Source: Phenylobacterium haematophilum (GTDB lineage: Bacteria; Pseudomonadota; Alphaproteobacteria; Caulobacterales; Caulobacteraceae). From it: a DNA stretch of 64,000 nt. The DNA is taken from contig NZ_JACIDK010000002.1 in assembly GCF_014196295.1 (NCBI RefSeq), forward strand, positions 62,001 to 126,000. Reading direction: 5' to 3'. Below are positions 1 to 64,000 of the stretch, piece after piece (the stretch's first letter is position 1; every line of letters begins with the position of its first letter). Under the pieces are notes generated by a model. It saw nothing but the letters and a program-made list of their open reading frames with translations, ran no database searches and was not told the origin of the DNA. Position numbers and translations under genes: made by a program.

Positions 1-2
1 GC

Positions 3-1088
3 TCGGTGAGCAAGGGCGTGTCGGCGGCGGCTCCGGCGCTGCTGGCCGCAGCCCTGCAGCAAAGCTCGACGAGCAGCGGCGCGAGCGGCCTGCTCAGCCT
101 GATCAGCCAGGCGACCGGCGGCGGCAATCCCCTCGACCGGCTGCCGGCCCTGCTCGGCGACGGCGCCGCGCGGGCCGGACTGCTCAGCCAAGGCAAAACG
201 CTCTCCGACAGCCTTCTTGGCGGCAACGCCGGAGCGGTGACCAGCGGTCTCGCCAGCTTCGCGGGGATCAAGGGCGGGTCGGCGACGCAACTGCTGTCCC
301 TCGCCGCGCCCTTGGTGCTGGGGGCGATCGGCAAGGCGCTGGGTGGGCCGCCGACCGCCGCAGGCGTGCAAACGCTGCTGTCGGACCAGCGGGCGAGCAT
401 TCTCGGGGCGCTGCCTCCGGGGCTGGGCTCGCTGTTCGGGCTCGGCGGAGCGACGCAAGCCGCGCGTGCCGCGCCGGCCGCGGCGGGCGGCGGGTTCGGC
501 AAGATCCTGCCCTGGCTCATCGCCGCGGCGGTCGTGCTGGCGCTGATCTTCGGCCTGCGCAACTGCGGCTCCAAGCGGGTCGAAGCTCCGCCGCCGCCGG
601 TCAAGACCGAGGTGGTCCCCGCGCCGGCGCGTGTCGCGGCCGCGCCCGAGACCCTGACCCTGCCGGGCGGGGCCACCATCACCGTGTTGCCGACCTCGAT
701 CGGCTATGGCGTGACGAAGTTCCTCGAATCCAACGAGGCGGCGCCCAAGACGTTCGTGTTCGACAACCTGAACTACGACACCGCCTCGAACGCCCTGACG
801 CCGGAGAGCAGGCCGACGATCGACACCCTCGTCCTGATCCTGAAGGCGTATCCGAACGTTCGCGCGCAGGTGGTCGGCTACACCGACAACCAGGGAGATC
901 CGGCCGCCAACAAGACGCTGTCCGACGCCCGCGCCGCGACGGTGAAGAAGGAGCTGTCAGCCCAAGGCATCGCCGACGAGCGGATCGAGACGGTCGGCAG
1001 GGGCGAGGCCGACCCGATCGCCGACAACGCCACCGAAGACGGCCGCGCGAAGAACCGGCGGACGGAACTGGTCATCATCCGCAAGTGA
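3..1088 (+). CDS. DUF937 / OmpA-family envelope protein, 5' end missing
   Basis: The reading frame is open to the window edge, so the true start lies upstream. The first ~150 visible residues are Gly/Ala/Leu-rich and resemble the C-terminal part of a DUF937 (YidB-like) domain. A membrane segment follows near residues 168-185 (ILPWLIAAAVVLALIFGL), then a Pro-rich linker and a C-terminal OmpA-like peptidoglycan-binding domain of about 110 residues. That domain has the usual TDN..GD...N..LS..RA block and ends RAKNRRTELVI. The likely role is anchoring the inner membrane or envelope to peptidoglycan. Family assignment of the OmpA domain is firm; the DUF937 part is inferred from composition and layout. 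Confidence 0.8.
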   Translation, partial: SVSKGVSAAAPALLAAALQQSSTSSGASGLLSLISQATGGGNPLDRLPALLGDGAARAGLLSQGKTLSDSLLGGNAGAVTSGLASFAGIKGGSATQLLSLAAPLVLGAIGKALGGPPTAAGVQTLLSDQRASILGALPPGLGSLFGLGGATQAARAAPAAAGGGFGKILPWLIAAAVVLALIFGLRNCGSKRVEAPPPPVKTEVVPAPARVAAAPETLTLPGGATITVLPTSIGYGVTKFLESNEAAPKTFVFDNLNYDTASNALTPESRPTIDTLVLILKAYPNVRAQVVGYTDNQGDPAANKTLSDARAATVKKELSAQGIADERIETVGRGEADPIADNATEDGRAKNRRTELVIIRK

Positions 1089-1141
1089 TCAAATCTTGTA
1101 AGGCGTAGACTTTGGGGCGGTTCGCGACGGCGCGGGCCGCC

Positions 1142-1414
1142 CTATTCGTCTTCGTCGAAGCGGGCGGCGACGAGTGCGGCGAGGGCCTCGACCGCAGGCG
1201 CGGCCTCCTTGCCCTCGGCCTGGATATCGATACAGCAGCCGGGGCCGGCGGCGAGCATCATCAGGCCCATGATCGAGCGGGCGTCGACGCTGGCGCCGTC
1301 CTTGGCCACCTTGACCTCGGCGTCGAAGGTGGCGGCCAGCTTGACGAACTTGGCCGAGGCGCGCGCATGCAGGCCCCGCTTGTTGATGATTTCGACCGTC
1401 CGCGAAGTGCTCAC
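1142..1414 (-). CDS. ptsH: HPr phosphocarrier protein of the regulatory PTS
   Basis: This is a 90-residue HPr. His16 in RGLHARAS is the phospho-accepting histidine (phosphate from enzyme I, passed to EIIA). Ser47 in ARSIMGLM is the site HprK phosphorylates. A GTG start is chosen because it gives the normal HPr length and overlaps the stop of the upstream EIIA gene by four bases (GTGA), so the genes are translationally coupled. In alphaproteobacteria this HPr usually lacks sugar permease partners and acts in regulation together with HprK. The cluster order chvI-chvG-hprK-EIIA-HPr seen here is the common alphaproteobacterial one. Confidence 0.93.
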   Translation of the reverse strand: MSTSRTVEIINKRGLHARASAKFVKLAATFDAEVKVAKDGASVDARSIMGLMMLAAGPGCCIDIQAEGKEAAPAVEALAALVAARFDEDE

Positions 1415-1815
1415 TTTTCGCCGGCCAGCACGTAGGAGGCGACGGAGATGTACTTGCGGCCGGCCTCCTGGGCGCAGGCCACGCAGTCCTCGAGCGATTG
1501 ACGGGTGCGCACCGAGGCCAGCTTGATCAGCATGGGCAGGTTGAGGCCGGCGATGACCTCGGCCTTGGTCTGCTCCATGACCGAAATAGCCAGGTTCGAC
1601 GGGGTGCCACCGAACATGTCGGTCAGCAGAATGACGCCCGATCCAGACTCGACGGCTTCGCACGCCGCCAGGATGTCCTTGCGGCGCTTCTCCATATCGT
1701 CTTCCGGCCCGATGCAGATGGATGCGACCGCAGCCTGCGGTCCCACCACATGCTCCATGGCGAAGATGAACTCCTCGGCCAGCCGCCCGTGCGTGACGAT
1801 CACGAGCCCGATCAT
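1411..1815 (-). CDS. PTS EIIA component, mannose type
   Basis: The protein has 134 residues from the ATG at 1815; a GTG 27 bases upstream is also in frame but would add a non-conserved tail. It begins MIGLVIVTHG with the phosphorylatable His9, and carries the LLTDMFGGTPSNLA block typical of EIIA-Man. No EIIB, EIIC or EIID genes are nearby, so it probably ends a regulatory phosphorelay rather than importing sugar. It sits in an operon between hprK and the HPr gene and overlaps the latter by four bases. Confidence 0.9.
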   Translation of the reverse strand: MIGLVIVTHGRLAEEFIFAMEHVVGPQAAVASICIGPEDDMEKRRKDILAACEAVESGSGVILLTDMFGGTPSNLAISVMEQTKAEVIAGLNLPMLIKLASVRTRQSLEDCVACAQEAGRKYISVASYVLAGEK

Positions 1816-1825
1816 GCCAACTCTC

Positions 1826-2311
1826 TCAACGGGAATCCCCACCCGGCCGCGGCGATACGCCGGCCGCGAGGGCGTCTAGATACGCTTTATCCGCGGAAGC
1901 TCCAAGATGGTGCAGTGCGCGGCGAAGCTTTGCGGGCGCCGAAGACTCTAACGCCTGAAGTGAAAGCATCGGGATACTCAACCCGACGTAATCCTTGGAA
2001 GCCGGTTCGGGCATCCGCTCATGCTGCTCGCAGGCGACGGCTAAGGCAATGCGGCAAAAGGGAATGGCGGGCTCGGCCAGCACCCCGAGGCCGCGGACCT
2101 CGATCAGTCCGGCGAGGGTGTCGGGGGCGCGGCCATAAAGCGCGCCGTCGCAGGCCCAGAGCACGACCCGGTCGTCGGCGACCAGGCGCAGGCCATGATC
2201 GAGGGCGCGAAGCGCCAGGTCGCTCTTGCCGGCGCCGGACGGGCCCTCGATCAACGCGCCGCGCCAGGCTCCATCGACACGGGCGGCGACCAGGCCGGCA
2301 TGGACGATCAT
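1826..2311 (-). CDS. hprK: HPr kinase/phosphorylase, short alphaproteobacterial form
   Basis: This 161-residue protein corresponds to the C-terminal catalytic half of classical HprK; the N-terminal domain is absent, as is normal in alphaproteobacteria. The Walker A motif EGPSGAGKSD is at residues 22-31 and LVADDRV follows. It phosphorylates and dephosphorylates HPr on the serine seen in the neighbouring gene, reporting metabolic state. The start overlaps the chvG stop by four bases, so it is expressed in one transcript with the two-component genes, linking ChvG/ChvI to the PTS. Confidence 0.9.
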   Translation of the reverse strand: MIVHAGLVAARVDGAWRGALIEGPSGAGKSDLALRALDHGLRLVADDRVVLWACDGALYGRAPDTLAGLIEVRGLGVLAEPAIPFCRIALAVACEQHERMPEPASKDYVGLSIPMLSLQALESSAPAKLRRALHHLGASADKAYLDALAAGVSPRPGGDSR

Positions 2312-3939
2312 CGCCGCGCCTCAGGCAGGGTGACGACGAAGCGCGCCCCCTCGACCACGCCGTCGGGGCCGGTCCGGTTCTCGGCGCGGATCGAGCCGCC
2401 CTGGGCGGCGGCGATCTGACGGGCGATCGACAGGCCGAGCCCGGAGTTGCCGCCGAAGGCCGCGCCCTTGGGCCGCGAGGTGTAGAACCGCTGGAAGATG
2501 GTCTCGAGGTTGTCGGGCGGAATGCCGGGTCCGTCGTCGTCGACGGTCAGCACCGCCTGGCCGCGGCCGCGTTCCAGCCGCACCCGCACCTCGCCGCCCT
2601 TGGCGCTGAACGAGCGGGCGTTGTCGATCAGGTTGCGCAGCAGCTGGCCCAGCGGCCCTTCGCGGCCCGAGACCATGATAGGCTCCAGGGTGTCCGGCGG
2701 CGTGAAGGCGACGGCTGCGTCGCCCGGCTTTGCGGTGTCCTGATAGAGCTGGGTGACCTCGGTGATCAGCCGGCCTAGGTCGAGGGCGCGCAGGTCCTCG
2801 CGCGAGAGCTCGGCGTCGAGGCGCGAGGCGTTGGAGATGTCGGTGACCAGCCGGTCGAGGCGCTGGATGTCGTTCTTTAGGATCGCCATCAGCCGGTCGC
2901 GGGCGGCCGGATCCTTTACCAGGTCGAGGGTCTCGACCGCCGAGCGCAGCGAGGTCAGCGGGTTCTTGATCTCGTGGGCGACGTCGGCGGCGAACCGCTC
3001 GATGGCGTCCATCCGTTCGGACAGGGCGTCGGTCATGTCCTCGAGCGAGCGGGTCAGGTCGCCGAGCTCGTCGTCGCGGCGGGCCAGCTGCGGCAGCGAG
3101 ATCGACCGCGCCCGGGACAGGCGCACGCGGTCGGCCGCGCGCGAGAGCATCCGCACGGGTTGGGCGATCAGGTTGTTCAGCAGGATCGACGAGACCAGGG
3201 TCACGAAGATCGCGATGAGGATGAACGGCGCGAGGGCCTGGCGCTCAGCGCGGATGATCTCGTCGACGTCGCTGGCTTCCAGCGTCAGAACGCCGAGCAC
3301 CGCCTGGACGTGCTGGATCGGGATCGAGACCGAGACGACGCGCTCGCCGTCCTCGGCGGTGCGCATGCCGGCCCAGTGGACGCCGCGCAGGGCCTGGCCG
3401 ACCTCCATCATCAACGCGCGCTGGGCGGCGGGGGCGGGCGGCGGCGGCGGGCGGCCTATCTTCAGGTCGAGCGCCAGACCCCGCTGGTCCTCGCGCGGGC
3501 GGGCCGGGGGCAGCACCTTCCATTCGACCCGGTCGGCGACCCAGTAGCTGTCGGCGATCAGGTTGCCCTTGGCGTCGAACAGCCGCGCCCGCTGCGAGCG
3601 CGGGTTGGACAGCATCTGCAGGATCTCGCTGGCCGCCTGGGCGTCGAGCTCGGGCGTCGGCTCGCCCACCGTGGCGGCGCGGTTGATCACGTTGACGATC
3701 AGTTCGCCCTGGGTGGTCAGGCTGTCGATACGCGCCCCGACCAGACCGCGCCGCAGTTCGTTGAGCAGCAGCGAGCCGGCGATGATGATCGCCAGACCCA
3801 GGACGTTGAGCAGGATGATGAAGCGCCCCAGGCGCGAGCCTGGCAGCCAACTGAAGAACGAAGGCCCGGCGGGCGGCGGCCGCCGCGTTCGGGCCGTCGG
3901 CTTCGGGTCAGGCTTCGCGGTATCTGTATCCGACGCCAT
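2308..3939 (-). CDS. chvG: ChvG-type membrane sensor histidine kinase
   Basis: From the ATG at 3939 (which overlaps the end of chvI by 32 bases) the protein has 543 residues. Membrane segments near 40-60 and 238-258 bracket a periplasmic sensor domain containing a short poly-Pro stretch. A HAMP region and the H-box [13 protein letters not shown] follow, with the phosphorylated His at 322; the N and G boxes ([26 protein letters not shown]) are intact. ChvG with ChvI senses acid or cell-envelope stress and controls envelope and exopolysaccharide genes in related bacteria. An upstream ATG would extend it by 31 residues of Ser/Thr-rich shadow sequence, so it was not used. Confidence 0.92.
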
Positions 3940-4630
3940 AAAGGGTTTCGATCGCGTCGAACTCCGGGTCGACTTCGCGGAACTTCTTTCGCATCCGCTT
4001 GATGTGGCTGTCGATGGTTCGGTCGTCGACATAGACCTGATCGTCGTAGGCGGCGTCCATCAGGTTGTCGCGGCTCTTCACGAAGCCGGGACGCTGGGCC
4101 AGCGACTGCAGCAGCAGGAACTCGGTGACGGTGAGCTTCACCGGCTTGCCGTCCCAAAGGCAGTCGTGACGAGCCGGATCCAGGGTCAGCTTGCCGCGCT
4201 TCAGGGCGCGCGACTGCGACTCGCCGTTGGCCGCGCCGTTGGCGGCGGGGGCGGGCTCTTCGCCTTCCACGCCCGCGCGGCGCAGCACCGCCTTCACCCG
4301 TTCGATCAGCAGGCGCTGGCTGAACGGCTTGTGCATGTAGTCGTCGGCGCCGAGGTTGAAGCCGAGGATCTCGTCGATCTCCTCGTCCTTCGACGTCAGG
4401 ATGATCACCGGCAGGTCCGAGGTGCGGCGCAGCCGGCGAAGCACCTCCATGCCGTCCATGCGGGGCATCTTGACGTCTAGGATGGCCAGATCCGGGGGAT
4501 CGTTCTCCAGGGCCGCCAGTCCCGAGGCGCCGTCGAAATAGGCCTTCACCTCGTGGCCGTGGCTTTCGAGGGCGAGGCTGACCGACGTGACGATATTTTC
4601 GTCGTCGTCCACCAGGGTGATCTTGGCCAT
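3908..4630 (-). CDS. chvI: ChvI-type OmpR-family response regulator
   Basis: The 240-residue protein has an N-terminal receiver domain (acidic DDD at 8-10, phosphorylated Asp52 in [12 protein letters not shown], conserved Lys in HKPFS) joined by an Ala/Gly-rich linker to a C-terminal winged-helix DNA-binding domain ([31 protein letters not shown]). It is the partner of the downstream ChvG and the first gene of the chvI-chvG-hprK-EIIA-HPr string. The stop lies inside the start region of chvG, which supports coupled translation. Confidence 0.94.
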
Positions 4631-4847
4631 AGGTCTCGTCGTATCCTTCAGCGAAGCTTGGCAAGCTAATGGCCCGCCAGCGTGTCCTCAATGGGGCGCC
4701 GCACGCAGGGCGAGGCGCCCTCTGCGGGAAGCCGGCGGAGCGGCCGCTGGTTCCATCGTTCAACGACCGACGGTCAGACGCCCCAATCCCTTATGATAAA
4801 ACGGTATTAAGCTTGTCGGCGCATGCTGTCCGGGAAAGGGATCTCCC

Positions 4848-6569
4848 GTGACCGGCCACCAAGTCCATTACGAAGTCTTCATTCGACGCGCCCCCGGGGC
4901 GGCGTGGAAGCTCGACATGGCGACCGAGAACCGTACGGCCGCCGTCTCGGCCGCCGAGGAACTGATGGCCGAGGGGCGCGTCGCCGCCGTCCGGGTCACC
5001 AAGGAGACTCTCCATCCCGAAACCCGTGAGTTCCAGTCGATCAGCATTCTGAATCTGGGCGTCGCCGAGGCGCCGAAGAAGAAGAAGGTCGTCGAGAACC
5101 AGGATCCGCTCTGCGTGAGCCCGCAGGACCTCTACACCGCCCACGCCCGCGAGCGGATCGGCCGGCTGCTGGAAGGCTGGCTGGAGCGTAAGGGCGCGAC
5201 GCCGTTCGAGCTGCTGCACCGCCCCGATCTCGTCGAGCAGCTGGAGGCTTCCGGCACCGACCTTCAGCACGCCATCCAGAAGGTCGCGATCCCCGAGGCG
5301 CAGAACCGCGGGCTGAGCGTCCATGAACTGATCCGCACCTTCTCCAGCCTGGTCGAGCGGGCCATCGACCGGCTGCTCAAGGACAGCCGCCGCGGCGGCA
5401 TGCCCAATCTCGACAAGGAAGGCTTCGCGCGCGCCGCCGAGCGCGTCAGCCAGGATCCGGAGCGCGCCTACCTGCTGGGCGCGGGGGTCGCGGCCTCGAT
5501 CGCGCCGGCCCGCTCCTGGTCGGAGAAGGTCTCGCGCCTGCTCGACCTGGCCGACGCCGCCCCTGTGACCGGCCCGCCGCGCGGCCTGGCGCTGCAGACC
5601 GTCGAGCAGCCGCTGGCCGAAATCCTCGGCTCGAAGTCGGGCCTCGACAACATCATCGGCCTGGACCTCGACCTGGGCGGGCAGCTGGCGGCGATGACCC
5701 GGCTGGCGGCCTGTGACACGGTCGACGCCCTGATCCGCGCCGAACCGTCCGTGGCCCGGATCATGCCGCCGCTATCGGAAGCTGCGACCCGGCTTTCCAA
5801 GTGGCTGGCCGCCGAAGACTTCGCCAGCGTTCGCGTCGCCATCGCCAAGCGGGTGGTGCGCGAGCTCCACGGCCCGCGGCGGCTGCGCCCGTCGGATGCG
5901 TCCGGCGAAATCGAGGTGATGCGCGGCCTGGCCATGACCCTGACCGCTGCGGCCGCCGCCGGCGCGCTGCTCAATGTCGACGACGTGCAGGCCGCCTTCG
6001 TCCAGCGCTCGCGGATGCTGGTCACCAGCGACTTCGTCGAAGCCTATCTGGGCGGCGGCGAGCGCAGCGCCCGCGAAGAGATCGAGGCTCTGGTCTGGCT
6101 GGTCGAGAACGTCATCGGCGGCGCCAACAAGCGCCAGGCCGGGCGCTACCTGTCGGCGGGCGTCTCGGCCCTGCGCTTCGAGAAGGAGTTCCGCTACGGC
6201 CCGGACACCGCGGCGGTGAAGCTGCAGAAGCTGGCGGCGCTGCAGAGGGCCGTGGCCCGTGGCGGCCTGGCCCAGGAGGACTATGCGCCCATCCAGGCCA
6301 AGATCGGCGACGTCGGCGGCTTGGTCGAGGCCGACGCCCGGCTGATCCCGACCCTGGCCAAGACCCCGGCCTCGGCGGCGCAGAAACTGTTGCTGTTGCT
6401 CAAGCTGGCCGCCGGCGAAACCGCGCCGGCCGGACCGGCGGCCGACCGCGCCCGCCAGGAGGCGATGCGCCTGGTCCGCCAGGACGAGACGCGGGCCGAA
6501 CTGGCGGCCAACCCCGAGCGCATGGACCAGGTGCGAAGCCTGATCAGCCAGCTCGGCGTGGCCGCCTGA
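4848..6569 (+). CDS. Conserved hypothetical protein, 573 residues
   Basis: I do not recognise this protein. The GTG start is preceded by AAAGGG and gives a body with strong, even alphaproteobacterial codon use to the end. The N-terminal ~80 residues form a small alpha/beta-looking unit ending in a basic KKKK stretch; the remaining ~480 residues are predicted almost wholly helical and Ala/Leu-rich, with no signal peptide or membrane segment, so a cytoplasmic helical scaffold seems likely. It stands alone between divergent chvI and convergent asd. Confidence 0.85.
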   Translation: MTGHQVHYEVFIRRAPGAAWKLDMATENRTAAVSAAEELMAEGRVAAVRVTKETLHPETREFQSISILNLGVAEAPKKKKVVENQDPLCVSPQDLYTAHARERIGRLLEGWLERKGATPFELLHRPDLVEQLEASGTDLQHAIQKVAIPEAQNRGLSVHELIRTFSSLVERAIDRLLKDSRRGGMPNLDKEGFARAAERVSQDPERAYLLGAGVAASIAPARSWSEKVSRLLDLADAAPVTGPPRGLALQTVEQPLAEILGSKSGLDNIIGLDLDLGGQLAAMTRLAACDTVDALIRAEPSVARIMPPLSEAATRLSKWLAAEDFASVRVAIAKRVVRELHGPRRLRPSDASGEIEVMRGLAMTLTAAAAAGALLNVDDVQAAFVQRSRMLVTSDFVEAYLGGGERSAREEIEALVWLVENVIGGANKRQAGRYLSAGVSALRFEKEFRYGPDTAAVKLQKLAALQRAVARGGLAQEDYAPIQAKIGDVGGLVEADARLIPTLAKTPASAAQKLLLLLKLAAGETAPAGPAADRARQEAMRLVRQDETRAELAANPERMDQVRSLISQLGVAA

Positions 6570-6576
6570 GGTCGTT

Positions 6577-7608
6577 TTAGGCGGCGGTCTTGCTCTTCAG
6601 CAGGCCGCGCTCGTGCAGCAGCTCGGCGATCTGCACCGCGTTCAGCGCCGCGCCCTTGCGCAGGTTGTCGGCCACGACCCACAGGTTTAGGCCGTTCTCG
6701 ACCGTCGGGTCCTTGCGGATGCGGCTGACGAAGACCGGGAACTCGCCCTGGGCTTCCTTGGGCGTGATGTAGCCCTTGTCGTTGCGCTGATCGATGACGA
6801 TCAGGCCCGGGCTCTCGCGCAGCAGGTCGCGGGCCTCGTCCTCGTCGAGCGGGTCGTGGAACTCAATGTTCACGCTCTCTGAGTGGCCGACCATGACCGG
6901 GACGCGGACGCAGGTGACCGTCAGGGCGATCGACGGGTCGATCATCTTGTGGGTCTCGTTCCACATCTTGGCTTCTTCGTCGGTGTAGCCGTCGTCGCCG
7001 AAGGCGCCGATGAACGGGATGACGTTGAAGGCGATCTGCTTGGGGAACTTCTTGGGTTCGGGCGCGCCGAGCACGAAGACGCCCTTGGTCTGGTCCCAGA
7101 GCTCGTCCATGCCTTCCTTGCCGGCGCCGGAAACCGACTGGTAGGTCGAGACGACCACCCGCTTGATGCGCGCGCGGTCATGCAGCGGCTTCAGCGCCAC
7201 GACCAGTTGGGCGGTCGAGCAGTTCGGGTTGGCGATGATGTTCTTCTTGCCGGCGTAGGCGACGTCGTCCGGGTTCACTTCCGGCACGATCAGCGGCACG
7301 TCGGGGTCCATCCGCCAGGCCGAGGAGTTGTCGATGACGATCGGGCCGGCGGCGCCGATCTTCGGCGACCATTCCTTGGAGAACGAACCCGAGACGCTCA
7401 TCAGCACGACGTCGACGGTCGAGAAGTCGAACTGCTCGACGTCCTCGCACTTGAGGATCTGTTCGCCGAATGAGACCTCGACGCCGATCGACCGGCGGCT
7501 GGCGATCGCGTGAATCTTGTCCACGGGGAAGTTCACTTCCTCCAGGATGTTCAGCATCTCGCGGCCCACATTGCCCGTGGCGCCGACCACGGCCACCCGA
7601 TAGCCCAT
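6577..7608 (-). CDS. asd: Aspartate-semialdehyde dehydrogenase
   Basis: This 343-residue enzyme makes L-aspartate-4-semialdehyde from aspartyl phosphate using NADPH, the branch point to lysine/diaminopimelate, threonine and methionine. The N-terminal nucleotide-binding motif VVGATGNVGREM and the catalytic Cys130 in NPNCSTAQLVVALKPL are present, and SGAGKEGMDEL is the usual substrate-domain segment. Length is typical. It stands alone and converges on the 573-residue hypothetical gene. Confidence 0.96.
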   Translation of the reverse strand: MGYRVAVVGATGNVGREMLNILEEVNFPVDKIHAIASRRSIGVEVSFGEQILKCEDVEQFDFSTVDVVLMSVSGSFSKEWSPKIGAAGPIVIDNSSAWRMDPDVPLIVPEVNPDDVAYAGKKNIIANPNCSTAQLVVALKPLHDRARIKRVVVSTYQSVSGAGKEGMDELWDQTKGVFVLGAPEPKKFPKQIAFNVIPFIGAFGDDGYTDEEAKMWNETHKMIDPSIALTVTCVRVPVMVGHSESVNIEFHDPLDEDEARDLLRESPGLIVIDQRNDKGYITPKEAQGEFPVFVSRIRKDPTVENGLNLWVVADNLRKGAALNAVQIAELLHERGLLKSKTAA

Positions 7609-7736
7609 GGCGGTCTCCTTCAGAGGTTCAAAAGCGGAGCGTCCCCTTACGCCTTGCGGTTCCCGCGCGCAATGAACCGCGATCGCCGGGCTGGCCCGCG
7701 GCTTGCGACGCCGGACGCGTCACAGCAGGAGGCGTC

Positions 7737-8303
7737 ATGTCCATCAGCAGCATTTTCTCGGTCCCGGCCGGCGGCGCGGCCGGCTCTCGCGAGCGCCGCG
7801 GCGAGGGCAACCTTCTGTTTACAAAGCGCTTCGAGGCGGCCGTGGACCCGTTGACCGCGCTGGAGGACGAGGCCGGCCTGGCCGCGATGATGGATCTGGC
7901 CGGGATCGGCGGCGGCAACAACGACTCGGCGGCTTTTGCCGCCCGGCCGCAGGGCGCCGAGAGCGCCTTCTTCGTCGACAGCCTGCGCGAGGTGCTGGCC
8001 GAGGGCGGGCTGGCCAGCTGGCTGGTCACCGATGAGCCCGAGCCGATGAGCCGGGCCGAGCTGCGCGCCGAGGTGATGGGCGGCGAGGTGCTGCCGGCCT
8101 ACGGCCTGGAGACGCGGGCCTCGCCGCTGCCCGATCCGGCCGCGCCCGACTATCTGGACCAGGTCCGCCGCCGGCTGATCGGCATCGGCGAGGCCGGGCC
8201 CGCGCCGCCGGCGCGGGACGCCCTGGACCGGGTCCTGCGCGAGGAGCGGGCGCGGATGACCGAGCGCATGGTCGCGAAGCTGGCCAGCGCCGCGCGGGGC
8301 TGA
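7737..8303 (+). CDS. Hypothetical protein, 188 residues
   Basis: I do not recognise this protein. The ATG at 7737 is preceded by a strong AGGAGG ribosome binding site, which decides the start over longer upstream options. It is acidic in the middle, rich in Ala, Glu and Arg, has no signal peptide or membrane segment, and ends in a basic helix. It precedes the thioesterase gene by about 70 bases on the same strand and may share its transcript. Confidence 0.7.
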   Translation: MSISSIFSVPAGGAAGSRERRGEGNLLFTKRFEAAVDPLTALEDEAGLAAMMDLAGIGGGNNDSAAFAARPQGAESAFFVDSLREVLAEGGLASWLVTDEPEPMSRAELRAEVMGGEVLPAYGLETRASPLPDPAAPDYLDQVRRRLIGIGEAGPAPPARDALDRVLREERARMTERMVAKLASAARG

Positions 8304-8374
8304 CCGTTACCTGGCAGGTCATCGACCTGCCGCGGCCGGCGGGCCACAGCTCGCCGAAAAGAGGAGGACGCCCC

Positions 8375-8761
8375 ATGGCGCAGGACACCGGCATGCCCTT
8401 TTCCAACCTGATGGGGGTGGAGCTCGTCGAGCGCAGCAAGGACCGCGTGGTCGGCCGGCTGGTCGTGCGCGAGGATCTGTGCACCGCCGGCGGCATCTTG
8501 CATGGCGGGGCGTTCATGGCCTTCGCCGACGCGCTGGGGGCGATCGGCGGCTTCCTCAACCTGCCGGCCGGAGCGCGCACGACGACCCTGGAGTCGAAGA
8601 CCAACTTTCTGGGCGCGGCCAAGGTCGGGACGACCGTCACCGGCGAGGCCGTACCGCTGCACATCGGGCGGCGCTCCAGCGTCTGGCAGACCCGCATCAC
8701 CAACGCCGACGGCAAGCTGCTGGCGCTGGTGCTGCAGACCCAGATGACGGTCGAGGCCTAG
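8375..8761 (+). CDS. PaaI-type hotdog-fold thioesterase
   Basis: The 128-residue protein has the hotdog thioesterase core with the HGGAFMAFADALGAIGG helix typical of the PaaI / 4-hydroxybenzoyl-CoA thioesterase group, and TTTLESKTNFLGAAKVG as the following strand pair. It should hydrolyse an acyl- or aryl-CoA; the substrate cannot be read from the sequence. GAGGAGG precedes the start. Its 3' end overlaps the convergent dehydrogenase gene by four bases. Confidence 0.85.
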   Translation: MAQDTGMPFSNLMGVELVERSKDRVVGRLVVREDLCTAGGILHGGAFMAFADALGAIGGFLNLPAGARTTTLESKTNFLGAAKVGTTVTGEAVPLHIGRRSSVWQTRITNADGKLLALVLQTQMTVEA

Positions 8762-9744
8762 CCCGCCGCGATGTCCTGGGCGCGGGTGACGTTGAGCATC
8801 GGCTCGCCGCGCAGGTAGCGGCGCAGGTTCTCGAGGAACAGGGCGTCGCCGCGCGCGCCGGTCAGCTCGCCGCGGTTCGACGCGTGCGGCGTGACCCGCA
8901 CCTTCGGATGGTCCCAGAACCAGGCGTCGACCGGTAGAGGCTCAGTCTTGAAGACGTCGAGCACCGCATGGGCCGGCTGGTCGCGGTCGAGTCCGGCGCG
9001 CAGGGCGTCCTCGTCGACCAGCCCGCCGCGGCCTATGTTGATCAGGATCGCGCCGGGCTTCATCGCCGCGAAGAACGCGGCGTCGGCGAGGTCGCGGGTC
9101 TCCTCGTTCAGGGCGCAGGCCAGCACCACGACGTCGGCCTGCGGCAGGATGCGCGGCAGGTCGGCGAGCGTGCTGACCGCGTCTGCCAGGCCCTCCGGAT
9201 CGGGCGAGCGGCGCACCGCCTCGACCTGGGCCCCGAACGCCTTGGCGCGCTGAGCGATCTCGCGGCCGATATTGCCGAAGCCGACGATCAGCCAGCGGGT
9301 CTGGCCGACCTCGCGGAAGTTGACCGGCGTCCATTCGCGCGCCGCCTGGTGGGCCGCCTGCTGGGCGATGGGGTGCAGCAGGCTGAGCGCGTGGATGGTC
9401 ACGTACTCGGCGATGGCCGGGGCCTGGGCGCTGGAGTTGGTGACGGTCAGCCCTTCGCGGGCCAGCGGCTTGAACATCGGGTTGTCGAGGCCGGCGAAGG
9501 CGGTCTGCACCCATCGCGCGTCCGGCGAGGCGGCCAGCCGCGGAAAGTAGTCGCCGCCGCGCTTGCCGAACGCGTCGAGACTGAGCCACCAGATGTCCGG
9601 CTTCAGGCCGCTGGGGTCAAATGGCGCGCCGCGGAGGGTCAGCCCGCCGTCCGGCTCCAGCACCACGACGTCGAGATCAGGGGCCAGGGCGGCCAGGCGG
9701 TCGGCGATGCGCTCGTAGGGCGCGCGAAGGAGCAGGGCTTGCAT
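8758..9744 (-). CDS. D-2-hydroxyacid dehydrogenase family protein
   Basis: The protein has 328 residues. The NAD(P)-binding glycine motif VGFGNIGREIAQRAKAFG is central, followed by the catalytic-domain signatures ALNEETRDLADAAFFA, INIGRGGLVDEDAL and HPKVRVTPHAS, which supply the conserved Arg/Glu/His set of the family. It probably reduces a 2-keto acid to the D-hydroxy acid; the exact substrate is unknown. It is a single gene, divergent from the MarR gene across a short region that contains a palindrome. Confidence 0.88.
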   Translation of the reverse strand: MQALLLRAPYERIADRLAALAPDLDVVVLEPDGGLTLRGAPFDPSGLKPDIWWLSLDAFGKRGGDYFPRLAASPDARWVQTAFAGLDNPMFKPLAREGLTVTNSSAQAPAIAEYVTIHALSLLHPIAQQAAHQAAREWTPVNFREVGQTRWLIVGFGNIGREIAQRAKAFGAQVEAVRRSPDPEGLADAVSTLADLPRILPQADVVVLACALNEETRDLADAAFFAAMKPGAILINIGRGGLVDEDALRAGLDRDQPAHAVLDVFKTEPLPVDAWFWDHPKVRVTPHASNRGELTGARGDALFLENLRRYLRGEPMLNVTRAQDIAAG

Positions 9745-9790
9745 GCCCGAACTCTAGCTGGGCCTCCGGATCCGGCAATCCTCCGCATTT

Positions 9791-9804
9791 GACAATGTAT
9801 TGTC
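9791..9804. promoter_or_regulatory. Palindromic operator upstream of the MarR gene
   Basis: The site reads GACAATGTATTGTC, two perfect 6-base arms separated by two bases, 20 bases before the MarR start and between that gene and the divergent dehydrogenase. Size and position fit an autoregulatory MarR operator that may also control the dehydrogenase. The palindrome is read directly; the binding partner is inferred. Confidence 0.6.
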
Positions 9805-9823
9805 GAAATAGCAGCATAGTGTC

Positions 9824-10270
9824 ATGGAAGCTTCCGCCGACGCCGTGCTGCGCTTGGTCGAGGCCGTGGAAGATGCGGCCGACCGTTTCGCGCAGGTCGA
9901 GCACCGCATGTTCTCGGACACCGGCATGACGGGCGCGCGGATGCGGGTGGCGAGCGTGCTGGCGGCGCCGGAGACGGCCCGCACGGTGCCGCAGATCGCC
10001 CGAACGCTCGGCCTTACCCGCCAGGCGGTGCAGCGGGTGGCCGACGACCTTGCCGAGCGGAGGCTGGCCGCGTGGCGCGATAACCCTGAGCACCGTCGCG
10101 CGCACCTCCTCCAACTCACCTCGGAAGGGCGCGCCGCCTATGGCGAGGCGCTGCAGCGCAAGGCGTTATGGGCCGAGGGGCTGTCCGAAGGCCTGACCCC
10201 AGCCTGGCTGGCGGTGGCGACGGAGTTGCTAGGCCTGATGAGCCGCCGCGCAGGGCCCAAAACACGATAG
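9824..10270 (+). CDS. MarR-family transcriptional regulator
   Basis: The 148-residue protein is a winged-helix MarR regulator: the recognition region reads PQIARTLGLTRQAVQRVADD and the wing includes NPEHRRAHLLQLTSEG. It likely represses its own promoter through the palindrome just upstream. The stop codon lies inside a second, different palindrome that precedes the following MarR-acetyltransferase gene. Confidence 0.88.
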   Translation: MEASADAVLRLVEAVEDAADRFAQVEHRMFSDTGMTGARMRVASVLAAPETARTVPQIARTLGLTRQAVQRVADDLAERRLAAWRDNPEHRRAHLLQLTSEGRAAYGEALQRKALWAEGLSEGLTPAWLAVATELLGLMSRRAGPKTR

Positions 10271-10287
10271 TTGACTGAGTCAACTAT
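10267..10287. promoter_or_regulatory. 21-bp perfect palindromic operator
   Basis: The two 10-base arms ATAGTTGACT and AGTCAACTAT are perfect and separated by one G. The site overlaps the end of the upstream MarR gene and lies 30 bases before the preferred start of the MarR-GNAT fusion, a typical place for self-repression. It differs in sequence from the operator of the first MarR gene, suggesting independent control. Confidence 0.65.
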
Positions 10288-10317
10288 ATGGATTTCCCTG
10301 TCCGCAGAGGATTTTCA

Positions 10318-11256
10318 ATGCTGCCAAGGGATCCGGTCGCCGCTGTCCGGCGCTTCAACCGCTTCTACACCCGGCGCATCGGGGCGCTGGATGAAGCGCA
10401 CCTCGGATCGCCCTACACGCTCGCCGAAATGCGGGTGCTGTACGAGGTCGCCCAGGCGCCGGACGGGATCACGCCGAAGCTGCTGGCCACCCGCACGGGC
10501 ATGGACAACGGCTATCTCAGCCGGGTGCTCAAGCGCTTCGAACGCGAGGGGCTGCTGACCCGCCAGACGTCGGAGCGCGACCGCCGCAGCGTCTCGGTAT
10601 GGCTGACATCCGAAGGGATCCACGCCTACAACCGCTGGCTGGGCTCGGCTCAGGGCGCGGTCGAGGGGATGCTGGGCGCTCTGACCACGGTTCAGAAGAC
10701 CAAGCTCACAAAGGCCATGGCCGAGATCGAACAGCTGCTCGAGGCGCCGGCGGCAGGCAAGATCGTGCTGCGCGGCCATCGGCCCGGCGACATTGGCTGG
10801 GTCATCCATCGCCACGGCGCGCTCTATGCGCGCGAGTACGGTTGGGACGAACGCTTTGAGGCGCTGGTCGCCCAGATCGCCGCCGATTTCGTGAACAACT
10901 TCGACCCTGGGCGCGAGCGCTGCTGGATCGTCGAGCGGGAGGGCGAGATCCTCGGCTCGATCTTTCTGGTCAAGGGCGAGCGGCCGGGGCAGGCCAAGCT
11001 GCGGCTGCTGCTGGTCGAACCAGCGGCGCGGGGGCTGGGCCTTGGCAAGCGGCTGGTCGCCGAGTGCGTCGCCTTCGCCCGCGAGGCCGGATACGACGAG
11101 ATCACCCTCTGGACCCAGAGCATCCTCGGCGCCGCCCGCGCCGTCTATGCCGGCGCCGGGTTCGAGCTGGTCGAAAGCCGGCCCGACGGAGCCTTCGCCA
11201 AGGGGCTGATCAGCGAGACCTGGGTGCTGAAGCTGGAGGGCGCTGCGGCGGGGTGA
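10318..11256 (+). CDS. MarR regulator fused to a GNAT acetyltransferase
   Basis: The 312-residue protein has two domains. Residues ~1-140 form a MarR winged helix (NGYLSRVLKRFEREGLLTRQ, SERDRRSVSVWLTSEG). Residues ~155-310 form a GNAT acetyltransferase with the acetyl-CoA motif EPAARGLGLGKRLVAECV. This fusion is known in many bacteria; it acetylates a small molecule or protein and regulates transcription, with unknown ligand here. The ATG at 10318 is chosen because AGAGG precedes it; the ATG at 10288 directly abuts the operator and has no room for a ribosome binding site. Confidence 0.88.
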   Translation: MLPRDPVAAVRRFNRFYTRRIGALDEAHLGSPYTLAEMRVLYEVAQAPDGITPKLLATRTGMDNGYLSRVLKRFEREGLLTRQTSERDRRSVSVWLTSEGIHAYNRWLGSAQGAVEGMLGALTTVQKTKLTKAMAEIEQLLEAPAAGKIVLRGHRPGDIGWVIHRHGALYAREYGWDERFEALVAQIAADFVNNFDPGRERCWIVEREGEILGSIFLVKGERPGQAKLRLLLVEPAARGLGLGKRLVAECVAFAREAGYDEITLWTQSILGAARAVYAGAGFELVESRPDGAFAKGLISETWVLKLEGAAAG

Positions 11257-11287
11257 CAACGCTCACGGCCGCCCTAGAGTGCGCGCC

Positions 11288-12556
11288 ATGCGCAAACCCA
11301 ACTTCATCGTGATCCTCGCCGACGACCTCGGCTATGGCGACCTCGGCTGCGACGGCGGCAAGGTCATCCGCACCCCGCACCTAGACCGCATGGCGGCCGA
11401 GGGCGTGCGGCTGACCGACTTTTACGCCTCGGCCAATGTCTGCACGCCGTCGCGCGCGGGCCTGCTCACCGGCCAGTACGCGATCCGCAACGGCCTGGCC
11501 CACGAGGTCATCCAGCCTGCCGACACGACCGGCCTGCCGCCGGACGCGCTGACCATTCCCAAGGCGCTTGGCGAGGACTACGCCAGCGCTCTGATCGGCA
11601 AGTGGCATCTGGGCCACGTGGCGCCGCACTGGCCGCCGATGGTCTATGGGTTCGACCGGTTCTACGGCCTGCCCTACAGCCACGACATGAAGCCGTTGGC
11701 GCTCTACGACAGCGCCACTTCGCCGATGACCGAAAGCCGGGCCGACTTCTCCAAGCTGACCCAGTGGTTCTTCGAGCAGGCCATCGCCTTCGCGGAGCAG
11801 AACCGCGAGCAGCCGTTCTTCGTGCTGCTGGCGCTGACTGCGCCGCACATCCCGCTGAAGCCCAATCCTGACGATCTGACCGGTTCGCCGGGCGGAGCCT
11901 ATGGCGAGGTGGTCGAGGAGATCGACGTCAACGTCGGGCGGCTGCTGGAGAAGCTGAAGGCGCTTGGCCTCGATGAGGACACCATGGTGATCTTCACGTC
12001 GGATAACGGGCCGTGGTTCGAGGGCTCTTCGGGCCCGTTCCGCGACCGCAAGGGCGGCTCGGCTTGGGACGGCGGCTTCCGGGTGCCGTTCATCGCCCGC
12101 CAGCCGGGCGCGCTGCCGGCCGGCGCCGTCAGCAACGCACTGGCCAGCAACCTCGACCTGCTGCCGACGCTGAACGCCATGGCCGGCCGCCCGCCGGTCG
12201 CCGATCGCGAGCTGGACGGCGCGGACCTGTCGGGGGTGCTGAAAGACGGCGCGGCCTCGCCGCACGAGCAGATCGTGCTGTTCGACAACGCCAAGGTCGC
12301 GGCCGTGCGTACGCCGCGCTGGAAGTACGTGGCGCGGTCCTACTACCGGACCTACGACATCCCGCTGGACGGCTATCCGCTGCTGTTCGACATGGGTGTC
12401 GACCCCGGCGAGAACTACAGCGTGGCGCGCAATTTCCCCGACGCCGCGGCGGACATGCGCGCGCGGCTGGAGGCGGCCAGGGCCAAGTACGAACCGATGG
12501 CGGATGCGTTTCCGCCGCACGTGGCGCCGGCCTCGGCGGCCGACCACCCGGACTGA
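11288..12556 (+). CDS. Sulfatase of the alkaline phosphatase superfamily
   Basis: The 422-residue enzyme begins with the metal-binding ILADDLGYGD segment and carries the sulfatase signature CTPSRAGLLTG, whose Cys52 is converted to formylglycine. GKWHLGH and FTSDNGPW give further active-site residues. It hydrolyses a sulfate ester; the substrate is not evident. There is no obvious signal peptide, unlike many arylsulfatases. No maturation enzyme is adjacent. The ATG at 11288 is preferred over a GTG three codons upstream because it begins the conserved strand immediately. Confidence 0.93.
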   Translation: MRKPNFIVILADDLGYGDLGCDGGKVIRTPHLDRMAAEGVRLTDFYASANVCTPSRAGLLTGQYAIRNGLAHEVIQPADTTGLPPDALTIPKALGEDYASALIGKWHLGHVAPHWPPMVYGFDRFYGLPYSHDMKPLALYDSATSPMTESRADFSKLTQWFFEQAIAFAEQNREQPFFVLLALTAPHIPLKPNPDDLTGSPGGAYGEVVEEIDVNVGRLLEKLKALGLDEDTMVIFTSDNGPWFEGSSGPFRDRKGGSAWDGGFRVPFIARQPGALPAGAVSNALASNLDLLPTLNAMAGRPPVADRELDGADLSGVLKDGAASPHEQIVLFDNAKVAAVRTPRWKYVARSYYRTYDIPLDGYPLLFDMGVDPGENYSVARNFPDAAADMRARLEAARAKYEPMADAFPPHVAPASAADHPD

Positions 12557-12565
12557 CGGATCAGT

Positions 12566-12895
12566 CTATTTGCGACGTTGCTTGCGTGCGGCGTAGCGGG
12601 CGTCGCGCGCGGCCTTTTGGGCGGCGCGCAGCTCGAGCTCGGCGGTCTCGGCGTTGAACGCCTCGATCTCGCGCTTGAGCGCGTCCTGCTCGGCCTGAAC
12701 GCGACGCCTTTCGGCGCGCTCGATCTCGCGCTTGGCGCGCAGCTCGGCCAGTTCGTTGGCTTTGATGGTGGCGCGGTCGGTGCCCGGTTCGGCCGTGACG
12801 GTGGGCTTCACCTTCATCTTGGCCAGGAGAGCCTTCTTGGCTTCGAGGGACGCGGTCGCGCGGTCTTGGAAAGTGCTGTTCTTAAGATAGCTCAT
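12566..12895 (-). CDS. Small coiled-coil basic protein (DUF6481-like)
   Basis: The 109-residue protein starts MSYLKNSTFQDRATASLEAK and continues as one long, highly charged helix full of Ala, Arg, Glu and Lys, ending in a basic KQRRK tail. It resembles the DUF6481 family of unknown function, a match from memory of its composition and N-terminus. A long coiled coil with nucleic-acid-binding potential is the only structural statement possible. The start follows GGGAGATGGGGA. Confidence 0.7.
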   Translation of the reverse strand: MSYLKNSTFQDRATASLEAKKALLAKMKVKPTVTAEPGTDRATIKANELAELRAKREIERAERRRVQAEQDALKREIEAFNAETAELELRAAQKAARDARYAARKQRRK

Positions 12896-13034
12896 GCGGG
12901 CGTCCCCATCTCCCAAATCGCGGGAAAATGCAATCGGGAGATGGTGCGTTTGTTCGCCGCGGGGCGTCCATGTGGCGCGGATGCACGTATCTGCCGGACA
13001 GGCGCACACCCGCGCCGCTTCCGGGAGGACCGCC

Positions 13035-13670
13035 ATGGATGCAATTTCGCGCAGAACCCTTGTGGCGACGGGCCTGGCGCTGTTGGGAGCGCCGCGGGCC
13101 GCGGCGGCGGACCGGCTCGCCTTCGCCGTCTTCCGCGACGGAGTGCGGGTCGGCGAACACGTGATGAGCTTTTCGGGCGCCGCCGAAGATGTCGCGGTCC
13201 GCACCGAGGTCTCGCTGCTGGTCAAGCTTGGGCCGGTTCCGGTCTATCGCTACACCCACCGGGCGCTGGAGCGCTGGCGGGGAGGCCGGTTTTCGACCCT
13301 GGAGACCACCACCAACGGCAACGGCCGGGTGCAAAAGGTCAGCGCCCGGCGTGAGGGCGAGGCGGTGACGATCGACGCCGCCGGCGGACGGATCCGGGCG
13401 CCGGCGCAGGCCTCGCCGTTGACCCATTGGAAGGCGGAGGCCTTGAGCGGCCCGCTGTTCAACCCCCAGGAGGGCAAGCTGCTGCGGCTGACGGCGCGTC
13501 GGGTGGGCGCCGAGCGGATCAAGCTGGCCAACGGCGAACTCATCGCCGCGACCCGCTGGAGCCTGCGGGGCGAGAGCCAGATCGACAACTGGTACGACCA
13601 GGGCGGCGCCTGGGCCGCCCTCCGCGGCCGTCTCCCGGACGGCTCGACGATGGAGTACCGGCGGCTTTAG
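13035..13670 (+). CDS. Exported DUF6134-like protein
   Basis: The 211-residue protein begins with a twin-arginine-like signal ([14 protein letters not shown], then an Ala-rich cleavage region near residue 25). The mature part is predicted mainly beta-strands and resembles the DUF6134 / DUF3108-like periplasmic family of unknown function. GGGAGG precedes the ATG. Its last four bases overlap the convergent leuB gene. Confidence 0.7.
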
Positions 13671-14719
13671 AGGGCCGCGAGCACCGCATCGCCCATCTGC
13701 ACGGTCGAGAGCGAGCCGCCCAGGTCGCGCGTGCGGGCGCCGCCTTCGAGCGCCTTGACCACCGCGGCGTAGAGCTTGTCGGCGGCCTCGGCGCGGTCCA
13801 GCGACCAGCGCAGGGCCATTTCCAGCGACAGGATCGCGGCCAGCGGGTTGGCGAGGTTCTGGCCGGCGATGTCCGGGGCCGAGCCGTGGATCGGCTCGTA
13901 GAGACCCGGCTTGCCGGGCGCGCCCAGAGCGGCCGAGGGCAGCATGCCGAGCGAGCCGGTCAGCTGGGCGGCGGCGTCCGAGAGGATGTCGCCGAACAGG
14001 TTGTCGGTGACCATGACGTCGAACTGCTTGGGATTCTTGACGATCTGCATGGCCGCGTTGTCAGCCAGGATGTGCTCGAGCTCGACGTCGGCGTACTCGC
14101 GCTTGTGCAGATCGGAGACGACCTCGCGCCACAGCAGGCCCGAGTCCATCACGTTGGACTTCTCGGCCGAGTGGACCTTGTTGCGGCGGCCGCGGGCCAG
14201 TTCGAAGGCGACGCGGGCGACACGCTCGATCTCGGCGGTGGTGTAGACCTGGGTGTCGACGGCGCGCTTGCCTCCTTCGGGCAGCTCCTCGATGAAGCGC
14301 GGCGAGCCGAAGTAGATGCCGCCGGTCAGCTCGCGGACGATCATGAAGTCGAGGCCTTCAACCAGCTCACGCTTGAGGCTGGAGGCGTCGGCCAGGGCGT
14401 TGAAGCACAGGGCCGGGCGCAGGTTGGCGAACACTTCCATGCCGGCGCGCAGGTTCAGCAGGCCCGCCTCCGGGCGCTTGTCGCGCGGGGCGCCGACCCA
14501 CTTGGGACCGCCGACCGCGCCCATCAGCACGGCCTTCGACGCCTTGGCGGCGGCCAGGGTTTCGTCGGTCAGCGGCAGGCCGTGGGCGTCGTAGCTGGCG
14601 CCGCCGAACAGCCGCTCCTCGATGGCGAGGTCCGGAACCAGGGCCTCGGCCACGCGGCGGACCTGCGCGGTCACTTCCGGGCCGATGCCGTCGCCGGGCA
14701 GGAGGAGCAGGTCGGTCAT
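13667..14719 (-). CDS. leuB: 3-isopropylmalate dehydrogenase
   Basis: The 350-residue enzyme oxidises and decarboxylates 3-isopropylmalate in leucine synthesis with [15 protein letters not shown] starts the protein; AVGGPKW, the [14 protein letters not shown] segment, REL(T)GGIYFG and [20 protein letters not shown] are the family signatures for substrate, metal and cofactor. It is the last gene of a leu cluster running on the minus strand from leuC, through four intervening genes. Confidence 0.96.
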
Positions 14720-14746
14720 GTGGGAACCCCCGTAAAAGTCACGCGC

Positions 14747-15049
14747 CTAGAGCTGGCGTTCGGAGGCGATCTCGTAGGCGAAGAGCCGGCGATCGGAAAC
14801 CCCGAAGGCGGGCCAATGGCTGCGCCAGGTCGCCATGTGCGGCGTTTTGAAGTGGGCGTCGAGCGCGGCCTGGTCGCGCCAGGCCTCGAACACCCGGATC
14901 AGGCCGGGATCGAGCACGTCCTCGGCGTAGGAGTATTCGAGGCAGCCGTCCTCGCCGCGGCTGGCGTCCAGCATGGCGCGCATGTGCGGCCGGAAGTCGT
15001 TCAGGAACTCCGGCGGCACCCGCACCGTACCGGCGATGATCAGGCTCAC
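14747..15049 (-). CDS. Antibiotic biosynthesis monooxygenase-like (YgiN-type) protein
   Basis: The 100-residue protein is a single ferredoxin-like ABM domain: an initial strand ([14 protein letters not shown]), a long helix with [25 protein letters not shown], and the [19 protein letters not shown] segment. Such proteins act as quinol monooxygenases or dimeric barrels of unknown substrate. It overlaps the leuD stop by four bases, so it is in the leu transcript. Confidence 0.82.
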
Positions 15050-15657
15050 GCCCGCTCCAGCCAGGGCTGGCTGATGGCCCGCTTGCCTTCGAAGACGTCG
15101 ATCGACGGTGCGGCCTGCAGGGTCTCGCCGATGGCGTCGAGGCCGTTGAGCATCTTGTCCTTGCGGGACGGGTCGATCTGGAAGCTGAAGGTCTTGCCGG
15201 ACGGCGAGACCACGGTCTGGGCTGCGAGGTCGACGGTGACCATGTGGTTGCCGCCCTTGGCCTCTTCCATAAGATCCTGAACTTCCTCCGGTTTCAGGAC
15301 CACCGGCAACAGGCCGTTCTGGAAGCAGTTGTTATAGAAAATGTCCGCGAAGCTGGTCGAGATCACGCAGCTGATCCCGAAATCCATCAGCGCCCAGGGG
15401 GCGTGCTCGCGCGACGAGCCGCAGCCGAAGTTGTCGCCGGCGACCAGCACGCCGGCGCCTTTGTACTCCGGGCGGTTCAGAACGAAGTCGTTCTTTTCCT
15501 TGCCGTTTTCGTCGAAGCGGAAGTCGTAGAACAGGCCGCGGCCCAGACCCTCGCGCTCCACGGTCTTGAGGAACTGCTTGGGAATGATCTGGTCGGTGTC
15601 GATGTTCGCCAGCGGCAGCGGGGCGATCTTGGCGTCGAGGCGGGTAAAGGCTTGCAT
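15046..15657 (-). CDS. leuD: 3-isopropylmalate dehydratase small subunit
   Basis: The 203-residue small subunit of isopropylmalate isomerase has [20 protein letters not shown] near the N-terminus and [15 protein letters not shown] in the middle, both diagnostic of LeuD. It pairs with LeuC encoded about 1.6 kb upstream on the same strand to convert 2- to 3-isopropylmalate. Confidence 0.96.
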
Positions 15658-15682
15658 GGCGTGGTCTTAGCAGAGGTTCAGG

Positions 15683-16540
15683 TCAGGTCGAGGGGCGGGC
15701 GCCCTGCGAGATGAGGAGGGTCGGGGCGGACGCAACCCCTGATCGTATCGTGCAGACGCGGGTGCCGGGCTTTCGGCCGGTTTTCACCTCGGAAACGTCG
15801 AAACCTGCCGAAGCTATACGGGCCTGGGCGGCATCGATGTCGGTCACTTGCCAGGCAAGGCCTCCGAAGCTGTCGAGCCCGTCGGAATCCTGCCGATCGA
15901 GGCGCGAGGCGAACTCTACGACGCTATCGGCGCAGCGGAAGAAAAGCTGCCGGACCTTCCAATCGGGATTGGAGCGGTCTAGCCGCAGGTCCAGGCCGAG
16001 CTTGGCGCCGTAGACCGCCAGGGCCCGGTCGGGGTTCGGCGTGTAGATCACCACATGGTCGAGCTGGGCGATCGGCGCCGGCCCGGTCGGCTCGGACTGT
16101 GGCCAGGCGATCCCGTCGCGCGGCGGGGCGGTAAGCAGGATGTTGATCCCGCCGGCGGCTGCGGCGTCCAGGGTGCTGGTCGTCCAGTAGCGTTTGCGGC
16201 CGTCGTCATGGGTCGAGCGCACCGAGCTCGGGACCGAACCGCCGATCCCGCGGCGGGCCAGCAGCGCGTGGGCGGCCTCGATGTCGGGGGTGGTGAAGGC
16301 GATCGCCCAAATGCCCTCCCCGTGGGCGTCGAGGTGGGCGCGGATGGTGTCGCCGAACGCGCCCTCGCCGTCCGCGGCGATGACGTCGAGCGCCATGTTG
16401 GGCAACTGGAACCAGGCGTGCCGCGCGCCGCCGTCGCCGCCGACCCAGTTGGGGGCGCGGCCGAGCAGGCGGGTGTAGCCGTCGATGGCGGCGGGCAGGT
16501 CGCGCACCGCCAGGGCGATATGGTCGAGTCCTGAGATCAC
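15683..16540 (-). CDS. VOC-superfamily (glyoxalase-like) protein
   Basis: The 285-residue protein contains two vicinal-oxygen-chelate modules: residues ~1-120 (MISGLDHIALAVRDLPAAID) and ~150-280 (IAQLDHVVIYTPNPDRALA). This is the domain arrangement of a glyoxalase-like family of unknown substrate. It shares four bases with the next upstream gene, a membrane protein, and is embedded in the leu cluster, although a role in leucine synthesis is not established. Confidence 0.82.
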   Translation of the reverse strand: MISGLDHIALAVRDLPAAIDGYTRLLGRAPNWVGGDGGARHAWFQLPNMALDVIAADGEGAFGDTIRAHLDAHGEGIWAIAFTTPDIEAAHALLARRGIGGSVPSSVRSTHDDGRKRYWTTSTLDAAAAGGINILLTAPPRDGIAWPQSEPTGPAPIAQLDHVVIYTPNPDRALAVYGAKLGLDLRLDRSNPDWKVRQLFFRCADSVVEFASRLDRQDSDGLDSFGGLAWQVTDIDAAQARIASAGFDVSEVKTGRKPGTRVCTIRSGVASAPTLLISQGARPST

Positions 16541-17256
16541 GGCGCGGTCCAGTAGGTGGGCGTTTCGGGTTCGGGCTCGCCAGCGTCGAGCAGCAGGCGC
16601 AGCGAGGCGATCACGAAGGCGGCCCCGTAGGCGAGCAGCAGGACCAGACCCGCCGCGGCGAAGCCGACCCGCCAGGCGCGCTGCACGGCCGGTTCGACCA
16701 GCTGGCGGCCGTCGGCCTTGAGCCCGAGCACCTTGCCGTTCAGCAGTTCGAGCTCGAGCTTGGCGCCGGGTTGCAGGCGCAGCAGCGGGACCGGGCTGCC
16801 GCAGTTGCGCTCGACGCGGCAGGGCAGGATCAGCGGACTGGCCGTCGTGACGAGATTGATCCCGAAGCTGCGGCCGAAGGCCCCGACCTTGTCGATGTGC
16901 TCAAGCTGGCCGGCGACGGTGCGGCTAGGGCCGAGGTCGGCGCGCAGGCCGGCTGCGAACAGCCAGATGCCGGCCGCCAGGATCGGTAAGCACAGCGCGA
17001 CCATCGCCGCTTCGACGGGCTTGTCGAACCTGTCCCGGTCCTCGAAGGCTGCGAGATTCTGGCGCATTCGGAAGACCACCGCCAACAGGCCGACGACCAA
17101 GATGTAGCCGCCGATCAGCATCAGCGGCCCGACCTGGCCGGGACCGCTGCCGAACATGCCGCCCTCGCCCATGTATGCGGCGGCCATGGCGCCGAGGCCG
17201 GCGCAAAGGATGGGAAGCCCCCACCAGATCAGAAAGCTGGTGCGGGCGCTCATCAT
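16537..17256 (-). CDS. Membrane protein of unknown function, 239 residues
   Basis: I do not recognise a family. Membrane segments are visible near residues 7-27, 45-62, 90-110 and 205-225, with an extracytoplasmic region between the last two that contains two cysteines (PCRVERNCGSP). A DUF3592-like layout is possible but unproven. The ATG at 17256 overlaps the leuC stop by one base (ATGATGTGA context), placing it in the leu transcript. Confidence 0.75.
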   Translation of the reverse strand: MMSARTSFLIWWGLPILCAGLGAMAAAYMGEGGMFGSGPGQVGPLMLIGGYILVVGLLAVVFRMRQNLAAFEDRDRFDKPVEAAMVALCLPILAAGIWLFAAGLRADLGPSRTVAGQLEHIDKVGAFGRSFGINLVTTASPLILPCRVERNCGSPVPLLRLQPGAKLELELLNGKVLGLKADGRQLVEPAVQRAWRVGFAAAGLVLLLAYGAAFVIASLRLLLDAGEPEPETPTYWTAP

Positions 17257-18689
17257 CACATGAAGTCCCTGACGTCGGCGATGTGGCCGGCGATGGCGGC
17301 GGCCGCGGCCATGGCCGGGCTCATCAGGTGCGTGCGGCCGCCGCGCCCCTGGCGGCCCTCGAAGTTGCGGTTCGAGGTTGAGGCGCAGCGCTGGCCGGGG
17401 CTGAGGCGGTCCGGATTCATGCCCAGGCACATCGAGCAGCCCGGCTCGCGCCAGTCAAAGCCCGCCGCCTTGAAGATGGCGTCCAGGCCTTCTTCCTCGG
17501 CCTGGGCCTTCACCAGGCCGGAGCCCGGCACGACCATGGCGCGCACGTGCTCGGCGACCATCTTGCCGTGAACGAAGGCGTGCTGGACGACCTTGGCCGC
17601 CTCGCGCAGGTCCTCGATGCGGCTGTTGGTGCACGAGCCGATGAACACCACGTCGATCCTGGCGTCCTGGATCGGCTGGCCGGCGGTCAGGCCCATGTAT
17701 TCGAGGGCGCGGGCGGCCGAGGCGCGCTTGTCCGGGGTGGCGAAGCTGTCCGGATCGGGCGCCACGTCGGTGACGGCGATGACGTCCTCAGGGCTGGTGC
17801 CCCAGGTGACCAGCGGGGCGATCACGCTTCCGTCGATCACCACCTCGCGGTCGAACACCGCGTCGTCGTCGGAATAGAGCGTCTTCCAGTAGCTGAGCGC
17901 CATTTCCCAGGCCCCGCCCTTGGGGGCGGCCGGGCGGCCCTGCATGTAGTCGTAGGTCGTCTGGTCCGGCGCGACCAGGCCCGCGCGGGCGCCGCCCTCG
18001 ATGGTCAGGTTGCACAGGGTCATGCGGCCTTCCATCGAGAGGTTGCGGATCGCTTCGCCCGCATACTCGATGACGTAGCCGGTGCCGCCGGCGGTGCCGA
18101 TCTCGCCGATGATGGCCAGGGCGATGTCCTTGGCGCCGACGCCGGGCGCCAGCGTCCCGTCGACCGTGACGCGCATGTTCTTCGCCTTCTTCTGGCGAAG
18201 GGTCTGCGTCGCCAGCACGTGCTCGACTTCCGAGGTGCCGATCCCGTGGGCCAGGGCGCCGAACGCGCCGTGGGTCGAGGTGTGGCTGTCGCCGCAGACG
18301 ATGGTCATGCCCGGCTGGGTGCGGCCCTGCTCGGGCCCGACCACATGGACGATGCCGTTGCGGATATCGCCCATCGGGAAGAACTCGATGCCGTTGTCCT
18401 TGACGTTGCGCTCAAGCGTCTGGAGCTGCAGGCGCGCCTCGTCGTCGGCCACGGCGGCGACGCCCTTGGCCTGGCCCTCGGTCGGGATGTTGTGGTCGGC
18501 GACCGCAAGCGTGCGGTCCGGACGGCGCACAGGCCGGTGGTTGGCGCGAAGGCCGGCGAAGGCCTGCGGCGTGGTGACCTCATGGATGAGGTGCAGGTCG
18601 ATATAGAGGATCGTCTCGCCGTCTTGTTCCTCGACGACGTGCGCGTCCCAGATCTTGTCGTAAAGCGTCTTTCCAACCATGGCCGGCAT
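17256..18689 (-). CDS. leuC: 3-isopropylmalate dehydratase large subunit
   Basis: The 477-residue subunit carries the 4Fe-4S aconitase fold: [18 protein letters not shown] supplies one cluster cysteine and [10 protein letters not shown] the other two; [20 protein letters not shown] is the substrate region. It is the first gene of the leu cluster. The ATG at 18689 is favoured over one three codons downstream because AAAGGG lies at correct spacing. A LysR regulator is encoded divergently 170 bases away. Confidence 0.96.
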
Positions 18690-18857
18690 CTAGACCCTTT
18701 CCGGTTCGGGTGGAAACACCTGAGCCGGAGAAAAGAGGGACTTTCCGGAGGCGTTTCGAGCGCGCCGGCCGCCGCGACCAGCGCGCGCTTGCCGGAATGG
18801 AAAGATCCATACCGACCCGTGTTTGCCGAATTTTGCAGATCGGCTATTCATAAGTGC

Positions 18858-19760
18858 ATGGCGAACGCCGATTGGGACCTGTTCCAGAGCCTGCATGCCG
18901 TGCTTCAGGCCGGCAGCCTGTCGGCGGCGGCCAAGGCGCGCGGCCTGACGCAGCCGACCCTGGGGCGTCATATCGAGGCGCTGGAGCAGAAGCTTGGCGC
19001 GCCGCTGTTCCTGCGCTCGCCGCGCGGCCTCACGCCCACCGACCTCGCCCGCCAACTGGAAAGCCACTTGGCCGAGATGCACGCCGCCGCCGCCGCAGCT
19101 CTGCGGGACGCCTCCGGGGCGGCCGACGAGCTAAAGGGCGCGATCCGCATCACCGCCAGCCAGATCATGGGCGCCGAGGTGCTGCCTGCGATCCTGGGAT
19201 CGTTTCGCCGCGAGCATCCGGAGATCGACATCGAACTGGTGCTGTCCAATCGCGCCGAGGACCTGTCGCGGCGCGACGCCGACATCGCCGTGCGCATGGT
19301 GCGTCCGACGCAAGGGGCGCTGGTCGCCCGCAAGGTCGGCGCCATCGGGGTCGGGTTCTACGCCTCGCCCGACTACATTGAATGCTTCGGCGCGCCGCAG
19401 ACCCTCGAAGACCTGACTGCCCATACCGTCGTCGGGTTCGACCGCGAGACCCCGGCGCTGCAGGCCCTCGCCGACCTTGAGCTGCCCTGGGAGGTCAGCC
19501 GCGAGCTGTTCGCCTTCCGGTCGGACAACGACCTGGCGCAAATCGCCGCGATCCGGGCTGGGGTCGGGGTCGGGGCCTGCCAGCACCAGATCGCCCGCCG
19601 ATATGGGTTGACGCCGCTGCTCACCAACGCCTTCGGCTTCGAGCTCGAGGTGTGGATCGCGATGCACGAGAACCTACGCGGCCACCGGCGCATGCGGCTG
19701 ATGTTCGATCACCTGGTCGCCGGCTTTCAGGCCTTCATCGCCGAGGGCCGGAAGGCCTAA
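18858..19760 (+). CDS. LysR-family transcriptional regulator
   Basis: The 300-residue protein has an N-terminal winged helix (AGSLSAAAKARGLTQPTLGRHIEALEQKLGAPLF is spread over residues 17-51) and a C-terminal type 2 periplasmic-binding fold for an effector. It is divergent from leuC, the classical arrangement for a LysR regulator controlling its neighbour, but several LysR genes sit next to unrelated operons, so control of leu genes is only a hypothesis. Confidence 0.92.
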   Translation: MANADWDLFQSLHAVLQAGSLSAAAKARGLTQPTLGRHIEALEQKLGAPLFLRSPRGLTPTDLARQLESHLAEMHAAAAAALRDASGAADELKGAIRITASQIMGAEVLPAILGSFRREHPEIDIELVLSNRAEDLSRRDADIAVRMVRPTQGALVARKVGAIGVGFYASPDYIECFGAPQTLEDLTAHTVVGFDRETPALQALADLELPWEVSRELFAFRSDNDLAQIAAIRAGVGVGACQHQIARRYGLTPLLTNAFGFELEVWIAMHENLRGHRRMRLMFDHLVAGFQAFIAEGRKA

Positions 19761-19766
19761 CCTCGC

Positions 19767-20306
19767 ATGTCCCAGCGTATCCACATCGTCGGGGCCTCGT
19801 CCTCGGGCACGACCACCTTGGGCGCGGCGCTGGCCGGGCGGCTGGGCGTCAAGCACCTCGACACCGACAACTACTTCTGGGAAGCGACCGACCCGCCGTT
19901 CACCACCAAACGGCCCGAGGCCGAGCGGGTGGCGATGATGGAGGCGGAGGTGGCGGGCGAACCGTCCTGGGTGATCTCCGGTTCGCTGATCGGCTGGGGC
20001 GACGTGTTCGTCCCGCGCTTCGACCTGGTGGTGTTCCTGCACGTGCCGCACGCCGTGCGGATGGCGCGGCTGATGGCCCGTGAGCGCGCGCGTTACGGCG
20101 CGGCGATCGAGCCGGGCGGGGCGATGCACGCCGCGCATCTGGAGTTCCTGGCCTGGGCGCAGGCCTACGAGACGCCTGGCTTTCCAGGCCGCAGCCTGGA
20201 GCGGCACCGAGCCTGGCTGGCGGCGCTGACCTGCCCGGTGGTCGAGATCGTCGGCGCGCCGAGCCTGGACGAGAGCGTGGCGCGGGTGCTGGCGTCTGCG
20301 GGGTAG
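19767..20306 (+). CDS. P-loop nucleotide kinase-like protein with altered Walker A
   Basis: The 179-residue protein has the fold pattern of adenylate-kinase-like P-loop proteins: HIVGASSSGTTTLGAALAGRL at the N-terminus, an HLDTDNYFW second strand and VVFLHVP later. The Walker A Lys is replaced by Thr (GASSSGTTT instead of GxxxxGKT), a variant seen in a recognised subfamily, so activity is uncertain. It starts seven bases after the LysR stop and may be co-transcribed. Confidence 0.8.
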   Translation: MSQRIHIVGASSSGTTTLGAALAGRLGVKHLDTDNYFWEATDPPFTTKRPEAERVAMMEAEVAGEPSWVISGSLIGWGDVFVPRFDLVVFLHVPHAVRMARLMARERARYGAAIEPGGAMHAAHLEFLAWAQAYETPGFPGRSLERHRAWLAALTCPVVEIVGAPSLDESVARVLASAG

Positions 20307-20420
20307 GAAACGGGTGTCATCCCCGAAAGCGCAAAGCGCTTGTCCGCGGCCCATTCGCACAGTGCTTTGACGGAAGGCGCGAGGCCGGGCCTCGTCCCGA
20401 TCCATCTGGTGTTCATGGGG

Positions 20421-20448
20421 CCCGGTCTTCGGCTGCGCCGAAACCGGG
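20421..20448. repeat. REP-like imperfect hairpin between convergent genes
   Basis: The core reads CCCGGTCTTCGGC, a three-base loop, then GCCGAAACCGGG. It lies in the 214-base gap between the convergent P-loop gene and polA, and is flanked by a more diffuse inverted region that begins GTCATCCCCG near 20316. The style matches short interspersed palindromes common in Caulobacterales intergenic regions; it could also act as a bidirectional terminator. Confidence 0.5.
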
Positions 20449-20520
20449 ATGAAGTGTCAGGCTTAGGCGACGCCTAGCCGCGCGCGAAATGCATCATGTT
20501 CGAGCCGCCGCTGGCGAAAC

Positions 20521-23385
20521 CTAGTGGGCGTCGTCCCAGTTGGCCGCGGCTCGGGCTTCCACGACCAGCGGGACCGACAGGGCGAGCGCCGGTTCGGCGG
20601 CGCGTTCCATCACCTTCTTGATGACGTCGATGGCGGCGTCGGCCTCAGCTTCCGGGGCTTCGAAGACCAGTTCGTCGTGCACCTGCAGCAGCATGCGGGT
20701 TTCCAGCCTCGCCTGCTTCAGCGCGCCCGGCATGCGGATCATCGCCCGGCGCATGACGTCGGCGGCGGCCCCCTGGATCGGAGCGTTGATCGCCGCGCGG
20801 TCGCCGAAGGCGCGCTCGGCCTGCGACTTGGAGTTCACCGCCGGGATGTGGACCTTGCGGCCGAAGATGGTGGTGACGAAGCCCTGGGTGCGGGCCGCCT
20901 GCTTGGTGCGGTCCATGTAGGCGCGGATCCCGGGGAAGCGCTCGAAGTAGGTCTTGATGTAGGCTCCGGCCTCGTCCTGCGGGATCGACAGCTGGTTGGC
21001 CAGGCCGAAGGCTGAAATGCCGTAGACGATGCCGAAGTTGATCGCCTTGGCGCGGCGGCGGGTCTCGGACGGCATGCCCTCGATCGGCACCCCGAACATC
21101 TCCGAGGCGGTGGCCGCGTGAATGTCGTGGCCCTCCATGAAGGCCTTCTTCAGCTGCGGGATGTCGCCGACGTGGGCGAGGATCCGCAGCTCGATCTGGC
21201 TGTAGTCGGCGCTGATCAGAACGTGGCCCGGCTCAGCGATGAAGGCCTTGCGGATCTTGCGGCCTTCTTCGGTGCGGATCGGGATGTTCTGAAGGTTCGG
21301 GTCGTTGGACGACAGCCGTCCGGTGGTCGTCGAAGCCAGGGCGTAGGAGGTGTGCACCCGGCCGGTGCGGGGCGAGATCGCGGCCACCAGGTTGTCGGTG
21401 TAGGTGCCCTTGAGTTTCGACAGCTGGCGCCAGTCGAGCAGCACGCGCGGCAGCTCGTGGCCCTGGGCGGCCAGTTCCTCGAGCACCGAGGCGTCGGTGC
21501 CCTGCGCGCCGGTGGCGGTCAGCCGCTTCGAGGCCAGGCCCATTTCGCCATACAGCACCTCGCCGATCTGCTTGGGGCTGCCGAGGTTGAACGGGCGGCC
21601 GGCCAGGCGGTGGGCCTCGGCTTCGAATTCGCCCATCCGCACCGAGAAGTCGTTGGAGAGCTTGCGCAGGGTGTCGGTGTCGACCTTTATCCCCTCGTTC
21701 TCCATCGCCGCCAGCACCGGCGGCATGCCGCGCTCCAGGGTCTCATACACCGTCAGCAGGCCTTCATGCGCCAGGCGCGGGCGCAGGTGCTGGTAGAGCC
21801 GAAGGGTGACGTCGGCGTCCTCGGCGGCGTAGCAGGTCGCCGGTTCCAGCGGCACGTGCTTGAAGCTCTTCTGCGACTTGCCGGTCCCGGTGACGGACGA
21901 GAACTTGATCGGCTCGTGCTCCAGCCAGCGCTTGGAGAGCTCGTCCATGCCGTGGCTTTTGTGCAGCCCGCCCTCGAGGGCGTAGCTGATCAGCATGGTG
22001 TCTTCGATCGGCGCGACGGCGATCCCGTGGCGGGCGAGGACGGCGATGTCGTACTTGGCGTTCTGCGCCACCTTGAGCACCGTGGGGTCTTCCAGCAGCG
22101 GTTTCAGGCGGGCGATCACCTCGTCCAGCTGCAGCTGGTGGATCGCCTCGGGGGCCTCGAACTCCAGGCCGCCGGTGCTCTCGTTCTCGTGGCCGACCGG
22201 GATGTAGCAGGCCTCGCCCGGCGCCACGGCCAGCGAGACGCCGCAGAGGTTGGCGTTGGCCGAGGACAGCGCGTCGGTCTCGGTGTCGAAGGCGACGACG
22301 CCCATGGCCTTGGTCCGCGCGATCCAGGCGTCGAGGGTGGCCAGGTCGCGGACGCAGACATAGTCGCTGGGATTGATCGCCGCGGCGGCCGGGGCGGGCG
22401 CCGGACGGGCGAGCGGCGTCGGCGCGGGAGTCGCCGAGGCGGCCGTCCCGCCGCCGGCCACGCGGCGGGCCAGGGTGCGAAACTCCATCTCCTCGAGGAA
22501 GGCGGCCAGTTCCTCGGCGTTCGGGTCGTCGACGACCAGGGCGTCGATCGGCTCGGGCAGCGGGGTGTCGCAATCGAGGCGGACCAGCTCGCGCGACAGG
22601 CGGATCTGGTCGGCGAACGCGATCAGGGTGTCGCGGCGCTTAGGCTGCTTGATCTCGCCGGCGCGGGCCAGCAGCGTGTCGAGGTCGCCGTACTCGTTGA
22701 TCAGCAGGGCGGCGGTCTTGACGCCGATGCCTGGCGCGCCCGGCACGTTGTCGACGCTGTCGCCGCAGAGGGCCTGGACGTCGACGACCTTTTCCGGCGG
22801 CACGCCGAACTTTTCGATGACCTGTTCGCGGCCGATCTTCACGTTTTTCATGGTGTCGAGCATCGACACCCGGTCGCCGACCAACTGCATCAGGTCCTTG
22901 TCGGACGAAATGATCGTCACCTCGCCGCCGGCGTCGCGCACCTTGCAGGCATAGGCGGCGATCAAGTCGTCGGCCTCGTAGCCGGGCAGCTCCAGGCTGG
23001 GGATGCCGAAGGCGCGGGCGGCGCGGCGCATCAGCGGGAACTGCGGAACGAGGTCCTCGGGCGGCGGCGGCCGGTGGGCTTTGTACTGGTCGTAGAGCTT
23101 GTTGCGGAAGGTCTTCTCGGAGTGGTCGAAGATCACCGCCAGGTGGGTCGGGCTCTCGGGCTGGGCCTTCATGTCGACGAGCAGCTTCCAGAGCATGTTG
23201 CAGAAGCCGCTGATCGCCCCGATCGGCAGGCCGTCGCTCTTGCGGGTCAGCGGCGGCAGCGCGTGGTAGGCGCGGAAGATGTAGCCCGAGCCGTCGACCA
23301 GGTAGAGCCGCACGGCCGGGCCGTCCTGGGTCGGTTCGCGGGGGATGTCGGCGAGGGTCGGGGCGTCGAGGGGCGCGTCGGTCAT
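20521..23385 (-). CDS. polA: DNA polymerase I
   Basis: The 954-residue enzyme contains all three domains. The N-terminal 5'-3' exonuclease starts RLYLVDGSGYIFRAYHALPP and includes DKDLMQLVGD. The middle 3'-5' exonuclease retains its acidic FDTETDAL motif. The C-terminal polymerase has DYSQIELRILAHVGD, RRRAKAINFGIVYGISAFGL and the catalytic VHDELVFE. It fills gaps in repair and removes Okazaki primers. It is a single gene, convergent with the P-loop gene. Confidence 0.97.
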   Translation of the reverse strand: MTDAPLDAPTLADIPREPTQDGPAVRLYLVDGSGYIFRAYHALPPLTRKSDGLPIGAISGFCNMLWKLLVDMKAQPESPTHLAVIFDHSEKTFRNKLYDQYKAHRPPPPEDLVPQFPLMRRAARAFGIPSLELPGYEADDLIAAYACKVRDAGGEVTIISSDKDLMQLVGDRVSMLDTMKNVKIGREQVIEKFGVPPEKVVDVQALCGDSVDNVPGAPGIGVKTAALLINEYGDLDTLLARAGEIKQPKRRDTLIAFADQIRLSRELVRLDCDTPLPEPIDALVVDDPNAEELAAFLEEMEFRTLARRVAGGGTAASATPAPTPLARPAPAPAAAAINPSDYVCVRDLATLDAWIARTKAMGVVAFDTETDALSSANANLCGVSLAVAPGEACYIPVGHENESTGGLEFEAPEAIHQLQLDEVIARLKPLLEDPTVLKVAQNAKYDIAVLARHGIAVAPIEDTMLISYALEGGLHKSHGMDELSKRWLEHEPIKFSSVTGTGKSQKSFKHVPLEPATCYAAEDADVTLRLYQHLRPRLAHEGLLTVYETLERGMPPVLAAMENEGIKVDTDTLRKLSNDFSVRMGEFEAEAHRLAGRPFNLGSPKQIGEVLYGEMGLASKRLTATGAQGTDASVLEELAAQGHELPRVLLDWRQLSKLKGTYTDNLVAAISPRTGRVHTSYALASTTTGRLSSNDPNLQNIPIRTEEGRKIRKAFIAEPGHVLISADYSQIELRILAHVGDIPQLKKAFMEGHDIHAATASEMFGVPIEGMPSETRRRAKAINFGIVYGISAFGLANQLSIPQDEAGAYIKTYFERFPGIRAYMDRTKQAARTQGFVTTIFGRKVHIPAVNSKSQAERAFGDRAAINAPIQGAAADVMRRAMIRMPGALKQARLETRMLLQVHDELVFEAPEAEADAAIDVIKKVMERAAEPALALSVPLVVEARAAANWDDAH

Positions 23386-23581
23386 GGCGGGAACATAGGG
23401 TGCACGCGGGCGAAGGTCATCCGTCGCGTGGCGACGCGGCGCAGGTTCGTTGGGTGCGGCTTTGTGCGTAAAATACGTAAAGTACAGTATAAGTAGTCAT
23501 CGCACGAATTCACGCCGTTAGTGATCTGGGCGTAACTTCGAATCGATACACTCATGAGAAGTTCTGACGATCATTCTGGGG

Positions 23582-25618
23582 ATGGGGTGGTGCGTGGAGA
23601 TTTTAGGTCTCTGCTTCAGCAATAGCGTCGACGGCGTCGCGACGGGGCATGACGGCGCCCTGGTGGTGATCTCCTATCTCGTGGCGGTGGTGGCCTCGTT
23701 CACCGCCCTGGACATGGCCGAGCGGCTCAATGCGGCTCAAGGCCCGGCGCGGCGGTTCTGGCTGCTCGGCGCGGCGGGGGTGCTGGGCGGCGGGGTCTGG
23801 TCGATGCACTTCATCGCCATGTTGGCCTACCGCACCCCGTTCAAGGTCGAGTACGACCCCGGGCTGACCATCCTGTCGGGCGCCATCGCGGTGATCGCCG
23901 TGGCCGGAGGGCTGAAGGCCATCGCCGACGGCGGCGGCTGGCGGCGGATCCTGACCGGCGGGACGCTGGTCGGGCTGGGCGTGGCGGTCATGCACTACAT
24001 GGGCATGGAGGCCATGCGGCTGCCGGGCGAGGTCTACTACCGGCCCGGCTTCTTCGGGCTGTCGGTGCTGATCGCGGTGGCCGCGGCCAGCGTGGCCCTG
24101 TGGCTGGTGGTCAATCTGCGCACAGCGCGCCAGCGGGCGGCGGCGGCGATCGTGATGGCCGCGGCGATATGCGGCATGCACTTCACGGCCATGGCCGGCA
24201 CGGTGATCGTCGCCGGACCCGGCGTGGCGGACGGCGACGGACAGCTGGTCTCCGGTTCGCTGCTGTCGGCGACCATCGCGGCGTGTACGGCGCTGATCCT
24301 GACCGTCGGGCTGATGTGCGCCTACATCGACCGGCGGCTGGAGGCGCGCTCGCTGGCCGAGGCCGAGCGGCTGCGGGAGATCAACGGCCAGCTTGAGTCG
24401 GCGGTGCAATCGCGGACCACCGACCTGACCACGGCGCTGGCCGCGCTGGACGAGCAGCGCCGCCGGGCCGAGGACGCCAACCGCGCCAAGTCCGACTTCC
24501 TGGCCAATATGAGTCACGAGCTGCGCACGCCGCTGAACGCGGTGATCGGCTTCGCCGACATCCTGCGCATGCGCAGCGTCAAGCCGCTGACCGAACGCCA
24601 GACCGAAGCTGTCGAGCAGATCCACACGGCCGGGCGCCACCTGCTGGCGCTGATCGAGGAAGTGCTCGATTTCGCCAAGATCGAAAGCGGCAAGGTCTCG
24701 GTTTCGATCGAGGCGATCGACCCGCAGGAGGTGGCCCAGGCCCTGGCCGGGACCTTCCGGCCGATGGCTGACCGCGCGGGGATCAGCGTGACCATCGCCG
24801 AGCCGGAGGCCAAGCTGGCGGTGCGCGCCGACCACCTGCGGCTCAAGCAGGTGCTGGCGAACCTGATTTCCAACGCTATCAAGTACAATCGCCCGCGCGG
24901 CGCGGTGGAGGTGACCACCCGCGCCCTCGGCGACCGGGTGCTGATCAGCGTCCGCGACACCGGGCTCGGCATCCCGACCGGCCGGATGGCCGACCTGTTC
25001 GAGCCGTTCGAGCGGCTGGGCCGCGAGGGCTCGGGCGTGGAGGGCGCGGGCCTTGGGCTGGCCCTGACCCGCCGACTGGTCGAGGCGATGAACGGCAAGC
25101 TCGACGTTCAGAGCCTGGAGGGCGTCGGTTCGACCTTCATCGTCGACCTGCCGGCCGCCGAGCCGGCCCAGGTCGCGACCCGCGAGGAGGACCGCCGCCA
25201 GGCCCTGGCCGGCAAGGCCCCGGACGCGGTGGTGCTCTATATCGAGGACAACGCCTCGAACATCCGGCTGATGCGCCACATCGCCGAGGCGCTGGGGACG
25301 CTCGACCTGCATGTGGCCGAGCTGCCGATGGAGGGGCTGGAGCTGGCGGCGACCCTGCGCCCGGACGTCATCCTGCTGGACATCAACCTGCCCGGCATGG
25401 ACGGCTTCCAGGTCAAGGCGCGGCTGGAGGCCGACCCGGCGACCTGCGACATCCCGGTGATCGCGATCTCGGCCAATGTGCTGGCCGAGACGGTCACCCG
25501 CGGCAAGATTTCCGGCTTCCATGGCTACCTGACCAAGCCGATCAACATCGAGGCCCTGGTCGCAGCGATCACCGCGGCCGTCGAACGCTCGCCGCCGACG
25601 ACCGCGGTCAGCGCCTAG
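23582..25618 (+). CDS. MHYT-domain hybrid sensor histidine kinase with receiver
   Basis: The 678-residue protein has a seven-helix MHYT membrane sensor (the motifs MHFIAM, MHYMGMEAM and MHFTAMAG are visible), which may sense a diatomic gas or metal ions. A coiled coil leads into HisKA (SHELRTPLNAVIGF, phosphorylated His near 310) and HATPase (NLISNAIKYN, DTGLGIP, GAGLGLALTRR). The C-terminus is a receiver with LLDINLPGMDGF near residue 600. No output domain is present, so it must pass phosphate to another protein. It stands alone after a 196-base AT-richer region. Confidence 0.93.
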   Translation: MGWCVEILGLCFSNSVDGVATGHDGALVVISYLVAVVASFTALDMAERLNAAQGPARRFWLLGAAGVLGGGVWSMHFIAMLAYRTPFKVEYDPGLTILSGAIAVIAVAGGLKAIADGGGWRRILTGGTLVGLGVAVMHYMGMEAMRLPGEVYYRPGFFGLSVLIAVAAASVALWLVVNLRTARQRAAAAIVMAAAICGMHFTAMAGTVIVAGPGVADGDGQLVSGSLLSATIAACTALILTVGLMCAYIDRRLEARSLAEAERLREINGQLESAVQSRTTDLTTALAALDEQRRRAEDANRAKSDFLANMSHELRTPLNAVIGFADILRMRSVKPLTERQTEAVEQIHTAGRHLLALIEEVLDFAKIESGKVSVSIEAIDPQEVAQALAGTFRPMADRAGISVTIAEPEAKLAVRADHLRLKQVLANLISNAIKYNRPRGAVEVTTRALGDRVLISVRDTGLGIPTGRMADLFEPFERLGREGSGVEGAGLGLALTRRLVEAMNGKLDVQSLEGVGSTFIVDLPAAEPAQVATREEDRRQALAGKAPDAVVLYIEDNASNIRLMRHIAEALGTLDLHVAELPMEGLELAATLRPDVILLDINLPGMDGFQVKARLEADPATCDIPVIAISANVLAETVTRGKISGFHGYLTKPINIEALVAAITAAVERSPPTTAVSA

Positions 25619-25621
25619 CGT

Positions 25622-26410
25622 CTACCTGAAGCGTTTGTTGAGGTCGGGCAGACCCTGGCCGGCCTGGGCCAGGGCGCTCGAATCGCCGCTGGCCAGGAAG
25701 TCGCTGATCACCCGGCCGAGCGCGGCGTAGGCGGCGCGGAACGGGGCGGTGGCCGAGGACAGCCGCCGCACGCCCAGGGCCTGCAGCCGCTCGGCGCTCG
25801 GCGCGCCGCCGCGGCCCATGACGTTGAGCGGCAGGGCGATATCGCGCGCCAGGGTTCCGAGCAGGGCCTCGTCGGTCGGGCCGGGGACGAAGATCCCGTC
25901 GGCGCCGGCGGCGCGATAGAGCTCGGCGCGGCGCAGGGTCTCGGCCAGCGCGGCGTCTCCTTCCGCCAGGCCGCGCAGATAGACGTCGGTGCGGGCGTTG
26001 ACGAACAGCTCGGCGCCCGCGGCCTTGCGGACCGCCTCGATCTTGCGGGCGTGCAGGTCGGGATCGCGGCCGCCGTCCTCGAGATTGATCCCGACCGCGC
26101 CGGCGCCGACGACGCCCTTGATCGTCTCGGCCAGCGTCGCGAGGTCGTCGGAATAGCCGCCCTCGATGTCGGCGGTCAGCGGGACCTTCAGCACGCGGGC
26201 GATCTCGCCGATGGCGGCGAGCAGGGTGGGGACCGGCAGCAGGTCGCCGTCGGCGTAGCCGTGGGCCCAGGCGACCGCGGCCGACGAGGTGGCGACGGCC
26301 TTGGCGCCGGCGTCCTCCATCAGCGCCGCGCTGGCGGCGTCCCAGGCGTTGGGCAGCACGAGGATCTGCGGATCCGCGTGGAGTTGTTTGAAAACCGCTG
26401 CTTGGCTCAT
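25622..26410 (-). CDS. Isocitrate lyase / PEP mutase family protein
   Basis: The 262-residue TIM-barrel protein has PNAWDAASAALMEDAGAKA, LTADIEGGYSDD and VGINLEDGG, the metal- and substrate-binding motifs of the PEP mutase/ICL superfamily. It lacks the KKCGH loop of true isocitrate lyases, so it belongs to the large group of carboxyvinyl-carboxyphosphonate phosphorylmutase-like lyases with unknown substrate. It converges on the MHYT kinase gene. Confidence 0.88.
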   Translation of the reverse strand: MSQAAVFKQLHADPQILVLPNAWDAASAALMEDAGAKAVATSSAAVAWAHGYADGDLLPVPTLLAAIGEIARVLKVPLTADIEGGYSDDLATLAETIKGVVGAGAVGINLEDGGRDPDLHARKIEAVRKAAGAELFVNARTDVYLRGLAEGDAALAETLRRAELYRAAGADGIFVPGPTDEALLGTLARDIALPLNVMGRGGAPSAERLQALGVRRLSSATAPFRAAYAALGRVISDFLASGDSSALAQAGQGLPDLNKRFR

Positions 26411-26512
26411 GGTCGCCTCCTCCTGTGGCTCAGGTGAAGACGATATAGGCGCCGGGCCTGTGACATCCCGGCGGGAATCGGCCGTGGTCAGCGGGCTGCT
26501 GACAACGGTGTG

Positions 26513-26815
26513 TCAGTGGCCGTGCGGGCCTTCGTAGACGCCGGGGGCCAGGCGTTCGTCCTCGGGGCCTTCCGAACCGTCCGGAAGCACGAAGCGGCGG
26601 TCGCAGTAGGGGCACTCGACGAAAGTCGCCTCGCCCATCTCCAGCCACACGCGCGGATGGCCCAGCGCGCCGCCGACGCCGTCGCAGGCGACCCGGCCCG
26701 AGCGCACCACCACCACTTCCGACGGCGGCAGGTCCGGCGTAAGGGCGCCTTTGGCGGGCATGGGCTCCAATTGCGAGGAGCGGCCTTGGTCGGGAACGGG
26801 GGCTTTACGGGCCAT
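26513..26815 (-). CDS. Zinc-finger (zf-CHCC / NDUFS6-like) protein
   Basis: The 100-residue protein has a C-terminal VACDGVGGALGHPRVWLEMG and VECPYCDRRFVL, i.e. the Cys-X8-His-...-Cys-X2-Cys pattern of the zf-CHCC family related to the complex I accessory subunit NDUFS6. The first ~45 residues are a Pro-rich, probably disordered leader. The ATG at 26815 is used because the longer upstream frame runs into the divergent ABC gene's control region. Confidence 0.82.
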   Translation of the reverse strand: MARKAPVPDQGRSSQLEPMPAKGALTPDLPPSEVVVVRSGRVACDGVGGALGHPRVWLEMGEATFVECPYCDRRFVLPDGSEGPEDERLAPGVYEGPHGH

Positions 26816-26919
26816 TCTTGAACTCTCCGGCGGCGGAAGCTTGGCGGATGCGCCGCACGCGCCTAGGTATCGGACCACGGCTTCGCCCGTCAATGCACGC
26901 CCCGGACACAAAGAGACGC

Positions 26920-27858
26920 ATGGACCTACCTGAGTTCGCCATCGAGGCCGAAGGCGTCGTCAAGATCTACCCGGCGACCAAGACCGCGCCGGAGATGCAC
27001 GCCTTGCGCGGGCTGGACCTGAAGATCCCGCGCGGATCGATCTTCGGGCTGCTGGGCCCCAACGGCGCGGGCAAGTCGACCTTCATCAACACCCTGGCCG
27101 GCCTGACCAAGAAGACAGCCGGCACGGTGCGCATCTGGGGCCGTGACATCGACCAGCGCCCGCGCGACGCACGCGCCGCGATCGGCGTGGTGCCGCAGGA
27201 GATCGCCGCCGACCCGTTCTTCACGCCGCGCGAGTCGCTGGAGGTGCAGGCCGGCATGTACGGCGTGCCGCCGGCCGAGCGCCGGACCATGGAGCTGCTG
27301 AACGCGCTCGGCCTGGGCGACAAGGCCGGGGCCTATGTGCGCCAGCTGTCGGGCGGCATGAAGCGGCGCCTGATGGTGGCCAAGGCCATGGTGCACAATC
27401 CGCCGGTGCTGATCCTCGACGAGCCGACGGCCGGGGTCGACGTCGAGCTGCGCCGCCAGCTCTGGAACTACGTGGTCGAGCTGAACCGCAAGGGCGTGAC
27501 CATCGTCCTGACCACGCACTACCTGGAAGAAGCCCAGGAGCTCTGCGACCAGATCGCCATCGTCAACCGCGGCGAGGTGGTGGCCTGCGAGCCGACCTCG
27601 AGCCTGCTGCGCCGGCTGGATACCCGTAATGTGGTGGTGACGCCGGAGGAACCGCTGATGGTCGCCCCGGAGCTGCCGGGCTTCGAGACCAAACCGCGGG
27701 CGGGCGGGGCGTTCCAGGTGACCTATCGGACCGGCCAGTCGAGCGTCGAGCAGGTGCTGGCGGCGGTGCGCGCCACCGGTCTGCACATCAAGGACATCGC
27801 CACCGAGGACCCGGACCTGGAGGACGTGTTTGTTTCGCTCACCACCGCGGGCGCCTGA
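26920..27858 (+). CDS. ABC transporter ATP-binding protein (ABC-2 type)
   Basis: The 312-residue protein has Walker A GPNGAGKST, the signature LSGGMKRRL, Walker B LILDEPTAGVD and the switch His in TTHYLEE. It matches the ABC-2 exporter ATPase group that includes NatA/DrrA-like proteins. No permease gene follows: a tRNA gene and the integrated element begin within 50 bases of its stop. An in-frame ATG 27 bases upstream is an alternative start. Confidence 0.92.
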   Translation: MDLPEFAIEAEGVVKIYPATKTAPEMHALRGLDLKIPRGSIFGLLGPNGAGKSTFINTLAGLTKKTAGTVRIWGRDIDQRPRDARAAIGVVPQEIAADPFFTPRESLEVQAGMYGVPPAERRTMELLNALGLGDKAGAYVRQLSGGMKRRLMVAKAMVHNPPVLILDEPTAGVDVELRRQLWNYVVELNRKGVTIVLTTHYLEEAQELCDQIAIVNRGEVVACEPTSSLLRRLDTRNVVVTPEEPLMVAPELPGFETKPRAGGAFQVTYRTGQSSVEQVLAAVRATGLHIKDIATEDPDLEDVFVSLTTAGA

Positions 27859-27908
27859 GCGCTTCCGTTTCGCTTAGGTTTCGGCTAGACAGCGCAACTC
27901 GCTCAGAC

Positions 27909-27947
27909 GCACCCGTAGCTCAGCTGGATAGAGCGTTGCCCTCCGAA
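27909..27947 (+). tRNA. tRNA-Arg(CCG) 5' half, interrupted after the anticodon loop
   Basis: GCACCCG forms the acceptor 5' strand, GCTC...GAGC the D stem and TTGCC the 5' anticodon strand; the loop CTCCGAA contains anticodon CCG. The expected GGCAA and the T-arm with TTCGAATC do not follow. Instead the sequence changes to CTGGAAAAAG. This is where the integrase-bearing element starts, so this is an attL with a disrupted tRNA gene. No 3' half exists elsewhere in the window. Confidence 0.8.
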
Positions 27948-27961
27948 CTGGAAAAAGAGGG

Positions 27962-27999
27962 TCTACGCCAATCTACGCTACGCTTTGTCTTTCTACGCT
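27962..27999. repeat. Repeated TCTACGC boxes, candidate integrase arm sites
   Basis: TCTACGC occurs at 27962, 27971 and 27992 on the same strand, with similar flanks (TCTACGCTA in two cases). They lie 15-50 bases inside the element from the attL crossover and before the integrase gene. Arm-type sites for the N-terminal domain of a tyrosine integrase usually look like this. The repetition is read directly; the role is inferred. Confidence 0.45.
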
Positions 28000-28129
28000 A
28001 AGCTACTGTTAGGCAAAGACTAATCTAGCCAACAGGCTTCGCCAGACTTACCCATTGTAACCGTGGATTGGCCTCCAACTGCTTCCGTGGTGCTTCCGCG
28101 GAAGCAGGGCCAGACTGCGGAGAACGCCG

Positions 28130-29473
28130 ATGAGCAAGCTGACGAAGCGCGTCGTGGACGCTGCCGAGACCCGTGACGGGGAATACATCATCTGGGACGA
28201 TGAGTTGCCCGGCTTCGGCCTGCGTGTCTTCCCGTCCGGCAAGCGCAGCTACATGATCCAGTACCGCGCCCTGGGTCGAACGCGGCGCTATACGATTGGG
28301 CAGCACGGCGTTTGGGCTCCCGAAACCGCCCGCCGCGAGGCCAAGGTTCAGCTCGGACGTGTCGCCAAGGGCGACAACCCCTCCGAGGAGCGCCTGCTCA
28401 ACCACAAGGCCATCACGGTCAAGGAACTCTGCGAACTCTACGTCAAAGACCTGAACGCCGGTCTGATCATGGGCAAAGGCGGACGACCGAAGAAGCAGAC
28501 CACCATCACGACCGACAGCGGCCGTGTGCTGCGCCACATCGTGCCGCTGCTCGGCCAACGTAGGGTGCAGGACCTGACCCGGGCCTGCATCATTGCGGTG
28601 ATGAAGGACATCATCGCCGGCAAGACCCGCGGCATGTTCAAGACCTCGAGGCTGCGCGGAAAGTCGGTGGTCAAGGGCGGCCCCGGCACCGCGCGACGCA
28701 CCATCGGCCTGCTCGGCGGCATCCTTACTTACGCCGTCAACCTCGGCATCATCGAGCGCAACCCCGCGCACGGCATCCAGAAGCCCAAGGGCAACGTCCG
28801 CGAGCGGCGACTGTCAGAAGCTGAATACCGAACCCTCGGCGGGATGCTCGCCGAGGCGGCGCGCGACGAGGACAATGCGATCGCCGTCGAGATCATCCGT
28901 CAACTCGCGCTGACCGGCTGCCGCCGCAGCGAGATCGTCAAGCTCAAGTGGGCCGAAGTGGACTTCGACGGCAGTTGCCTGCGCCTCGTCGACAGCAAGG
29001 AGGGCGCCTCTGTTCGGCCCATCGGCCTATCCGTCGTCGAGCGGCTCGAACGCCGCCGACGGTCGAAGGCCGGCAGCTATGTCTTCCCCGGCCGCAACGT
29101 CGAGCAATCCTACGGGTACTTCCAGAACCGTTGGGACCGGATTTTCAAGGGCTCGCCCCTGGCCGGCGTGACGCCGCATGTGCTCCGCCACAGCTTCGCC
29201 AGCATCGCCAACGATCTGGGCTTCACCGAAGTGACGATTGCGGCGCTGATCGGCCACGCCAAGGGCTCGATCACCGGGCGCTACATCCATACGCTCGATA
29301 CCGCGCTCATCATGGCTGCGGATAATATCTCAGGCTATATCGAGGGCCTGCTGAATGGCGCACAGTTCAAGCAGAACAGCTACGCCCTCGACCGCGCGTC
29401 CCGGAAGGCGTCTCTGACGCGGTTCCTGTCGAAGGCCGCCGGGGATGGCGAAGACCTACCGCTCGCAGCTTGA
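28130..29473 (+). CDS. int: Tyrosine recombinase/integrase with DUF4102 arm-binding domain
   Basis: The 447-residue integrase has an N-terminal DUF4102 (Arm-DNA-bind_3) domain (LTKRVVDAAE, DDELPGFGLRVFPSG), a central SAM-like core-binding region and a C-terminal catalytic domain. Catalytic residues are visible: Arg in ALTGCRRSEIVKLKW, His-X-X-Arg in PHVLRHSFAS, His in LIGHAKGS, and the nucleophile Tyr in TGRYIHT. It lies 180 bases from a split tRNA gene and should drive insertion and excision of the element there. Length and motifs are complete, so it is likely active. Confidence 0.95.
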   Translation: MSKLTKRVVDAAETRDGEYIIWDDELPGFGLRVFPSGKRSYMIQYRALGRTRRYTIGQHGVWAPETARREAKVQLGRVAKGDNPSEERLLNHKAITVKELCELYVKDLNAGLIMGKGGRPKKQTTITTDSGRVLRHIVPLLGQRRVQDLTRACIIAVMKDIIAGKTRGMFKTSRLRGKSVVKGGPGTARRTIGLLGGILTYAVNLGIIERNPAHGIQKPKGNVRERRLSEAEYRTLGGMLAEAARDEDNAIAVEIIRQLALTGCRRSEIVKLKWAEVDFDGSCLRLVDSKEGASVRPIGLSVVERLERRRRSKAGSYVFPGRNVEQSYGYFQNRWDRIFKGSPLAGVTPHVLRHSFASIANDLGFTEVTIAALIGHAKGSITGRYIHTLDTALIMAADNISGYIEGLLNGAQFKQNSYALDRASRKASLTRFLSKAAGDGEDLPLAA

Positions 29474-29505
29474 CCGTTCCCCCACAAAACCTTGTCGGAG
29501 AGGCA

Positions 29506-29709
29506 ATGATGACGCATATTGAGGACATGGCGACGACCGCGAAAAAGAAGATTCGAGCGCGCCGCTCCGCCCCGGCCCAGAAGGCGTTCGTCTATCGGGG
29601 GATCAAGATTCCCCCAGCCAATCTCCGCCGCTCGCCACTTGCGCAAGCCATCCTCGACGATTTGCGAAAAGTGTCGGAGCAGTCGCGTGGCGAACCCGCC
29701 CAGGCGTAG
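29506..29709 (+). CDS. Small basic protein preceding the TIR-like gene
   Basis: This 67-residue protein has a lysine/arginine-rich N-terminus (TAKKKIRARRSAP) and a helical C-terminus (SPLAQAILDDLRKVSEQSRG). The ATG at 29506 follows GGAGAGG. Its last 23 bases overlap the start of the next gene in another frame, so the two are translationally coupled. I do not recognise the family; an antitoxin-like or partner role for the following protein is possible because of the tight overlap. Confidence 0.65.
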   Translation: MMTHIEDMATTAKKKIRARRSAPAQKAFVYRGIKIPPANLRRSPLAQAILDDLRKVSEQSRGEPAQA

Positions 29710-30331
29710 CCTGCCCGCGTCCAAGTCGGTCTTTATCAATTGTCCGTTCGATGAAGAGTTCAGGCCCATCCTGCGCGCGATGGTCTTCGCCATCATCGCT
29801 GCCGGCTACCATCCGCGCACCGCGCTGGACGCGACAGACGGCGCTGAAATCCGGGTCGGTAAGATCGCCACGCTGATCGGCGAGTGCGACTGGGGCATCC
29901 ACGACCTGTCACGGGTCGAAGTCGATGACGGCGGCGTGCCGAGATTCAATATGCCCATGGAACTCGGGATTCATCTCGGGGCCCGGCTGCTGGGCGAAAG
30001 GCGCCACCGGCGCAAGCGGGCTCTGATCCTCGATGCGGAGCGCCATCGCTACGACCGGGCGCTCTCCGATATCAGCGGCCAAGACATCGAGTCTCATGGC
30101 AATGATCCGGACGGTGCGATCCGCTGTGTTCGAAACTGGCTGTCCGAACATCGGCCGCGAACCGCTGAGCCGCTACCGGGCGCCGTTGCGCTGCAGGCCG
30201 ACTTTCGCCAGTTTCAGGCCGAGGTCGGGCCACTGATCGCTCAGCGTCGCCTCGATCCCGACGATCTGACCCACAGCGATTATCTGTTTCTTGTGCGAGG
30301 GTGGCTTCAGGTCAGGGCTGCGCAATCGTGA
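29687..30331 (+). CDS. TIR-like / nucleotide-binding Rossmann-type protein
   Basis: The real protein has 214 residues from a GTG at 29687 that overlaps the upstream small gene; a longer frame from 29519 is a shadow. It begins SKSVFINCPFDEEFRPIL and continues with EIRVGKIATLIGECDWGIHD, a C-x-x-x-IHDLSR block, FNMPMELGI and a late RALILDAERHRY. This layout matches a widespread uncharacterised family that resembles TIR-like or nucleoside deoxyribosyltransferase-like folds. A nucleotide-directed effector is a reasonable guess, not a demonstrated function. Confidence 0.72.
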   Translation: MANPPRRSLPASKSVFINCPFDEEFRPILRAMVFAIIAAGYHPRTALDATDGAEIRVGKIATLIGECDWGIHDLSRVEVDDGGVPRFNMPMELGIHLGARLLGERRHRRKRALILDAERHRYDRALSDISGQDIESHGNDPDGAIRCVRNWLSEHRPRTAEPLPGAVALQADFRQFQAEVGPLIAQRRLDPDDLTHSDYLFLVRGWLQVRAAQS

Positions 30332-30453
30332 AAGAGCCAGTTGGTCGGCCATTGAAGCCACCGGCAAAGATATTGCTGGAATATTGCTTCTGGCGACGGT
30401 GCGGCACTCGCTGACAACACCACGCGGCAAGCCCTGCCGGCTTGATCGAGATA

Positions 30454-30471
30454 TTAGATGAAGGTATCTAA
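30454..30471. promoter_or_regulatory. TetR-type palindrome before the isomerase gene
   Basis: TTAGAT and ATCTAA are perfect 6-base arms separated by six bases, ending seven bases before the ATG at 30478. The site is AT-rich compared with its surroundings. Spacing fits a TetR- or similar dimeric repressor. No such regulator gene is present in the window. Confidence 0.45.
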
Positions 30472-30477
30472 AACCCG

Positions 30478-31116
30478 ATGCCCGCGACGCACCCGCTTGC
30501 CAGCTTCGACTTCTACTTCGGGCTTGGCAGCCGCTATTCCTATCTCGCGGTCACCCAGCTCAAAATGCTCTCCGCGGCTGACGTCGCTTTGAACTGGTGT
30601 CCGATCTACAGCCCCGATCTTATTCGACGCGTCGGCCCCGATCCGTTCGCCCCGACGGCGCAACGGGGCCAGTATTCCTGGGCTTACCGAGCCGAGGACG
30701 CCGCACGTTGGGCTCGACACTACGGCGTGCCTTACCGCGACCCCGGGGAGGCGAAGGTCGACTGGCGCCAGATCGCCATGTGGGCGGTGGCGGCGAAACT
30801 TCTGGGCCGCGCACCTGAGTTTTCATCATGGGCGTTGGAGCGCACGTTCGTCTTTGGGGAACCGCCTGGGACAGTCGAGGACCTTTCACGGGGCGCTCTC
30901 GTCGCCGGTCTTGAGCCGTCATCAATTCTGGCGATGATCTCGTCAGGCGAGATCGACGCGTACCACGAGTCGTTGATCGAACAGGCTCACGGCCAAGGCG
31001 CATTCGGCGTTCCTACCCTCGTCGCTGAGGATGGGACGCTATTTTGGGGTCAAGATCGGCTGCCGCTGATATACGATTTTCTCAAAGCTCGCCGGGACGA
31101 CGGCGCCAAGCCGTAA
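30478..31116 (+). CDS. DsbA-fold 2-hydroxychromene-2-carboxylate isomerase family protein
   Basis: The 212-residue protein has the glutathione-dependent HCCA isomerase pattern: FDFYFGLGSRYSYLAVTQL at the N-terminus (Ser near 17 in place of the DsbA CxxC), a helical middle domain, and FGVPTLVAEDGTLFWGQDRL at the C-terminus, which is the conserved cis-Pro and DNA of the fold. HCCA isomerases work in naphthalene-type ring degradation, but many relatives are generic glutathione-dependent isomerases. No ring-degradation genes are near. Confidence 0.82.
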   Translation: MPATHPLASFDFYFGLGSRYSYLAVTQLKMLSAADVALNWCPIYSPDLIRRVGPDPFAPTAQRGQYSWAYRAEDAARWARHYGVPYRDPGEAKVDWRQIAMWAVAAKLLGRAPEFSSWALERTFVFGEPPGTVEDLSRGALVAGLEPSSILAMISSGEIDAYHESLIEQAHGQGAFGVPTLVAEDGTLFWGQDRLPLIYDFLKARRDDGAKP

Positions 31117-31233
31117 CGCTGGATCTGACCTGGGCCTGTCGCTGCGACCGAAGTGACGGTCAGGTTTTCCGCCGGGTCGCCAGGGACAATCGCGCCCTCC
31201 CCGGCTACAGATTGTCTACAAAGGGGGGCGACT

Positions 31234-31644
31234 ATGGTCATCATCATGGTTCACTGGCTGATCAAGAAGGGCTTCAGCCATGAGGAAAAGTTCAAGGAAA
31301 TTTGGAAGCAGATGACGATCGAGCCCAATACCGGGCTTTATCGGGAAATGCTGACCACAGTGGCGCTCGACAGCGACCCCAAGTTCAATACGTTCAGCCT
31401 GACCGACCAAGCCTACACGACCTACATCAACATCGGGGTCTGGAAGGATCTCGACAGCTTCGATGCGGCGGTCGGCAAGTATATCATGGCGCCGGAGAAG
31501 CGAGCCCCGATCGCCAGACCTGATACCGAGATGAACGCTGTCTACTTGCAGGACTTCGAGTTCAAGCTGCGCGAGCGCGTGATCCTCACGAAGGTGCTCG
31601 ACAGGAAGGGCGCCCTTGAGTTTCCGGAACCTGATCTCTCGTAG
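31234..31644 (+). CDS. Hypothetical protein, possible dimeric alpha/beta-barrel, 136 residues
   Basis: The ATG at 31234 follows AAGGGGG, which decides the start. The protein opens with a hydrophobic strand and histidine (MVIIMVHWLIKKGFSHEEKF), then alternates helices and strands in a way suggestive of a ferredoxin-like, ABM-type barrel. I do not recognise a specific family. It lies between the isomerase and the four-gene defence-like module, on the same strand. Confidence 0.65.
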   Translation: MVIIMVHWLIKKGFSHEEKFKEIWKQMTIEPNTGLYREMLTTVALDSDPKFNTFSLTDQAYTTYINIGVWKDLDSFDAAVGKYIMAPEKRAPIARPDTEMNAVYLQDFEFKLRERVILTKVLDRKGALEFPEPDLS

Positions 31645-31743
31645 AGACGCCGGTTTCGCCCCGCGCGGACGCAGCGAAGGAACAAAATTCAGCGCCGCCC
31701 GCACATCGGGCCGCTCATGTTGGCCTAGTAGAAGTGTCACCAC

Positions 31744-31761
31744 GCGGCCAGGAGCCGTGAT
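31744..31761 (+). promoter_or_regulatory. Module-specific upstream box, copy 1
   Basis: GCGGCCAGGAGCCGTGAT here matches the copy at 33835-33852 at 16 of 18 positions. Both copies are preceded by a TGGCC...AGTA segment (31721 and 33797). This copy ends 14 bases before the first GHKL gene, directly before its ribosome binding site. It may be part of a promoter or operator used by the module. Confidence 0.45.
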
Positions 31762-31775
31762 CAAAGGAGGATGAC

Positions 31776-33728
31776 ATGACCACTACCGACCTGAATGCCA
31801 CCAGCGACCGCCTGCTTACCGAAGTGGAGCGTCAGCAGAAGTACCTCGACCGCCTGCCGGAAAACTACGCCTTCCCGCTCTTCAACGCGGCGCAGGCGCT
31901 CGAATCCCAGCGCCGCAGCGGCTATCGCAACACTGCCGCCGCAGCCCGCGAGATCGTCGACAACGCGATGGAAGCCGGAGCGACACGCATTGATGTGTGC
32001 TTCGAGCGGCCGAAGCAGCTCAAGGCCTATCAGCGCGCGGATTCCGTCAGCGCGATCGCGTTCATCGACAACGGGTCGGGCATGATCCCAAAAATGGCGC
32101 AGTACGCGCTGTCCTGGGGCGCCGGCACGCATTTCGACGAACCCGATTTCATCGGGAAGTTCGGCTTCGGCCTGCCCAACGCCTCCATCAACCAGACGCG
32201 TCTCGTCGAAGTTTACACCAAGGTCGCGGGCGCGCCGGTGGTTACGAAGGCGTGGCTGGACGCCCGTGATGTCAAGGATCACGGGCTGCAGGAGATCCCT
32301 ACGCCGGTCGAGGCCCAACTGCCGGAATTCGTCCAGACCTACCTCGACAAGAAGGGGCTCTCCTTCGAGCACGGCACTGTCGTCGTCTGGGTGGAGCCTG
32401 ATCGAATCTCCTATCGGACGCCCGCGCTGATGCGGGAGCACCTGGTCGACGACTTCGGCGTCACCTACCGCTACCTGCTCGACAAGGCCGAACTCTACGT
32501 CGAAGGCTCGAAGATCGAGCCGGTCGATCCGCTCTTCCTGACCAAGGGCGCCCGTTACTATCTCGACGAAGCCAAGGGCGGCGCCAAGATGCAGCGCGAC
32601 TGGAATATTCCCGTCAAGTACGCGCGAAACGAGGAGGGCGTTCTGGCCCTGACGAAGGTCGAGGACATCGCCGAACTCGACCCTGAGGATCCCAATCTCG
32701 AAGCCGCTGGCGCGATCTACATCCGCGTCAGCCGGTTCCCGTACGGTTTCGCCGAGTTCACCAAGGGCAAGGCCGAGACCGACAGCCACCGTCGCTTCGA
32801 AATCCGCAAGACTCGCCGCGGCATGTCGTTCGTACGGGCCGGGCGCGAAATCGAAACGGTCGACGTGTTCCCCAAATCGATCCGGGATCAGGCCAAGGGG
32901 CTCGGCGACTGGCCGTTGCTGCAGTCCTATGCTTATCACTGGGGCGTCGAAGTCCGCTTCGATCCGACGCTGGATGAAATCTTCGGCATCACCAACGACA
33001 AGCAGACGGTGCGCCCGATCGAGGACCTTTGGCGGTTGCTCACGCTCGAGGGTGTCGACAAGCAACTCGGCCAGGAACAGACCTACCAGCGCAACATGCG
33101 CAGCGAGGAGCGGCGCAAGAAGAATGCCGCTGAGGCCGCCAAGAGCGCGGAACCGACGGTTGCTGAAACGGCCGCCGCCAAGGCGGACTCGATGACCGGT
33201 CAGAAGCCCCGCGTGACGGATCGCGCCAAGGGCAAGGTACGCGATGAGCTGGAACAGCAGGCTAAGGATCAGGCCAAGGTCAACAAGACCTCGATCGACA
33301 GCGCTCGCAAGGCGCTGGAGGACCAGGCCAAGCAGCGTCCGTACGTCATCGACTTCTACGACGAGCCCAAAGGGCCGTTCTACAAGCCCGAATGGCAGAC
33401 CGGCGGCCAGGTGGCTGTTCTGATCAACCGCGAGCACGCCTTCTTCCAGGCGCTGTATGGCCCCCTGCTGAAGTTCGCCCAAGGAAACCAGGCCAAGCAG
33501 GCCCTCGACGTCCTTCTGATCACGCTGGCCCGCGCCGAACTGGTGATCGAAGATGAGACCTGCGCGGCCTGGTATGAAACCCAGCGGGAGCAGGCCTGGA
33601 GCCCCTTCCTCGCCAACGCCTACAAGATGATGCAGCAGGCGACCGCGCCGGTGGACGAAGAAACCGCCGAGGGGGATGACGAAGACGACAACCAGGCTGA
33701 CGAGGGCGCGGAACAAGCCGCCGCCTAA
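31776..33728 (+). CDS. GHKL (Hsp90/MutL/MORC-type) ATPase, first of a four-gene module
   Basis: The 650-residue protein has an N-terminal Bergerat-fold ATP site: E59-I-V-D62-N63 (N box), FIDNGSGM at 97-103 and GKFGFGLPNAS at 127-137. The middle resembles a MutL/MORC transducer domain. The C-terminal third (about 440-650) is highly charged, with a Lys/Ala/Glu-rich coiled-coil-like stretch and an acidic DEETAEGDDEDD tail. GHKL ATPases of this type act as ATP-gated clamps in DNA handling and in several phage defence systems. The start follows AAAGGAGG. It is followed by a sigma-like gene and a second GHKL ATPase. Confidence 0.88.
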   Translation: MTTTDLNATSDRLLTEVERQQKYLDRLPENYAFPLFNAAQALESQRRSGYRNTAAAAREIVDNAMEAGATRIDVCFERPKQLKAYQRADSVSAIAFIDNGSGMIPKMAQYALSWGAGTHFDEPDFIGKFGFGLPNASINQTRLVEVYTKVAGAPVVTKAWLDARDVKDHGLQEIPTPVEAQLPEFVQTYLDKKGLSFEHGTVVVWVEPDRISYRTPALMREHLVDDFGVTYRYLLDKAELYVEGSKIEPVDPLFLTKGARYYLDEAKGGAKMQRDWNIPVKYARNEEGVLALTKVEDIAELDPEDPNLEAAGAIYIRVSRFPYGFAEFTKGKAETDSHRRFEIRKTRRGMSFVRAGREIETVDVFPKSIRDQAKGLGDWPLLQSYAYHWGVEVRFDPTLDEIFGITNDKQTVRPIEDLWRLLTLEGVDKQLGQEQTYQRNMRSEERRKKNAAEAAKSAEPTVAETAAAKADSMTGQKPRVTDRAKGKVRDELEQQAKDQAKVNKTSIDSARKALEDQAKQRPYVIDFYDEPKGPFYKPEWQTGGQVAVLINREHAFFQALYGPLLKFAQGNQAKQALDVLLITLARAELVIEDETCAAWYETQREQAWSPFLANAYKMMQQATAPVDEETAEGDDEDDNQADEGAEQAAA

Positions 33729-33834
33729 GTTGTCCGGGGGCGGGGACCTGGCCAACGTCCTCGCCCTCTAGCCTGCGGCGTGCGGGCGCGCTATCGTGGC
33801 CATAGTAAGCGTACAGCTCGAGACCAGTGTAGGT

Positions 33835-33852
33835 GCGGCCAAGAGCCGTCAT
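33835..33852 (+). promoter_or_regulatory. Module-specific upstream box, copy 2
   Basis: GCGGCCAAGAGCCGTCAT differs at two positions from the copy before the first GHKL gene. It lies 65 bases before the sigma-like gene, in a 189-base gap inside the module. The gap therefore probably carries its own promoter. The repeat is read directly; function is inferred. Confidence 0.45.
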
Positions 33853-33917
33853 GTCCCCGGACGCTGCAACGGCCTTCAAGCTGATTTTGAAGGCTACAGC
33901 AGCGAAAGGAGGACTCC

Positions 33918-34607
33918 GTGAGCAACGGTGTCTCAACTGTTACGCTGGATCACTTGATCCAGGCCGCCCTGACGGGCCAACCGTACAATCAGCAGCGGCT
34001 CGGCGCCGAAGCCGAGCGTTACTCCCTCCGGTTGTCGCGGGCCAAGGCGCCCGACCTCCCCGACGATCTGCACGACGAAGTGTGCCTGCAGGCCTTCGTC
34101 GAGTTGCTGAAACTCGGCGCCGGCGCGCTGACTAAGCACAGTGGAAGGATTTTGTTTCGCCGAGCCGTGCTCGCCGCGATCCGCTCGGTCCGCGCAAGTT
34201 ACGCGCCGCCCGGCGAGCGCACCCGCACGCCTAGACGGGAGAACGTCGCCACGACGTCGCGGGCCGCGAAGCTTCCTGCGCCCCCCAAGGTCGCCGCCGA
34301 GCATATCGGACACATTGCCAGCCCGCAGGAAATCGAGAGCAACAGCTTCACTGAAGGCGACTTCGCTTTCATCGATTTCGATCGGTTCCGTGATCTCCGG
34401 CAAGAGGCGGAGTTGCAGCGTGTTGAGGATCGCATCGAAGCGGACGCCGTTCTCAAACGCGCCGCTCCAGAAGTCGCCCGTGGTCTTCGCCTCGTTCACC
34501 TCAGCGACGAGACGATCGAAGAGGCAGCCGTAAAAGTGGGGCTCAGTCGTTTCGTTCTCAAGCGGCGAATGGACGCTTTCTGCTCGGATTTGCAGGCGGC
34601 CGCTTGA
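33918..34607 (+). CDS. Sigma-70-like helix-turn-helix protein of the module
   Basis: The 229-residue protein has an N-terminal helical part resembling sigma region 2 (ERYSLRLSRAK, LHDEVCLQAFVELLKLG), a linker, and a C-terminal region like sigma region 4 (RLVHLSDETIEEAAVKVG, SRFVLKRRMDAF). It is longer and more diverged than ECF sigma factors, and a non-transcriptional role is possible. GAAAGGAGG precedes the GTG start. Only three bases separate it from the second GHKL gene. Confidence 0.62.
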   Translation: MSNGVSTVTLDHLIQAALTGQPYNQQRLGAEAERYSLRLSRAKAPDLPDDLHDEVCLQAFVELLKLGAGALTKHSGRILFRRAVLAAIRSVRASYAPPGERTRTPRRENVATTSRAAKLPAPPKVAAEHIGHIASPQEIESNSFTEGDFAFIDFDRFRDLRQEAELQRVEDRIEADAVLKRAAPEVARGLRLVHLSDETIEEAAVKVGLSRFVLKRRMDAFCSDLQAAA

Positions 34608-34610
34608 CCA

Positions 34611-36323
34611 ATGTCCGAGCTGAGCCAGTCGGCGCGGGAACCGGACTTTGGTCCGGTTCTAGACGCGCAACGTGCATACGCCGCCGAACGCGCTAAGCGT
34701 TCTCGCTTCGGCCTCATGGTGCCCGAGGCCTTCGTGCGCGGTATCAGGGATATCGGCTACCGGAGCAACGGCGACGCCATCGCCGAACTGATCGACAACG
34801 CGCTGCAAGCTTATGCCGACCGTGTCGACGTCCTGTTCGGTTACGAAGGCACGACATCGAGCAAGAAACCGATGCAGTTGGCAGTCGTCGACAACGGGCA
34901 CGGCATGGAAGCGGACATGATCCGTATGGCGGTGATGTGGGGCGGCACACACCGCGAAAATGATCGTCGGGGGCTTGGCCGCTACGGTTACGGCCTTCCT
35001 TGCTCGTCAGTCAGCCTTGGTCGGCGGTTTACGGTGATCTCCCGAATCTCTGACGGCGCCTTCCGCAGCGTTACGCTCGACCTCGATGCAATCACAGCCG
35101 GCGAATACACCGATGCGTCCGGCGACATCGTGGTGCCCGAGCCCACGTCCGGGGAACTCCCGGGATTCGTCCGCCAGCACATCGAGGAGGCCTATCCCCA
35201 CGGATTTCGATCAGGGACCATCATTCTGATCGAGAAATTGGACAGGCTTGAATGGGCGACCACGCAGGGCCTCCGCGACAACCTTTGCCGCCAGTTTGGG
35301 GTTACTTATCACAAGCTTCGAGGCGAGGCCGCGCTGTTCGTGGATGGTGTCTATGTCGAGCCGATAGATCCGCTTTTCCTGACCCCAGGATTTCACCTGC
35401 ATGACATCGACGACGACCGGTCACAGCCGTTCGACCCCGTTCGCATTGAAATCCGTGACCCGGAGGCTGGTGCCTATCTTGGGGCAGTAACGCTGCGCTA
35501 CGCTTGGCTCCCGCCCAGTTTTGGCTCGATCGACAAGGGCCGAGACGCGGTCGGCCTCAACGCCAATGGCCGGTTCTCGATCTTGAAGGACTTCCATGGG
35601 CTGATCTTCAGCCGAAATGGACGGCTAATCGACGTCCAGACCCGCACTCCGTGGACGAGCTTCATCAACAACGACCGCTACATCAAGGTTGAGGTGGAGT
35701 TCTCGGCTACCCTGGACGAAGCCTTCGGCGTCACCACCTCGAAGCAGCAAGTCACCGTGTCTCCATTTATCTGGGATCGCCTGCGCGAGGCGGGCCTTCC
35801 AAAGGCGATCGAGCAACTGCGCAACAAAGTGAAAGAGGCCAAAGCCGAACGCCGGTTGGAAGCGCTAACGCCGACCGCCGGCGAACAGCGCCTCTCCGAG
35901 AAGGCCATGAGCATCGCTGGCGCGATAGGGTTGGCCGGGGGCGGCCAAAGGCAATGGGATTTCGGGTTACGGGTGTCGCCCTACAGCCTGAAATTCGAGC
36001 ACTCGGCGGGCCGACCGTTCTTCCGAGTTGATCGCGAGGATGGCGCTCGGACCTTACACATGAATACCGCGCATCGCTTCTACGAGGAAATCTACGACGG
36101 CCCCGTCTCCACGCCGGAACTTCGGTCGGCTTTGGAGGTGCTGCTTTTCTCGCTTGGTGACGTCATGCTTGAGAGTCCAGATGCCGACCGCCCGCGGGCA
36201 TCCGCTCAGGTGGACTCCTGGTCGCGGCGTCTCGACGCCGCACTTGCGATGCTCGCGGAGCACCTCAGCGTCGGTGACGGGGTCGACGTCGGAGCCGCGG
36301 CTTGGTCGGACGAACCCAACTAG
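34611..36323 (+). CDS. Second GHKL (Hsp90/MutL/MORC-type) ATPase of the module
   Basis: The 570-residue protein has the same Bergerat spacing as the first ATPase: E59-L-I-D62-N63, VVDNGHGM at 93-99 and GLGRYGYGLPCSS at 121-133. The transducer region aligns in style with the first protein (both have FGVTY, FVDG or YVEG, EPIDPLFLTPG/EPVDPLFLTKG segments). It lacks the long charged tail of the first. The two are probably paralogues that may form a heteromer. It follows the sigma-like gene with no separate ribosome binding site, suggesting translational coupling. Confidence 0.87.
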   Translation: MSELSQSAREPDFGPVLDAQRAYAAERAKRSRFGLMVPEAFVRGIRDIGYRSNGDAIAELIDNALQAYADRVDVLFGYEGTTSSKKPMQLAVVDNGHGMEADMIRMAVMWGGTHRENDRRGLGRYGYGLPCSSVSLGRRFTVISRISDGAFRSVTLDLDAITAGEYTDASGDIVVPEPTSGELPGFVRQHIEEAYPHGFRSGTIILIEKLDRLEWATTQGLRDNLCRQFGVTYHKLRGEAALFVDGVYVEPIDPLFLTPGFHLHDIDDDRSQPFDPVRIEIRDPEAGAYLGAVTLRYAWLPPSFGSIDKGRDAVGLNANGRFSILKDFHGLIFSRNGRLIDVQTRTPWTSFINNDRYIKVEVEFSATLDEAFGVTTSKQQVTVSPFIWDRLREAGLPKAIEQLRNKVKEAKAERRLEALTPTAGEQRLSEKAMSIAGAIGLAGGGQRQWDFGLRVSPYSLKFEHSAGRPFFRVDREDGARTLHMNTAHRFYEEIYDGPVSTPELRSALEVLLFSLGDVMLESPDADRPRASAQVDSWSRRLDAALAMLAEHLSVGDGVDVGAAAWSDEPN

Positions 36324-36392
36324 CCGAGGGCGTCCCCTTTGGCTAAGATAGGGTGGGCCGCTTCGTGCGGCCCTTTCGATTCTGGAGCGCGG

Positions 36393-38420
36393 GTGTCCAC
36401 TGACGAGAAGCTTTTTGGTCCAGGCCGTTTGCGAGCGTTTTCACCCTTCCTAGCGCCGGGTGAGCGCAAACAGCTTCACGACCTTCTCAACCCTGGGACG
36501 GCGCTTTCCACGAGCTTCGCCGACGAGTTGCGCACTTTGGCGCGGCGCTTCATAGACGACGGCGACAGCATCAAACTCCGCGCGGTCTGCCTCCTGGTCG
36601 CTGATCTTTGCGAGCAAGGCTGGGAAGTTGCCGTCGATGCCGACCGGATCACCTTCCAGCCGCCTGGGATTACCCGCACTGGCGAACAATCCGTCAATGA
36701 TATCAAGGCTCGCGTCCGCGCGGCACTGCAAAGTGCGCGGCTGCGCCAACTCCAGGAACCCTCCGTTCGTCAGTTCTTTGTCCGGGTTGAACGACGTTCG
36801 CTTCGTTCGGGTAAGCGCGCCTCGGTCATTGACCTCGTAGATGACGGAGCCTCGCTTGCAAAAGCGCTGAAAGCCATTGAAGGCCTCTCAGACGCAGAGC
36901 GGGAAGTTGCTCTCAAGGGGATCATTGATCCCGTGGTTGAGGTGGCCGAAGCCGGGGCGAAGTGCCCTGACACCGGCCTGCCGCTGATCGATATCTGGCG
37001 GTATTTCAGGCATACCTGGGCGCACGAATACCGGTCGATCCCCGGCCGGCAGATGATGGTATTGATCCGGAACGCTGCCCGGCCACTTCGCCCCGTCATC
37101 GGGATCGCCATGCTGGCCAGTCCCGTCATGCGACTGGCTGCCCGCGACCGCTGGATCGGCTGGCTAAGGGATGCGGCCCAGGAGCGCATCAGTACCGCGA
37201 CGTGGGATCCCGCGGACTTCGGCGCGTCTCTTATGCGCCGTATCGACGCATCGATCGCGGCGGTGCGCTGGGATGATCTCGCGAGCCCCGCCGAGATCGC
37301 CGACCCTGGTGAAACGGTGGCGCTGCGGCTCGAGCAGAAGGCTGCAGGGGCGGCGTTCGCCCGCGAGCAGCAACTCCGCGATTACTACGAAACTCACCGT
37401 GAATCGGACGGCCACATGCGCCCTCACCGAGGCGAGTTGAAGAGCGCGCAGCCAGACTCTGACTGGCGTGCTGCTTCAGAGGATTTGCTGTTCGTGCGCA
37501 AACGCGCCGAGAGCTTGGCGCAGTTGTTGTTCGCTAAAGGCATGTTGCGCGGCGCCGGTCTCGCCGACGAGCCAGCTGCCGGCCTCGAAAGGCTCTTTAC
37601 GACCCGAAGCGGCCAGCGGGCCCTCGACATAGCCTTGGCGGAGTTTCGGAAGGCCGGGCTCTCTAGTGAAGTCGCCGACGTCAGTATTTGCGGTGCGGTT
37701 CATCCGTACAATGAACTGCTGGGTGGGAAGCTCGTCGCGCTTTTGCTCACCTCCAACGAGGTGAGAAACGCCTACGCAAAGCGCTATAGCGGGCAAACGA
37801 GCGTTATCGCGTCGCAGATGGCAGGGCGAGCGATCTCGAAACCGGCCGATTTGAAGATCCTCACAACTACTAGCCTCTACGGGGTAGGGTCGAGCCAGTA
37901 CAACCGGCTTGTCCTTCGCGCCGAAGATCATCCCGGCCTCCAGACTGATATTAAATGGGGAGCAATCGGCAAAAGCCTGACGGGAGGGTTCGGCACGCTG
38001 CACCTCGGCGGCGAGACGGCTCAAGCATTGCGCAGCATGGCGATGTCTCGCCACGATGCGCGAAGGGTGAACAACCGCTTCGGCGAAGGAACGAGTCCGC
38101 GATTGAGGCAAATCCGCGAAGGCCTTGATGCCCTAGGACTGAAAAGCGACGCCATCCTTCATCACGCCACACCACGGATATTCTACGGCTGCGAGCTTAC
38201 CCCGGGTTCACGATCGACATTGCTCGACCTGAACGCGGGATCTGGAACCTATGCGTCGTGCAGCGATATCGGCGCAGCATGGCGTCGGCGATGGGTCATG
38301 AACCGTGTGCGTCGCGAAGAAACGTTGGAGGCGCTCGGTCGCCTCGGCCCTACTAGCGTAAGAGCGAGCTTGCACGCCGATGCGGACGGCCAATTTCTTC
38401 TCCCGATCGATCCTGTTTGA
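36393..38420 (+). CDS. DruA-like (DUF4338) protein ending the module
   Basis: From the GTG at 36393 (TGGAG upstream) the protein has 675 residues; a TTG 54 bases earlier is an alternative. Residues ~190-255 contain CPDTGLPLIDIWRYFRHTW, PGRQMMVLIRNAAR and RPVIGIAMLASPV, and ~435-505 contain HPYNELLGGKLVALLLTSNE and LYGVGSSQYNRL. These are, from memory, the hallmark segments of DUF4338, the DruA component of Druantia. Canonical Druantia systems include the large DruE helicase, which is absent. Here the partner genes are two GHKL ATPases and a sigma-like protein. Confidence 0.78.
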   Translation: MSTDEKLFGPGRLRAFSPFLAPGERKQLHDLLNPGTALSTSFADELRTLARRFIDDGDSIKLRAVCLLVADLCEQGWEVAVDADRITFQPPGITRTGEQSVNDIKARVRAALQSARLRQLQEPSVRQFFVRVERRSLRSGKRASVIDLVDDGASLAKALKAIEGLSDAEREVALKGIIDPVVEVAEAGAKCPDTGLPLIDIWRYFRHTWAHEYRSIPGRQMMVLIRNAARPLRPVIGIAMLASPVMRLAARDRWIGWLRDAAQERISTATWDPADFGASLMRRIDASIAAVRWDDLASPAEIADPGETVALRLEQKAAGAAFAREQQLRDYYETHRESDGHMRPHRGELKSAQPDSDWRAASEDLLFVRKRAESLAQLLFAKGMLRGAGLADEPAAGLERLFTTRSGQRALDIALAEFRKAGLSSEVADVSICGAVHPYNELLGGKLVALLLTSNEVRNAYAKRYSGQTSVIASQMAGRAISKPADLKILTTTSLYGVGSSQYNRLVLRAEDHPGLQTDIKWGAIGKSLTGGFGTLHLGGETAQALRSMAMSRHDARRVNNRFGEGTSPRLRQIREGLDALGLKSDAILHHATPRIFYGCELTPGSRSTLLDLNAGSGTYASCSDIGAAWRRRWVMNRVRREETLEALGRLGPTSVRASLHADADGQFLLPIDPV

Positions 38421-38649
38421 AAGAATCCCGAGGGCAGAGAGATAGTATCGCGAGCATCCAAAATGAGGGGAAAGCCTTCCCCTGATGGCCAGCCCAAGTC
38501 TGGCCATACCCCTTCTGCGGGGGAACCCCCAGGCTGTGCAAAAACTCTATGGCCGTGCCGGCTGCATGGGACATCCTGCCCCAAAGCCGACTCTCGGAAT
38601 TACTGTTCGGGGTGGGTAGCCGACGTTACGTCATCTTGCCAATTGCAGG

Positions 38650-39966
38650 CTAACGCCCACTGCGCTCCCGCCTAACGTGGTCCAGCAGCCTTGCGATCCC
38701 CTCCGTAGCGAGCCGCGCACCATCTTCATTCGCGACCTCTGACGCGTACTTTGCCGCCAGCCGGGACGCCTCTCCGTCCTTCAGCAGACTAGCTATTGCG
38801 TGCGTGGCAGTGTCAGGGGTGAACCGCATGTGATCCAACCGCCGAGCTATGCCGAGGCGCTTCAAGCGTTCGGCATTATCGGCCTGGTCGCCAAGCATCG
38901 GACAGATCAGCTGCGGCTTACCTGCTCGCATCACCTGGGCCACTGTGCCGATGCCGCCGTGATGGACGATCGCTGCCGCGCGCGGAAAAACCATTGAGTG
39001 CGGTGCATAGCCAGCGATCGCGACATCATCGCTGCCGAGGTGAGCATGGGTGGAGACGGCATCTGAACCGACGAGTAGGACTGCTCGCATACCGAGGGTA
39101 CGAGCCGCCGTTGCCGCGGATTCGTAAAAGCTGCCGGCGGCATGCACTCCGAAACTGCCGAGGCTGAACACCAGCGGGGGTGCTCCCTCGTCGAGGAACT
39201 GCGCGAGATTCGACGGCAGGCCGCCAGCGCCACCGCTTTCGCTGTCGTAGAAGGTGAATCCCACGATCGCACTGTTTGGTGGCGCGTCTGGTGGAAGCGG
39301 GCCCAGCAGGGGTGAATAGGCGGCGGCGATCCAGTCTGCCCGAAGGGGACCGTCTAAGACCTCGTCTCCTGAGGGCGTAGGCACACCGGCGCGACGCCGT
39401 AGCTCGAGGATCGCCTTAGTCTGCCGGCGGGACTGTGCTCGGCCCAGATCAAGGACGAATTTGGCGGCCCGTGCGCCAAAGGTGCGACGGAAAGCCGGGA
39501 ACCAGGGCAGCTCCATAAGGTGCGGCGGCTGCTCCGAAGAGAAAAATGCGATAGGCGAAAGCAACAGGCTGACGACCGGCAATCGCCGTTTCTCAGCGGC
39601 CACGCGAGCGACGATTGAGAAGCTGGACGCCACGACCAGGTCGGCGTCTCGCATTGCGTCTAAGAGGTCAGCGTAGCTGCGCTCGGCATAGGGCGTCACC
39701 GAATTCTTTATGAGAAAAGTGGTGCTCGAACGCATGACATGGCGGGTGACATCCCCTTCCGTCAGCCCAGTGTCCGCCAGGAGTTCTTCCGGCGACGGCG
39801 TGACGGCATGGAACGAGAGCCCCTCCGCCTCGACTTTCGCCCGATATCCGCTGCTCGCCGCGATGAGAGGCTCGAAACCATGTGCCTTCAGCTGCTGCGC
39901 AAGCGCGATGAAGGGATGCAGATCTCCCAAAGATCCGACGCTGGTCAGGACGATCTTTGCAGGCAT
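38650..39966 (-). CDS. GT1-type glycosyltransferase
   Basis: The 438-residue protein has the GT-B layout of UDP/dTDP-sugar glycosyltransferases acting on lipids or natural products: an N-terminal IVLTSVGSLGDLHPFIALAQ acceptor domain and a C-terminal donor-binding block HHGGIGTVAQVMRAGKPQL followed by DQADNAERL. Relatives include rhamnosyltransferase RhlB and macrolide glycosyltransferases. It converges on the DruA-like gene across a 229-base gap with no recognisable gene. It has no biosynthetic partner in view apart from the prenyltransferase beyond it. Confidence 0.88.
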   Translation of the reverse strand: MPAKIVLTSVGSLGDLHPFIALAQQLKAHGFEPLIAASSGYRAKVEAEGLSFHAVTPSPEELLADTGLTEGDVTRHVMRSSTTFLIKNSVTPYAERSYADLLDAMRDADLVVASSFSIVARVAAEKRRLPVVSLLLSPIAFFSSEQPPHLMELPWFPAFRRTFGARAAKFVLDLGRAQSRRQTKAILELRRRAGVPTPSGDEVLDGPLRADWIAAAYSPLLGPLPPDAPPNSAIVGFTFYDSESGGAGGLPSNLAQFLDEGAPPLVFSLGSFGVHAAGSFYESAATAARTLGMRAVLLVGSDAVSTHAHLGSDDVAIAGYAPHSMVFPRAAAIVHHGGIGTVAQVMRAGKPQLICPMLGDQADNAERLKRLGIARRLDHMRFTPDTATHAIASLLKDGEASRLAAKYASEVANEDGARLATEGIARLLDHVRRERSGR

Positions 39967-40529
39967 CTCACATCCGCCGACATCTGACGGAGGTTTTCTG
40001 CACCGAATGGCTCCGCCAGGAAAGTGCTCGCCAACTGGTTCACACGGTCGCGATCTTGACCTTCCAAGCGCCAGCAGTGCGCCAGCAGTGCGGGACCGAC
40101 GAACGTCGCCTATGAGTCGAAACCGGTCTTAAGGTCCCTGCCCAGGACCGGACGTCGCCGAACCGGTCGGCCAATGTCGGCTTTCTGGACGCTAGCTAAT
40201 GTCGCTTCGCGACCCATGTCGGACATTGGCGGCGTCCGCTTGTGGGTGAGGAGTACCTAGTCGGCGACTACGACAGTTGGGTGCAGATCAAGGACGTGAA
40301 GACCCGCCTTCCTGACCAGACCAGCAGAGAGGGGATTTCCGCTCCCGCGTCGGAGCCTTCAATAGCGGTGCGCGCGAGGGATACTTGGCTGGCCCAGAAC
40401 GCGCAACGAACAGCCTGGCGAGATTGGGAACCTTAATCTGGCTCTTCGGAGCGCTCGTCCGCTCCTATAATGAAACTGCTTTGCGCTAGCGGTAGGAGCT
40501 GGTCGCACCCTAATCGGATTGCCCGCCCC
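39967..40529. other. Intergenic region without a convincing gene
   Basis: This region between the divergent glycosyltransferase and ubiA genes holds an 11-base tandem duplication (GCGCCAGCAGT at 40068 and 40079) and an 8-base inverted repeat (CCAATGTC at 40171, GACATTGG at 40222). A 64-codon frame at 40242-40436 has no recognisable motif or ribosome binding site. It may be a junction between independently acquired segments. Confidence 0.5.
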
Positions 40530-41444
40530 ATGACCGCAGTAAGCCGCCGCGATCTAACAGACATTCACCGAGGCGACTGGGTGGATCGCCGCTTACCGCA
40601 AGCAATGCGGCCCTATGCCCGTCTCGCACGGCTAGACAGGCCAGTCGGTATCTGGCTGACGCTTTTCCCTTGTTGGGCGGCTCTTTTCCAGGCAGCGCAT
40701 GGCCTCCCCGGAATCCGCGATTTTCTGGTATTCACTCTCGGCGCATTTCTAATGCGAAGTGCCGGCTCGACCATCAATGACATTGCCGACCGCAACTTCG
40801 ACGGGCATGTCGAGCGAACGCGATTACGTCCTCTCGCAAATGGCGAGATCGGCATTCCCAGCGCGGTTCTCTTCATGGTCGTACAGCTTGCGCTCGCCGC
40901 CTCGCTCCTTGTCGTTCTGAGCCCCGATACCCGCCTGCTCGCGTTATGCGTCGTCCCGCTCGTGTTCATCTATCCCTTCTGCAAGCGATTCACCTATTGG
41001 CCACAGGCGGTCTTGGGGGCTGCCTTCAACTGGGGAATGCTCATGGCGTGGTCGCAGGTTGCCGGACATGTTCCGGTGGGCGCTGTGCTGATGTGGGCCG
41101 GGGCCGTCGCGTGGCAGATCGGGTATGATACGGCCTACGCCTATGTCGATGCGCGCGACGACAAGCGCCTTGGTCTCAAATCGACGGCAATCCTGTTCGG
41201 CTCACGCGGCAAAGTCTGCATCGCTCTGTTCTACGGTCTTACGCTGGCCGCGTGGTCACTTGGTGGCTGGATGCTAGGAATGTCGGAACTCTACGCCATC
41301 GGTATGATGGTGATTGCGGTTCATCTCGCGTGGCAAGCTTGGCGTTTCGACCTCGACCGTCCCGAGATCAGCTATCGTCTGTTTCTGGCGAACATCCTGA
41401 CCGGGGCGCTTCTGGCTGTCGCCGCTTTCGTCGGAACTTTTTGA
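40530..41444 (+). CDS. ubiA: UbiA-type 4-hydroxybenzoate polyprenyltransferase
   Basis: The 304-residue membrane protein has the first Asp-rich motif NDIADRNFDGHVERTRLRPL and the second YVDARDDKRLGLKSTA, plus about eight hydrophobic helices. It closely matches alphaproteobacterial UbiA, which joins a polyprenyl chain to 4-hydroxybenzoate in ubiquinone synthesis. The start at 40530 agrees with UbiA homologues (RPYARLARLDRPVGIWL follows soon after); a start 60 bases upstream is possible. Its presence as cargo on an integrated element is unusual; it may be a second copy. Confidence 0.88.
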   Translation: MTAVSRRDLTDIHRGDWVDRRLPQAMRPYARLARLDRPVGIWLTLFPCWAALFQAAHGLPGIRDFLVFTLGAFLMRSAGSTINDIADRNFDGHVERTRLRPLANGEIGIPSAVLFMVVQLALAASLLVVLSPDTRLLALCVVPLVFIYPFCKRFTYWPQAVLGAAFNWGMLMAWSQVAGHVPVGAVLMWAGAVAWQIGYDTAYAYVDARDDKRLGLKSTAILFGSRGKVCIALFYGLTLAAWSLGGWMLGMSELYAIGMMVIAVHLAWQAWRFDLDRPEISYRLFLANILTGALLAVAAFVGTF

Positions 41445-41498
41445 AGGACCCGTAACGTCCGGTTGGTCAAAGCGCTTGCCGCCCTACCCTGACACTCG

Positions 41499-41981
41499 TC
41501 AGCCTCGACCCTTATGGGTGCCATAGCTCTGCGTATCGAGCTCGACCATCTTCACCCAGGTTTTGAGCAACCGAGCATATTGCCGCGTTCCGATATGTGA
41601 ACCGGCATGGCTGCGGCTGGGGAATAGCCAGTCATTCGATAGCTTACTCCTCTCCGTCAGCCAGACTCGTAGGGCGTCACGCGTCGCTTCAGTGAGCTCG
41701 AATGGCACGGGGCGGCCAGTCTTTTGCTGGATGATCGTCGCCCTAGAATGGATGACGTCACCGCTCGCAACGTCACTCACCCGCAGTCGCACGAGATCGC
41801 AGCCGCGGAGTTCTGCATCAAGGGCGCAGTTGAACATGGCCAGGTCACGTGCGCGGCCGAGCTGCTTGAGTTGCTGGCGGATCGCCCAAATGTGCTTCGG
41901 CTTGAGTGGGGACTTCGCCCCTACGATGCGGCCGGCGTTCCAAGGCTTTCTCGGCAGACGGAATAGATCAGATTGAGTCAT
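41499..41981 (-). pseudogene. Tyrosine recombinase, C-terminally truncated
   Basis: The 160-residue frame begins TQSDLFRLPRKPWNAGRI and matches small XerD-like integrases common on proteobacterial plasmids (normally about 205-210 residues). It contains the first catalytic Arg region (LDAELRGCDLVRLRVSDV) but ends SYGTHKGRG and a stop exactly where the catalytic His-X-X-Arg, His and nucleophile Tyr should follow. The protein cannot be catalytically active. The break faces the 3' end of ubiA, suggesting a past rearrangement there. GGAG precedes the ATG. Confidence 0.8.
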
Positions 41982-42101
41982 GGGATCTCCTCGAAGAAGT
42001 CTCCCCCAGCCCTGGCTCTGAACGAGCGAGCCAGTGAAAATCACAAGCCCAAAATGGCCGTCCCGATGTCGATCTGGCGCTTCAAAGTGCAGGCGAAACA
42101 C

Positions 42102-43622
42102 TGCAGAATCAGATGGTTCGGTTCTCTTGGACGGAGGCGCCAATGAGCTTCATCGAAGGCCCAAGCCGAGCCGAAGTCAGCCTGCTCCCGCCTTGCATCG
42201 ACGACTACGTGCCGGCCAATGCGCTGGTGCGGGTCGTAGACGCGTTTGTCGACAGCTTGGATCTCAGTGAGTTGGGTTTCGACCGCACTGTCGCAGCGGC
42301 CACGGGCCGTCCAGGCTTTCGGCCTGGTGACCTGCTGCGGCTCTACATCTGGGGCTACCTCAACCAAGTGCGTTCATCGCGCATGCTGGAGCGCGCCTGT
42401 GTCCGAGACCTTGAGGCCCTGTGGCTGATGAGGCGGTTGGCGCCGGACTATCGGACGATCGCTGCCTTCCGGCACGACAATCCCGAAGCGATCGTCCGCA
42501 CCAGCGCCGCCTTTATTCAGTTCTGTCGCGAGCAAGGCCTGCTCGGTGGGCGGATGGTTGCGTTGGACGGCACCAAGATCCGTGCTGTCGCCAGCCCGAA
42601 GAACATCGCGGGCGCTGACCGCCTGGCAAGAGACATAGCGCATACCGAAGGTGAGATCGCCTATTACCTCGACCGTCTCGACGTGATGGATGAGCAGGTG
42701 GCGAAAGGCTTTGACGACCAGCCCGCTCATCGCGAGGCCTTCAGTCAGGCAGTCGCAGCGCTGAAGCGCCGCAAGGGGCGGCTCACCAAACGCCAGACTG
42801 AACTCGCGGAGCGAGACGAAAAGGTCCTGGTCTTTGGCGAGCCTGAGGCAAAACCGATGGGTTACGCGCACGCGCCGAAGCTTCCGGCCTATAACCTTCA
42901 GAGCGTTGTCGATGTGGAGAGCGGACTGATCGTTCATCACGACGTCTGCAACGACGCCAATGACAGCCACCTCCTGCATCCGATGGCCGTCGGGGCGAAG
43001 GAGGTTCTGGAGACCGACGAGCTGCACGTCCTGACTGACGGCGGCTACTCCAACGCGCTCGAGGTCGCCCGTTGCGAGGCCGACGCGATAATCGTGTCAG
43101 CGCCCATCAAACGGGGCGCGATGAACACCGAGCATTTTCGGCCGACCCAGTTCGTCTACGACGAGGAGAGCGACACCATCAGGTGTCCCGCTGGCGAGAT
43201 CCTCCGGCCATCAGGCAAGCATACCCGCAACCGGGCGATCAGATATCGCACCTCCGCCTGTAAAGACTGTCAGCTGAAGAGCCGATGTACGCCGGGCGCC
43301 CAGCGGACGATCCACCGACTTGTTGATCAGAGCGCACTGGATCGCATGGAGAGGCGCGCCTATGCGGACCCAAGCCTCATGCGGATCAGGCGATGTACGG
43401 TCGAACATCCCTTCGGCACCATCAAACGAATGTCCGGCGGCGGTAGATTCCTTACTCGAGGCCTACGGAAGGTGAAGGCGGAAGCGGCACTATCGGTCCT
43501 GGCGTTCAATATCATCCACGCCGTGAACGCCTTCGGGTCTGAAACGATGATCGCTAAGGGCTGAGGGCCCTCTGCAGCTTTTGCGAAGTTCGCGCGGACC
43601 AAGCCGTTCGCAAGTTTCTGCA
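42102..43622 (+). mobile_element. IS1182-family insertion sequence, ends approximate
   Basis: The element contains one IS1182-type transposase gene. Candidate short terminal inverted repeats are TGCAGAA at 42102-42108 and TTCTGCA at 43616-43622, only seven bases long; no clear target duplication flanks them, so the ends are tentative. It lies between the truncated recombinase and the ardC leader. Confidence 0.55.
42143..43564 (+). CDS. IS1182-family DDE transposase
   Basis: The 473-residue transposase has the N-terminal DUF772 region (LPPCIDDYVPANALVRVVDA, LRLYIWGYLNQVRSSRMLE), a first catalytic Asp in MVALDGTKIRAVAS, a long coiled insertion, a second Asp in HHDVCNDANDSHLL, and a C-terminal zinc-binding-like CKDCQLKSRC followed by HPFGTIKRMSGG, which carries the final acidic-region helix. 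The length is complete and no frameshift is visible, so the element could be active. Confidence 0.93.
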   Translation: MSFIEGPSRAEVSLLPPCIDDYVPANALVRVVDAFVDSLDLSELGFDRTVAAATGRPGFRPGDLLRLYIWGYLNQVRSSRMLERACVRDLEALWLMRRLAPDYRTIAAFRHDNPEAIVRTSAAFIQFCREQGLLGGRMVALDGTKIRAVASPKNIAGADRLARDIAHTEGEIAYYLDRLDVMDEQVAKGFDDQPAHREAFSQAVAALKRRKGRLTKRQTELAERDEKVLVFGEPEAKPMGYAHAPKLPAYNLQSVVDVESGLIVHHDVCNDANDSHLLHPMAVGAKEVLETDELHVLTDGGYSNALEVARCEADAIIVSAPIKRGAMNTEHFRPTQFVYDEESDTIRCPAGEILRPSGKHTRNRAIRYRTSACKDCQLKSRCTPGAQRTIHRLVDQSALDRMERRAYADPSLMRIRRCTVEHPFGTIKRMSGGGRFLTRGLRKVKAEAALSVLAFNIIHAVNAFGSETMIAKG

Positions 43623-43667
43623 CAGCCTGCCCCGCAACGCCCCGAGAGAAGAGTGAGGCCCGAATGC

Positions 43668-43717
43668 CCGTGACGGGATGAGGAGTGGCGAGAGAGGCTC
43701 GCCGCGACCCGTCGCGG
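43668..43717 (+). ncRNA. Structured 5' leader of ardC (type A; possible radC RNA motif)
   Basis: An outer stem of ten pairs joins CCGTGACGGG (43668-43677) to CCCGTCGCGG (43708-43717). Inside, GGCGAG and CTCGCC (43687-43703) pair around the loop AGAGG. The outer helix ends just before the GGAGA ribosome binding site. The parB leader has the same loop and layout with different stem bases. Location before an antirestriction gene is reminiscent of the radC RNA motif, but this identity is from memory and untested. Confidence 0.65.
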
Positions 43718-43726
43718 AGACTTCCT

Positions 43727-44692
43727 ATGCGGCGCAACATCACCCGGCCCGATAGCGACCGTGCCGACCTTTACCAGGACATCACCGACAAGATTATCGC
43801 CGAGCTGGAGGCGGGCCGTGTGCCCTGGGTTCAGCCCTGGTCCGCCGCCCGCGCGCCGCTCGATATGCCGCACAACGCGTCGACCCGCTCGCGCTATTCG
43901 GGCATCAACATCGTTATTCTCTGGGACGCCGTCGTGTCGTACGGCTTTTCGACCAACGCCTTCCTAACCTTCCGTCAAGCGCTGGCGGCAGGCGGCAATG
44001 TCCGCAAGGGCGAGCGCGGCACGACTGTGGTCTACGCCAAGCCCTTCACCCCGGCCGAGGAGAAGCGGCGCGCCGCAGCCGAATGCCGCGAGGCCGGGCG
44101 CGTGCCCATGCTGAAGCGGTTCACCGTGTTTAACACCGATCAGTGTGAAGGGCTTCCGTCGGCGATCTGCACACCGGCCCCGCCAGTTACCGAAGGTCTG
44201 ATCCTTCCGGCGGCCGAGGCGCTCATCAGGGCCACGCGGGCTGATTTCCGTATAGGCGGGGATCAGGCTTTCTATGCACCAGGTTTCGACTACATCCAGG
44301 TGCCGCGGCCCGACGCCTATTTCGAGCCGGTGAACTGGCATCGCACCGCCTTTCATGAGCTGGGCCATTGGACGGGTCATCCGTTGCGTCTCGGCCGAGA
44401 TCAGAAAGGCCGGTTTGGGTCGACAGAATATGGACGCGAAGAACTGGTCGCGGAGATGGCCGGAGCCTTCGTCTGCGCCTCGCTTGGCATCGCGCCGACC
44501 GTCCGCCACGCAGACTACCTGGGATCATGGCTCGCCATCATCCGCGAAGACAAGCGCGCCATCGTGCGCGCCGCCAGCGCTGCCTCAAAGGCGGCGGATT
44601 TCATCCTGGGCTATCGCGAGCGCGCGGAGACTGAGGCCGTCGAGGCGAACACGGCGACAATAGAATCGGCTCTGAGACGGAGGGCGGCATGA
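43727..44692 (+). CDS. ardC: ArdC-like antirestriction protein with zincin domain
   Basis: The 321-residue protein has an N-terminal DUF1738/ArdC ssDNA-binding domain (DLYQDITDKIIAELEAG, VPWVQPW, YSGINIVILW) and a C-terminal metallopeptidase-like domain with FHELGHWTGH and EELVAEMAGAF supplying the two His and the Glu of a zinc site. ArdC-type proteins protect incoming single-stranded plasmid DNA from restriction. The start at 43727 agrees with family N-termini; the upstream extension overlaps the structured leader. Confidence 0.9.
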   Translation: MRRNITRPDSDRADLYQDITDKIIAELEAGRVPWVQPWSAARAPLDMPHNASTRSRYSGINIVILWDAVVSYGFSTNAFLTFRQALAAGGNVRKGERGTTVVYAKPFTPAEEKRRAAAECREAGRVPMLKRFTVFNTDQCEGLPSAICTPAPPVTEGLILPAAEALIRATRADFRIGGDQAFYAPGFDYIQVPRPDAYFEPVNWHRTAFHELGHWTGHPLRLGRDQKGRFGSTEYGREELVAEMAGAFVCASLGIAPTVRHADYLGSWLAIIREDKRAIVRAASAASKAADFILGYRERAETEAVEANTATIESALRRRAA

Positions 44693-44741
44693 ACCTGTTG
44701 ACCCCGAGCTGGAGGCCCGGCTTCGCCGATGGACAGGTCGT

Positions 44742-44761
44742 TTTAGATAGCACTGTCTAAA
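44742..44761. promoter_or_regulatory. Imperfect 20-bp palindrome before the NTF2-like gene
   Basis: TTTAGATAGCACTGTCTAAA has outer arms TTTAGA/TCTAAA and is symmetric apart from two base pairs. It sits 66 bases before the NTF2-like gene at 44828, in a 135-base gap. Size and sequence style fit a TetR-type operator. No TetR gene is in the window. Confidence 0.45.
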
Positions 44762-44827
44762 TCGCTAGACGTCTGCCGGTGATCGCGACAAAACGATTGC
44801 ACAGTAGGACGCGAAGAGGAGACCGGA

Positions 44828-45250
44828 GTGATTGATCTTGAAACGCTGCCCCCCGCGATCGCGCTCTGGAAGCGGATCGCCACCAACCGGGAACTACACC
44901 TGATCGATAGCCTGATCGCGGACGACGTGGTTTTCGAGTCGCCAGTACTTCATACGCCGCAGGTGGGCCGCGAGCTGACGAGAAGGTACCTCGCCGCGGC
45001 GGTCACCGTGCTGAGCGGGCCCGAGGCGCGTTACGTCAACTGCTGGCTGGCCGATCACTCTGCGGCGCTGGAGCTGACGACCACGGTGGAGGGTCTGTCG
45101 CTCAACGTGATCGATGTCATCAGCTGGAATGACGACGACCTCGTGACGCATTTCAAGGTTTTCGCGCGACCCGCGAAAGCGCTTCAGGCGCTCGGAGCAC
45201 TTATGATCAGCCAGCTGCCATTGGAACCCGACGCCGGCCGTGCCCTGTAG
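44828..45250 (+). CDS. NTF2-like / SnoaL-type protein
   Basis: The 140-residue protein has the cone-shaped NTF2-like pattern: WKRIATNRELHLIDSLIADD, VVFESPVLHTP, and a C-terminal strand ending THFKVFARPAKALQALG. Such proteins bind small molecules or act as isomerases; some are immunity-like partners. The GTG start follows GAGGAGACCGGA. It heads a three-gene same-strand run with two proteins resembling immunity families. Confidence 0.75.
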   Translation: MIDLETLPPAIALWKRIATNRELHLIDSLIADDVVFESPVLHTPQVGRELTRRYLAAAVTVLSGPEARYVNCWLADHSAALELTTTVEGLSLNVIDVISWNDDDLVTHFKVFARPAKALQALGALMISQLPLEPDAGRAL

Positions 45251-45276
45251 CCAGACTGTTTTCCCGAGGACGGCTG

Positions 45277-45591
45277 ATGGATGTCCAAACTGCCCGGCGG
45301 CTTGCCGAGTCGGAGCTTGCCAAGATCGCCACGCCCTCTGTGCCGCTTCAGCTTGTCGATGCTGACCATGTCGTCGATGTCGGCTGGGCGTTCGTGTTCG
45401 CATGGAACAGTCAACGCTGGTTCGAAACCCGCGATCGGAACGACGCGGTTGGGCCGTCTGCCGGTCCGATCGTGGTGGTGAAGACGCCCCCGCTCGCTTT
45501 TACGCTCGCCTCCGCGCCGTCCGTTGATGAGCAGCTTGCCAGATATGCCGTAGCCAACAGCTTGCCCTCGCCCCCGCCGCTTTTTTGGTGA
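45277..45591 (+). CDS. Imm35 / YrhB-like immunity-type protein
   Basis: The 104-residue protein has DAARR-like opening (MDVQTARRLAESELAKI), then WAFVFAWNSQRWFETRD and GPIVVVKTPPLAFTLASAPS, a pattern found in the YrhB / immunity protein 35 family. Such proteins often accompany polymorphic toxins; no toxin is present here. GAGGA precedes the ATG. Confidence 0.65.
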   Translation: MDVQTARRLAESELAKIATPSVPLQLVDADHVVDVGWAFVFAWNSQRWFETRDRNDAVGPSAGPIVVVKTPPLAFTLASAPSVDEQLARYAVANSLPSPPPLFW

Positions 45592-45601
45592 AGCCCCGTC
45601 G

Positions 45602-46150
45602 ATGACGACAGGATCTCACGAGTTTAAGCTCGCCATGGATGATCTCCGGGCTGTCACACGCTTCTCTGTCTGGTGCGCGACGCCGATGTTGCACTGGTTT
45701 GAAGACCAGCTACCTCACGACATTCGTCCAAGGCTTGCTTTAGGTGAAGCTCAATCCTTCGCAGACGGCGCAAGGCGTTCCAAGGCGTTGCGAACGGCCG
45801 CGTGGGGGGCGGAACATGCCGCGAAAGCAGCCGAGGCGAATTCATTAAGAGTTGCAGCTGCGAGCGCGAGAGCTGCCCGCGCCGCCGCTGCGTCGGCATT
45901 TCTCCATCCATTGCCCCATGCTGATCAGGTCAAGCACATTGTCGGCGCCGCCGCTCATGCGGCGCATGCCATAGAACTTGCGACTGATCATTCAGAAGGG
46001 TCGGCGGATCGTTACATCACCTACTGTGCTTCGAAGGCGCCTTCGACAGTCGTCAGGGTCCTGCGGCGCTACCCGCCGATCGTGGCCGGTCGCGGGCGCA
46101 TTGCGACCCTGAGCCGTCAGCTCGATGAAGAGATCCGTTCGGAGCGGTGA
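45602..46150 (+). CDS. Imm-5-like putative immunity protein
   Basis: The 182-residue protein is Ala/His-rich and helical, with FEDQLPHDIRPRLALGEAQ, AAWGAEHAAKAAEANSLRVA and VGAAAHAAHAIEL, the repeated Ala-Ala-His rhythm of the Imm-5-like putative immunity family. It starts ten bases after the preceding immunity-type gene. No cognate toxin gene is near, so it may protect against toxins of other cells or be a relic. Confidence 0.62.
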   Translation: MTTGSHEFKLAMDDLRAVTRFSVWCATPMLHWFEDQLPHDIRPRLALGEAQSFADGARRSKALRTAAWGAEHAAKAAEANSLRVAAASARAARAAAASAFLHPLPHADQVKHIVGAAAHAAHAIELATDHSEGSADRYITYCASKAPSTVVRVLRRYPPIVAGRGRIATLSRQLDEEIRSER

Positions 46151-46216
46151 GGAACAAGCGTCGGCGCTGAGTAACATCTGACCGGCAATTAGAGGAAGAG
46201 CGTGGCCTGCGGCCCT

Positions 46217-46263
46217 GCGGCGGATTGAGGGTCGGGAGAGAGGCTCCCGGCCAGTCCGCCGTG
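46217..46263 (+). ncRNA. Structured 5' leader of parB (type A; possible radC RNA motif)
   Basis: The outer stem joins CGGCGGA (46218-46224) to TCCGCCG (46255-46261). The inner hairpin pairs CGGGAG with CTCCCG (46233-46249) around AGAGG, identical to the loop in the ardC leader. The single strand before the inner hairpin reads TTGAGGGT here and ATGAGGAGT in ardC. Stem bases differ but pairing is kept in both helices, which supports a real RNA structure. Confidence 0.65.
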
Positions 46264-46273
46264 GAGAACTGTC

Positions 46274-48415
46274 ATGGCGAAAGCCCTTCCGAAGATCACC
46301 CTCAGCCCGTCGCGGGATATCCCCTTCGACAGGCTGGTTCTATCCCAGTCGAACGTGCGCCGCGTGAAGAACGGCGTGACGATCAACGACCTGGCCGACG
46401 ATATCGAGCGTCGCGGCCTTCTGCAGGGCTTGAATGTCCGTCCCCAGCTGGACGACGCTGGCGCCGAAACCGGCGTATTCGAGATTCCGGCTGGCGGCCG
46501 GCGGTATCGTGCGCTCGAGGTGCTGGTGAAGCGCAAGCGACTGGCGCGGACCGCCTTGGTGCCCTGCGTGGTCAAGCCCGCCAACGATCCGGTTCTCGCC
46601 GAGGAAGACTCGCTCGCCGAGAATAACGAGCGGGAGCCGCTACACCCGCTCGATGAGTTCCGCGGAATGCAGCGTCTCGTCGAGCGAGGCGAAGCCGAAG
46701 AAGCGATCGCGGCCCACTTCCGGGTCACGCCGGCCGTGGTTCGCCAGCGCCTCAAGCTCGCATCCGTTTCGCCGGCGCTGCACGAAGTCTACGCCGACGG
46801 CGGGATGACCCTTGACCAGCTGATGGCGTTCACCGTGTCGGACGACCATGCCCGTCAGGAACAGGTCTGGGAAATCCTTGCGCACAGCCACAACAAGTCG
46901 CCGGGGTTCATTCGCGCCCGGCTGACCGAGGCGACGGTTCCCGCTGTCGATGCGCGCGCCCGCTTCGTGGGCATCGACGCCTATGTCCAAGCCGGCGGTT
47001 GCGTTCTGCGGGACCTCTTCGAGGAGGACCGCGGCGGCTGGCTTCAGGACGCCGCATTGCTCGACAAGCTCGCCAGTGACAAGCTCAAAGCCGACGCAGA
47101 AGCGATCGCAGCCGAGGGCTGGAAGTGGGTCGAGGTTGCGATCGACCTGCCTTACGGCTTCGATTTTGACCTGCGCGCGCTCGAACCCGAGCACACGCCC
47201 CCGACCGAGGCCGCCCTCTCCGAGGTCGCCACGCTTCAGGCCGAGGCCGATGCGCTCGAGAATGAATGGTCCGGCGCTGACGAGATCCCTGACGAGATCG
47301 ACGCCCGCGTCACCGAGATCGACGAGGCGATCGCCACGCTCAACGAGGGCACGTGGTCCTACGATCCGGCGCAGATAGCCATCGCCGGCGCGTTCGTCAC
47401 CATCGGCGGTGACGGGCAACTCGCCGTGGAGCGCGGCTGGGTCCGTCCCGAGGACGAACCCGTTGCCGAGGTCGCCTCCGAGGAGGATGAGGCCGACGGA
47501 GACGATCCTGCCTTCGTCGGGCCGCGCCAGCCCAATGGCGAGGTGCAGAGCGCCGTCAGTGCCACCGGCGGTGCCGAACCGGCCTCGATCGAGGAAGAGG
47601 ACGACGTCATCAAGCCGCTCTCGGATCGGCTGGTCTCGGAACTGACAGCCGAGCGCACCCTCGCCTTGCAGGATGCCTTCGCCCAGAACCCGTCAGTCGC
47701 CTTCGCAGCGGTCCTGCACAGCTTCGTCCTAGCGATGTTCTACTGGAGCCGCAGCGAGTCCTGCCTGTCCCTGACAATCAGCCGTGTGAACTTCCCGTTC
47801 CAGGCGACAGGATTGAAGAACAGCCCGTCGGCCAAGGCGATCGAAGCGCGCCACGCCCAGTGGAAAGCGAAACTGCCGGACTCCGACACGGCCCTTTGGG
47901 ACGTTCTTCAGCAGTTCGACGCCGCCGAGCAGGCCGCGCTTTTTGCTCACTGCGCAGCTTACGCGGTCAATGCGGTGTACGAGGTCGCACCCAAATACGA
48001 CAATGGGCGCGTCTCAGCTCAGGGCGTTGCGCGCCGGATCGAGCACAGTCATGTACTGGCTCGTGCGGTCGCGCTCGACATGGTCGGCGCTGGCTGGTCG
48101 CCGACGGTCGACAACTACTTCGGGAAGGTGACCAAAGCGCGCATTCTCGAAGCCGTGGCCGAGGGCAAGGGCAATCAGACCTCCGCTTTGATTGACCATC
48201 TCAAGAAACCCGACATGGCTCGCGAGGCGGAACGGTTGATGGCCGACGCGGCGTGGCTTCCCGAGCCGCTCCGTACGCCGGTGCCCGAAGTAGCGGCAGA
48301 CCCCGAGATGACCGCTACCGATGAAGCCGCTCCCGCGTCGGCGGGCGCAACAGGAGTTGGGCAAGCCGAAACGTCCGACCCGAGAGACGACGGCTACGCG
48401 ATCGCTGCCGAATAG
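46274..48415 (+). CDS. parB: Large ParB/RepB/Spo0J-family partition protein
   Basis: The 713-residue protein has the ParB N-terminal CTPase/nuclease-like fold: SQSNVRR, GGRRYRALE and EDSLAENNEREPLHPLDEFR, the last two being the conserved Arg-rich boxes. A central helix-turn-helix follows (EEAIAAHFRVTPAVVRQRLK). An acidic linker (about 390-440) joins a C-terminal helical domain. Plasmid and ICE ParB proteins of this large size are common in alphaproteobacteria. No parA gene is in the window. A structured leader and ribosome binding site GTGGAGAA precede the ATG. Confidence 0.88.
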   Translation: MAKALPKITLSPSRDIPFDRLVLSQSNVRRVKNGVTINDLADDIERRGLLQGLNVRPQLDDAGAETGVFEIPAGGRRYRALEVLVKRKRLARTALVPCVVKPANDPVLAEEDSLAENNEREPLHPLDEFRGMQRLVERGEAEEAIAAHFRVTPAVVRQRLKLASVSPALHEVYADGGMTLDQLMAFTVSDDHARQEQVWEILAHSHNKSPGFIRARLTEATVPAVDARARFVGIDAYVQAGGCVLRDLFEEDRGGWLQDAALLDKLASDKLKADAEAIAAEGWKWVEVAIDLPYGFDFDLRALEPEHTPPTEAALSEVATLQAEADALENEWSGADEIPDEIDARVTEIDEAIATLNEGTWSYDPAQIAIAGAFVTIGGDGQLAVERGWVRPEDEPVAEVASEEDEADGDDPAFVGPRQPNGEVQSAVSATGGAEPASIEEEDDVIKPLSDRLVSELTAERTLALQDAFAQNPSVAFAAVLHSFVLAMFYWSRSESCLSLTISRVNFPFQATGLKNSPSAKAIEARHAQWKAKLPDSDTALWDVLQQFDAAEQAALFAHCAAYAVNAVYEVAPKYDNGRVSAQGVARRIEHSHVLARAVALDMVGAGWSPTVDNYFGKVTKARILEAVAEGKGNQTSALIDHLKKPDMAREAERLMADAAWLPEPLRTPVPEVAADPEMTATDEAAPASAGATGVGQAETSDPRDDGYAIAAE

Positions 48416-48424
48416 GAGCGCTCC

Positions 48425-48450
48425 GGCGGGTCGGCCATTGCCGGCCCGCC
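48425..48450 (+). terminator. GC-rich hairpin after parB
   Basis: GGCGGG-T-CGGC pairs with GCCG-G-CCCGCC around CATT, starting ten bases after the parB stop. There is no T-run, so it is a hairpin-only or processing site rather than a textbook intrinsic terminator. Confidence 0.45.
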
Positions 48451-48525
48451 GCCCATACCTGTCATCGGGGCCAGCCATTGCCATCTACATGACTTGGCTT
48501 GATCTCGGCGGTTGTCTCATGGAAA

Positions 48526-48633
48526 TTGCGGCTGTTCGTTCCGACGGGGGCCGCCGGTCCGGACGTGCTCGCCCGGCTCATGGAGCGCGATCCGCTCCAG
48601 CGGGTCGCCGAGCGCGCGGCGAAAGCCGCCTGA
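48526..48633 (+). CDS. Possible small protein upstream of the toprim gene
   Basis: A short frame of 35 codons from a TTG at 48526 (44 codons from a TTG at 48499) ends 14 bases before the toprim start. Its product, including RLFVPTGAAGPDVLARLMERD, looks like genuine protein sequence and uses GC-ending codons consistently, while the overlapping frame continuous with the toprim gene gives Arg/Gly-rich nonsense. It could be a tiny gene or a remnant of a longer one. Confidence 0.35.
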   Translation: MRLFVPTGAAGPDVLARLMERDPLQRVAERAAKAA

Positions 48634-48647
48634 CGAGGAGCGGCCCG

Positions 48648-49694
48648 ATGGAAAAGCCTGCCACGACGATTGCGCGCCAGCTCGCCGAGCGCGCCGAGGA
48701 CGTCTGCCGACGCTACCTCTCCAAAGGACGCCGAGAAGGCCGCTACTGGCTGGTCGGCGACGTTCAGAACACGCCGGGGCGAAGCCTCTACGTCCGACTC
48801 GCAGACAGCGAGCGCGGCCGCGCCGGTAAATGGACCGACGCTGAGAACGGCGACCATGGCGACATGCTCGACGTCATCGCCGCCGCGATCGGGGCGCGCA
48901 CGATGCGCGAGACCCTCCACGAGGCTCGCATCTTCCTCAGCCTGCCGCCGCCTGAGCCGGTCGAGAACCAACGATTCGGTCAGGCGGCGAAGGCGCCCAC
49001 CGGCACGCCGCAGGCCGCACGGCGTCTGTTCGCCGCGTCGAAGGACATCGCGGGCACCGTCGTGGAAGCGTCTTTACGGAAACGCGCCCTTACGGGCCTG
49101 CGCGGATGCGACGCTCTGCGCTTCCATCCGCGCTGCTGGTATCGCCTGTCGGAGGACGACGCCCCGGACACGCGCAACGCCTGGCCGGCTATGATCGCCG
49201 CCGTCACCGATCTCGACGGCGAAATCACCGGCGTGCATCGGACCTGGTTCGATCCGGCCACACTCGACAAGGCCCCGGTCGCCTATCCCCGCCGGTCGAT
49301 GGGCAACATCCTCGGCCATGGCGTCCGCTTCGGGGCGGCGGGCACGGTGATGACGTTCGGCGAAGGCTTGGAGACGATGCTTTCCCTGCGCTGCGCCATG
49401 CCGCGACTGCCGGCGATCGCCGGGACGTCCTCGGCTCATCTGGCCGCCATCCTGTTCCCGCTGCATCTCAGGCGACTCTATGTCGCTCGTGACGACGATC
49501 CCGCCGGGGCGCATGCGGTGGCGACGTTGGCCGAACGATCCGAGGCCGCGGGCATCACCATGATCGCGCTCGAGCCCGACCAGGACGACTTCAACGCTGA
49601 TCTGCGGCGGCTCGGCTTGGAGCGGCTGCGGGCGAACCTCCGGCGCCAGCTCATCACCGAGGATGCGGCCCGGCTGCTCGGCTCGCTCAGCTGA
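48648..49694 (+). CDS. Toprim-domain protein (DUF7146-like, primase-related)
   Basis: The 348-residue protein has an N-terminal region with CRRYLSKGRREGRYWLVGDV and GKWTDAENGDHGDMLDVI and a C-terminal toprim domain: VMTFGEGLETMLSL, with the catalytic Glu, and LYVARDDDPAGAHAV, with the DxD. It matches the plasmid/ICE family that resembles the catalytic core of DnaG-type primases without a zinc finger. It may prime or process transferred single strands. The ATG at 48648 follows GAGGAG. Confidence 0.88.
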   Translation: MEKPATTIARQLAERAEDVCRRYLSKGRREGRYWLVGDVQNTPGRSLYVRLADSERGRAGKWTDAENGDHGDMLDVIAAAIGARTMRETLHEARIFLSLPPPEPVENQRFGQAAKAPTGTPQAARRLFAASKDIAGTVVEASLRKRALTGLRGCDALRFHPRCWYRLSEDDAPDTRNAWPAMIAAVTDLDGEITGVHRTWFDPATLDKAPVAYPRRSMGNILGHGVRFGAAGTVMTFGEGLETMLSLRCAMPRLPAIAGTSSAHLAAILFPLHLRRLYVARDDDPAGAHAVATLAERSEAAGITMIALEPDQDDFNADLRRLGLERLRANLRRQLITEDAARLLGSLS

Positions 49695-49843
49695 AGCCGG
49701 AACGTGGAACACCCGCGTGAGCGGTTCGATCGGAGCGTCGTGGGCAGGGCATGGCGCTCGCCTCCCGGCAAGAGGGCACCCGCGTCGCGGCCTTCCTGAG
49801 AGGGCGACCGGGACGGCAAGCGGTCCGGTCGCGCAACGGCTCC

Positions 49844-49905
49844 GGCGGCTATTTTCCGCCGCGGGGCCAGGGCCCCGCTTTGCATCGCGAAACAAAATAG
49901 CCGCC
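49844..49905. repeat. Nested inverted repeat, possible single-strand origin or oriT-like structure
   Basis: The outer arms GGCGGCTATTTT (49844-49855) and AAAATAGCCGCC (49894-49905) are perfect over 12 bases. Inside, GCGGGGCC (49861-49868) and GGCCCCGC (49871-49878) are perfect over 8 bases with only two bases between. The region could fold as a two-level hairpin in single-stranded DNA or RNA. Confidence 0.65.
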
Positions 49906-49994
49906 TGCCGCCGTCCTCCGCTTCACTTCGGCCCCAGCCGACGCCCGCGGCGCCGGCCCGCTGCGCTTGGGGTGCGCGCCCGGACCGCGTGCCG

Positions 49995-50041
49995 TCTTCC
50001 GTCGCCATGAAGGCCGCTGGAGCGCGGTCCCAGCCAGGAGG
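49995..50041 (+). ncRNA. Structured leader (type B) of the DUF2493 gene
   Basis: CTTCC at 49996-50000 can pair with GGAGG at 50037-50041, the ribosome binding site. Between them lies CGCCATGAAGGCCGC and GCGCGGTCC, which is nearly the same as in the leader of the second DUF736 gene. The layout suggests translation control by hiding the binding site. Confidence 0.5.
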
Positions 50042-50049
50042 CGAGAGCC

Positions 50050-50994
50050 ATGACCTACGACGACGAGATCCCCGAAGACGAACCCGAACACGCAGAATCC
50101 TCTCTTTCCCATATGCTGCAGGAGCTCGAGCTCTACGCCCGCAGGCCCTTTGACGACGAGCTGGACGATCGGCCGCTGCCCGAAGGTCGCCTCGTCGAAG
50201 GCGCCGCCGCCGACACCTTTGATGCGATGGCCGCCTGTCTCGCCGACACCCGGCTGGAAACCGATCTCGAAGATCTGCTCTGGGGCTTCACCAACGTCTT
50301 TCACCGCGCTGCCGAGCGGGTCGAGCGGGAACTGGACGACAACGAGTTTGCGCAAAAGCGCATGCAGCGGGAACAGGACGGTTCGGAGGTTAAATCGGTC
50401 GAGCTCGAGAAGGCGATCGGCGAGGGCAGGACGATGATCGAGCGCCGCGACGCCATGGAAGCTTTCCGCGAGGCCTTTGCTGAACAGTTCCGCACCCTTT
50501 TCCGCAAACCCTGGATGCCGCGCTCCGGAACCATGGCCAATCGGAAGAAGCTGACGGCGTCGGTGATCGCCAGCCGCGATTTCGTCAACGCGCGGCGCTG
50601 GGCCGACAAGCAGGTGCTGATCCCGCCCGGGGAGCGCATCTACGTCTCCGGCGGGGCCGATTACGGCAATCATGGCTTTGTCTGGCAGGTGCTCGACACC
50701 GTTCTCGCGAAGCATCCCACCATGGTGCTTCTGCACGGCGCGTCGAAAAGAGGCGCTGAGCTGTTCGCCTCGCTCTGGGCCCGCGAGCGCAGTGTCCCGC
50801 AAGTCCCGCTGCCCCCCGACTTCGTCAAGCACAGCAAGGCCTCGGCGCCGTTCAAGCGCAACGATGCCGTGCTGGAGCTGCTGCCCCGTGGTGTCATCAT
50901 CTTCCCGGGCGGCGGCATTCAGGACAACCTTTTCGACAAGGCGAAGTCCATGGGCGTGAACCGTTGGGATTTCCGCGCACGTGGCGGCGGCTGA
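50050..50994 (+). CDS. DUF2493 (SLOG-like) domain protein
   Basis: The 314-residue protein has a variable acidic N-terminus and a C-terminal DUF2493 domain: KLTASVIASRDFVNARRW, RIYVSGGADYGNHGF, MVLLHGASKRGAELFASLWA and a final GVIIFPGGGIQDNL. DUF2493 belongs to the SLOG superfamily of Rossmann-like nucleotide-binding proteins. It is a regular backbone gene of alphaproteobacterial plasmids and ICEs with unknown molecular role. Confidence 0.88.
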   Translation: MTYDDEIPEDEPEHAESSLSHMLQELELYARRPFDDELDDRPLPEGRLVEGAAADTFDAMAACLADTRLETDLEDLLWGFTNVFHRAAERVERELDDNEFAQKRMQREQDGSEVKSVELEKAIGEGRTMIERRDAMEAFREAFAEQFRTLFRKPWMPRSGTMANRKKLTASVIASRDFVNARRWADKQVLIPPGERIYVSGGADYGNHGFVWQVLDTVLAKHPTMVLLHGASKRGAELFASLWARERSVPQVPLPPDFVKHSKASAPFKRNDAVLELLPRGVIIFPGGGIQDNLFDKAKSMGVNRWDFRARGGG

Positions 50995-51069
50995 GCGCCG
51001 GTCAAAGAACTGGCGGCGACAACCGATACATCCTTTCGCAACGTCACGCCGTCATCGATACATCTGATG

Positions 51070-51396
51070 CTAGGTTAGGGGCGCTTGCGCGCGGTCGAAC
51101 ATGCCGTAGTCCCGGTCGACCTCTCCGACTCGCAGACGATAGTTGGTGAAGACGCCGGCGCGACCGGCCGCCTGTGCCTCCCGATGGTCGAGGTGGCCAC
51201 GCCACCTTTCGATGGCCTCTTCGTCGCGCCAGAATGAGAGCGACAACAGCTTTCCTTCCTCAGCGAGGCTGGCGAACCTTTCGATCGAAATAAAGCCGTC
51301 GATTGTCTCAAGTTCTGCACGAAGCCTGTTAGCGGCTGAGAGATAGTCCGCCTCGCCGTTTGCGGCAGGCCACACCTCGAAAATCACAGCGATCAT
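51070..51396 (-). CDS. Antibiotic biosynthesis monooxygenase-like protein
   Basis: The 108-residue protein is a single ABM domain: MIAVIFEVWPAANGEADYL, FISIERFASLAEEGKLLSLS, FWRDEEAIERWRGHLDH. It resembles YgiN/HmoB-like proteins, including heme or quinol oxygenases. Its start overlaps the upstream hydrolase stop by four bases, so both form one operon, divergent from an ArsR-type regulator. Confidence 0.83.
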   Translation of the reverse strand: MIAVIFEVWPAANGEADYLSAANRLRAELETIDGFISIERFASLAEEGKLLSLSFWRDEEAIERWRGHLDHREAQAAGRAGVFTNYRLRVGEVDRDYGMFDRAQAPLT

Positions 51397-52391
51397 CGCG
51401 CCGTCCCAATGGGCGATTGGCTCAAGAACGCGCCGACAACATCGAACAGGGCTTGCCGATTTTCCTCGAGATGCATGCGATGGCCACCCCGCGGAAGTTT
51501 CACGTCACGCGCCCGTCCCGGGACGCTCGCGAGCGACTCGACGAGCCAGGCGACATCCGAATCTCGGGTGATGTTGTCCCATTCACCGCGCACGATGAGG
51601 GTCGGCGCCCTCACGGTGGCCGGATTGTATGGAAAACTCGACGCCCAGGCGTCCGCGATGTCCGCTTGCGGACCGCTGGGCACGCGAACGGCAGGAGGCA
51701 TACGGTCCCGACTCTGCGGATCTGTCGCGAGATAGGCCTCAACCCACCGATCAAACAGCGTCGGCGCGATCAGGGGTGACTGACCTCCGGGAAGGCCGGC
51801 GGCGAAGCTCCTACGTTGATCGTCGGCCGTCACCAATGTCGAACCTCGGCGAGGGGCTGCCCCCGCTTCGCCTTCGCGGCGAGCGACCGGCCCGAACAAG
51901 ACGAGGCGCTCCACCAGTTCGGGGCGCTGACCGGCGAACAAGCCTGCGGGGAGCGTCCCCCACGAATGCGCGACAATCAACACGCGCTCGTGCCCTGTAG
52001 TCTGGCGCATTCGCCGGACCACACGTTCGATCTGCCGGGCGCCGTCCGGAGCTCGGCCAGGAATGGAGATGGCTTGGCCTTCGGCCAGCATGGCGGCGGT
52101 ACGCTCCGACTCTCCGAAGCCGGCGAAATCGAACGCCCAGACATCGAAACCACGCGACCGGAGATCGTCCATCCACGAGCGGCCGTCGATGGAATAGGCG
52201 AAGGACAGGGCTGAGGGGAAGGTCGCGCCGTGGACGAGCAGGACGCTCTGCCCTGGACCGGGCTCGTGCCGGACCAGCAAGGCCGGCTCGCCTGGCGCTC
52301 CTTCGAGTCGAAAGACCTCCGCCGCAACAGGCGATGTAGCGAAGACAGCAAAAAGGACTCCGGCTAGGCAGGTCGTCAACGCCTTGAACAT
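51393..52391 (-). CDS. Secreted alpha/beta-hydrolase
   Basis: The 332-residue protein starts with a signal peptide (FKALTTCLAGVLFAVFATS, cleavage after PVAA). The mature enzyme has VLLVHGATFPSAL (oxyanion loop), the nucleophile elbow VAHSWGTLPAG and a late GGHRMHLEENR catalytic His. The second of two close ATGs is chosen because GGAGG is correctly spaced before it. The substrate is unknown. It is co-transcribed with the ABM gene and probably controlled by the divergent ArsR-type regulator. Confidence 0.87.
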   Translation of the reverse strand: MFKALTTCLAGVLFAVFATSPVAAEVFRLEGAPGEPALLVRHEPGPGQSVLLVHGATFPSALSFAYSIDGRSWMDDLRSRGFDVWAFDFAGFGESERTAAMLAEGQAISIPGRAPDGARQIERVVRRMRQTTGHERVLIVAHSWGTLPAGLFAGQRPELVERLVLFGPVARREGEAGAAPRRGSTLVTADDQRRSFAAGLPGGQSPLIAPTLFDRWVEAYLATDPQSRDRMPPAVRVPSGPQADIADAWASSFPYNPATVRAPTLIVRGEWDNITRDSDVAWLVESLASVPGRARDVKLPRGGHRMHLEENRQALFDVVGAFLSQSPIGTAR

Positions 52392-52506
52392 GTCGTCCTC
52401 CATGATTGAGGGCCATGCTTAGTTCGAGGTGGAGAAGCTTTGCTTCGGTCGCGGCCGAAGCGTTCCGGATTACAGGGCCGCGCCCCCGCGCTAAGACGGC
52501 GCAGTC

Positions 52507-53271
52507 ATGAACCGCCATCCCTACATCGCTGAGGTCGCCGCCCTCATCGGAGATCCCGCCCGCGCCAACATCCTGAGCGCGTTGATGGGTGGTCAGGCGT
52601 TGACAGCGACAGAACTGGCGCACGTTGCCGGCGTTACGCCACAAACTGCGAGCGGCCATCTTGGCAAATTGACCGACGGTCGCCTGCTGGACCTCGCGGT
52701 TCAAGGACGGCACCGTTACTATCGACTGGCGTCGGTCGACGTCGCGCGCATGCTCGAAGGCCTGATGGCGTTCGCCGCGGACGGTGCGCCCCGTCACCGG
52801 CCCCGCTCAATCCGGGATGATGCTCTGGCAGCGGCGCGGACCTGCTATGATCACCTTGCAGGGCGGCTGGGCGTCGCTCTGGCGGACGCGCTGACGGCCC
52901 GCGGTCACCTGATCCTCAGCGACGATGGCGGCACGCTGACGCCGAGGGGCCGCGCGCATCTTTCCGAGTTCGGCGCCATCCTGCCAGATGGCTGCCGCCA
53001 ACGTCGTCAGCTGTGCAAACCCTGCCTGGACTGGAGCGAGCGTCGTTGGCACGTCGGCGGTCTCGTGGGGGCGGAGATCGCCCGGCGATGCTTCGAACTC
53101 GGATGGCTCGAACGGGCCAAAGAGGGGCGAGCCATCCACGTGTCACGCGAGGGTGAAACAGGTCTTCTGAGGACTTTCGGCGTAGATTGGTTCGGAACGC
53201 GAACCCAGGGCGATCCGCCTCTGTCACCTGAGGCTGTTGGATTGGCCGGTGACTTGAAACTCGATCACTAA
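52507..53271 (+). CDS. ArsR-type winged-helix regulator with C-terminal extension
   Basis: The 254-residue protein has an N-terminal ArsR winged helix (IGDPARANILSALMGGQ, TATELAHVAGVTPQTASGHL) followed by about 150 residues that include CKPCLDWSERRWHVGG, typical of a subfamily of ArsR regulators with an added domain and a cysteine pair. It is divergent from the hydrolase/ABM operon, the usual target arrangement. Confidence 0.86.
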   Translation: MNRHPYIAEVAALIGDPARANILSALMGGQALTATELAHVAGVTPQTASGHLGKLTDGRLLDLAVQGRHRYYRLASVDVARMLEGLMAFAADGAPRHRPRSIRDDALAAARTCYDHLAGRLGVALADALTARGHLILSDDGGTLTPRGRAHLSEFGAILPDGCRQRRQLCKPCLDWSERRWHVGGLVGAEIARRCFELGWLERAKEGRAIHVSREGETGLLRTFGVDWFGTRTQGDPPLSPEAVGLAGDLKLDH

Positions 53272-53300
53272 CGGCAGCCGACAAGCTGCAGATCCCGTCG

Positions 53301-53960
53301 TCAGAGCAGGGTCGGTGACGGCTGCGGCGAGATCATCGGCTTGCGGGCAACCCAAAGCTCGTCGGTTCGACGGGTCTCGATCAACTCGTCGGGAAAACAT
53401 CGGTCGCGAAAACTGACCACATCGTCGAGCGTGCCGTGAAGCCAGCGCTCGTATTCATCGACATGGAGCAGCACCGGCATCCGATCGTGAACTGGCCGGA
53501 TCGCTTCATTGCAGTCCGTCATCAGTCCCGAATAGACCGGTCCCCACTCGTCGGAACTGCGCCACATTCCCGCCCAGGCGAAGATCGGCTGATCCTTTAC
53601 CGAGAACCACGTCCTGGTCTTCGCGCCATCCGGTCCTTCCGCTTCCGCGAAAGCGGTGAGAGGGATGAGGCAGCGATGGAACGGCTTGGGGGCGATGCCT
53701 CGCCACATGAAGTTTTCGAGATCAGCGATGTTGTTCACGGGCGTCGGCTTGTTAGGTGCGCCCGTCCGCTTGTTCTTCGAGTGTCTTGGAAAGCCCCACG
53801 CCATCGATTCCAGAACACGCCGTCCCTCATGCTCCCGGATCACCAGGCCAGGCCTTCCACGCACCACCTCCTCGGGAGTGTTGAAGCCGGTCGGAACGTC
53901 TGTGCCAAAATGCGCCGCGATTTCTGCAGCGCTTTTCCTGACGGTGTAGAGGTTACACAT
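53301..53960 (-). CDS. SOS response-associated peptidase (SRAP / YedK / HMCES type), intact
   Basis: The 219-residue protein begins MCNLY with the catalytic Cys2 that forms a DNA-protein crosslink to abasic sites. The conserved Asn (TPVNNIADL), Glu (RCLIPLTAFAEAEG) and His (RPVHDRMPVLL) are all present. SRAP proteins shield abasic sites in single-stranded DNA. It follows the degenerate SRAP gene by 27 bases on the same strand and is expected to share its LexA-controlled promoter. Confidence 0.92.
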   Translation of the reverse strand: MCNLYTVRKSAAEIAAHFGTDVPTGFNTPEEVVRGRPGLVIREHEGRRVLESMAWGFPRHSKNKRTGAPNKPTPVNNIADLENFMWRGIAPKPFHRCLIPLTAFAEAEGPDGAKTRTWFSVKDQPIFAWAGMWRSSDEWGPVYSGLMTDCNEAIRPVHDRMPVLLHVDEYERWLHGTLDDVVSFRDRCFPDELIETRRTDELWVARKPMISPQPSPTLL

Positions 53961-53987
53961 GACGTCGCCTTAGCATGGCCCGGATGG

Positions 53988-54629
53988 TTAGATGAGCGAC
54001 AGTTGTGGCGCCGGCATCGGCGGCGCCTTGCCGCTGCGCCACCGGTCATCTGTGTGCTCCATCGTCATCAGGCCGGCCGGCAACGGCTCTCGGATCTGGA
54101 AATAGATGATGTCCTTGATCGGCCCGCTTAGCCAGTGTCGCCATTCCTCCCGGCGCACCAGTACCGGCATGCGGTCGTTGTAGGGCTCGACCAACTCGTT
54201 CGCGTTCATCGTCATGCCAGCGAATACGGGGCCCAACTCTGGCGTATTTCGGCAGAAGCCGCCCCAGGCGAACAGCGGCTCCTCCGTCACCGAGAACCAG
54301 GTTCGCGTCTTTGCGCCCTCGTCACCAGCAGGATTGGCGAAATGGGTGATCGGGATCAGGCAGCGATAACGCGGATCAGCGACAACACTGTCCCACATCG
54401 GATTGGTGAGATCGGCAACAAGACCGATGCGATCCGGACCTGATCGCGCGAGCCTCGGGAATCCCCAGGTCATCACCCGTGCCCGGCGCTCGCCTTCACG
54501 TTCAAAGATCACGACCCCTGGCTCGCCCTCGACCGTTGTTTGCGGATAGACGAGCGGACCCGGCTCCCCGACACCGAAGTGTGCGGCGACTTCCCCGACC
54601 GATTTCACGTTGGCGTAGAGCCTCGACAT
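53988..54629 (-). CDS. Degenerate SRAP paralogue lacking the catalytic residues
   Basis: The 213-residue protein aligns with the SRAP gene after it over its whole length (MSRLYANVKSVGEVAAHFG against MCNLYTVRKSAAEIAAHFG). Cys2 is Ser, the catalytic Glu is Asn (IPITHFANPAG), and the catalytic His is Asn (VEPYNDRMPVLV). The frame is clean, so it is not simply decaying. AAAGG precedes the ATG at 54629. A LexA-type box lies 46 bases upstream. It may bind abasic DNA without crosslinking, or act with the intact copy. Confidence 0.85.
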   Translation of the reverse strand: MSRLYANVKSVGEVAAHFGVGEPGPLVYPQTTVEGEPGVVIFEREGERRARVMTWGFPRLARSGPDRIGLVADLTNPMWDSVVADPRYRCLIPITHFANPAGDEGAKTRTWFSVTEEPLFAWGGFCRNTPELGPVFAGMTMNANELVEPYNDRMPVLVRREEWRHWLSGPIKDIIYFQIREPLPAGLMTMEHTDDRWRSGKAPPMPAPQLSLI

Positions 54630-54674
54630 CGCGTCCAACCTTTCAGGACTCGGCAGGCTGCTGTCGATAGCACG

Positions 54675-54689
54675 GAACAAAGACCGAAC
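54675..54689 (-). promoter_or_regulatory. LexA (SOS) box for the SRAP operon
   Basis: On the minus strand it reads GTTCGGTCTTTGTTC, an exact alphaproteobacterial GTTC-N7-GTTC box, 46 bases upstream of the degenerate SRAP start. Confidence 0.75.
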
Positions 54690-54765
54690 GAAGCTCGATT
54701 CGCATCTCGACTGGCAAACGGGGCTGACGCGATTGAACCGCCTTGACTCTCATGCCGCTCAGGCA

Positions 54766-54780
54766 GAACAAAATGGGAAC
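54766..54780 (+). promoter_or_regulatory. LexA (SOS) box for imuA-imuB-dnaE2, within a palindrome
   Basis: GAACAAAATGGGAAC is the complement of GTTC-N7-GTTC and ends 29 bases before imuA. It overlaps a 24-base near-perfect palindrome (54770-54793; arms AAAATGGGA and TCCCATTTT). A second regulator or the -10 region may use the palindrome. Confidence 0.75.
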
Positions 54781-54809
54781 ATGGTCCCATTTTGCGTTTT
54801 CTGGAGTCA

Positions 54810-55565
54810 ATGTCCGCGTCTAACCCAGCCTTGGAGGCCGTCCGCGCGCGGATTCGCCAGCTCGAATCGGGCGATCGCCGCGCGTGCGGAGTGCTGCCCT
54901 TCGGTCTGCCGACCATTGATCGCAAGCTGCCAGCGGGTGGTCTGGCGCTTGGTGCGCTGCATGAAGTCGCTGGGGGCGGCAACGGCGCCGTCCATGGCGC
55001 GGCCGCCGCGCTCTTCGCCGCGGGCATCGTCGCGCGGCTTGAGGGACCGGTGCTATGGTGCCTGACCCGGCGCGATCTGTTCGCCCCCGCACTTGCTCAA
55101 GCAGGACTTCATCCCGACCGCGTCGTCTACGCAGAAGTCGACGACGAGAAGACCGTGCTGGCCTGCTTCGAGGAAGGCTTGCGACATGGCGGACTGGCCG
55201 GTGTCGTCGGCGAGGTGGCCAAGCTATCGATGACCGCCTCGCGCCGTCTGCAGCTCGCAGCCGAACAGTCCGGCACATTCGCCCTCGCCATCCGACGCTG
55301 GCGTCGCGCGGCCGAGGCGGCGGACTTTGGTCAGCCCACCGCCAGCGTGACGCGCTGGCGGGTCACGGCTTTGCCGTCCTCGCCCCTGCCGGTCCCCGGC
55401 GTGGGGCGACCCCGCTGGCTCGTCGAACTGATCCGAGCGCGCGCGGGCGACTGCGCCGACTTCGAGCTGGAGGCTTGCGATGAAGCGGGTCGTCTCGCTC
55501 TTCCTGCCGAGCTGGTCGACCGACCGGCGACGGCGGGCGCTGGGTTCCGCCGCGCCGCCAGTTGA
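54810..55565 (+). CDS. imuA: ImuA, RecA-like mutasome protein
   Basis: The 251-residue protein is a RecA/SulA-like fold: RRACGVLPFGLPTIDRKLP and GGLALGALHEVAGG near the N-terminus, then RRDLFAPALAQAGLHPDRVV and an SRRLQLAAEQSG segment. ImuA works with ImuB and DnaE2 in damage-induced mutagenesis. The ATG at 54810 is chosen over a TTG 18 bases upstream. A LexA box precedes it. Its last 86 bases overlap imuB. Confidence 0.92.
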   Translation: MSASNPALEAVRARIRQLESGDRRACGVLPFGLPTIDRKLPAGGLALGALHEVAGGGNGAVHGAAAALFAAGIVARLEGPVLWCLTRRDLFAPALAQAGLHPDRVVYAEVDDEKTVLACFEEGLRHGGLAGVVGEVAKLSMTASRRLQLAAEQSGTFALAIRRWRRAAEAADFGQPTASVTRWRVTALPSSPLPVPGVGRPRWLVELIRARAGDCADFELEACDEAGRLALPAELVDRPATAGAGFRRAAS

Positions 55566-57000
55566 AACCCCGCTCGTGCTGGTCGGGCGCGAGGGTCGCA
55601 AACGCGTTGTGACCGCCACCGACGCCGCTGCCCGCGCCTGTGGGCTGCGGCCCGGCATGGCCGCGACCCAGGCGCAGGCGCTGGTCAAAGGGCTCGCCTC
55701 GCTCGACGCCGATCCTGCCGGCGACGACGGCGCGCTGCAGCAACTCGCCCTCTGGGCGCTGCGCCGCTACGCGCCAATAGCCGCCGCCGATCCACCGGAC
55801 GGCCTGATGATCGACGTGACTGGCGCGGCCCATCTAAAGGGCGGCGAAGCGGCATTGCTCGCCGATCTCGTTCAGCGGCTTGCGGCGATCGGCATCGTGG
55901 CCCGCGCTGCGATCGCACCCACCTACGGCGCGGCCCATGCGCTGGCTCGCACAATGGTCAGTCCGACCTGGGTGGTCAGCGACGAGCCGGCCGCCGCGCT
56001 GACGCCTCTGCCGATCACCGTGCTGCGCCTGCCGGCCGACACGATCGAGCTATTGCGCCGGCTCGGCTTCGATACCGTGGGGGAGCTGGCGGCAGCTCCG
56101 CGCGGCTCTCTCGCGGTTCGCTTTGGTCCCGAGCCCGGCCGCCGCCTTGATCAGGCATTCGGTCGCGTCGACGAGCCAATCGAGCCCGTCACCGCGCCCG
56201 AACTGATCCGGGTCGAGCGTCGGCACGCCGAACCTATCGGCGCCCCCGAGACGATCGCGCGCTATACCGGGATCCTGGTCGAGCAACTCTGCGTGGCTCT
56301 GGAGGAACGCGCGCTCGGCGCACGCAAGCTCGACCTGTTGTTTCACCGCGTCGATAACCGCATTGAGGCGATCCGGGTGGGCACGGCCAAGCCAGTGCGC
56401 GATGTCAGGCGCCTGACACGGCTGCTCTGCGACCGGATCGAAAACGTCGATCCGGGCTTCGGCATCGAGCGCATGAGTCTCGCCGCGCCCGTCGCCGAGC
56501 CGCTCGATTATCGGCGGGGCGCTTCCAGCTTGATCGATGCGCCGGCGCCCGACATCTCCGAGCTTATCGACACGCTCGCCAATCGCGTCGGCGGCGGCGC
56601 CCTCTATCGCCTCGCCCCGGTCGAAAGCGCGGTTCCGGAACGGGGCCTGCGGCGCATCGCGCCCATGGCCCCGCCTGCCGGCGCCACCTGGCCGGCAGAC
56701 TGGCCACGGCCTTCGCGCCTGATCGAGCCGCCGGAGCGGGTCGAAGCGATCGCGCTTCTGCCGGACCGCCCGCCGGTCGCCTTCACCTGGCGCGGCATGC
56801 GCCGGCGGGTGAAGTGCGCCGACGGTCCCGAACGGATCTTCGGCGAGTGGTGGAAACGCGAGGCGGAGCTCTCGGCCGTGCGTGATTATTTCATGGTAGA
56901 GGACGAGGCCGGTGAGCGCTTTTGGCTGTTCCGCGCTGGCGACGGCGAAGACCCCGGCACCGGCAGCCACGCCTGGTTCCTGCATGGGCTATTCGCGTGA
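55480..57000 (+). CDS. imuB: ImuB, Y-family polymerase-like mutasome scaffold
   Basis: The 506-residue protein has the Y-family polymerase fold (KRVVSLFLPSWSTDR, ARACGLRPGMAATQAQALV, LMIDVTGAAHL) without the full catalytic acidic set, as expected for ImuB, which recruits DnaE2 to the sliding clamp rather than synthesising DNA. The C-terminal part ends FWLFRAGDGEDPGTGSHAWF, typical for the family. It overlaps imuA by 86 bases, so they are coupled. Confidence 0.93.
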   Translation: MKRVVSLFLPSWSTDRRRRALGSAAPPVETPLVLVGREGRKRVVTATDAAARACGLRPGMAATQAQALVKGLASLDADPAGDDGALQQLALWALRRYAPIAAADPPDGLMIDVTGAAHLKGGEAALLADLVQRLAAIGIVARAAIAPTYGAAHALARTMVSPTWVVSDEPAAALTPLPITVLRLPADTIELLRRLGFDTVGELAAAPRGSLAVRFGPEPGRRLDQAFGRVDEPIEPVTAPELIRVERRHAEPIGAPETIARYTGILVEQLCVALEERALGARKLDLLFHRVDNRIEAIRVGTAKPVRDVRRLTRLLCDRIENVDPGFGIERMSLAAPVAEPLDYRRGASSLIDAPAPDISELIDTLANRVGGGALYRLAPVESAVPERGLRRIAPMAPPAGATWPADWPRPSRLIEPPERVEAIALLPDRPPVAFTWRGMRRRVKCADGPERIFGEWWKREAELSAVRDYFMVEDEAGERFWLFRAGDGEDPGTGSHAWFLHGLFA

Positions 57001-57023
57001 CAAACCGTGTCGGCGCCGCGCGG

Positions 57024-57389
57024 CTAGATGGCGACCCCTTGCGGGGCTGTGAATTCGGGATCGACGATGTCGCCGGTATTGCACACTTCGGCGGGCTCGA
57101 AAATCAGCACCTCCGCCTCTTCATCGGCTGCAGTCCGGTGCTCGATGCCATGGGGGACGACGATCGCTTCACCGGGACCCATTTCGACGATGCGATCGCG
57201 AAATTCGACCCGAAACCGGCCCTTCCACACGAGGAACATCTCGTCTTCGCTGTTATGAGTGTGCCAGGGGAAAACCCCCTTTACCTTCACCAGCTTGACC
57301 TCCTGCCCATTGAGCCGAGCGACGACCTTGGGTCGCCAGTGCTCATCGATCAATGCGAACTTATCGTGGAGGCTGATCCCGTCGGTCAT
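57024..57389 (-). CDS. Cupin-domain protein, antisense between imuB and dnaE2
   Basis: The 121-residue protein is a single cupin: VFPWHTHNSEDEMFLVWKG carries the His/His/Glu metal motif and GEAIVVPHGIEHR the second His motif. Such small cupins bind metal and act as enzymes or sensors of unknown substrate. It lies opposite to, and entirely between, imuB and dnaE2, with 23 and 47 bases on either side. The start at 57389 gives the usual N-terminus for the family. Confidence 0.85.
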   Translation of the reverse strand: MTDGISLHDKFALIDEHWRPKVVARLNGQEVKLVKVKGVFPWHTHNSEDEMFLVWKGRFRVEFRDRIVEMGPGEAIVVPHGIEHRTAADEEAEVLIFEPAEVCNTGDIVDPEFTAPQGVAI

Positions 57390-57436
57390 ACCCGCGACGC
57401 TAGCAGCCGGGCCGGGCCGGCTCAACGCGCTCCAGC

Positions 57437-60400
57437 ATGACCGACGGCTACGTCGAGCTTCAATGCGCCTCGCACTTCTCCTTCCTGCGCGGCGCGTCCT
57501 CCGCCGAAGAACTCTTCGCGCAGGCCGCGCTGATGGGAATGAAGGCGCTCGCGATCACCGATCGCAACACGCTCGCCGGCATTGTCCGTGCCCACGAAGC
57601 CGCGAAGACGACCGGCGTACGGCTCATCGTGGGCTGCCGCCTGCTTCTTGCCGATACGACCCAGCTCCTCGTCTATCCGACCGATCGGGCCGCCTACGCC
57701 CGGCTTTGCCGCCTCTTGAGCCTTGGCAAGAGCCGCGCCGGTAAGGCCGCCTGCAAGCTCAATTGGGACGACGTGGTCGCCTGGGGCGAGGGCCTGATCG
57801 CGGTCCTGATCGCCGACAAGGCGACGCCGAATGCGGCCCGCCGCCTTCAGCGCCTCGCCGCTGCCTTCGGTGATCGCGCCTATGTCGCCCTGACGCTTCA
57901 CCGGCGGCCGCGCGATCATTTGCGGCTGCATGATCTTGCCAACCTCGCCGCCCGGCACGGCGTCGCCAGCGTCGCCACCAACGATGTGCTGTTCCACGCG
58001 CCCCATCGCCGGGTGCTGCAGGATGTGGTGACCTGCATCCGCGAGCGCTGCACAATCGACGCTGCGGGGGATCGGCTCGAACGGCATGCCGATCGTTATC
58101 TCAAACCGGCCGAAGAAATGCAGCGGCTCCTGTGGCTGTGGCCCGAGGCCGTCGCACGCAGCGCGGAGATCGCCGCCCGCTGCCGGTTCAATCTCGAGGA
58201 ACTGGCCTATCAATATCCCCACGAGGTGGTGGAGGACGGTCTTACCGCGCAGGAGACCTTAGCGAAGCTGACCTGGGAAGGCGCCGCCGAGCGCTATCCC
58301 GAGGGCGTGCCCGACGAGGTGGTCGCTTCGCTCCGCCACGAGCTCGGCCTGATCGAAAGCCTGCGCTACGCACCCTATTTCCTGACGGTCAATTCGATCG
58401 TTCGTTTCGCGCGATCGAAGGGCATCCTTTGCCAGGGGCGCGGGTCGGCCGCCAACTCCGCTGTCTGCTATGTGCTTGGCGTCACCTCAATTGACCCCGG
58501 CCGAAACGACCTCCTGTTCGAGCGCTTCGTCAGCCAGGAACGCAACGAGCCGCCCGACATCGACGTCGATTTCGAGCATGAGCGGCGCGAGGAGGTGATC
58601 CAGTGGGTCTACAATACTTACGGCCGCCATCGCGCCGCGCTCTGCTCGACCGTCATCCGCTACCGCACCAAAGGCGCGATCCGCGACGTCGGCAAGGCGC
58701 TCGGCCTGCCCGAGGACATGATCAAGCTGCTCTCCAGCCAGGTGTGGGGCTGGTCCGAAGAGGGCGTCGAGGACAAGCATGCCGAGGCCCTCAACCTCAA
58801 TCTCGGGGACTGGCGGCTGCGCCGCACCCTGGATCTCGCCCGTGAGCTGATGGGCGCGCCGCGCCACCTTTCGCAGCATCCCGGAGGCTTCGTCCTGACC
58901 GAGGACCGGCTCGACGAACTAGTCCCGATCGAGCCCGCCGCGATGAAGGATCGCCAGGTTGTGGAGTGGGACAAGGACGACATCGACGCTTTGAAGATGA
59001 TGAAGGTCGACGTGCTGGCGCTCGGCATGCTGTCGTGCATGCGTCGCGGCTTTGACCTGTTGCGCGAGCACAAGGGCGTCGATCTCGACCTCGCCACCAT
59101 TCCGCCGGAGGATCCGCGCACCTACGCCATGATCCGGCGCGCCGACACGCTTGGCACTTTCCAGATCGAGTCCCGCGCGCAGATGGCGATGTTGCCTCGC
59201 ATCAAGCCGCGCACCTTTTACGACCTCGTCATCGAGGTGGCGATCGTGCGGCCCGGGCCGATCCAGGGCGACATGGTTCACCCCTATCTGCGCCGGCGCG
59301 AAGGCTTGGAGAAGGTCGACTATCCGACGCCGGAGCTGGAGCGCGTGCTCTCCAAGACGCTCGGGGTGCCGCTGTTCCAGGAACAGGCAATGAAAGTCGC
59401 CATGGTCTGCGCCGGCTTCACCGCTTCCGAGGCCGACCAGCTGCGCCGCGCGATGGCCACGTTCAAGTTCACCGGCGGCATCTCAAAGTTTGGCGAGAAG
59501 CTCATCAGCGGCATGATCGCGCGTGGCTACACCGAAGAATTTGCCGCCCGGACGTTCGGGCAGCTCGAGGGCTTCGGCAGCTACGGATTTCCGGAAAGCC
59601 ACGCCGCCTCATTTGCGCTGATCGCCTATGCGTCGTCCTGGCTCAAATGCTGGCATCCTGACGTCTTCTGCTGCGCGCTGTTGAACGCCCAGCCGATGGG
59701 CTTCTACGCGCCCGCACAGATCGTGCGCGACGCGCGTGATCACGGCGTGGAAGTACGCCCGATTGACGTCAACGCGTCGCGCTGGGACTGCACCCTTGAG
59801 CCGATCGGAAACACCGGCCGCTTCGCTGTGAGGCTCGGCATGCGCATGGCGCGCAGCCTCGCCAATGATGACGCGGCGGCGATCATCACCGCGCGGGGCG
59901 AGCGAAGGTTCGCCGATGTCGATGATCTCTGGCGGCGCTCGGGTGCCAAGGTCTCGGCGCTGGTCCGACTCGCAGAGGCTGACGCCTTTCGACCATCGCT
60001 CGGCCTTGCCCGACGCGAGGCGCTGTGGGCGATCAAGGCGCTGCGCGACGAGCCATTACCGCTGTTTGCAGCGGCCTCCGGCGACGACCGGCGTCCCGTT
60101 CCAGAGATCAACGAGGCGGCGATCGCACTGAAGGCGATGACCGCCGGGCGGGAGGTGGTCGAGGATTATGGCCATGTGGGGCTGACGTTGCGCGACCATC
60201 CCGTGGCCTTTCTCAGGGCTGATCTGACGCGCGAGCGGTACGTGACCTGCGCCGAGGCCGCCGCGCTCCGCGACGGCAGGCCCGTGCGAACCGCTGGCCT
60301 GGTGCTGGTGCGCCAACGGCCGGGCAGCGCCAAGGGCGTCATGTTCATCACCGTCGAAGATGAAACGGGCGTCGCCAACCTGGTGATCTGGACGACGGTC

Positions 60401-60718
60401 TTCGAGGCGCAGCGCGCTGCGGTACTGGGCGCCAGCATGCTGGGGGTGCAGGGCCGCATCCAGCGTGAGGGCGATGTGATCCACATCGTCGCCGCCAAGC
60501 TGTTCGACCTTTCCGGGCAGCTGGCCGGTATCGGCCAGCGCGAGGCGGCCTTTCCCCTGCCGCATGGCCGGGGCGACGAGTTCCATCACGGCGCGCCGCG
60601 CGAGGACCCGCGAAGCCGTCCCAAAGGCGTGCCGGCCGCACGCGAGATCTATATCCCGGACCTGCATATCGATGTCCTCAAGGATCGCGAGCTGGTGAAG
60701 AGCCGAAACTTCCGATGA
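57437..60718 (+). CDS. dnaE2: DnaE2 (ImuC) error-prone DNA polymerase
   Basis: The 1093-residue C-family polymerase begins with a PHP domain ([30 protein letters not shown]). The polymerase domain has [15 protein letters not shown] and [14 protein letters not shown] with the catalytic Asp residues, and ends with an OB-fold ([32 protein letters not shown]). DnaE2 does damage-tolerant, mutagenic synthesis with ImuA and ImuB. No LexA box is visible directly upstream, so it probably depends on read-through from imuA across the antisense cupin gene. Confidence 0.96.
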
Positions 60719-61389
60719 CGGTGCTTAACCGCCTTGCGGTCGCGATCGCCTTGAGCCTTGCGTCGGCGGGAAGCGCAGAACCCATCGTCGGCCGGGCGGT
60801 TGTCGTCGATGGCGACACCTTCGACGTCGGCCGCACGCGCATCCGCCTCTGGGGCATTGATGCGCCGGAAGATCGCCAGACGTGCACCGACATGCAGCAA
60901 CGCGCCTGGCCGTGTGGCGATCGTGCCCGGAACGCGCTCCGAGCAAGACTTGCCGCGGGATCGGTCCGCTGCGAGCCGCAATATCTTGACCGTGGGGGTC
61001 GTCAGGTCGCGATCTGCACGATCGGCGGCCGCGATCTCGCCCGCCAGCTCGTCGAGCAAGGATGGGCGCTCGACTACCCTCAATTCAGCAGGGGCGTATT
61101 TCAGGCCGCTGAGCGGCAGGCGCGCGTAGCGAGGGTCGGAGTCTGGCGAGGCCGGATTACTCCGCCTTGGCAATGGCGCAGCCAGCACGAAGTCCGGACC
61201 GAAAGGGGCCAGCAGGCGGACCGGCGCTGCCGCATCAAGGGCAACATCAACGCTGAGGGCCAGCGCATCGCACATGCGCCAGGACAGCGCGATTATGCGA
61301 CCGTTCGGATCGACGCCGGCCGCGGAGAGCGGTGGTTTTGCACCCTCCCAGCGGCGCGCGCTGCGGGCTGGAGGCCAGCGGAGCGGTAA
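60715..61389 (+). CDS. Exported thermonuclease-like (SNase) protein
   Basis: The 224-residue protein has a signal peptide ([15 protein letters not shown]) and a staphylococcal-nuclease OB-fold: [21 protein letters not shown] with Arg44, Asp49 and Glu52, and Arg96, which match the catalytic Arg/Asp/Glu/Arg set. The C-terminal ~65 residues carry [20 protein letters not shown], an Excalibur-like calcium/DNA-associated tail common in this family. Its ATG overlaps the dnaE2 stop by four bases, so it is translated with the SOS mutasome. Confidence 0.88.
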
Positions 61390-61451
61390 CCCGGCGTCCA
61401 GCGCGTCCCGAAATCCGTCACGGCAATAGACACGACGAGGAAGCGGCCGAA

Positions 61452-61474
61452 CCGCCCTCCCGCGAGCAGGGCGG
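61452..61474 (+). terminator. Hairpin after the nuclease gene
   Basis: CCGCCCT and AGGGCGG pair around a nine-base loop, 63 bases after the nuclease stop. It lacks a T-run. The surrounding 61390-61624 region contains no recognisable gene and probably forms the far leader of the first DUF736 gene. Confidence 0.4.
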
Positions 61475-61624
61475 GCTAGCGTGGCCAGGGTCAGGCCGCC
61501 TCCCGGCGCCTCGAAAACCCACCCCTTCATTTGGCGCCTTCTACGGCGCTCGTCCGGCTTGTGCCGTCAACCCCGCAAGGGGGTTCCCCTCCGCGTGCCG
61601 CTCCGGTGACGACGCCGGCCGGCG

Positions 61625-61669
61625 CCTTCGTGTCGACGCCATCGGGGATGGTCCCCGAGACACCGAAGG
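61625..61669 (+). ncRNA. Structured leader (type B) of the first DUF736 gene
   Basis: CCTTCG-TGTC (61625-61634) pairs with GACA-CGAAGG (61659-61669, one bulged C), which includes the ribosome binding site AAGGAG. Inside, TCGGGGA and TCCCCGA form a hairpin with a TGG loop, preceded by CGCCATCG. The same plan precedes the second DUF736 and the DUF2493 genes. Confidence 0.55.
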
Positions 61670-61679
61670 AGATTTTGAC

Positions 61680-62000
61680 ATGGCCACCATCGCAACCCTT
61701 ACCGCCAAGCAGGACGGCAGCTTGGAAGGCACGCTCGCAACGCTCAACGTCACCGCCGCCATCTCGATGGTTCCCAACGGCGGGAAGCGCAAGGACAACG
61801 AGCCCGACTACCGCATCCTCAGCCGCAAGAACGGCTTCGAAGTCGGCGCCGGCTGGAACCGCCGCAACACTCGCGACGGCGGCGAATACGTCTCGGTCAC
61901 GCTGTCCGCACCCGAATTCGGCACCATCTACGGCAACGTCGCTCCGGCCCCCGGCGATGACCCCGCCAAGAAGGTCATCATCTGGAATCCGCCCGCCTGA
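61680..62000 (+). CDS. DUF736 family protein, copy 1
   Basis: The 106-residue protein begins ATIATLTAKQDGSLEGTLAT and contains YRILSRKNGFEVGAGWNRR and the final VIIWNPPA, typical of DUF736. These small beta-rich proteins are near-universal on alphaproteobacterial conjugative plasmids and ICEs, with unknown function. A second, more diverged copy follows at 63171. Confidence 0.92.
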   Translation: MATIATLTAKQDGSLEGTLATLNVTAAISMVPNGGKRKDNEPDYRILSRKNGFEVGAGWNRRNTRDGGEYVSVTLSAPEFGTIYGNVAPAPGDDPAKKVIIWNPPA

Positions 62001-62010
62001 TCCGCCCGAC

Positions 62011-62034
62011 CCGGCCCCGCTTCGGCGGGGCCGG
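62011..62034 (+). terminator. UUCG-loop hairpin after DUF736 copy 1
   Basis: CCGGCCCCGC and GCGGGGCCGG form a perfect ten-pair stem around TTCG, 11 bases after the stop codon. It is very stable but has no T-run; it may end transcription, protect the 3' end, or act as an attenuator for the small gene that follows. Confidence 0.6.
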
Positions 62035-62080
62035 CCTCGACGCCGAGCGGGATGACCCGCTCCCAGCCAGGAGCTGACCG

Positions 62081-62245
62081 ATGCCTCTCAACACCGCCCA
62101 GCGCTTCGCCTGGAACCTCGCGCAGACGCTTATGGTCGAGATTACTCTGTTCGAGACTGAGAGCGGCTATGCCGCGATCCCGAGCGCCGAGTTCGATGGC
62201 GACGCCGACTGCGTCGTTCGCGAATATGATCCGTTCGCCCACTAG
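62081..62245 (+). CDS. Small acidic protein, 54 residues
   Basis: The product begins MPLNTAQRFAWNLAQTLMV and ends CVVREYDPFAH; it is acidic and has no membrane segment. CAGGAG lies at good spacing. The leader contains GAGCGGG-ATGA-CCCGCTC (62047-62064) that overlaps a competing GCTCC/GGAGC pairing which would hide the binding site; CCCAGCCAGGAG is identical to the DUF2493 leader. I do not recognise the family. Confidence 0.6.
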   Translation: MPLNTAQRFAWNLAQTLMVEITLFETESGYAAIPSAEFDGDADCVVREYDPFAH

Positions 62246-62263
62246 GCCAAACGCGACCCACCG

Positions 62264-62300
62264 CGGCGCCCGGAAGCTTCAGCAAGCTTTCCGGGCGCCG
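62264..62300 (+). terminator. Long GC-rich hairpin between two small genes
   Basis: CGGCGCCCGGAAGCTT pairs with AAGCTTTCCGGGCGCCG (one bulged A) around CAGC, giving about 16 pairs. It starts 19 bases after the stop of the 54-residue gene, and is followed by an AT-richer stretch without a T-run. Confidence 0.6.
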
Positions 62301-62386
62301 AGGAATTATGTTATGGTGGTCGCGCACATTGCGCTGTGGTGGTGGTGGAGAGCGCGTCCCCGAATCCGTTCGTTACGGAGGACGCC

Positions 62387-62830
62387 ATGACATTCGCCCT
62401 GATCTTCGCGCTGGCCGCTGTCATCTTCGCGTGCTGGCTGCTCTACACCCTTGCAACCCTAGCCTTGCCGGTCTTTGCCGCCATGACGCTCGGCATGTGG
62501 GTCCATGCGGCAGGCTACGGCGTGATGGCCGCCCTGATCGTCGGCCTGGTCAGCGGGATCCTGACCCTGATCGCCGGGCAGGTCCTCTTCGCGCTTGTCC
62601 GCTCGCCGCTCTGGAGGTTGCTCGTCGGTCTCCTGTTCGCCGTTCCCGCCGCGATCGCCGGCTACCACGCGGTCCACGGGATCACGGCCATGGGCGTCCA
62701 ATCCGAGCCGTGGCGTCACGCGCTTGGCAGCGCTGGCGCGCTCTTCATCGGGGCGGCGGCCTGGCTTCGTATCGCCGCTGGCGGCGATGTGGTGCGGCGG
62801 ATCGAACAGAATGCACCGCCCGTGGGATGA
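62387..62830 (+). CDS. Small integral membrane protein, 147 residues
   Basis: Four hydrophobic segments are visible near residues 2-22, 24-45, 47-70 and 77-98, with a fifth weaker one near 112-130. The start at 62387 follows GGAGGA. I do not recognise the family. The gene lies among backbone genes of the element, so a role in transfer or entry exclusion is possible but unsupported by motif. Confidence 0.65.
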   Translation: MTFALIFALAAVIFACWLLYTLATLALPVFAAMTLGMWVHAAGYGVMAALIVGLVSGILTLIAGQVLFALVRSPLWRLLVGLLFAVPAAIAGYHAVHGITAMGVQSEPWRHALGSAGALFIGAAAWLRIAAGGDVVRRIEQNAPPVG

Positions 62831-62992
62831 CGCCGCTCAGTCTGAAAGAATGGTGTCGAGCCACAACCCTCCGCCGATCTCGACCTTCGCCGTCGCCACG
62901 ACGCTGAACTTCCACCTCTGACTGCGCTCACACGGCCTCTTTGACGGCTGATCTAGCCGAGGACCGCCTGCGGCTCGGCCGGCTGGCCGCAA

Positions 62993-63064
62993 CGGCGCGC
63001 CGCCGGGTTTCTTCCCCTGATCTTCGATCATTCCTCGCGAGCCAAGAAACCCGCCTGCGCGCCG
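62993..63064. repeat. Imperfect long inverted repeat in the DUF736 copy 2 leader
   Basis: CGGCGCGC-CGC-CGGGTTTCTT at 62993-63013 and AAGAAACCCG-CCT-GCGCGCCG at 63044-63064 pair at 18 of 21 positions around a 30-base loop. The downstream flank (GCCTGC.GCCGTCC) matches the flank of the nested repeat before the DUF2493 gene. Confidence 0.6.
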
Positions 63065-63110
63065 TCCAGCGCTTCGCTTGGGCTGACGCTGCGTCGCCGT
63101 CCGTCCCCGG

Positions 63111-63161
63111 CCTTCCGATCGCCATCGAGGCCGCGATGGGCGCGGTCCGACACAAGGAAGG
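63111..63161 (+). ncRNA. Structured leader (type B) of the second DUF736 gene
   Basis: CCTTCC (63111-63116) pairs with GGAAGG (63156-63161), the ribosome binding site. CGCCATCG (63120-63127) and the hairpin GGCCGCG/CGCGGTCC lie between. Relative to copy 1 the last outer pair changes from G-C to C-G, keeping pairing. Confidence 0.55.
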
Positions 63162-63170
63162 AACGACATC

Positions 63171-63494
63171 ATGGCGACCATCGGCCACTTCACGAAGACC
63201 GGCGATGAGTTCAAGGGCTCGATCATCACCCTCAGCGTTCAAGCCAAGAATGTCCGGCTTGTCCCCGAGACCAGCAGCACGTCCGACAAGGCGCCGTCCC
63301 ACCGCCTGCTCGTCGGCGATGTCGAAGTCGGCGCGGCCTGGAAGAACCCGGCCAGCGGCGACAAGCGCCCGAGCTACTCGGTCAAGCTCGACGACCCAAG
63401 CTTCGTCGCTCCGATCCATGCGGTGCTGGTCGAGCGGCAAGACGGCGGCTTCGATCTTATCTGGACGCGGCCCGCGAAACGCCGCGGCGAGTGA
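63171..63494 (+). CDS. DUF736 family protein, copy 2
   Basis: The 107-residue protein begins ATIGHFTKTGDEFKGSIITL and includes HRLLVGDVEVGAAWKN and a C-terminal FDLIWTRPAKRRGE. It is a diverged DUF736 protein, paralogous to the copy 1.2 kb upstream. GGAAGGAA precedes the ATG. The pair of DUF736 genes with similar leaders suggests duplication of gene plus leader. Confidence 0.9.
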   Translation: MATIGHFTKTGDEFKGSIITLSVQAKNVRLVPETSSTSDKAPSHRLLVGDVEVGAAWKNPASGDKRPSYSVKLDDPSFVAPIHAVLVERQDGGFDLIWTRPAKRRGE

Positions 63495-63565
63495 GCCGGC
63501 AGGCTCCGCCCGGCCACCCGGGCGGAGCCACCCTCCGTAAATACGCCGATACGACGTTACGATTT

Positions 63566-63594
63566 TCCAGTATACTGGATGGCAGTATATTGGG
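63566..63594. promoter_or_regulatory. Twin operator upstream of the XRE gene
   Basis: TCCAGTATACTGGA (63566-63579) is a perfect 14-base palindrome; GGCAGTATATTGGG (63581-63594) is a weaker second copy, centred 15 bases on. They lie 20-50 bases before the XRE start, as expected for self-repression by a small Xre-type dimer. Confidence 0.65.
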
Positions 63595-63614
63595 TATGCG
63601 GCGACTCCCCGTGA

Positions 63615-63827
63615 ATGAAATTGCGGGGGATCGTTGCGAAAAATCTACGTCGGCTGCGCACCGAAAGGCAGGTGACGCAGGAGGAACTGGCGGATCGTGC
63701 TGGTCTGAATCGCAAATATCCGAGTCTTCTGGAAAATGAGCACTACGCAGCCAGCGTGGACGTCCTCGAAAAGCTGGCGACCGCCCTGGATGTCGATCCG
63801 GTCGAGTTCTTCCGGCGACATAACTGA
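63615..63827 (+). CDS. Small XRE-family (Cro/CI-type) regulator
   Basis: The 70-residue protein is one helix-turn-helix domain: NLRRLRTERQVTQEELADRA, GLNRKYPSLLENEHYAASVD. Such minimal regulators are found near the DUF736 genes of alphaproteobacterial ICEs and often control transfer or excision. Two operator-like palindromes precede it. Confidence 0.88.
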   Translation: MKLRGIVAKNLRRLRTERQVTQEELADRAGLNRKYPSLLENEHYAASVDVLEKLATALDVDPVEFFRRHN

Positions 63828-64000
63828 TAGCGCTACATCCATATCGGTTGTAATCGGTGGAGATTCAGGCGCGGCCGCGAAGTCTACCCCTCCCGAGGGA
63901 ACAGGTCATGTCGCTGACGGGAACAAGTTCAACGAGCAGATTGGCGGTGGCCGTTCCTGGAGCCCCTGCGTCGTCGTCGCTATGACTGCGGGGAACTCGT
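63823..64000 (+). other. Open frame running off the window edge
   Basis: A frame with no stop from 63823 to 64000 encodes text that looks like protein (TSISVVIGGDSGAAAK, GNKFNEQIGGGRSWSPC) but no ATG/GTG/TTG is found near its beginning. It may be the start of a gene with an unusual start codon or only chance openness. Confidence 0.25.

What the first reader, a model, noticed from the sequence alone, without database searches (positions are those of the whole stretch)
31776..38420. Four-gene module: two GHKL ATPases, a sigma-like protein and a DruA-like protein, without a DruE helicase
Seen directly: four same-strand genes, with only three bases between the second and third, encode two Bergerat-fold ATPases, a sigma-factor-like helix-turn-helix protein and a DUF4338/DruA-like protein. 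Known: DruA belongs to Druantia systems, which also carry the large helicase DruE; GHKL ATPases occur in several defence systems. Inference: this is a distinct defence-like system in which two ATP-gated clamps replace DruE. I know of no described system with exactly this gene set. It lies in the cargo part of an integrated element, the usual place for defence genes.
Basis: partly seen in the sequence, partly recalled or inferred. Interest (0 to 1): 0.88.

Follow-up and report, generated by a model that had tools for sequence, protein, structure and literature searches.

The report
DruA-GHKL defence module with RNA leader
Four neighbouring bacterial genes form a defence-like module built on a DruA protein and its ATPase partner, with an add-on cassette that carries a sigma-factor-like gene behind a folded RNA, which suggests a self-controlled on-switch for an immune system.

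Summary
The four genes are real and recur as a set in 13 other loci found here. They are two units. Core: a MORC-like GHKL ATPase directly upstream of long DruA (predicted GNAT fold); this pair stands in 68 of 83 loci and co-varies (r 0.93, n 66). Add-on: a second GHKL plus a sigma-like gene; these GHKLs form one clade in 14 of 14 sets, their DruA-side partners do not. "Clamps replace DruE" is not supported: of 44 pairs with full flanks, 26 have DruE, 12 an SNF2 helicase, 10 neither. The window's genome shows no DruE; seven other such loci lie in genomes without DruE1, so that state recurs. A promoter-like motif is shared by genes 1 and 2, which suggests autoregulation. Antiphage activity is untested. 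Searches found no paper that joins Druantia with GHKL, MORC or sigma factor.

The parts
31700..31729 (+). promoter-like motif (CGCAC-N-TGGCC-TAGT) upstream of gene 1
   Evidence: strict pattern: 7 matches in 89 sequences (both strands), all 7 upstream of gene 1 or 2 of such modules; 0-2 per simulated set; function inferred
31744..31757 (+). short hairpin GCGGCC..GAGCCG in the 5' leader of gene 1, like one hairpin of the leader of gene 2
   Evidence: seen by eye in the upstream regions
31776..33728 (+). gene A: accessory MORC/MutL-like GHKL ATPase (add-on cassette)
   Evidence: PF13589 8.7e-13; one clade of 14 of 14 with the upstream GHKLs of sigma-bearing sets (13 of 13); Bergerat residues in alignment A4
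33779..33806 (+). weaker form of the promoter-like motif upstream of the RNA leader
   Evidence: matches only the loose, unspecific form of the pattern; side-by-side listing
33811..33917 (+). structured RNA leader of gene B; a stem covers the Shine-Dalgarno stretch of gene B
   Evidence: covariance model R1, 132.1 bits, 2.4e-33 (the window row is in the model); pair counts on A10; no Rfam match there
33918..34607 (+). gene B: sigma-factor-like protein with two helical domains (GTG start)
   Evidence: AlphaFold2 model and Foldseek; present in 13 further loci
34611..36323 (+). gene C: core MORC/MutL-like GHKL ATPase, DruA partner
   Evidence: PF13589 2.4e-17; GHKL directly upstream of DruA in 68 of 83 loci
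36339..38420 (+). gene D: long DruA, DUF4338, predicted GNAT fold (TTG start as listed; true start may lie further in)
   Evidence: PF14236 1.3e-33; PDLC00001 963 bits; model pLDDT 87, GNAT chains top the VIA-align list

Best explanation
A mobile, Druantia-like defence module made of two units. (1) Core: MORC-like GHKL ATPase C plus long DruA D. Inferred: C closes an ATP-driven clamp on foreign or aberrant DNA and thereby switches on D, a GNAT-fold enzyme that modifies a cell or phage target; where a DruE or SNF2 helicase module is also present, the pair works with it. (2) Add-on control cassette: GHKL A, a structured RNA leader and sigma-like B. Inferred: B directs transcription from a dedicated promoter motif in front of A and of the leader (an autoregulatory loop), the leader keeps B's ribosome-binding site paired until a signal opens it, and A is the clamp that senses DNA and gates B. 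Shown: genes, pairings, clades, co-variation, conserved RNA structure, shared motif, GNAT-like and sigma-like models. Inferred: every functional step.
For: GHKL directly upstream of DruA in 68 of 83 loci. DruA and adjacent-GHKL distances correlate, r 0.93, n 66; upstream GHKL and sigma-like protein r 0.97, n 13, against 0.86-0.90 across the two units. Upstream GHKLs of sigma-bearing sets: one clade, 14 of 14; their DruA-side partners need 6 changes (13 of 13). Cassette present in L041 and absent in its close relative L038. Leader: sense-strand match directly upstream of the sigma gene in 13 of 13 sigma-bearing sources, and under E 0.1 in none of the other 85; it stays with the sigma gene where that gene sits inverted behind DruA (L012, L013); 10 of 27 pairs with two-sided changes, 87% of cells paired against 23-49% when slid; each of 13 folds alone to a long interrupted hairpin, z -1.8 to -4.0. 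RNA-model search of 366 + 367 genomes: 4 strong matches, all in such modules, one of them new (L135, G1040). Strict promoter motif only in front of gene 1 or 2, 7 of 7, 0-2 by simulation; a related pattern has one site per genome in 5 of 5 genomes, each at the place in front of gene 1. DruA: GNAT chains fill most of the top of the VIA list (best Z 8.8), and PMC10853773 (one passage) calls DUF4338 a GNAT domain. GHKLs: nearest solved relatives MORC2 (3e-16), then MutL.
Against: No experiment. Z 8.8 is just above what unrelated models reach, and plain Foldseek gave no PDB match under E 1 for DruA. DruA has an invariant GGK where GNATs have R-x-x-G-x-G (motif recalled). Gene B has no sigma Pfam match and weak Foldseek scores. 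The strict promoter motif stands before A in 6 and before B in 1 of nine alphaproteobacterial sets; the others were matched loosely or by eye; the loose pattern has 120 matches, mostly elsewhere; the two plasmid sets have another shared motif, and none was recognised before A in L059, L088, L110. Reversed, the 5-genome pattern has 0-3 matches per genome. Antisense echoes of the leader reach 31.3 bits and outscore the true L013 (31.1) and L012 (23.0). One of five pair measures is not above shuffles (108 of 500), and the alignment was fitted to the model. Only 14 leaders are known, 12 of them from alphaproteobacteria.
Confidence: 0.5

Rival explanations
1. The window copy is a remnant: a Druantia-I-like island that lost its c2-DruD-DruE half and is decaying.
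For: 26 of 44 GHKL-DruA pairs with full flanks have DruE and 29 have c2; the window's genome shows neither.
Against: All four genes and the leader are intact; seven other loci without helicase in the flanks (L035, L057, L059, L061, L063, L075, L088; three phyla) lie in genomes without DruE1 and c2, though some are draft or metagenome assemblies; G1040, with the set on a 3.36-Mb contig, has no c2 (DruE not searched there).
Confidence: 0.22
2. One reading: two ATP-gated clamps do the work of the missing DruE helicase.
For: No DruE found in the window's genome; sets without DruE1 recur.
Against: GHKLs accompany a DruE or SNF2 helicase in 34 of 44 loci with full flanks; core sets with one GHKL also lack helicases (L057, L061, L063).
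Confidence: 0.08
3. The A-leader-B cassette is a CapK/CapS-like controller: a GHKL kinase senses DNA damage and releases a transcription factor that turns on the neighbouring immune genes.
For: CapK (GHKL kinase activated by ssDNA) and CapS sit upstream of immune operons (PMC13373217, abstract and passages); A-B is a GHKL plus a regulator upstream of an immune-like pair and joins different partners.
Against: CapK is HTH-STAS-GHKL of the anti-sigma kinase type; A matches only HATPase_c_3 in Pfam, and the profile of A and C relatives is nearest to MORC and MutL; B is sigma-like, without a STAS match.
Confidence: 0.2
4. DruA is a DNA-modifying GNAT, in the manner recalled for the phage Mu protein Mom, and the module marks self DNA.
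For: GNAT-like fold; the VIA list also holds nucleic-acid acetyltransferases (TmcA, NAT10, Z 5.4-6.0). DruE's helicase family also serves DISARM and Dpd (PMC12458937, start of abstract and passages), which modify DNA (recalled).
Against: No base-modifying partner genes seen; long DruA is also fused to or beside SspF/DndF-like proteins, where the other variable fused domains (one passage of PMC10853773) look to me like effectors.
Confidence: 0.15
5. The conserved stretch before gene B is a DNA operator or recombination site, not an RNA element.
For: Very high primary conservation among the closer relatives.
Against: Compensatory changes between distant rows; it ends at the start of gene B with the Shine-Dalgarno stretch in a stem; it keeps its orientation to the sigma gene when that gene is inverted.
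Confidence: 0.08

Closest known systems
Druantia type I (DruA-DruB-DruC-DruD-DruE)
   Same: DruA family protein (PDLC00001, PF14236); many relatives stand next to DruD1 and DruE1
   Different: GHKL directly upstream of long DruA in 68 of 83 loci; the window's GHKLs match neither DruB1 nor DruC1; no DruD in window 20001-50000 and no DruE; in relatives an unnamed ~970-aa protein (c2) stands where DruB/DruC would be, and the copies tested match neither
MORC / paraMORC GHKL ATPases of restriction systems (PMC2292703, abstract and passages)
   Same: GHKL plus S5-type ATPase, nearest to MORC2 and MutL; neighbours often SFII helicases
   Different: no methylase or nuclease match in the window's four genes; partner is a GNAT-like DruA; that paper's main text holds no 'sigma'
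MzaB of the MZA system
   Same: GHKL domain, 43 and 63 bits
   Different: far under the curated cut-off of 850
CapK/CapS (PMC13373217, abstract and passages)
   Same: GHKL plus transcription regulator upstream of immune genes
   Different: MORC-type GHKL, sigma-like protein, RNA leader; no STAS match
DndFGH / SspFGH systems with a DUF4338 GNAT domain on DndF (PMC10853773, one passage)
   Same: same long DruA domain, fused to or beside an SspF/DndF-like protein
   Different: there with SspG-like and DndH-like genes; 13 of the 15 loci without adjacent GHKL are of this kind, though two loci (L071, L076) have both

Membership tests
Druantia type I | DruA (DUF4338) | tested here: met
   PF14236 1.3e-33, PDLC00001 963 bits
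Druantia type I | DruE helicase | tested here: not met
   own genome: only a 24.8-bit match in a 525-aa frame on another contig
Druantia type I | DruB and DruC | tested here: not met
   genes A, B, C match no DruB/DruC model at E<=10; the P. putida DruB and DruC do match
Druantia type I | DruD | tested here: not met
   own DruD profile: none in window 20001-50000; rest of the genome not searched for it
Druantia type I | antiphage activity | not testable with these tools
   no experiment
MORC-like GHKL-S5 ATPase | Bergerat motifs and S5 lysine | tested here: met
   invariant D62, N63, D94, G96, G98, G126, G128, K378, Q379 in 35 rows; MORC2 3e-16; which letters are the motifs is recalled
MZA system | full-length MzaB | tested here: not met
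   42.6 and 62.9 bits, cut-off 850
Sigma-70 family | sigma domains by sequence | tested here: not met
   Pfam at E<=1: one unrelated match at 0.11; NCBIfam: SigF model at 0.041, far under its cut-off
Sigma-70 family | sigma-like folds | tested here: met
   the 50 Foldseek rows shown are by title sigma factors or initiation complexes; one at E<=0.001, whole-chain TM 0.2-0.3, single domain TM 0.63 to 3hug_K
Sigma-70 family | binds RNA polymerase and promoter | not testable with these tools
   no experiment
GNAT acyltransferases (DruA) | GNAT fold | tested here: met
   top VIA row a GNAT, Z 8.8, rmsd 3.2, 142 of 154 residues aligned; most of the first 36 rows GNATs; margin modest, Foldseek alone did not show it
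GNAT acyltransferases (DruA) | R/Q-x-x-G-x-G/A acyl-CoA loop | tested here: inconclusive
   invariant G463-K464-L465 at that place, not the textbook motif (motif recalled)
CapK/CapS controllers | STAS domain | tested here: not met
   no STAS match in genes A-D at E<=1
Any Rfam 15 family (leader) | match to a covariance model | tested here: not met
   window 28000-40000 at E<=5: one miRNA match elsewhere; L110, L088, L013, L059 at gathering: one tRNA elsewhere

The most novel reading that the evidence does not exclude
The GHKL-RNA leader-sigma cassette is a portable immune switch of a new kind: a MORC-type DNA clamp, a new riboregulator and a dedicated sigma factor that transcribes only its own module, plugged in front of different GHKL-DruA effector pairs, in which DruA is a GNAT-type effector that can work without any helicase.
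Probability: 0.28. Interest if true: 0.92.

Novelty: new variant of a known kind. Interest (0 to 1): 0.76.

Why it matters
How DruA works is, as far as I recall, unknown. A conserved ATPase partner in eight phyla, co-varying with it, plus a GNAT-like fold, turns that into testable questions. The cassette adds a structured leader RNA without an Rfam match and a candidate self-serving sigma factor tied to an immune-like module, a form of control for which my searches found no report beside Druantia.

Tried and rejected
DruE replaced by clamps: not borne out by neighbourhood counts. GHKLs as hidden DruB/DruC, or c2 as DruB/DruC: no model match. MZA membership: far under cut-off. Plain Foldseek of DruA against PDB: nothing under E 1; against viral models two giant-virus proteins. 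PDB sequence search with DruA or sigma-like profiles: best E 0.35 and 0.23. Leader in phages and plasmids (blastn) or viral contigs (exact pattern): none; as the divergent plasmid copies L012 and L013 were missed too, such searches are weak. Sigma-70 promoter scan of 31600-34700: none. A pseudoknot between the 5' end (CAGCU) and the apical loop (AGCUG): possible in the alphaproteobacterial rows but nearly invariant, with 4-pair alternatives in L059, L012, L013 and no clear form in L088 and L110; left open. Sigma-like profile in 385 genomes of the class: only the window's own. GHKL C in the same class draw: besides the window, G680 (beside a DruA) and three genomes whose GHKL has no DruA near.

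Biases and rows left out: the 80 loci are the best 80 of 143 relatives of an alignment built from GHKL-linked DruAs, so 68 of 83 is no population frequency. For the helicase count 52 of 83 loci had 8 kb on both sides, 44 of these with a GHKL. A2 holds 69 of the 72 length-filtered DruAs plus the window. GHKLs under 450 aa were left out of the first tree; six rows were added in the second. Seven of 13 leaders entered the pair count, since antisense echoes of the others would have entered. Of the ten loci with neither helicase, the window and eight others were searched genome-wide; L113 (viral contig) was not; SNF2 was not searched genome-wide. G796, G805 and G1024 carry the known L035, L039 and L037; only G1040 is new. 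Some phylum names come from metagenome bins.
Full report
OBSERVATION. The four ORFs are at the stated places, same strand, with 3 bases between genes 2 and 3. Genes A and C carry HATPase_c_3, gene D is DruA by Pfam and matches PADLOC DruA1 PDLC00001 with 963 bits. Gene B has no significant Pfam match; its AlphaFold2 model (mean pLDDT 80, pTM 0.44, two helical domains) finds, by title, sigma factors and RNA polymerase initiation complexes in the 50 Foldseek rows shown, one of them at E<=0.001, with low whole-chain TM. A relative in Roseivivax is annotated sigma-70 family.

RELATIVES. An alignment of six DruAs (A1) fetched 80 named loci from the genome collection (best 80 of 143 relatives) and two viral contigs. 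With profiles for the four proteins and clustering of neighbours, a GHKL gene stands directly upstream of DruA in 68 of 83 loci (80 + 2 + window). Of the other 15, 13 carry the FtsK/HerA-type neighbour and two (L042, L058) neither. The tree of these GHKLs names Pseudomonadota, Acidobacteriota, Actinomycetota, Myxococcota, Gemmatimonadota, Verrucomicrobiota, Bacteroidota and Thermodesulfobacteriota. The sigma-like gene is present in 11 of these 83, in two plasmid loci (L012, L013, where it lies inverted behind DruA) and in L135 found later: 14 sets in all, the window included, each with two GHKLs and DruA.

HELICASE. Representatives of the neighbour clusters: c3 is DruE1 (PDLC00013, 2070 bits), c4 DruD1 (518 bits), c8 an SNF2-type helicase, c9 NERD plus UvrD-like. 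Of 44 GHKL-DruA loci with at least 8 kb on both sides, 26 have DruE, 12 SNF2, 10 neither; of 10 four-gene sets among them 3 have DruE, 3 SNF2, 4 neither. Eight of the nine neither-loci other than the window were searched genome-wide: seven show no DruE1 at 1e-30 and no c2 at 1e-10; the eighth, L067, has both on contig C6 of its genome, which is probably the contig of the locus itself. L113 was not searched; SNF2 was not searched genome-wide; several of these genomes are drafts or metagenome bins. The plasmid record of L013 has neither. The own genome has no c2 and only a 24.8-bit DruE match of a kind that also rings in 12 of 14 control genomes. So the pair usually travels with a helicase module, and a state without DruE1 recurs. 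Short-DruA systems without an annotated ATP-binding gene in the operon exist: P. putida pKF715A has DruA-DruB-DruC-DruD-DruE; Nitrosococcus has short DruA, a 955-aa protein in the c2 place, a DruD-size protein and the DruE-like helicase. The c2 copies tested match neither DruB nor DruC.

TWO UNITS. In the GHKL tree all upstream GHKLs of sigma-bearing sets are one clade, 13 of 13 and 14 of 14 (support 100), whereas the DruA-side GHKLs of the same sets need 6 changes. The trees are quick ones with long branches; the root is not inferred, so gain and loss cannot be told apart. L038 lacks the A-B cassette that its sister L041 has. Distance matrices agree: DruA with adjacent GHKL r 0.93 (n 66; 0 of 2000 permutations as high) and 0.99 within 13 sets; upstream GHKL with sigma-like protein 0.97; across the units 0.86-0.90. 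Shared ancestry of whole loci raises all these values, and the permutations do not correct for it.

RNA LEADER. The gap between A and B holds a stretch conserved among eight alphaproteobacterial loci of at least six genera or families besides the window's, ending with AAAGGAGGAC and the start of gene B. Rfam: one miRNA match elsewhere in the window region at E<=5 and one tRNA elsewhere in four loci at gathering. A covariance model of eight rows finds it on the sense strand directly upstream of the sigma gene in all 13 sigma-bearing sources; the five rows not in the model score 23-45 bits. In the other 85 of 98 sources nothing is under E 0.1. Antisense echoes at the same places reach 31.3 bits, above the true L013 (31.1) and L012 (23.0), so score alone does not set those two apart; their place before the sigma gene does. 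On seven rows (A10, fitted to the model) 10 of 27 pairs have two-sided changes and 87.4% of cells pair against 22.9-48.8% when slid; at most one of 500 shuffles reaches four of the five measures, but 108 reach the fifth, further pair types. Each of 13 leaders folds alone to a long interrupted hairpin, z -1.8 to -4.0. In most rows the Shine-Dalgarno stretch pairs with a C-rich strand. Genome draws: 366 genomes of the order of G796 gave 3 strong matches (G796, G1024, G1040; at least 125 bits) and five genomes with matches of 23-25 bits; none of the five has module genes in the 3.1 kb around the match, nor the three that I fetched at 14 kb. 367 of the order of G805 gave G805 itself and one match of 26.6 bits, not followed up.

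PROMOTER MOTIF. The regions before A and before the leader share CGCAC, a spacer, TGGCC and TAGT. The strict pattern occurs 7 times in 89 sequences, always before gene A (6) or B (1) of such a module; ten simulated sets gave 0-2. The loose form has 120 matches, 10 of them labelled before A or B, so it is not specific; the window's site before the leader is of this loose kind. A related pattern has one site in each of five genomes, each at the place before gene A; read backwards it has 0-3 per genome. In L012 and L013 both genes are preceded by another shared motif (TTGCAC, later ATACT or similar, by eye); in L059, L088 and L110 I recognised none before A. This fits a sigma factor that serves its own module, but is inference.

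DRUA AND GHKL. The DruA model (pLDDT 87, pTM 0.87) had no PDB Foldseek match under E 1; VIA-align puts GNATs at the top, Z 8.8, the aligned range running over 193-621 with a helical part between. The tool notes that unrelated models often reach 7-8. This agrees with one passage of PMC10853773 that calls DUF4338 a GNAT domain. Residues invariant in 70 rows include C451, G452, Y457, G463, K464, L465 and F581-G584. The GHKL profile is nearest to MORC2 and MutL. Long DruA also occurs fused to or next to an SspF/DndF-like protein with SspG-like and DndH-like genes, mostly without GHKL, which suggests that DruA is a portable part joined to different ATP-driven machines.

LITERATURE. DUF4338 with GHKL, and Druantia with GHKL, MORC or sigma factor gave no paper; DUF4338 alone gave three; Druantia with acetyltransferase two, seen as a listing only; anti-phage with sigma factor and GHKL two, one of which, PMC13373217, I read in passages. 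MORC/paraMORC restriction operons are known (PMC2292703, abstract and passages). The YprA-family helicase paper PMC12458937 (passages) holds no 'GHKL'. The library holds open-licence papers only.

VERDICT. A real, recurrent module; a new variant around DruA with an ATPase partner that I found nowhere described, and an add-on cassette with a structured RNA leader. Antiphage function and every mechanistic step remain to be tested.

Noticed in passing
L102:9788-19624, L068:9803-19599, L014:8845-18674: Second branch of long DruA: fused to or beside SspF/DndF-like, SspG-like and DndH/HerA-like genes, mostly without GHKL (models run on L102 and one L068 protein).
   Followed up: partly
viral structure library: Two giant-virus proteins (Faunusvirus, Yasminevirus) match the DruA model at 3.8e-8 and 1e-7.
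   Followed up: no
L029, L030, L031: Related GHKLs without DruA form their own clade, each next to a ~545-aa gene and near a ~1130-aa gene: possibly another system.
   Followed up: no
L033:11997-15122 (cluster c2, 40 proteins in 40 loci): A ~970-aa family; copies tested have no Pfam (one) or PADLOC (three) match; it often stands before DruD-DruE or an SNF2 helicase.
   Followed up: partly
L116:3816-14565: Nitrosococcus plasmid: short DruA, c2-size protein, DruD-size protein, DruE-like helicase, no annotated ATP-binding gene in the operon.
   Followed up: no
window 29519-30331: 270-aa protein behind the integrase; by eye TIR-like or Rossmann-type, but no Pfam or PADLOC match.
   Followed up: no
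window 28130-29473, 41502-43564, 43685-49694: Tyrosine integrase, an integrase-like piece, a DDE transposase, ArdC and a Toprim protein: mobile-element surroundings; G+C drops from about 0.69 to 0.62 near 28 kb.
   Followed up: partly
window 55480-60718: ImuB-like polymerase (IMS) and a DnaE-type polymerase III alpha gene, a likely mutagenesis cassette.
   Followed up: no
L011, L051, L012: One-GHKL sets (L011, L051) and the two-GHKL plasmid set L012 are followed by DruE with no DruD or c2 called between (the inverted sigma gene lies between in L012).
   Followed up: no
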